The position numbers and the translations under genes are program-made. Below, piece after piece: positions 1-26,160 of a stretch of DNA of 26,160 bases. This DNA comes from Hydnum rufescens UP504. Taxonomy: Eukaryota; Basidiomycota; Agaricomycetes; Cantharellales; Hydnaceae. Position 1 is the stretch's first letter. Each line of letters starts with the position of its first letter. The DNA lies in the NCBI GenBank assembly GCA_014904985.1, contig MU128913.1:552678-578837 (forward strand). The letters are read 5' to 3'. Under the pieces are notes generated by a model. That model made no database searches, was not told where the DNA came from, and worked only from the letters and a program-made list of their open reading frames with translations.

Positions 1-656
1 GTAGGTTGCAAATAGGGGCTAGTGGACCGCTTACACTCATTGCTAGGGAAGCATGTGACACCCTCACTCTCGTAAAGAGGAGACTTGACAAAGGACGGTG
101 TGATCACTCCCTTGTCGCCACCAGAGTAGACAAGAAGGCGAACGACACCAAGAGTGGTGATACCACACCTTTGCAGGGTTGAACTTGCTTGCCTTCTTCA
201 GGACTTCAGTGACGATCGAGACGGTGGAGTTCATGGGATCTATGTATATAAAATTGACAGAGGGATCAAGTATAGTGCAAGAGAGAGGACGAACCAGAGG
301 TGATGAGAATATGTGCCTCAGGGGTGTCCTCGCCGATGGCCTGAGCGAGGTCCCAGACGATAGGCACATTGGTGTTGAATAAATTGACCGCGCAATGTTT
401 GGCTTCCGTGGGACGCCAGCAGCAATGACGACGATCTTGGTTCCCTGGAGTGCATTGCCAAGCTTCTCCGATATATACCCATTGACTTCTCCAGCAGTAG
501 CAACATGGCTCATATTGGCAGCAATGCCGGGAGCCCCGCTAATATCGTACAGACTAAGGGAGTGTGTCGTACTCAGCCAGTTGTCGTTTGGCATATTCTC
601 ATTCTGTGGATTGTTGTTTGGGGCGTTCATTTCCCGGTTCTGGTTCAGGCAATGAC
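1..656 (-). pseudogene. Malate dehydrogenase fragment, frameshifted and internally deleted
   Basis: Malate dehydrogenase interconverts malate and oxaloacetate with NAD. Read on the minus strand, segments in order resemble fungal MDH: a second-strand motif with LYDI then GAPG (about 500-530), an AAGVPRKP motif (about 395-420), a block with NTNVPIV (about 360-380), PMNSTVSIVTEV (about 200-235), a TTLGVVR block (about 130-150) and FVKSPLYESEGV (about 65-95). The blocks lie in different frames. A frameshift falls near 382, and a candidate 55-nt intron (240-294, donor GTTCGT, acceptor CATAG) separates ILIT from PMNST. About 100 residues of the substrate-binding domain are missing between VVR and the FVKSPLY block. 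The N-terminal GxxGxxG nucleotide-binding loop is absent; a short unrelated leader lies upstream instead. The homology stops near position 50. MDH identity is recognition from motif memory; the pseudogene status is seen directly. Confidence 0.8.
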
Positions 657-735
657 CTAGGATAATGTCAGTTAAAGCATAAACTAATGCAAAAAGAGTC
701 TTTTTGCATGGATGTATCTAGAGGATAATACTTAC
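657..735 (-). other. Intron-like segment with internal hairpin, upstream of the MDH fragment
   Basis: On the minus strand this 79-nt stretch begins with a GTAAGT donor (735-730) and ends in CCTAG (657-661), with an AACTGAC branch-like site before the acceptor. Between them sits a perfect 10-bp stem with a 3-nt loop (687-709; stem ATGCAAAAAG). Splicing would join a short ATG-led leader (MALPFTG) in frame to the MDH fragment. The order donor, hairpin, branch site, acceptor, and the A-run followed by a T-run in the stem, match the array introns at 20965-23456. Whether it is transcribed or spliced is inference. Confidence 0.5.
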
Positions 736-1257
736 CAGTGAACGGTAACGCCATTGTCGTGCTAACTGCCGAAATTCTTCCCACACTTGAGCAGCATCGA
801 GCTTATGGAGTCCGGCAATTAGCGTAGGTATGCTGTACCTCTGCGGTGAGTTAATCGGGAATATCCGTGCCTTTTGTCTGCAACCGTACGATTCAAGAGA
901 CGCAACAAACAAAAAATGGGAACTGGAGGGTTGGCACAGCACCAACCTCTGGACCTCCTTAAGACTGTAACCGCGTCTCTATATGCCATTTGCTGCTCAG
1001 TACTGAACGCCGGTCTCACTGGCGTTTGGTGTCCTGTCATCGCAACACATGTGTTCTGTAGGGATCCCACTTTTGCTGGCGTTCGAAGCATCCCTGACCC
1101 ATGGAGCTGGATACCACATAGATACTTACCTTCACGACAAAAATACCAAATGACTGGCCCTATTTTGTGGAGGGGAGGTTTGTCTGTTACTGTGGTAACT
1201 CTCATAAGTACTAAAGGTTGTATCATCCCCAAGCATTAATCTTTCTTTCCGTCATTA
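736..1257. other. No supported gene
   Basis: Two overlapping antisense open frames (819-1232 minus and 874-1239 plus) cover most of this stretch. Neither has a recognisable domain, a repeat or splice-bounded structure, so I do not call either. An upstream exon of the GRF-finger gene that starts near 1258 could lie in the right-hand part, but I could not identify it. Confidence 0.5.
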
Positions 1258-1898
1258 GCTCTTTTGCTTCGTTCATGGACTCGCCAAAACATGGGGCAAT
1301 GGTTTTGGAAGTGCGAAAATGGGGGATGTCGCTTCTGGCGTACGTATCACTATGAATCATTGTGAAGTATAGATTACAACTAATCTACGTTGTTTCTTTA
1401 GGCTGGTCCAATCATTGTGGCACATCCAAACCCCCACCCCCAGCCTGAAGACTTTCAGATGAGGGGAACTCCCCAATTGTCTGTCCCCAGCATCCGTCCC
1501 CCAGTCGTCCGTCCCCCAGTCATTCATCCCCCAGTCATTCGTCCCCCAGTCGTCCATCCCCAAATCGGCATTGCCACAATCGTCATTACTGCAGTCATCG
1601 TTCTCTCCATCGTCATTCCCTCAATCGCCGTTCCTGCAATCATCATTCCTGCAATCATCGTTCCCCCAAGCGTCATTCCCGCAATCGACCTCTCTCCCCT
1701 TGGCGCAACGTCCCCCATCCTTCCGTCTCTAGCACCGTGCTATTGAATCGAATTGTTTCTTTGGAGATAGAGCTCCAGGAGGTCACGGAGGCGCTAGAGG
1801 CGATGACCCAGTCAAGGGATGAAGCACGCCTTGCACTTGGAAATATTTTGGCGGCCCTGAATACCATTGTAGAAAACACACAGCTTGGTGGCACCTAG
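1258..1898 (+). pseudogene. GRF-type zinc finger and coiled-coil protein, one in-frame stop
   Basis: The first visible exon (about 1258-1339) encodes a block with SWT, then NMGQWFWKC, then GCRFW. It resembles the second half of GRF zinc fingers (NPGRRFYxC..GCGFF), a nucleic-acid-binding module. A 62-nt intron fits at 1340-1401 (donor GTACGT, branch AACTAATC, acceptor TTTAG). The second exon has an Arg/Ser/Pro/His-rich linker encoded by a 15-bp minisatellite. It then has an acidic coiled coil (about 1743-1895, heptad-like with LEIELQEVTEALEAM) and stops at TAG 1896-1898. Finger and coiled coil are in the same frame once the intron is removed, broken only by TGA at 1446-1448. The first Cys of the finger must lie in an upstream exon I did not find. 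The architecture, finger then coiled coil, is known in plant and fungal GRF proteins. It could be a passenger ORF of the KDZ element just downstream; that is speculation. Confidence 0.5.
1492..1693 (+). repeat. 15-bp degenerate minisatellite in the GRF-finger linker
   Basis: About 13 imperfect copies of a 15-nt unit of the type YCCCCCAGTCRTYCR, drifting rightward to TTCCTGCAATCATCG. Because the period is a multiple of three, every frame stays open. One frame encodes PPVIR-like pentads, and the frame continuous with the coiled coil encodes Ser/Arg/His/Asn-rich pentads. Confidence 0.75.
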
Positions 1899-2307
1899 TT
1901 TCTCATTGTTGTTCGTCTTGCCTTCTGCTCAAAAAAAATGCTTTGTATATATCATGTACGCAATAATGATTTCGTTTGATATGCCCTCTCAAAAAAAAGA
2001 AGATAACCTGGGACCCATAGCACAGGTCATTGCCATGAAGTGCCTCCCAAGTTGGACAGCTTTGAGCCGCCCAATGGTAAATTCCGTATCTCGTGCTTTT
2101 TTGCCCTCCCTGTCGCTCACTGCGGTGACCCGTTTTGTCCTCCCTGAATCCACATGTCTTTCACGAATCAGTAAGTGTAGAAGTTCAATCAAGTTTCATC
2201 ACTATAGCGTTTTTATTGTACCAATGCAGAACTCTCGCCATGTTCAGTATCAGACGTTGGCACTCTCTGATGTCTGATCCTGTTTGGCATCACTCTTAGC
2301 CTAGGAA
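1899..2307. other. Spacer without a supported gene
   Basis: It contains two short A-runs (about 1931-1938 and 1992-1999). It ends with a degenerate partial copy of the following minisatellite unit (about 2238-2290). The open frame at 1885-2277 shows no recognisable motif. Confidence 0.5.
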
Positions 2308-2590
2308 GGCATTTGTCAAGTTCAGTGCCAGACATCGATTTTCTTTTGTGTCTGGTATCTTGTCTGGCAGTATACAAAAGGCATTTGCTAAGTTCAGTGC
2401 TAGACGTCGACTTTCTCTCGTGTCTGGTATCTTGTCTGGCAGTATACAAAAGGCACTTGCTAAGTTCAGTGCTAGACATCGACTTTCTCTCGCATCTGGT
2501 ATTTTGTCTGGCACTATACAAGGCACTCATCAAGTTCAGTGCTAGATGTCGACTTTCTCTCGTGTCTGGTATTCTGTCTGACTCTTTGCA
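2308..2590 (+). repeat. 72-bp minisatellite, four copies
   Basis: Copies start at 2308, 2380, 2452 and 2522; periods are 72, 72 and 70 bp. Each carries AAGTTCAGTGCTAGAC-like and TCTGGTATCTTGTCTGGC-like blocks. Copies 2 and 3 are nearly identical, copies 1 and 4 more diverged. It ends 19 bp before the ATG of the KDZ transposase, so it probably belongs to that element's 5' region. It makes long open frames on both strands that I regard as by-products. Confidence 0.85.
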
Positions 2591-2609
2591 TTGATTTTGC
2601 CTCCCATCT

Positions 2610-5600
2610 ATGGCCAACAAAGGAAAGAGAGGAGGACCAAGCCAGCCGACTACACCATCCCTCCCATCCCCCATCACCCCGCCAGTAAAGTCTTCAGGTC
2701 TGTCTGCTAAATCCAGTAAACATCCCAGTCGAGCACGATTTCCAAAGGCCAAAATTATTGGTCAAGGCCCCTCAGAACCCATATATACAGGGGATCGTAG
2801 TGTATCTACACAAGGTACTCCACAATCCGAGGATCTCCACCATGCCATTCCTTCCGATTTCGCAGCAATGTACCCACTGAATCTGGACTATGATCCCTAT
2901 TTGGTCCCCGAGACACACACACACTATCTAGCAAAAGAGTCGAGGCATGCGAGACGCAAACATGCACAAGCTGCTTGCTGGAGCCAAACCGTCCTTCCTG
3001 CTCTCATTAGACCCTTCATGCAGTGGAAGCGTGAGCAAATGTTGTCACGACAGACACCTGCCTCGCAAAGGGGGACTGATAATAGCACGTGCTCCTGCTC
3101 CAGTCGTCACCGGCCTCTGAAGGTTGTGTGTGTATCGATTGAAGGTGTGCTCACTCTCCATTACTTATAGCTGATGCCTGTTTGTTTATGCTTACGACTT
3201 CAATCTAGCTCTTTGTGATGTTGATATTGCTGTCTGCACCTGCTGCCCAGCCCCACAACAGCTGGTGCAGATGGGGTACTTCCCTTGCTCACCAGTCTAT
3301 CCTATGCTTGCTGTGAGCCTGGACATGCTCGAGCTTGTCTCTACCCTTTTCATCCTTGCTGCGCCTAATGAAAGAGCATGGGCCACTACAATAATGAAAT
3401 ACCTCAAGAACCATGGCCATGAATTTGCTACCGGAGATGCTCTGTGACGTCGATTTTCATCTGCCCTTTCCCAGTATCAAGTTCTGATGCAACTGGTGGA
3501 TGGGGAGATGGGTAAAATCATTGATGATGCAAGGGAGAAGACTACTGCGACGTTCAGGGCTCTCAATGATGAGACGCCTGTTCATGGGTGAGAGTATGCA
3601 AATGTGCAGATGTTGGCTGGTCGCATTCAAATCGCATGCGATGATATCAGTCACCCATCAACCCCTCCACCTCGAGAAAGACCCAGCACCAATCTCCGCA
3701 ATGCCTGCCCCCTTTGCTTTGGTGGTGATCTGGATATAGTAATACCTGGAGTCCATCTCATTGTGTGCCTTGATGCCAACTTCCAGTTGAAGAGGAACAG
3801 GGACAAAGATAGAAGAAAGGAGTTTGCGGGCCTACCAGGATCTTTGGATCCTAAAGTCGTCTCACCGAGAACAATCTTCCTCAGTGAAGTGCAGATCCGG
3901 GAGTGGGAAGAGAGGGTTGAGGTTTTGCGACCATCCAAACCAAAGATGGGTCGTAAGCGGAAAGCTGGCAAGATGGAGGAGACCGAGGGTGATTTGATGG
4001 GTGGAGGACAGCCTGATGAGATTGAACCGGGCATGAACTTACCCAATGCGACTTATGATGCCTGTAGAGACTCCTTTGTGGCTGCCGATGGTGACCGTAT
4101 CAAGGCATCGTCCATGTATTTTGACTTGACTGGTGTGATGGCCTTGCTCTGTCATCATGATCATCCCCTGGTACTGGCAACCTGAAAACAGCTGGCGAAA
4201 AACAGTTCTATGCCCTTGCTCTCATATCCGCCTTGATGGAGTCAATTCCTAACCATTGGAGAGTTGGAGTTCTCTACGATATTGGGTGTCAGATGCATAG
4301 GACACTTCAAAAATGGGACCTCATGCCTGAATATCTGCATCGACTCAAATTCGCCATCTCAATATTCCATGCCTATGGACACCAATGGGCATGCCAATTG
4401 TGGTATCACCCTCGGAAGGCTGCAATGTGGGGTTTATCTGATGGAGAGGGGTGTGAGCGCTTCTGGAGTGATCTTCGGAAGCTTATCCCAGGTCTCCGTG
4501 TCGCAGGTGTGAGTTGGAGTTGGTGATTGCATTTGAATGTTACCTGTATTCCTTACCAAGTTTTTCTTCTAGCATCACCATCGTCTTTTCATTCTTGATC
4601 GCCAAGCTGAGCACATCCTTGAGACGAAACATGAGGGGATGGGAAGGTGGTTGTGTGACTGGATCCGTCGAGCTGATGAGTGGCTTGGTGAAGCCTTGAT
4701 GGCTGTGGGGAAGCATCCCCATGGGTTGGATGTGGAAGGGCTCCTTGTGCAGTTCAATGAACAGCGGGAGTTCCAAACCAAGTCCGTCGATCGTGAGTAG
4801 ATTATTTGTGTATGCTTTATCATGATAGTAATCATTGGCTGTCTTAGGGCAATCAAAAACAAAGGGAACACGAGCGATAGAGCAAATTCTATCCCTTGAG
4901 ACGATGGTCCAATCCCAGCATGCAATACTTGTACACCTCTCAAAGGAATTAGGGAGTTTGGCAGTGGATGATAGTGTTGGGGGGCAGGCTTTACGTGAGG
5001 AGTGGAAGGAGAGGGTGAAGATGGCCCAAGACACTATATCGTGACTTGAAGACAATATTGCAAGGAAAACCAAGGCACTTTGACTTGAAGACCGTGCGTC
5101 AGCAGACCATCTTGCCAACCTCAAGAAGGACAAATGGATCAACCTACAACTCAATATCTGTGTCCTTCATGACCAGCTAATCACAAAACTCTGTGCTCAC
5201 AAATTTGAGCTTGCTAACTTAGAGCGTGCACATGCAAGTCAGGCCATGGGTATGTGTGCAAAATTTTACGTCCGATTTCATGCCTATAATTGATCGGACT
5301 CCAGATCAGAAAACCAAGAGCCATGTCAAAAAGGCGGTTAAACAGCATGCCCCAGGAATTGAGGCTACAGTCCACAAATACAATGCCAAGCAGAAGGAAA
5401 TGCTGAAGGAGTGAGGGAAGAATGGTGTATGGAGGGATGCATATGTTCCACCGGAGCTTGTGATGGAGGGATTATTCAATTTGGACGTCGATCAGGACAT
5501 TTGGGAGAATGCCGACATGGTGGACTTCGAGGGGGGGGGGATTCCTTTGTGGCTTGCTAATAAGGAGGTTCGGGATGGAATTAGGGTGGCCCAGGAGGTC

Positions 5601-6123
5601 AAAAGTTGTCAAGAAGAGCTTCGCTGATGTGATGTTGAGTATTCAAACCTTCGCACTTGGTTTGTTGAGGAATATGAAGCAGTCCACAACGTATTCAAGT
5701 TCGGCAATGGTGTGAGTCTTCAATACTCTTTCCTGATTTGGAAGCTTATTTAATGTCCACAAAGATGATGATGTAGTGTTCTTTGCATTGCTTCGCTTAC
5801 ATGTTCTCTTTAACAGGATGAAGACATGGGAACACAGCCTTGCTACAATTACTATTCCTGTGGGCACAGTAGATTGGAGTCAGATTTCAATGCCACCACC
5901 TGTCAACCATCCTTGGACATGCAGGAAAGCCCTACAAGGCATCCCACAGCTGGGGGAAAGAGATGAGGATGGGGACGCGAGCTCTGATGATGATGATGGG
6001 GTTGAGCTAGAGCCAGTTGCAGAGTTAGAGGATGTCGGATTTCTAGGCGACTTGGATCGTCTGATTGGTGAGGGTGATTGGTCTGAGGGAGAGGGACAAG
6101 ACAATGTAATGGTAGATTTATAG
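2610..6123 (+). pseudogene. KDZ (Kyakuja-Dileera-Zisupton) transposase, decayed
   Basis: This is the transposase of a large eukaryotic DNA transposon with an RNase H-like core. The start ATG 2610 opens a Ser/Pro-rich N-terminus with a RRKHAQAACWSQTVLP block. An intron follows (3145-3208), then the cysteine block (VCTCCPAPQQLVQMGYFP), matching KDZ N-termini. Next come CPLCFGG and IVCLDANFQ (first catalytic Asp candidate, about 3765), YDIGCQ (about 4278) and SDGEGCERFWSDL (about 4440, catalytic Glu candidate). After introns 4509-4572, 4793-4847, 5250-5304 and 5710-5764 (55-64 nt) come the C-terminal KFELANLERA and GLFNLDVDQDIWEN blocks. An acidic tail ends at 6123. Exon phases agree across these introns. 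Breaks: TGA at 3445, 3589, 5042, 5081, 5412 and 5625, and a frameshift near 4175. All the stops fit Arg CGA turned into TGA. The predicted length is about 1,000 residues, in the family's range. Confidence 0.85.
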
Positions 6124-6395
6124 ACTTCATCCTCAGTGTTATGCGCAAGTTCAGAATTCTGCTAAGTGCTCTGAGTTGGGCCCAAGTCTTCCTTGTGTTC
6201 AGCAAAACCCAGGAAGTCACCTCTTTGGGGCCAGTTGAGTCCAGTTAAGCCCACTTGGGCCCAGATTTGGGCGCAACATTGTTCTCCGTACCATCATCAA
6301 TCAATTTTGGGTGCACATTGGGCCCAACTATATATTGATCTCCATAGGTACCTATTCTGCCACAGTTTTGTGCCTTAGATTGATGTAAAATATGG
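6124..6395. other. 3' flank of the KDZ gene
   Basis: No gene seen. Two self-complementary TTGGGCCCAA blocks (about 6176-6186 and 6319-6330) and several GGGCCC/GGGCGC words occur. I could not define a terminal inverted repeat for the KDZ element. Confidence 0.4.
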
Positions 6396-6404
6396 CTGAC
6401 CAGC

Positions 6405-6640
6405 CTGTGTTTGGCGCATTATCATATGTCACATCCTCGTTTGGCACATTGCCATGTATCGCATTGTTTGGCGCATTGCCGTGTGTTGTGCGTTGCCATT
6501 TGTCACATCATTGGCGCATTGCCATATGTCATGTGGTTGGTGTTGTGCTGTGTGTCGTGTGGTTGGTGCCGTGCCATATGTCATGTGGTGGGCACATTGC
6601 CATGTGTTGTGTCTTCATTTGGGGCATTGCTGTTTGGGCC
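6405..6640 (+). repeat. Degenerate GCATTGCCATATGTC-type short repeat
   Basis: The words TTGGCGCATTGCC, CATATGTCATGTGG and TGTTGTGCTG recur about eight times in irregular order. All three plus-strand frames stay open as a result. On the minus strand this is the stretch downstream of the inverted-array acceptor near 6691, so it may be repeat-derived exon sequence of that unit rather than coding DNA. Confidence 0.55.
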
Positions 6641-6690
6641 CTGTTTTCATGGGTTTTTGTCATGCATTAGACCCCAGGCCTCAATCTAGA

Positions 6691-6729
6691 AAAATACAAG
6701 ATGTGTTAGTAAAAGATTCAAAGAGGCAC
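6691..6729 (-). other. Split intron end of an inverted array unit
   Basis: Read on the minus strand from the LTR border, this gives GTGCC, a T-rich stretch, ACTAAC (branch consensus) and TTTTTCTAG (acceptor). Joined across the Gypsy insertion to 19959-20022, it completes an intron with donor GTGAGT (20022-20017), a 16-bp hairpin (19959-19995), branch site and acceptor, exactly as in the plus-strand units further right. Confidence 0.7.
6725..6729 (+). repeat. Target-site duplication GGCAC, left copy
   Basis: GGCAC lies directly left of the 5' LTR and again directly right of the 3' LTR (19959-19963). The right copy is part of a perfect hairpin stem whose partner GTGCC is at 19991-19995, so it belonged to the target before insertion. 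The last five bases before the 3' LTR (19405-19409) also read GGCAC; I take this as part of the polypurine end and coincidence. Confidence 0.8.
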
Positions 6730-7278
6730 TGTAGTATAGCGATTATGTAATAGTAGTGTACATACATTGCGCGACGTTAGGGAGCTGCCACGGTGAACCC
6801 GTGGCTTCTCCCGTCAAATTCTATGTTGTTTTTACTCCCCAGTGCAAGTCGAAGTAACACACCGTTTGTAGGAATGCAAGAATACGAGAGCCGAGCAGTG
6901 AGTACTCACTATCGGCTAAGCTACTAACAAATCACCATTCCAGGTAACCCTCTGCCTTCTTCTGTTGCCCATCCACTCCACTTCCACGTGAGCCCAGGCC
7001 AAACGGGAAGTGAGATTACTACCTAGCCAGGCTAGGTAGGATCTTCGAGTCGGTCGAACTAAGGACGTGCTACAAAGCGCGCCCCTTGCTATGCCCTCCT
7101 CGAACTCGCACGACCGCGCTCATTCGAGCCGCTCATATCGCCTGCTTTGCCTATTTCCCTCGTATCCTACCTCCTTGCTTTGCCCTTCCGTATCTCCCTA
7201 TGCGCTTCCCTAGGCTATGTGTTCAACTACCCTCAGTTCATGACGGTTTACTCGTCCAATTTATAGTACTTTATTACA
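6730..7278 (+). repeat. 5' LTR
   Basis: 549 bp, starting TGTAGTATAG and ending TTTATTACA, colinear without indels with 19410-19958. A 17-nt perfect hairpin (7021-7037, stem ACCTAGCC) and a 12-nt palindrome overlapping a splice donor (6898-6909) are conserved in both copies. Confidence 0.95.
6898..6943 (+). promoter_or_regulatory. Candidate intron inside the LTR
   Basis: GTGAGT donor (6898), CTACTAAC branch consensus (6921-6928) and CCAG acceptor (6940-6943) define a 46-nt intron-like segment. It lies in the longest run (6876-6987) without differences between the LTRs. A spliced 5' leader is the likely meaning; the segment is short for an intron, so this is tentative. Confidence 0.4.
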
Positions 7279-7279
7279 C

Positions 7280-7292
7280 TGGTTCCCTCTAG
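7280..7292 (+). promoter_or_regulatory. Candidate tRNA primer-binding site
   Basis: One base after the 5' LTR the sequence reads TGGTTCCCTCTAG. Primer sites begin TGG, complementary to the CCA end of a tRNA. I cannot assign the tRNA. Confidence 0.5.
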
Positions 7293-7318
7293 CCGACTGA
7301 GAGTTTGAACTGATCACT

Positions 7319-7947
7319 ATGGTTCTAACCAACCCACCACTCGAAGCGCCTCTAAAATCTGGACTCTACATGTCGTGGTCGATCCCAACGACCCCAGAAT
7401 CGAATACCACCCCACGACACGAGAATGTCTCGCTATCCCCGCACATCTGCGGATGCCAGGTCATCTGCAGGAGGTTATCAATCGCCTGGATGCCCCATTG
7501 GGCGAATATTGTCTCCCAGACACAGATGTGCCCATCATGCTCTACCAATTTCTCATGGCATGGGCGAAGTTCTCCCCATCCACATATTACGGTGAGTATT
7601 TCCAGCAGGATGAGGACACTGGGGCTTGGGCCATTGATCAGGAGATGAGAGCTCTGGTCCAGACGGGAGTAGAAGTGTTACAAGCTGTAATTACAGACTC
7701 CATACATCTAATGGGAGAAGAGAGGTATCCCTTCTACGTTGACAAAGAGCATGCCCTCAGCGAGAAGCTATGGACGTCGACTACGATCGAGGAACTGCGT
7801 ACAGCAGATAAACTGCTGAAGCTACAGGTAGAATTGACGCTCGCACGCCTAAAGAAACTGAAAAATCTACATCAAGGAATGCTACTGGCTACCCCTATGG
7901 CATCCCTCACCTCCCTCCCTCCTACTCCTGACCTACCTAGCGCCTAA
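7319..7947 (+). pseudogene. ORF1, accessory ORF upstream of gag
   Basis: ATG 7319 opens a frame that changes near 7370 to the frame running to TAA 7945-7947, giving about 200 residues in all. The protein has DPNDPRIEYHP near its start and a central part rich in Asp, Glu and Trp. Its C-terminus is Lys/Leu-rich and probably helical (KLLKLQVELTLARLKKL). Possible further coding traces (LDAYDAELDDHLNLQP, about 8099-8146) follow in another frame. I do not recognise the family. Its place between primer site and gag is where accessory or leader ORFs of large Gypsy elements lie. Confidence 0.5.
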
Positions 7948-9687
7948 AAGAACTGTGGGAGGACAAACGCCTCCCCATATGCAAGGTCGCCCGCTGAGCG
8001 GTTATGGTAGGGTGGGAGACCTACAATGCAAAATCCAGCAAGGGGAAGAGGTCCCGTATTCATGACACCACCTGTTCCTGGGTGCGTACGCGAAAAAGCT
8101 CGATGCATATGATGCAGAGCTAGATGACCATCTTAACCTCCAGCCCCTTCCACGTATATACACTGAGCCGTATGGTGTAAGCAAGAGAAAATGGGGGAAT
8201 CTCTGCCACAGTCCACGATATGGAATCGAGAACGAAGAATGGGGGCCACCAAAATAATCCGAATGTTCAGGTCCGAGTGTAGGAGGGTCTTTAGGATAGA
8301 AGATAATCCGCTGTCAGCAGTAGTTGCCCAAGCAGATGAATAAAGGGGAAATTATGCCACAAATCCCACACTCCAAGGTCCTAGTCTTGTGGCCTTAGAC
8401 AAAGTGTAGTAGTAGCAATGTCCTCAGATGGAATTCGCCCAGGAATCCAGCAGCAATACTTCAGTGCTTCAGACTGGGGAGGGGGAAGACAATGGAATTT
8501 TCAACACAATTCGCTTAATATACAACCCGGCTATGAGATCAAATATCCGATGGAAGCAGGGGGATAGGGGAAATATGTAGAAAAAGGAATCAAGTCAAAA
8601 GCTTCAAAACTGACAGAGATATTCAATTTACAAGTCTGGGGATAGGATAGAGCATAAAATGACTATTTCTCCTTCCCTTTTGGACAGATTCCCTTGAGGA
8701 ATGGTGGAATGAGTCGTCCTGAACGTCCTATCCTTCGGATATAAGGCTGCCGGACAATATTCGATATTTGAAAATTGGAAGGGGGAATGATGTTCTCCTG
8801 AGACAAGGGGGAAATTCGTATGTAGAACACCGAGTTCTTCTTCGTTCGTGACGCCCTTCATACCGCTGGATGGGCATTTTCAATACCTTTCTAGGCGCGG
8901 TCGTTTCATGCAAATCCGATCAAAACTGACGGAGAAATTCGAAAAATACACCTTCTTATTATGAATGAGCAGGTGAAATCGTTCCAGAAGCCTCAGTTCT
9001 GATCCGATGAACACGTAATCGGTATCATTCGATAGGTATTGATCACAGCTTTCAGGGCGCTATATTTACGAGTCGATCGGATACGAATTGACTTCGAAAA
9101 GCGGAAAATACTCCTTAAGAGCATGGATTCCATAGTAAAATCGTTCTAGAACGTGCAGTTTTCATCGGATTGACTCGTACTTGGTATCGTCGGATAGGTA
9201 TGAATCGTATCTTTCTGGGCGCTACTTTCCCGAGCCGATCCGATCAAAACTGACGGAGAAATTCAACGAATACTCCTTGAGAGTGCCGCATTTGCCCCTA
9301 TTTGATTATGTAATGCATCCGCGAGTAGGAATGAAGGCCCGGGTGTGTAATCCATCGTATTACATAATCACCATTCGTTAGGATCGCCCTTAAGGCAGCA
9401 AGATCCATATGAGCAGATTGAAGGAGAATTCAAGACGATATACAGAAGGGCAAGTTGAATTGCCGGGTCCACCATATCATGGCTTATGGTAGGGCATAAA
9501 TGAATACAGTCCCTGTGGCCTGTTGAAGACCCCAGGAGATTGACTCGTGTACAAGGAAATGAGCATTCCATTTACATCTTTTCAGGCATATGGAATTCAT
9601 GCTCATCCATGAACAGACAAAAGGCTTGATATTGGAACGACATATTGGTACATTTTTAATTTGTTCATCGGAAAATTCGACGCTGAA
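7948..9687 (+). other. Noncoding stretch between ORF1 and gag
   Basis: Apart from coding traces up to about 8200, I see no supported ORF. It is relatively A/T-rich with many CGAT words. It carries three diverged tandem copies of a 162-bp unit (listed separately) and the word CAAAACTGAC in several places (for example 8606-8615, 8930-8939 and 9245-9254). Confidence 0.55.
8893..9290 (+). repeat. 162-bp diverged tandem repeat, about 2.5 copies
   Basis: The anchor RGGCGC recurs at 8893, 9055 and 9217, exactly 162 bp apart. Copies 1 and 3 share GATCAAAACTGACGGAGAAA. Copies 1 and 2 share TCGTTCYAGAA, ATCGGAT/ATCCGAT and GATAGGTAT. Substitutions are scattered and the period is exact. Confidence 0.7.
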
Positions 9688-11860
9688 ATGGAACTCTATG
9701 TGGTAGGGATTTTTCCCTCCAACAACGGCCTGGGGCTTTTCATACCTCCCGAGGAGGAAGCTACCCCTCCAGCCACTAATAAGGGCAAAGGGAGGGCAGT
9801 AGCTCTTGAGCAAGGACTCAGATTAGGATTTGGGAGCCCGTCAATGCCAACTCCCCCCACTGAGCCCTCTCCGTCGCTCTCAGCAGTGCGGTATCGCACC
9901 TCTTCAGTGGATTGGGATGCCACGCCATCCCCTCCATCTAGTTGGAAGGACATCCCCTTGGATGAAGGCCCGTCACCTTCAGGGTCTACTCCCGAAGGAC
10001 TCCTCCAACAGACACCCCCATCAGCAATACGACGATTGGCAGGATGGTCCCAACGGGTCTCCACCATGGGGGAAGGGCTACTGAGTGCTATGTGGACCCC
10101 TACTAAAGCCCGTTCCACGTCACTGCAGACCCAAGGACAAGAACCGCCCCGGACCCCCGCATTACAGCGGATTGCCCGGTCTCCCCCAGGGGGAGGCCAT
10201 CAGGCTATGGCCCCCGAAGAGGTGGCTCCGAGTACGCCGCATACAGACTTTTTCATTGCGAAAGCTAACAATGAGTACGCGGACGTCAAGGACTACCTCT
10301 ATAGGGATGCTCCCTTCCTCCCCACTACCCAACATCTCGCTCGAGCCCACCACCGTTTCGCCTGCCTAATGGAGGAATCCATCACCCCATGGCTATACTA
10401 AAGGCCCCGGGCCCCATCCTACCTTCGGAGCCCACGATACGCATCCTCCCAAGGGAGCTAACGAGCAAAACGGTGCCCACATCATCTCTGGGCTCGGGAT
10501 GTGTGGGGACAAGTCCTAGTCCTCCCCACGTCTCGACACCCAGCCCCCAAGGATCGAAGGGTGATTCTGGAAAGCCTGACAGCCCAGGAGGAGGGGAAGA
10601 ACCGAATAACCTACCAGGTGGGAGCAGGGGACCCCCACCCCGCCAGAGCCCCTGAGTGGTGACCGGGGCCTGGAAGGGGACCAGACCCAGGGCCACAAGA
10701 CCCTAGAGGGCCACCTGTACCCCCAGACCCCCTGGACCCCCAGGGCTGCCAGGGCCACCAGGGCCACCGGGGCCTCCAGGAGGTGCTGGTGGTTTCTTTC
10801 AGCAGCTGCAAGGGCTTATATGGGATAACAAACTCAAGTGGTCGGTCGTTCCAGAATGGGATGGGGACCCGGAGACGGCCCTAGAGTGGATCCTAGCCTG
10901 CGATGACCTCGCTAACTTTGGCCCGGAAGTCGCGAGACTTCTCCCCCTGATAGCGTCATCTTGATTTAGAGGCGCCATAGCCTCAGCATGGCGAGCTCAC
11001 TCTCGTCCAATCCGCACTCCCATACTACAATCCTGGTGTAAGCTAGAGGATTGGGTGCTCAAACACTACCTAGGTGATTCCTGGGTTACAGCGCAGCACC
11101 TAATGTACAGTCAAGAGACCTTCCGAGGTGCAGCGCATCCCTACGAATCCCCAGCCCAATACATCCAGCAACGTATCCTCTGCGCCCGTCTCTTCTATCG
11201 ATTCCCAGTCAATAGCGCTGAAGAGACGGCGTCGATCATGGAGAACGCCCCTCTCCCTTGGAACCACATACTGCGCTGGAGTGAGAGGCCTCCCATCGAA
11301 GACGTGCTCGCTCTAGCTAAGCAGTACGAAGACACGCTAGTACAAGATTGGGAGGACAAACGACACCAACGGAGGAGACGCGAACGGAGCAGCACAAGCA
11401 AGCAAACCTCGCAGACATTGGAAGTCCCTCCTCTAGTAGCTCAGATTCCCTCCATTCAGAGTGGGAGAACAACGAGGAGGGCGCCTACGAGTACTCCGAT
11501 GCAGATACGATGCGTGAGGTTACTTCAAGAGCCCACAATGCGAACAAACGCCCATTCAAGCCCAGGAATAGAGATCAATTGGGAAAGCCATGGCTAGATT
11601 GTACAGTGGCAAGCACAGAGAAGACGTATCCGTACCCCCGCAATGATTCGGTCGTCAGCCACCATAAACCGGGGCAACATTGCTTCGCCTGTGGAAGTGA
11701 GAAACACTGGCTGCGTGAATGTCCCCACTACGGGGAATTCTCCAGCCGGTTGGACTGCAAAACGCTGCAGAAAGAGCATAGATGCTACGAATCTCTGCAA
11801 TACAAGGCCGCATATGCGGCATACATCGACGAACGAACGAACGGGCAGTCTTTTCAGTAG
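9688..11860 (+). pseudogene. gag: Gag (capsid and nucleocapsid) of the chromovirus
   Basis: Gag forms the virus-like particle and packages the RNA. ATG 9688 starts the N-terminal part, rich in Pro and Ser, in a frame open to 10401. After frameshifts comes a collagen-like Gly-Pro-Pro stretch (10740-10780). The capsid-like domain follows (LKWSVVPEWDGDPETALEW at about 10830, through YESPAQYIQQ and DTLVQDWED at about 11355), broken by TGA at 10962. The frame changes near 11390 into an acidic Ser-rich segment, then a CCHC knuckle CFACGSEKHWLREC (about 11683-11724; C-x2-C-x4-H-x4-C). That frame stops at 11858-11860. Start choice follows the first ATG before the recognisable N-terminus; the TTG-initiated extension upstream is not needed. 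Confidence 0.8.
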
Positions 11861-13037
11861 AGGAGCGGGGGACAATCACTCCACCACCTGTCTCCAGTGT
11901 AATTAAGAAGGAGCCTACATTCGTGGAGACATGTCCCGATCTGCTATATAATGTAAATACGATGGCAGGGACATTTTGGAAGGTTCCTCCAGCTACTTGA
12001 GCGCCCCTGAGGCCGAAGAAGCCACCGGACAAAGGGGAGGGAGATGACCAAACTGCAAGGACTGGATCAAGCATTGAGGCAAGGGAGGCCCCCAGGGGGC
12101 TGCAGCTGCCAGCAACGACAGGTGGAACAGCCCGCTCACAGAGGACGCGTGACCTGCAGAGCGAGCTGGCCAAAGGACAAACCGATCCCACCCCTGAGAG
12201 CAAATTCGCGCACTCACTGGGCCGGAAAGGAACCCCCATTCCCCGGGGCCTGAAGGAGGAGAGGTTTTCCCAGGAACGGGCCCAGTCCAGTGTGTAAAGG
12301 CACGCTCGATGCCTCAGGGTAGATCTGCCCTGGGCATAACAGCCCTCAGCGTTCTTGATGGCCACCTAGGAGACATGGAAGGACCAGCAATGCAGTTGCG
12401 CTTAGATTCAGGAGCAGATATTACGCTGCTGTCGGAAGAATGCTACCGTGCCCTTCCCTCATGACCCAAGCTCCAGAAGGGGATGAAACTCAATCTATTT
12501 GAGCTTACTAGTCAAGCGCGAATACTAGGCTTCATCAACCTTACCTTCTTGATGTGCTCAAAGGAAGGCCAATGGCTGGAATTTACGGAAGAAGCATACG
12601 TCATCCCAGGGATGAATGTACCAGTTCTTCTAGGGGAGGATTTCCAAGTCAACTATGAAGTCTCGGTCCTGCGCACAGCTCAACAGTCTACGTTGTCTAT
12701 TCGCCAGCCCCAAGGTGTATTTACAGTACAAGCCCACTCAACTCCGCCACCCGCCTTGAATGTGGAGGTGAAACCCAGACATCCAGAAGGAATACGAGAC
12801 AGGAACACGTACTTGGCAGCTACGCGGTGGGGCGGAACTCTGAGACCATGCCCCGCCCTACCACAAAAAGAGACCACCTCGTAAAGGCCGCCAAAGACGT
12901 CCGTATTCCCCCCAGGACACTCAGCGAAGATACGGTTACAAGGTCCATTCCAGGGGCAAGAGGAATGGCTCGTCGAGAAGATCATACTTCCTTCGAAGGA
13001 TGGGTACTTCTTGGCCTCTCCTTCTTGTCTGATATGA
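11861..13037 (+). pseudogene. pol: Gag-Pol linker and aspartic protease
   Basis: After the knuckle another frame continues as a Pro/Glu-rich linker to about 12297, interrupted by TGA at 11998. The protease follows in a third frame: the catalytic motif LRLDSGADITLLS lies at about 12396-12434. Further blocks are IPGMNVPVLLGEDF (about 12605-12646) and a downstream QEEWLVEKIILPSKDGYFL (about 12954-13010). Stops at 12462 (TGA), 12882 (TAA) and 13035 (TGA) break one otherwise continuous frame. The protease cleaves the Gag-Pol polyprotein and would act as a dimer. Confidence 0.75.
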
Positions 13038-13102
13038 TCCGATGACCCATTCCTCCTGGTCTCCAACCCTTCCCTTGGCCGAAATGGATACGGGCCAGAG
13101 AT

Positions 13103-14883
13103 ATGCTGGGAATCCTCCACGATCCAGACGAGTATTTTGACAGTGAGCTGGACGAGATGCAGTCCAGGAGATTACGAGCCTATGCATTACTGGTCCAGAA
13201 GATCGCCAAGGGTTCCCTAGGCGAACGGGATTTGGCAGAAAGACCGGCCAGGCAAACAGAAACCGACGAGACCATACAGGAGCCTGAGGAGCCTGATGAA
13301 TTGTGGGGCCCCAAGACGTCAGAGCCCCCAGATCCTACAATGTATCGAGAAGAAGACCTGGAAGCAATCGTCGATATCTCCCCGAGGCACCCCAGAAATC
13401 CGGAAGTGGACCTTCGCCTTGATCCGCAGACGTATTAAAGCATTCGGCTTCAACGACCGTCTGGGAACGCTAGAGACGATAGCCAAAATCCGCTTGAAGG
13501 GAGTGGACCCTATTTCTCTGCCTATGTATGGAGCGTCCCCAGCAAAAAGGAAGGTGATTGACGAGCAGATGGAGAAGTGGATCAGGCAGGAAGTCGTAGA
13601 GCCTTCCAAGAGTCCATGGGGCGCACCAGTAGTCATAGCGTACAGGAATGGGAAACCTAGGTTCTGTGTAGACTACTGCAAGTTGAATGCGCAGACCATC
13701 CCCGATGAATTCCCAATCCCCCGCCAGAAAGAGATCCTCCAGGCGCTATCGGGGGCACAAGTACTATCAGCAGTGGACACACTGAGTGGATTTCACCAGA
13801 TGAACATGGAAGACGAAGATAAAGAGAAGATGGCCTTCCGCTCTCATTGGGGACTGTGGCAGTTCAAAAGAATGCCATTTGGACTGCGCAACGGTCCCCC
13901 CATCTTCCAAAGGCTCATGCAGTCAATCCTATCGCCATACCTATGGATATTTGCCCTGGTCTACATCGATGATATAGTTATCTACTCGAAATCATATGAA
14001 GATCATCTGGAGCACCTGGACGTCGTACTTCAGGCATGCGAGGAAGCCCACTTGACGCTTGCACCAAAGAAATGCCACTTCATGTATACGTCAATACTGC
14101 TGTTGGGGCAGAAAGTGTCGCGGTTGGGCTTGTCTACACACAAGGAGAAAGTCCGCACGGTGGTCGACCTAGCTCGCCCCTCCACCCATTCGACCTTACA
14201 AACATTTCTTGGGATGGCGGTCTATTTTTCGCACTATATCCCATTCTACTCCGATCGAGCAGCCCCTTTATTTGACCTACTCAAGAAAGATAGACCTTGG
14301 GCATGGGAAGCCGAGCAAGAGCGAGCCTTCCAGGATATTAAGGAAGCGTTGACTCAAGCCCCAGTCCTTGGCCACCCGATGCAAGGGCTCCCCTATCATA
14401 TATACTCAGACACTTCGGACATAGCAATAGGAGCCAGTCTACAGCAGGTGCAGCCTTTAGAGCTTAAAGACCTGAAGGGTACAAAACTCTACGAACGAAT
14501 AAAACTTGCTTATCAGAAAGGGGAGCCCATACCCAAGCTAGTACGTCAAGCCTCAAAGCCACGAACAATGTCCCAGACCCAGGGTCTTGGCTAGCGAATT
14601 CGAGAAGATGATCGTTTTCATCGAACGAGTCATAGCGTACTGGAGCTGCTCACTAAAGAGCGCTGAGAGAAACTACTCAGCGACGGAACGAGAAGCCCTG
14701 GGAGTCAAAGAAGCACTCGTCCGCTTCCAGCCATTTGTAGAAGGAGAGAAAAATATAATCATCACAGATCACTCAGCACTACAATGGGCACGAACGTATG
14801 AGAACACCAACAGACGACTGGCGGCGTGGGGGCAGTGTTTGGTGCATTCCCAGGACTCGAAATCGTACATTGAGCAGGAGTGA
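13103..14883 (+). pseudogene. pol: Reverse transcriptase and RNase H
   Basis: An acidic linker (13103-13390) shifts frame into the RT. Blocks seen: VVEPSKSPWGAPVV, FCVDYCKLNA, AVDTLSGFHQMNM, MPFGLRNGPPIFQRLM and the catalytic YIDDIVIYS (13962-13988), then the thumb with FLGMAVYFSHYIP. RNase H starts at YSDTSDIAIGASLQQ (about 14402). It is interrupted by a charged insert of about 45 residues with a frameshift near 14570, then resumes with VIAYWS, ERNYSATEREAL and ITDHSALQWA (catalytic D, E, D candidates). Another frameshift near 14830 and TGA at 14871 precede a conserved THSNVDPLSRL end. The fingers and palm are intact in one frame (13440-14450). Confidence 0.93.
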
Positions 14884-16768
14884 CTCATTCGAATGTTGAC
14901 CCCCTGTCAAGGCTAAGCAGAATTCCGCTGCACGAGTCGCCTGTGGAGGATTCAACGCTGTCTCTACCAGCTCCACTGCCCGACCAACTCCTGCAGGCAT
15001 GGGAAGCGAACCTGGAACGAATGCCGGTGCAGAAAGCAGCCTTCTTAATGACGAGGGTGCAGTCCAGGACTGTACCCGAATCGAAGGAAGTGCGAGAGGG
15101 TAAACGAAGCTCCATGACCACGGAAGAAAGGCTAGAGAAGGAAATGTCTCGAGCCGTGCAGGAAAGGAGCAGGAAGGCCAACCTCCAGGAGGGAATGGCT
15201 TCCTTGCGGCCTATCTATCAACATAAGCCCTGGGAGACTCCTAGCTTTTGTGAAGGGCTATAAGGAGGATCCAAGCTTCAGTCAGGCCTGGGGGGCTGCG
15301 GAGCCAGAGGGAGCAGAAGTCTCGGCTGCCCAATGGTTCTATAAGTCATCAGAAGGACTGCTCACCTTCTGCGATGCAGATTGGGTAGCAAGGCTATGCG
15401 TCCCAAGATCAGAAGTCCAGCGCCTGCTGTGCGAGACCCACGATAGCCCATGGGAGAGCGCCCATGCAGGCTTGTCCTGCCTCTACCACCGCCTAGCCGC
15501 CCGATTTTACTGGCCCAGGATGTGGGCCGACATTGTCCAGTTCACGAGAACCTGCAACATATGCCAGAAGACGAAGCCAGATAAGCGGGGCCTAACGGCA
15601 AGCTGCTGCCCCACTCGATCCCATTACTACCTTTCAAAGTCATCTCACTAGACCTTATCACAGGTCTTCCCAAATCATTAGGCCACGACGCAGTACTCAT
15701 GATCGTGGATAAGCTCACGAAATACATACAATACGTCCCTATGGTCTCGACACTGAAGCAGGAGGGCTTCGCCAGATTATTCATCGACCATGTGGTCTAC
15801 AAGTATGGCATACCCAAACGAATGATTGCTGACAGGGATGCGCAGTGGGCCAAAGCCTTCTGGGCTTCGGTAGCTAAACACCTGGACCTAAACCTCCTGC
15901 TCTCAACTTCCCATCACCCTCAAACCGACGGGCAGACAGAGAAAGCCAACGATACCCTGGAGGTGGTGCTCAGAGCATACATCGCAGGTAATAGGGGAAA
16001 CTGGGCACAGTGGCTGGGACCTCTGGCATCTGCCTATAACTCCACCCCCCACTCCTCTACGGGATACTCACCGGCCTTTCTATTGATGGGCTATTCCCCT
16101 CGCACAGGCGCACAAGCCATCGACCCCGTTCCGCGAGGGATACAGCGACTCTTTACTCACAGTGCAGCTGCAACACCCTTCATTGAAGAGTTGGAAGTCC
16201 ATCGAACTAAGGCAAGAGATGCGTTGGTGCGAGCACAAGCCAGGCAAGCGTGAGCGTACGACATGAAGAGTAGAGAAGAGGAATTCGAGGAAGGGGATGA
16301 GGTCCTCCTCAACCCTCACTCATTAGAGCTGGTGGATGTTAAAGGCACAGGACGCAAGCTCCTGCAGCAACGCGTAGGGCCTTTTACGGTCACCGAAAAA
16401 TTAAACCCGGTCGTCTATCATTTAAACATTCCGCCAGAATATAAGCTGCATCCCATCATTAACATACAGCACTTGACAAAATATTACAGAGCCCCCAACG
16501 AGAGCGAGCACGTGAAATTGCCCGACTTAAGAGAACTAGCAGCTGAGGAAGAGTACGAGATAGAAAAAATAGTGGGACATCGCTATAACGCTAGCCGGAG
16601 GCATAAGGAATACCTAGTGCGTTGGAAAGGTACGGCCCTGAACATGACACGTTTGAACCTGAAAGTGCTCTCTGCAACACGTTTTTGAGACTAAGGGAAT
16701 ACAAAGGAAACGTGGCCACTGGGAGCCCTGGCGAAGCTGCAGGCGGAGATCCTGGAGCGGAGATATAA
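14884..16768 (+). pseudogene. pol: Integrase with C-terminal chromodomain
   Basis: A charged linker (14880-15263) leads into the zinc-binding HHCC domain: HDSPWESAH at about 15440, and CNIC at about 15553. After a frameshift near 15590 comes the catalytic core: ISLDLITGLP (about 15645), IADRDAQWAKAFW (about 15825) and GQTEKAND (about 15930) supply the D, D and E. The C-terminal domain (LLNPHSLEL, VGPFTVTEKL, HPIINIQHLTKY) follows after TGA 16251. The chromodomain runs from YEIEKIVGHRY (about 16555) through YLVRWKG (about 16610). After a frameshift near 16630 it ends with a TFEPE block, where most chromodomains have TWEP. TAA is at 16766-16768. The chromodomain would direct integration toward particular chromatin. 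Confidence 0.93.
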
Positions 16769-16818
16769 GCCATGAGTATACAACGAGGCAACACTCACCT
16801 ATCCTAGCTAACCCCACT

Positions 16819-18024
16819 ATGTCATCCGAGCAGGAGTCACAACGACACTTGGGAATTTGGGAGGGTCGCCGCTATGTGATGCCAGGGAAGAACACCGACC
16901 GTGACGATTACGACCATGAGCAATACACGGATTGGCTGGACAATCCCGCCCAAAGGCCAGGCGATAGCCCAAGCCTCCCACGTTCTGCCCAGTTCTTCGA
17001 CTACGAAATACGCACTCTTAACCTCCCAGGCCCTCTCCCAAGAGTGCAAGGACTTCCACCGTACCACAGCGATCCGTATGGCTACAGGGGGGCGGACTTG
17101 GACGAATGGGGGCATTTGGGGAAGTTCGACTGGACGATGAGAACCCAGCTTCTCCCAACAAGCAGCCCTTTCCCCATTCACCAAGCCTGTATCCCGCTCG
17201 ATCTTCATTCCTTCGACTTCAACCCGCGTTTACACCTCATCGCATCTACCGGCCCCAGGCCTGATCTTTTCACATTAGCCGCAGGCTGCGTCCAATACCT
17301 GCATATGTCAGGTTCAATTGTACTAACGAACATGATGAAGCTCGAGAGCTCAGTCAGGGAAAATGCCCTTACCTTACCTTCTTCGCGGGACCCCGATTGG
17401 CACTTCGGACAGTTGTGGTTCACTCTACTGGGACAGGCCATCCAGCCTGCCCCTCCTTGGAGGATCGTGCAAATTGCACAGGAGCTGTGCCAGCGACTCA
17501 TGGACAGCCTGGGATTCCTAACCTTGGGAATCCAATTCCTCCTGTATTTCAGGCTATACTGGGGACAGTTTCACCCCCTGACCTTCCGCTCTATGGTATG
17601 CCAAACGGGGCTAATGGTCAGGGTCAGCGACGCGCGCTTGAGGCTCATCGGTGAAAGTCTAGCCGAGCTGGGAGTGCCAGTGTGGACCATCCACGAGGCT
17701 AACTCCCAGCCACCCATGGAGCTCTTCCCTCGAGGCTCAGCGGAAGAATCACCCCTCTGGGCACGAGCCTGGGCCCACGCTGAGGAGCACTTCCCTTCAT
17801 GCTGGTTCGGCGAAGGGTTCACGCGGGAGAAGATGCAGGTGCAATTCCATAGGGAATTGGGCTGGGCTATCACGACACAGGAGGTACTGAGACCGATGGA
17901 TCTTTGGGTGGTACGCCCAGGGCATGCCACTGAAGCACCAGCGCCAGGCCCCACCATCGCTTCCATGGAGCCAATTACAGGTGGCCCAGGGGAGAAAAGG
18001 ACGAGGTCTATGTGGCAAGGATGA
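16819..18024 (+). CDS. ORF2, accessory protein of the chromovirus, 401 aa, intact
   Basis: ATG 16819 lies 51 bp after the pol stop; the frame is open for 401 codons to TGA 18022-18024, the longest undamaged ORF outside pol. The N-terminus is acidic and Tyr/Pro-rich. The middle has a hydrophobic stretch (LGFLTLGIQFLLYF, about 17508-17550), too polar around it for a confident membrane span. The C-terminal part has Trp-rich blocks (WARAWAHAEEHFPSCWFGEGF). I see no envelope-like signal peptide, cleavage site or membrane anchor, and do not recognise the family. Its survival without a stop, while gag and pol carry many, is notable but could be chance. It is probably expressed from the same or a spliced retroelement transcript. 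Confidence 0.6.
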   Translation: MSSEQESQRHLGIWEGRRYVMPGKNTDRDDYDHEQYTDWLDNPAQRPGDSPSLPRSAQFFDYEIRTLNLPGPLPRVQGLPPYHSDPYGYRGADLDEWGHLGKFDWTMRTQLLPTSSPFPIHQACIPLDLHSFDFNPRLHLIASTGPRPDLFTLAAGCVQYLHMSGSIVLTNMMKLESSVRENALTLPSSRDPDWHFGQLWFTLLGQAIQPAPPWRIVQIAQELCQRLMDSLGFLTLGIQFLLYFRLYWGQFHPLTFRSMVCQTGLMVRVSDARLRLIGESLAELGVPVWTIHEANSQPPMELFPRGSAEESPLWARAWAHAEEHFPSCWFGEGFTREKMQVQFHRELGWAITTQEVLRPMDLWVVRPGHATEAPAPGPTIASMEPITGGPGEKRTRSMWQG

Positions 18025-19379
18025 TCCGCTGGCTGATGAGCACGAAGGAGCCTAATACCATGGCAGTCCTCCGGGAGATGCAGGAGGCGTTAGGGAAGGA
18101 GACTGTCTCCCTTAAAGAGCTTGCGGATTGGAAATGCTACAAACCCCCGCTACCACTATTCCATGAAAACTACGAGACCTGCAAGAGGTGGGCTGAGCGA
18201 AACCAAGGGAACTGGATTGCTCCCCGATGTTCCCCGCTTTCCTCCACACTGCCCCTCTGTGCCAGCAGTTAGTGGACCCGTATGCCCGCCCTTACGGGGC
18301 CCACCAGACCTGCTAGAACGTATCGAAGCGGATCCCTTATACCCTTCGGCCCCACGGAACACGCCACGCCCTCCTCCTCCACCGATCCCAGCTGCACCTA
18401 TGGCCGAGGATCCCCCGTCCTTTGAAGACGTGAATCCCCCGTCTTCCGAGGACGTGAATCTCCCGCCCTTTGAAGACTTTTCGGCACCCCAGGAGTCCCG
18501 GGAGGAGGTCCCGTCGCCATTGGGGGCGGAGCCGGGCTCATCGACCATTGGAACCGAGGCTGATTGGGATGACGAATGCGTTCGTGCAGGGACTTTCCCA
18601 GTACACCTCACTCCTTTCCTCTATTTCGGGTCCGAGGACGAACTGGAACGTGAACTATTCGAGAAGTACAGCCCCTACGTACACGTGTGGCTCCGTCTCC
18701 TACGAACGACTATTATCGCTTACAAGGATTGGGACCGGGCCCTCCTAGCAGTTCAGAACCAAAGAGTGGTGTTTCTCCAATACCCTGCCAAACCCTCGGC
18801 TGCAGGGATACACCCCAGCATGATTCCTGGCACTCTGCGAGAGTTCAGCCCTAGAGCTAAGGCCGAAGTCATACAGAGAATATGAGTGAGAGGCAGGGAA
18901 CGCCTTGAAAGCTTCCCAATCCCCTTGGACCCCCAAGGGAATCCCTTGCACCCCATCCCTCACTTTCAGCGGGAAGAATTGATCCTTCTATTACATGGAG
19001 TGACGAGCCTCCCACCCAGGGTGCGGGGCTCTAGCTCCGACTAATGTCGCGGTATGCGCTCTCGCCGGCCTTCCTTATCGAACGGATTCATCAATTCCAC
19101 ACTCTGGGGCCAACGTCCTCGGCCTCGCAGTGAAATCAAGCTGCGGATTTAGAGGCCCTCCTTTGTAAGCATCTCTCCTATGTCTCCCCTTTGGGTTTCT
19201 CGGTCCCTTTGGACTCCACCAGCATCATCCATAAATTGCTGGCTTCCGCTGCGCATACCTCACCCCTGGTCTCCCCCACATTGCTACTAGCCCGTGGCAC
19301 TTACGACACGGAATACTTCAGATGGGTAAGCGCTCGGGAGGTCTACGAAATTGTATTGGACGAAATATTGGCGGACTAG
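18021..19379 (+). pseudogene. ORF3, second accessory ORF after pol, broken
   Basis: ATG 18021 overlaps the ORF2 stop as ATGA. The first part (MIRWLMSTKEPNTMAVLREM) shifts frame near 18230. The next part is Pro-rich, with a threefold FEDVN/SEDVN/FEDFS repeat (18420-18480). A more folded-looking segment follows (ELERELFEKYSPYVHVWLRLL, then TTIIAYKDWDRALLAV). TGA at 18883 is followed in frame by coding sequence to about 19040. After a further shift and TGA 19131 come ALLCKHLSYVSPLGF and EVYEIVLDEILAD, ending at TAG 19377-19379. In all about 450 residues; family unknown. It ends 30 bp before the 3' LTR, so it fills the element's 3' end. Confidence 0.55.
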
Positions 19380-19399
19380 CCGTCACACTTAGTATATAC

Positions 19400-19409
19400 A
19401 GGGGGGCAC
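19400..19409 (+). promoter_or_regulatory. Purine-rich tract before the 3' LTR
   Basis: AGGGGGGCAC sits directly against the TGTAGTA start of the 3' LTR, the position of the plus-strand primer. Confidence 0.6.
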
Positions 19410-19958
19410 TGTAGTATAGCGATTATGTAATAGTAGTGTACATACGTTGCGTGATGTTAGGGAGCTGCCGCAGCGAACCCATGGCTTCTCCTGTCGAATT
19501 CTACGTTGTTTTTACTCCCCAGTGCGAGTCGAAGTAACATGCCATTCATAGGAACGCAAGAATACGAGAGCCGAGCAGTGAGTACTCACTATCGGCTAAG
19601 CTACTAACAAATCACCATTCCAGGTAACCCTCTGCCTTCTTCTGTTGCCCATCCACTCCACTTCCACATGAGGCCAGGCCAAACGGGAAGTGAGATTACT
19701 ACCTAGCCAGGCTAGGTAGGATCTTCGAGTCAGTCGAACTAAGGATGCGCTACGAAGCACGCCCCTTGCTATGCCCTCCTTGAACTTGCACGACTGCACT
19801 CATTCGAGCTGCTCATATCGCCTGCTTTGCCTATTTCCCTCGTATCCTACCTCCTTGCTTTGCCCTTCCGTATCTCCCTACGCACTTCCCTAGGCTATGT
19901 GTTCAACTACCCTCAGTTCACGACGGTTTACTCGTCCAATTTATAGTACTTTATTACA
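19410..19958 (+). repeat. 3' LTR
   Basis: 549 bp, colinear with 6730-7278. By hand, 32 substitutions: 31 transitions and one transversion (C/G in the GAGSCC word near 6992). Most transitions fall in CG, TG or CA dinucleotides. It is followed at once by the right GGCAC duplication (19959-19963). Confidence 0.95.
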
Positions 19959-20058
19959 GGCACAAAAAGAGCAGCTTCACTGCTCTTTTTGTGCCATTGT
20001 ATCTACAAGAAAAAAAACTCACCTTATGACCACACACCCGATGGGCGGGTGTGTGGTC
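19959..20058 (-). other. Array unit L (inverted), hairpins and donor
   Basis: Minus-strand copy. The exon hairpin is 20028-20058 (13-bp stem, loop ATGGG); donor GTGAGT at 20022-20017; the intron hairpin is 19959-19995 (16-bp perfect stem, 5-nt loop). The branch site and acceptor lie across the Gypsy insertion at 6691-6729. Confidence 0.75.
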
Positions 20059-20823
20059 GCACGCTTGCCTTTTCGGGCTGTTATTTGTTGTGGTTGGAGA
20101 TGAGAAGGAAGATGCGAAATTCAACACCGGCAATTGCCGATACTGAAGAAGCACCCAAGTGCCAGCACTACAAGCACAGCACACCTCAATAGCAAGCATG
20201 TAGATATAAAATAAATACTATGTAATAAATATTTGTCCAATAAAATGTGAAGAAGAAGAAGATAATGAGTCAGAGCTCAATAAGGGATGATATGCCTCAT
20301 TGCAAAGTGGATTGGGTTGCTTCCATGCATCAGAATTGGCCCAAATATAAATATAGTGATGGCATATATACACCCTATATGGGCGACTAATTATATTGGA
20401 CAATTGTGGCATTTTTCAATTTTTCACACCTTCAATTCCCTATTTAGGGAATTGAAGGCATGAAAAATTGAAAAATGCCACAATCGTCCAATATAATTAG
20501 TCACCCATATAGGGTGTATATATGCCATCACTATATTTATATTTGGGCCAATTCTGATGCATGGAAGCAACCCAATCCACTTTGCAATGAGGCATATTGT
20601 CCCTTATTGAGCTCTGGCTCATTATCATCCTCATCTTCACATTTTTAAACAAATATTTATTATATATTCTATATTCCATGTCTACATGCTTGCTATTAAT
20701 CTGGATTGTACTTGTAGCATCAGGACTTAGGTGCTTCTTGAGTATCAGCAATTGCCAGTGTTGAATTTCGCAAGTACGCAGCCACACACCCAGCAACAGA
20801 AAGGCGAGCGCCCAACCATGACA

Positions 20824-20867
20824 CAACAGCAATAGCAACAGCAGCAACAGCAACAGCAACAGTAGCA

Positions 20868-20898
<31 letters not shown>

Positions 20899-20915
20899 CA
20901 ACAGTGGCAGCCCCA
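20824..20915 (+). repeat. CAG/CAA trinucleotide tract
   Basis: About 30 triplets of CAG, CAA and a few AGT or AAT variants. It could read as polyglutamine on the plus strand and as Leu, Val/Ala or Cys runs on the minus strand. It is present only in the right arm of the palindrome, so it expanded or inserted after the arms formed. Confidence 0.9.
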
Positions 20916-20925
20916 GTGCATGACC

Positions 20926-21068
20926 ATGACCACACACCCACATCAGCAGGTGTGTGGTCATAAGGTAAGTTTTGTCTCAGTAGATACAATAGCGCAAAAA
21001 GAGTAGCCCAAGCTACTCTTTTTGTGCTGCTGTGAATTTCTATACTAATGAAACTTTTATTATTCCAG
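20926..21068 (+). other. Array unit 1: exon hairpin and hairpin intron
   Basis: Exon hairpin 20926-20961 (13-bp stem ATGACCACACACC). Donor GTAAGT 20965. Intron hairpin 20992-21027 (stem GCGCAAAAAGAGTAGC with loop CCAA; the inner pair here is T-A where other units have C-G). Branch ATACTAAT (about 21043) and acceptor CCAG (ends 21068). Intron 104 nt. Confidence 0.75.
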
Positions 21069-21185
21069 ATCGAAACTAAAACCAACGATGGGCCACCCAA
21101 TGAGTGGCCCCAGGCAAATGAGGCCACAGCAAACAAAATCGGGGCAAATGAAACAACCAAATGAAGGCACAAGAGGCGGCGACAC

Positions 21186-21327
21186 AAACCACACACCTGC
21201 TGTGGTGGGTGTGTGGTTTAACACAATGTAAGTCATTGTACACACCCAACGACACAAAGAGAGCAGCCCTGGCTGCTCTTTTTGCATTCGTTTTAATTTT
21301 TAACTAACACATAATTTATTATTCTAG
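21186..21327 (+). other. Array unit 2: exon hairpin and hairpin intron
   Basis: Exon hairpin 21186-21219 (12-bp stem AAACCACACACC). Donor GTAAGT 21228. Intron hairpin 21255-21284 (stem CAAAGAGAGCAGCC with one G-T pair). Branch AACTAAC, acceptor TTCTAG ending 21327. Intron 100 nt; the exon before it, 21069-21227, is 159 nt. Confidence 0.75.
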
Positions 21328-21449
21328 GCTATTGCTTGAATCACCTGCCAAATGAGATGCCAAAATGCATTGCACCAAGAACACCCCCCCCCCCAGACAA
21401 AACCTGGGAATGGGAATGCACAACGCGAGGCCCCAGGGGTCCCAGACAA

Positions 21450-21583
21450 ACCACACACCTGCCAAAGCAGGTGTGTGGTAATTCCACAGTAAGTACAACC
21501 ACACAAAAGGAGCAGCATATGCTGCTCCTTTTGCATGGCCTTTCTGTTTTCTTTTTTCTTTGTTACTGACGTATTATTTCTAG
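21450..21583 (+). other. Array unit 3: exon hairpin and hairpin intron
   Basis: Exon hairpin 21450-21479 (13-bp stem ACCACACACCTGC, loop CAAA). Donor GTAAGT 21489. Intron hairpin 21504-21533 (stem CAAAAGGAGCAGC, loop ATAT; G-C replaces A-T at one pair). Branch TTACTGAC, acceptor TTCTAG ending 21583. Intron 95 nt; the preceding exon is 161 nt. Confidence 0.75.
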
Positions 21584-21691
21584 GTTGTCATCTGAACTCA
21601 GGACCCATGACCCTGATGAACAAACATGGGAGAACAACAACCCACCCACCAAATGAGACCCACGAACAGCAACAACACAAGTGCTGGACAA

Positions 21692-21836
21692 ACCACACAC
21701 CCGCTTCGGCAGGTGTGTGGTAATATTAGGTACATCTACTAGTAATCCCATCAGTGCAAAAAGAGCAGCAGAAGCTGCTCTTTTGGCACCTCTGTTTTCT
21801 TTTTTTTTACTAATGTATTATTATTCATTGTTCTAG
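21692..21836 (+). other. Array unit 4: exon hairpin and hairpin intron
   Basis: Exon hairpin 21692-21721 (10-bp stem). Donor GTACAT 21730, weaker than the others. Intron hairpin 21754-21789 (stem GTGCAAAAAGAGCAGC, one mismatch, loop AGAA). T-rich tract, TTACTAAT branch, acceptor TTCTAG ending 21836. Intron 107 nt. Confidence 0.75.
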
Positions 21837-21941
21837 GTCCCTTCCCTATGTGAAAACCCACACATTGTCAGGATCAAATTGACATTTGCTTCCGCCTAAG
21901 GACTTACCCGTCAGAGTATTATTCTTCATCGACTCTATCAT

Positions 21942-22319
21942 ATGGCGCCTACTTCCTCAAATGCTCTTGTCTCCTCTCTCCCTCCATTCACTACGGGGGT
22001 TATTGTCATCCTTGCCATTATTGGCATTTCTCTTATTATTATTGCCCTTGTTCTATCAGGCCTCGGCCAGCGGGCTATGGGCTGGGTAGCCAACCAGTGG
22101 CAGCATTGGCGCCCTTGTCAGCACCTGTCGTTCCCTTGCTCCCCACGTGAGTCCATGGAGTTGCCAATCCAGACTCCCCCTCCTCCTCCTCTACCCCCAG
22201 TCCCTGAATCCACATCACCTGTCCCAATCCGTACTCCATCCACGTCATTACGGTCATTTGACACTTTGGACACCTTTGTAGTACCCAGGCGTACACTGCC
22301 TTGGAAGTACATACGCTAA
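21942..22319 (+). CDS. Small single-pass membrane protein ORF inside the solo LTR, 125 aa
   Basis: ATG 21942 to TAA 22317-22319. A strongly hydrophobic helix (residues about 19-41, GVIVILAIIGISLIIIALVL core) follows a polar Ser/Thr/Pro N-terminus. After it come Trp-rich and then Pro-rich segments (SPxP repeats with six prolines in a row) and a basic end. It looks like a signal-anchor protein. I do not recognise a family. ORFs this long with a clean membrane segment are uncommon inside LTRs, but chance cannot be excluded. Confidence 0.4.
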   Translation: MAPTSSNALVSSLPPFTTGVIVILAIIGISLIIIALVLSGLGQRAMGWVANQWQHWRPCQHLSFPCSPRESMELPIQTPPPPPLPPVPESTSPVPIRTPSTSLRSFDTLDTFVVPRRTLPWKYIR

Positions 22320-22567
22320 GGGGGATACATATGGAAGTTGGGGCATAGCCATGTGGAGGTGCGCACAGGATTCGTAACACGGCTGCATCAGCTTAGTAAG
22401 GCTTAGTGATGGTGGCTGTGGAGGCTGACTGATGGGCTGTGGAGCCGGCATTCTAGGAGGATCCGGAAGGTTATGGAAGACGGCGGAAGGCTCTGGAAGG
22501 TTGGAGGCTGTGTGCAGGAAATAGTATTTATAGCCCTTCGCAGTTGGGGGATCACCAGTTTTGATCT

Positions 22568-22648
22568 CTCAGGATTCCCACTGCGATAGGTGCGAGACTT
22601 GTGTGTCCCTTGTTGTGTGGTGTATACTCAGGATTCCCACTGCGATAG
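22568..22648 (+). repeat. 22-bp direct repeat in the solo LTR
   Basis: CTCAGGATTCCCACTGCGAT plus AG occurs at 22568-22589 and 22627-22648, identical, 59 bp apart, just downstream of the TATA-like box. Confidence 0.85.
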
Positions 22649-22786
22649 CGTGTGGTTAATTAATCTCTTTCCTCTTTCTGTTTGTGGCTTCGACGGCAGT
22701 GTCGCCCTGACACACATGGATGAGCCACCCAAGCCCCAAGTGCCCGCCCCCTGAACATGATGATCAACAAGATCAACAAAATCACA

Positions 22787-22953
22787 TACCACACACCTGC
22801 TGCGGCGGGTGTGTGGTAATACCTTGTAAGTTTTTAATTACAGGATGTAGGAAAGCACCAAAAGAGCAGCAAGAGCTGCTCTTTTGGTGCTTCCTTTGTT
22901 TTTTTTTTTAATTCTAAATCAACATGTTATTTACTGATTGATCCATCCCCCAG
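22787..22953 (+). other. Array unit 5: exon hairpin and hairpin intron
   Basis: Exon hairpin 22787-22818 (11-bp stem TACCACACACC). Donor GTAAGT 22826. Intron hairpin 22853-22892 (18-bp perfect stem, loop AAGA). T10 run, TTACTGAT branch-like site, acceptor CCCCCAG ending 22953. Intron 128 nt, the longest. An AATTACAG at 22836-22843 is too near the donor to serve as acceptor. Confidence 0.7.
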
Positions 22954-23068
22954 TGCGAAAACCCCCTGCACAAAAAAGGGATGTGTGCAGCCACCTGCAA
23001 CCCACAACCCGATCCAAGAGCTCAGTGCCCGAACACCCACAATGTATGCAACAACAGATGAAATACAG

Positions 23069-23208
23069 TACCACACACCTGCTGCCATGGGTGTGTGGTA
23101 ATAGCTAGTGAGTTTCTCATACAATGGCGCCCAAAGAGCAGCAGTAGCTGCTCTTTGGGGCTGCTTCTGTTTTTTTTTTTCAAACTAACATATCATTGAT
23201 TATTCTAG
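23069..23208 (+). other. Array unit 6: exon hairpin and hairpin intron
   Basis: Exon hairpin 23069-23100 (11-bp stem). Donor GTGAGT 23108. Intron hairpin 23130-23159 (13-bp stem CCCAAAGAGCAGC, loop AGTA). T11 run, AAACTAAC branch, acceptor TTCTAG ending 23208. Intron 101 nt. Confidence 0.75.
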
Positions 23209-23310
23209 ATCTCCCCTCAATGCACGAAACCCCACCTCCAAGATGAAAAAGAAATGTGCGCAGCCACTCGCAACCCGATCCAAGAACCTGTGACCGCGGG
23301 CCAAAACAAG

Positions 23311-23456
23311 TACCACACACCCACCGAAGCAGGTGTGTGGTACTACAAGGTATTTTTATTTTATTTTCTATATCTACAGTGATGCAAAAGGAGCAGCACA
23401 AGCTGCTCCTTTTGCATCACTTTGAATTTTTTTACTAATGTGTATGATTATTTTAG
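23311..23456 (+). other. Array unit 7: exon hairpin and hairpin intron
   Basis: Exon hairpin 23311-23342 (11-bp stem). Donor GTATTT 23350. Intron hairpin 23379-23420 (19-bp perfect stem GTGATGCAAAAGGAGCAGC, loop ACAA; the longest stem). Branch TTACTAAT, acceptor TTTTAG ending 23456. Intron 107 nt. Confidence 0.75.
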
Positions 23457-23596
23457 AAGCTCCCAAAATGACAACCCACCCCAGCGACAACCCACGACCC
23501 ATCCAAACGACCTGCCCAACAGTGAACTGCTGAACCTTGCCCCCCCCCCCAATGGCCACCAATGAGCTGACCGAACCCCCGATCAAGCAATGGAAA

Positions 23597-23686
23597 GCAC
23601 CACACACCCCTTAGGGCGGGTGTGTGGTGCTACTAAGTATGTTTTTTTTTTGAATTTTTAACTTATATTTAATTATATTTTCCTAG
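23597..23686 (+). other. Array unit 8: exon hairpin, intron without hairpin
   Basis: Exon hairpin 23597-23630 (12-bp stem GCACCACACACC). Donor GTATGT 23637, then a T9-10 run, AACTTAT, acceptor TCCTAG ending 23686. The intron is 50 nt and lacks the second hairpin. Its length equals a hairpin intron minus the hairpin and its flanks. Confidence 0.65.
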
Positions 23687-23793
23687 ATTCTTGTGCAATA
23701 GATACCACCCAACACCCCAGCAGTGTGTCCCCTGAACCCGCATCTGAACACCAGGCAACCCCCATCCCAACTTCTGAGGAAGCAATGGACAGT

Positions 23794-23826
23794 ACCACAC
23801 CTGCTAGGGTGTGGTCTTTTTTTATT
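23794..23826 (+). terminator. Array unit 9: terminal short hairpin with T-run
   Basis: An 8-bp stem ACCACACC..GGTGTGGT (23794-23815) is followed within a base by a run of seven or more T, then AATAAA-like words (about 23838-23850). No donor or second hairpin follows. It looks like the array's 3' end; hairpin plus T-run and the polyadenylation-like words are both compatible with termination. Confidence 0.45.
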
Positions 23827-24205
23827 GAATTTTTAAATAAAATAAATACATGTACATAAGTTAATAAGAACAAAAGATGAGACTGCTGAACAAATACTGC
23901 CCCCACCCGGGTATGTATGATCATAATGATAATAAATAAATAATTATAAATGGGACACAAGAGGGAATATAATAATAATAATGGTGATTAACCCTGATAA
24001 GCCTGCATAGCTCAAGGTCATGTAAGTCTAAGGCTTGATCCTCTAAGTCCTAGTTTCGGCCAATTTTCGGCCATTTCAGCCAATGCTGGGCCAGGAGGTG
24101 AAATCATAAAAATGGCCATTTCGGCCGAAATAGTGATGGGACCCACTTAGGTACCATTATCTGCCCAGAAGTGGTACCTAACTAGGTAGGCTTAGATGAC
24201 TGACC
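23827..24205. other. A/T-rich spacer with inverted repeats, no gene
   Basis: It contains AATAAA/ATAAT simple repeats (about 23838-23990). Repeated TTTCGGCC/GGCCATTTC words occur in both orientations (24053-24130). There is also a hairpin TTAGGTACCA..TGGTACCTAA (about 24147-24183). The break of the second Gypsy element at about 24206 abuts this segment. Confidence 0.5.
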
Positions 24206-24739
24206 AAGGTGGATAAGTCCGAGATACTCCACAGTTGCAGCTCCAAAGGTGCACTTTTCAGCCTTGAAGAACAGATTATTTTCTTGCAGGATTTGGAGGA
24301 CCTTCTGGACTACCTCATAGTGTTGTGTGAGTGTTTCAGTAAAAACCAGAATATCATCCATGTACACAGCTACCACTCCTTCTGCAACAAGATCTTTGAA
24401 GAGGTGATTCATCATGGTTTGAAAGGTGGCAGGGCTATTAGTCAGCCCAAAGAACATGACAAGTGTTTTGAAGAGTCCTCAGTTGGTGCAGAATGCTGCC
24501 TTCCATTTGTCTCCTTAGTGCATCTGAATATTGTTGTAGCCCCATCACACATCCAACTTGGTGAAGAACTTGGCCCAAGTGACTCAATTTAAGATGTCTG
24601 TCACCAGGGGGAGAGGATAAGCATTTTTCACTGTAGCAGCGTTGAGCTTCCAATAATCCTGGACAAAGTGTAGGCCTCCATCCTTCTTCTTAACAAAGAA
24701 GACAGGGGCAGCTATGGGTGACTTGGATGGCAGATTCAT
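24206..24739 (-). pseudogene. pol: Reverse transcriptase fragment of the second Gypsy element
   Basis: The frame from 24739 reads [20 protein letters not shown], then [19 protein letters not shown], then AKFFTKLDV..WGYNNI, then FFGLTNSPATFQTMMN. The catalytic VYMDDILVF (about 24350) and AEKCTFGAATVEYLGL complete it. Stops interrupt the first part: TGA after DILN, TGA after KLDV, TAA after NIQMH and TGA after FCTN. Three of the four are TGA, again where family members usually have Arg or similar. Similarity ends right after EYLGL. Confidence 0.9.
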
Positions 24740-25429
24740 CCAGTCTCTAGGTGCTCCTTCAAGAAGGCATCCATCTCTTGCTGCTCATTGGGGGATAATG
24801 GGTATAATTTCACCCCAGTGTGCACAATGTCCTCTTTTAGCTCAATAGCGGGATGACATGGGGGAAGGCAATCAAAGGATTCCTTAGCAAAGACATCATG
24901 GAAGTTGTGGTACTGTTTGGCACCATTTCTTCAAAGGGGCACTTCTTAAAGGTCTTCTTATGCTGCTCAATGGCAAGGCAGGTGGATATAGATTCAGTTG
25001 CAGAGATATGCTCTTCAGGGTGAAGGAAGACTACAAAGATACAATCTTCCCCATGCACATCTTCCCGGTTATCACCAGGTGAGCTCTTGCCCATTTTCTT
25101 TGATAGAATACCTGGACTAGGCTTTTCTATTAAAGAGGCAGGCAAGGGCACAGTCTGGTCAAGGGAAGACAATGGGGATGAGTCGTGGTGTGGCAAATTT
25201 CTATCACCCTTGTGATCCCCCTTGGGCCTCAACTGTTGGGGTACACCCTGGAGATGCCCATCTCTCACGTTTGCCCAGAGGGACCAACTGGGCAAAGGTA
25301 GGATAGGGTCTCCTTGGCAACTGTGCAATGGAAGAGGATCAGGGGGAGATACAGATGCAGAGAGGTTAAGGCTTCATCCAGAGTGTTCCTTTGCTAAGAC
25401 AACACAGATGCCATCGCAACCCACATCCA

Positions 25430-25794
25430 TCAGGACACTGTGTCATTGCTACCTTTACCCATTGACCAGTTGATCTCAGGGTTATGATGAACAAGCCAGG
25501 TGTGCCCTACGATGAGGGGAACCTGTCCCAGGCTGGTCACAGCAAATGTACTTTTCTCTGAATGGTCACCAAAATGCATCAGGAGGTCAACTTCTTCTTG
25601 AACTGAGCCAAGGTTGTTAAGGGTGCCATCAATGTTGTAAAGTGGAATCAGCCACAGAAGTTGCTGAATAGTAAGATTTTTGGCTTTGACAAACTCCTGA
25701 TCAATGAACATCCCTGTTGCTCCTGAATCAAGCAGGGCATCAACTGCCATAGGCTGGCCACTGTCTAGGGTCTGTAGGTGGACCTTTAGTTCAG
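25430..25794 (-). pseudogene. pol: Aspartic protease region of the second Gypsy element
   Basis: Minus-strand frame with LDSGQPMAVDALLDSGATGMF: the DSGAT motif (about 25726-25712) is the catalytic centre. Further on come LIVGHTWLVHHNPEINW, the usual Gypsy protease end. A frameshift near 25450 moves the following Cys-rich block (CPDGC) to another frame. The downstream linker (24837-25328) stays open but has no recognisable domain. Confidence 0.8.
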
Positions 25795-26112
25795 TAGCTC
25801 AGTGAAGGTGTGTGGAATAGATATAGAGTGGTGGGCTTGTGGATAATGACACATCTTTTCTTTCATGTAGGCCATCAATTTCAACATGATCAAACATATC
25901 CATTGTGGGTCCTACTGTACAAGTTGAAAGAAGAGAGAATTGGTTTGTCAAACAGGGCATGTCCTTCACTATTGACATCTTCAAAAATCCTTCACCACAC
26001 CCTCATTTCCATCCTCAGCAGATTTGGGTGCCAGAGTAGCACAAACTTTCTCTACCACTTCCTCCATCTGCTCAGATGACAGAGCACCTCAGACTGAATG
26101 AGAGCATGGGGG

Positions 26113-26160
26113 CTCAGGGCAGTCTCTGGCAATGTGGCCAGGTTTGTTACAATTCCAGCA
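26113..26160 (-). pseudogene. gag: CCHC zinc knuckle of the second Gypsy Gag, cut by the window edge
   Basis: The first 48 nt of the minus strand read CWNCNKPGHIARDC, a C-x2-C-x4-H-x4-C nucleocapsid knuckle. An acidic helix-like segment (SEQMEEVVEKVCATLAPK, about 26020-26075) follows after a stop. Confidence 0.85.

Follow-up and report, generated by a model that had tools for sequence, protein, structure and literature searches.

A palindromic foldback-like element of Hydnum rufescens with arms built of hairpin-bearing exon-intron-like units

Comparison with described elements

To our knowledge, descriptions of foldback-like elements usually centre on the repetitive inverted arms and assign no role to the repeats in them. 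The FB-like element Tetris of Drosophila virilis, in the excerpt of its description (PMC4079207), has ~220-bp repeats in the arms, a middle domain, no coding capacity and target-site duplications of 8-10 bp. For the Kyakuja (KDZ) transposons of Agaricomycetes, the portion of PMC12730594 at hand gives CA..TG termini, 7-bp duplications and no inverted repeats, and for the EnSpm/CACTA type CAC..GTG ends and 3-bp duplications. Fungal introners and sequence-similar stwintrons appear in excerpts of their descriptions (PMC8469720, PMC12403724) as families of similar introns with internal symmetry.

The stretch analysed here, hereafter the window, comprises 26,160 nt of the H. rufescens UP504 contig MU128913.1, and all coordinates count from its first letter. 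The plus-strand units at 20926-23820 form one arm of a larger, dispersed palindromic element. It resembles Foldback (FB) and the FB-like Tetris and Galileo, as the excerpted sources present them, in its long inverted arms of tandem units, apparently non-autonomous nature and many rearranged copies; with long inverted arms containing internal tandem repeats, and dispersed copies sharing a fixed terminus, it is filed as foldback-like. Two features set it apart from Foldback and Tetris, within the same excerpts: its tandem unit resembles an exon plus an intron, with a pair of covarying hairpins, tetraloops on the outward strand and directional splice signals, and at least one copy forms a palindrome from end to end. 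The termini, CACC..GGTG, fit the CA..TG of Kyakuja/KDZ as well as EnSpm/CACTA-type ends, but the inverted repeats are extreme, and in the three copies for which both ends were read (L041, L042 and L043) no target-site duplication was seen by eye, in contrast to the 8-10 bp, 7 bp and 3 bp given in the excerpts for Tetris, KDZ and EnSpm/CACTA, respectively. Unlike introners and stwintrons, as far as their excerpted descriptions go, whole exon-intron units repeat here within one dispersed element. Among the literature matches listed, with subscription journals mostly outside the scope, we found no account of such an element.

The window's KDZ domain is part of a separate element that ends at 6405 with ...GGCTGACCAGCCTG; this end (...CCTG) is identical in all 12 fetched KDZ loci, the window's own included, and the sequence beyond it differs. 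Ten of its 14 terminal nucleotides match the end of the hairpin element. Plain shuffles reach the score of this likeness once in 5000 and dinucleotide-like shuffles 91 times in 2000, and one 80-mer elsewhere in the window outscores it, so the likeness is only suggestive. A KDZ transposase is not encoded in the frames scanned of the three both-ended copies (8 of 17).

Layout of the element in the window

The palindromic centre occupies 20113..20772 (inverted self-alignment, 88%), with core arms at 20400-20442 and 20445-20487, and is likely a two-way promoter region. From 20443/20444 the mirror arm runs on the minus strand. Its first unit (19960..20058), recognised by comparing the sequence with its reverse complement, has hairpin A at 20029-20057, the donor GTGAGT at 20022-20017 and hairpin B at about 19960-19994; neither this unit (~19960-20058) nor the centre at 20443/20444 figured in the sequence-only reading that preceded this work. 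The arm is interrupted by a foreign plus-strand LTR retrotransposon (6730..19958) with the 5-bp duplication GGCAC at 6725-6729 and 19959-19963 and RVT_1, RNase H-like and integrase zinc-binding domains. Beyond it lies a minus-strand remnant of the left arm (6406..6729), which matches arm sequence of other copies and is bordered on its left by the KDZ transposon (3' end at 6405).

The right arm carries eight units on the plus strand. Unit 1 (20929..21068) comprises hairpin A at 20929-20958 and an intron at 20965-21068 with hairpin B at 20997-21022; in unit 2 (21188..21327) the corresponding parts lie at 21188-21217, 21228-21327 and 21257-21282, in unit 3 (21450..21583) at 21450-21479, 21489-21583 and 21506-21531, and in unit 4 (21692..21836), where hairpin A has a UUCG loop, at 21692-21721, 21730-21836 and 21759-21784. 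A foreign solo LTR follows (21866..22712), flanked by the 5-bp duplication CACAT at 21861-21865 and 22713-22717, which confirms its earlier recognition. Unit 5 (22788..22953) has hairpin A at 22788-22817 (UGCG loop), the intron at 22826-22953 and hairpin B at 22860-22885; these parts lie at 23070-23099, 23108-23208 and 23132-23157 in unit 6 (23070..23208), and at 23312-23341, 23350-23456 and 23387-23412 in unit 7 (23312..23456). Unit 8 (23599..23686) consists of hairpin A at 23599-23628 and a donor at 23637, and lacks hairpin B; its acceptor was placed at 23686 by manual reading, where the automated pattern call gave 23754. A short last hairpin, a T-run and an AATAAA-like stretch at 23793..23860 (plus strand) are kept in other copies and likely mark the 3' end of an outward transcript. 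The right terminus (GGTAGGCTTAGATGACTGACCAAGGTG), defined by its recurrence across loci, lies at 24185..24211 on the plus strand and ends the element at 24211.

The eight plus-strand hairpin-A units of the sequence-only reading are thus present, with the short terminal hairpin as a ninth, and five of the eight donors (20965, 21228, 21489, 21730, 22826, 23108, 23350 and 23637) are GTRAGT, as it had stated. It had further placed hairpin B in every unit, which holds for seven of the eight (7 matches vs 0 expected in 100 shuffles), the unit at 23599 being the exception. Its statement that exon lengths are not multiples of three applies to two of its own three exons, the remaining one being such a multiple, and to half of the six exons that do not cross the LTR (159, 161, 146, 154, 141 and 180 nt; 3 of 6 are multiples).

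For the seven window units that carry both hairpins, pairwise comparison gives a mean identity of 0.85 in hairpin A (0.53 in shuffled sequence) and 0.82 in hairpin B (0.52 shuffled), compared with 0.55 in the segment from A to B (0.48 shuffled) and 0.67 in the 60 nt downstream of hairpin B (0.60 shuffled); the five exon bodies, at 0.58 vs 0.59, are not above shuffled sequence. These segment-by-segment values identify the hairpins and splice signals as the parts kept in the window and bear out the proposal that the DNA between them is poorly conserved.

Copies in the genome

The array is not confined to a single locus; it is part of an element that sits at dozens to hundreds of genomic places. 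Window positions 22700-23830 have at least 252 matches in the genome (best 40 of 1464 candidates scored), and the palindromic centre occurs at no fewer than 40 places, on both strands at each (40 of 645 candidates scored). The terminus is found at 346 genomic sites with up to 2 mismatches (control: 0); it is exact in the window and has at most one change in 16 of 20 fetched loci, with different bases following it. There are 3,642 sites with an exact hairpin A and 3,507 with an exact hairpin B, the reversed control giving 0 for each. In viral contigs the terminus has 0 matches; hairpin B is seen in five of them, at one site each.

L043 is palindromic throughout (98.1% identical to its own reverse complement across 3613 nt). 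L042, a copy with A/B arrays, is nearly so: its arms match at 92% and its centre is self-inverse at 95%. L041 has 579-nt inverted ends at 99.7% around a rearranged interior. In several loci (e.g. L012 and L013) the unit order about the centre is B-A | A-B. The L043 site lacks 8.9 kb relative to contig C196, and its flanks may therefore have been lost by recombination. We considered C196:16799-25702 as a larger allele and rejected this, as it represents target sequence missing at the L043 site; no KDZ matches fall inside this segment among those listed (at least 154 genome-wide; 150 of 584 candidates scored). An empty site for L041 was not found, its left and right flanks matching different contigs. 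One further copy (C212) has the left terminus and lacks the right one at the predicted place, and in another (C34) neither terminus was found when the flanks were read. A 12.3-kb pair of termini on C65, a candidate autonomous partner, turned out to be pieces of two different copies.

RNA features of the arms and alternative explanations

We probably deal with an arm of a palindromic foldback-like element that has no recognisable protein gene and whose arms would likely specify an outward, multi-intron noncoding RNA. The strand on which the loops and splice signals lie argues for this reading. We surveyed 200 units from 26 sequences, duplicates included. UNCG loops are found in hairpin A in 55 of 166 cases on the outward strand and in 4 of 166 on the inward one (all units), with an outward excess in 19 sequences and an inward excess in 2; for GNRA loops in hairpin B the figures are 41/190 and 1/190, with an excess in 18 sequences and 0, respectively. 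With one unit per lineage, GNRA is found in 16/54 outward vs 1/54 inward and UNCG in 19/49 vs 1/49, counts that are not independent because the lineages share ancestry. Both loops are commoner in CpG-rich, likely younger units (UNCG 41/79 vs 14/87, GNRA 30/95 vs 11/95). The window itself has GNRA in none of its seven four-base hairpin B loops, and UNCG in hairpin A twice outward and once inward, of seven. A GTRAGT donor within 20 nt after hairpin A is present in 95 of 200 units outward, vs 1.5 in shuffled sequence, and in 0 of 200 inward. Hairpin B is followed by a branch site and YAG in 152 of 200 (48 shuffled), and the full set of donor, branch and acceptor is recognised, by the patterns used, in only 127 of 200. 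Double changes that preserve pairing exceed shuffled expectation in hairpin B (76 cells vs 26.4) and hairpin A (35 vs 12.5); the pair-type counts of hairpin B are only modestly above shuffles, 25 of 500 reaching them.

Such hairpins may instead act as DNA, as binding inverted repeats or cruciforms for a transposase or replication, with the splice signals incidental, which we consider unlikely. Perfect 10-bp inverted repeats at fixed spacing would suit dimeric DNA-binding proteins, and template switching in palindromes can also yield compensatory changes. Recent changes show no RNA-strand bias: in near-identical copies stem changes give G-U 42 times and A-C 37 times, and the transition spectrum is equal in stems and linkers (p=0.83). 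By these two measures no purifying selection was detected in the near-identical copies, and the present copies therefore look dead. Per lineage, mismatches are G-U 22 vs A-C 21 in hairpin A and 36 vs 18 in hairpin B. The folding energy of hairpin A has no outward bias (31 vs 26 lineages, p=0.92); that of hairpin B favours the outward strand (39 vs 21, p=0.002), but the bias is nearly equal with DNA parameters (37 vs 22), so the energy test does not separate RNA from DNA. A strand bias like that of the loops is thus not clearly visible in folding energies and recent mutations. What favours RNA over DNA cruciforms is the near-exclusive occurrence of GNRA and UNCG loops on the outward strand, together with the one-sided donors; the excess of branch and acceptor signals over shuffles also speaks against an action as DNA.

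It is still less probable that the arms are a decayed protein gene of repeated exons, in which CpG decay has turned CGA codons into TGA stops. A frame (HTP...GVW) running through hairpin A is open in 103 of 186 exon bodies (63 and 72 in the other two frames), and an open repeated frame is kept in some neighbouring exons of L042, which on first reading appeared partly coding; indels and codon positions lend this no support. Exon bodies are, however, T-poor (11%), hence poorer in stops in every frame, and those of the window resemble each other no better than shuffled sequence does. Variable sites show no consistent codon-position bias, and deletions are mostly not multiples of three (exons 4/35 and introns 6/33 in 10 aligned copies; 3/11 and 1/8 in 6 others), i.e. 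deletion lengths in the exons of these copies give no coding signal. L041-L043 have 17 frames that reach 90 aa (longest 177 aa); in the 8 of them scanned, neither a Pfam domain nor a transposase was recognised. Least probable of all, we think, is an introner-like family in which each hairpin-bearing intron is a mobile unit, inserted repeatedly. Hairpin B and the splice signals are indeed common to the introns, and the exon bodies are mutually unlike, but hairpin A, which is exonic, is repeated too, so that the repeat comprises exon plus intron, and the units stand in ordered, mirrored arrays inside one element, as judged on loci fetched by likeness to the array.

Of the three possibilities raised by the sequence-only reading, a repeat whose copies carry splice signals is what was found, as the array forms one arm of the dispersed palindromic element; a structured noncoding RNA gene gains support as the likely nature of the arm from the outward tetraloops, covariation and directional donors; and a hairpin-intron family is unsupported in the loci read, where introns form ordered arrays within the element. 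Intron-less junctions, as expected of retrocopies, were sought for 127 junctions in the fetched loci, and the strict criteria left two hits, both the same gapped 80% match, which appears twice since L001 is the window itself; a looser screen gave 132 spanning hits, of which ten inspected are partial and 78-85% identical. No Rfam family reaches its gathering score in the window. With the limit relaxed to E = 1, L042 and L043 give 35 matches, all below gathering scores; 28 of these are microRNA-precursor models that fall on the long palindromes at the centre and were regarded as chance.

Proposed RNA and its significance

In the reading that we prefer, transcription likely runs from the palindromic centre outward through each arm and gives a noncoding RNA with several introns, and as both arms are read outward they would yield RNA of the same sense, with no antisense. 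Hairpin A, whose loop is of the UNCG type in roughly half of the units with less decay, would stay at the 3' end of the exon after splicing, and hairpin B, often with a GNRA-type loop, would leave with the intron, having likely folded its ~105 nt so as to bring donor and branch site together. The product would be a chain of capped hairpins separated by U-poor, unconserved linkers, likely serving as a repeated protein-binding platform. Movement would presumably depend on a transposase supplied in trans. More tentatively, and with somewhat less than even confidence, we suggest a class of palindromic transposons whose payload is RNA instead of protein: a UNCG hairpin chain would be made and the GNRA hairpins spliced out, and this RNA module, present as thousands of units in one genome, would be needed for spread or for escape from silencing.

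If the arms are indeed intron-rich RNA genes under structural selection, the reason why such arms persist as tandem repeats would become testable by RNA-seq. Thousands of naturally varied hairpin pairs, set around 5' splice sites, would then be available in the genome to show how tetraloop hairpins of high stability guide the recognition of introns in fungi, and the element would represent a mobile element built around a structured, intron-rich RNA.

The array as one arm of a dispersed palindrome

The units that the sequence-only reading had described on the plus strand of the window, each comprising an exon end with hairpin A, a 5' splice donor and an intron with hairpin B, were found where it had placed them, and GTRAGT was confirmed in five of the eight donors, which lie in the sequence 3' of hairpin A at 20965, 21228, 21489, 21730, 22826, 23108, 23350 and 23637. 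Its claim of two hairpins per unit holds for hairpin A (eight full copies and a ninth, short one at the end) and only in part for hairpin B, which occurs in seven units. In the seven window units that carry the full pair of hairpins, hairpin identity is 0.82-0.85 (shuffled 0.52-0.53), whereas five exon bodies stay at the shuffled level (0.58 vs 0.59); thus the conserved parts are the hairpins and the splice signals, as had been proposed. A CAACAG-rich repeat lies in the predicted first exon (20824-20904), and its reverse complement was also seen in another fetched locus, L049.

A search of the genome (63.2 Mb, 539 contigs) with positions 22700-23830 returned at least 252 matches (40 of 1464 candidates were scored). 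The right terminus, GGTAGGCTTAGATGACTGACCAAGGTG, is exact in the window (24185-24211), recurs, exactly or with a single change, in 16 of the 20 array-matching loci examined, the bases beyond it differing between loci, and is found genome-wide at 346 places with up to two mismatches (reversed control: 0). Hairpins A and B have 3642 and 3507 genomic sites, respectively (controls: 0), counting the exact pattern only and excluding variants; since both search patterns are palindromic, every site appears on both strands. Judged from these sequence matches, the window array is one arm of a dispersed element.

By the same kind of evidence this element is a palindrome. Positions 20113-20772 align with themselves in inverted orientation around a centre with core arms at 20400-20442 and 20445-20487. 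This centre recurs, on both strands each time, at 40 places scored among 645 candidates. A mirror unit with hairpin A, GTGAGT and hairpin B lies on the minus strand (20058-19960); an LTR retrotransposon with the duplication GGCAC (6730-19958) interrupts the remainder of the left arm, which stops at 6406, abutting a KDZ (Kyakuja-Dileera-Zisupton) transposon, and the right arm holds a solo LTR (21866-22712, duplication CACAT). Elsewhere the units run B-A / A-B around the centre (e.g. in loci L012 and L013). Of three copies read with both termini, L042 (4544 bp) has the same A/B units, its arms matching at 92% and its centre being self-inverse at 95%; L043 is palindromic over 3613 nt, at 98.1% identity to its reverse complement; and L041 has inverted ends 99.7% identical over 579 nt and an interior partly in direct repeat. 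Their longest frames are 164 aa (L042), 122 aa (L043) and 177 aa (L041), and the eight frames scanned, of 17 with at least 90 aa, gave no Pfam match. The right flank of L042 (4595-4644) resembles hairpin B of another family copy, and its left flank is a non-matching piece.

L041 and L043 form a second subfamily, with termini in common with the hairpin element and a different arm. Next to its centre, L043 has a donor-like GTGAGT with a B-like hairpin after it, and its region 1850-3660 contains eight local stems of at least 7 bp (1-6 in ten shuffles) and five copies of the motif CACCTCTG. This suggests that the termini stay the same as the content of the arms changes.

Stem covariation, strand-specific loops and decay

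We compared 200 A-donor-B units from 26 sequences, on both strands, which fall into 61 lineages at the chosen threshold. In the hairpin B stems (52 distinct sequences) 92.0% of cells are paired, with 76 double-change cells against 26.4 in shuffled data; the corresponding values for hairpin A (49 sequences) are 91.6%, 35 and 12.5, and slid controls pair in 29-61% of cells. Repair of the palindrome alone might yield such covariation, and we therefore sought strand-specific signs. Reading outward from the centre, the four-base loop of hairpin B is GNRA in 41 of 190 units, against one inward, and 55 of 166 units have a UNCG inner loop in hairpin A, against four inward. By sequence, GNRA is in outward excess in 18 and in inward excess in none (UNCG: 19 and 2), and with one unit per lineage the outward counts are 16 of 54 (GNRA) and 19 of 49 (UNCG), against one inward for each. 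Several loops represent each class (GAAA, GCAA, GTAA, GGAA and GAGA; UGCG, UUCG and UACG), and both classes are described as stable tetraloops favoured in nature (PMC4615370). UNCG occurs in 41 of 79 CpG-rich units, which are likely younger, and in 14 of 87 CpG-poor ones, GNRA in 30 and 11 of 95, and the loop forms that CpG decay would be expected to leave are commoner in the CpG-poor half (34/87 vs 8/79; 40/95 vs 25/95). Within 20 nt 3' of hairpin A, 95 of the 200 units have GTRAGT, against a shuffled mean of 1.5, and none of the 200 has it on the inward side; a branch-like motif and YAG lie 3' of hairpin B in 152 (shuffled mean 48), and by our search patterns 127 units have donor, branch and acceptor, with a median intron of 105 nt.

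Other results count against the RNA reading. Inserted copies decay without visible constraint, like dead transposon copies: in close copies stem changes give A-C 37 times and G-U 42 times, and transitions have a spectrum in stems that is indistinguishable from that in linkers (p=0.83). Per lineage, G-U and A-C mismatches number 22 and 21 in hairpin A and 36 and 18 in hairpin B. By folding energy, hairpin B is more stable on the outward strand (39 vs 21, p=0.002), and hairpin A shows no such preference (31 vs 26, p=0.92); since DNA parameters give hairpin B a bias almost as strong (37 vs 22), folding energy cannot separate RNA from DNA. In the decayed copy of the window none of the seven hairpin B loops is GNRA, and UNCG occurs twice outward and once inward among seven (the inward UUCG being in unit 7). 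One frame is weakly favoured as open (103 of 186, vs 63 and 72); protein-coding exons find no support in codon positions or deletion lengths. In every arm, more than half of the inter-copy substitutions outside hairpins are C to T or G to A; many fall at CpG, which fits the decay that methylation would cause in silenced elements. The CpG ratio of copies varies widely, from 0.02 to 0.41.

Mobility and the neighbouring KDZ transposon

No 7-bp or 3-bp target duplication was seen in the three copies with both termini. The L043 site lacks 8.9 kb that another contig, C196, has; hence recombination between copies may have removed its flanks. The window KDZ and the hairpin element have 10 of 14 terminal bases in common, and over wider ends their likeness is not beyond all controls.

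Positions 1-6405 are part of this multicopy transposon and include, on the minus strand, a lactate/malate dehydrogenase NAD-binding domain fragment (64-630) that looks like a captured gene piece. Among relatives with an organism name, those nearest to the KDZ protein of the window come from Hydnum rufescens, which makes a host in the Cantharellales likely. Hairpin-element sequence forms the 3' flank in four (L029, L034, L035 and L039) of 12 KDZ loci, the window included; by eye, the cut falls exactly on a predicted 5' splice site in L034 and L039, and on a hairpin-A-like sequence in L035. A target preference of KDZ for hairpin elements is possible in this small sample of 12 loci. On the other side, 34 of the 40 scored genome matches to the right flank (24212-24800, own place included) start exactly where the flank starts, which places the element inside another repeat. 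A minus-strand ORF (25430-25750) resembles a retroelement protease by eye and has no Pfam hit.

A candidate RNA product

Foldback-like elements such as Tetris have long inverted arms of tandem repeats (PMC4079207), as does the hairpin element. Our literature search found no element with arms built of exon-intron modules that carry tetraloop-capped hairpins, and this predicted module is what appears to be new here. We infer that transcription would initiate near the palindrome centre in both directions, so that both arms would give the same RNA. Hairpin B would fold each intron of ~105 nt, which would then be removed, and hairpin A would be retained at every exon end, leaving a chain of capped hairpins with U-poor linkers. 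Transcription, splicing and RNA function of the arms are thus predictions from sequence, under which the spliced RNA would likely serve as a repeated binding platform.
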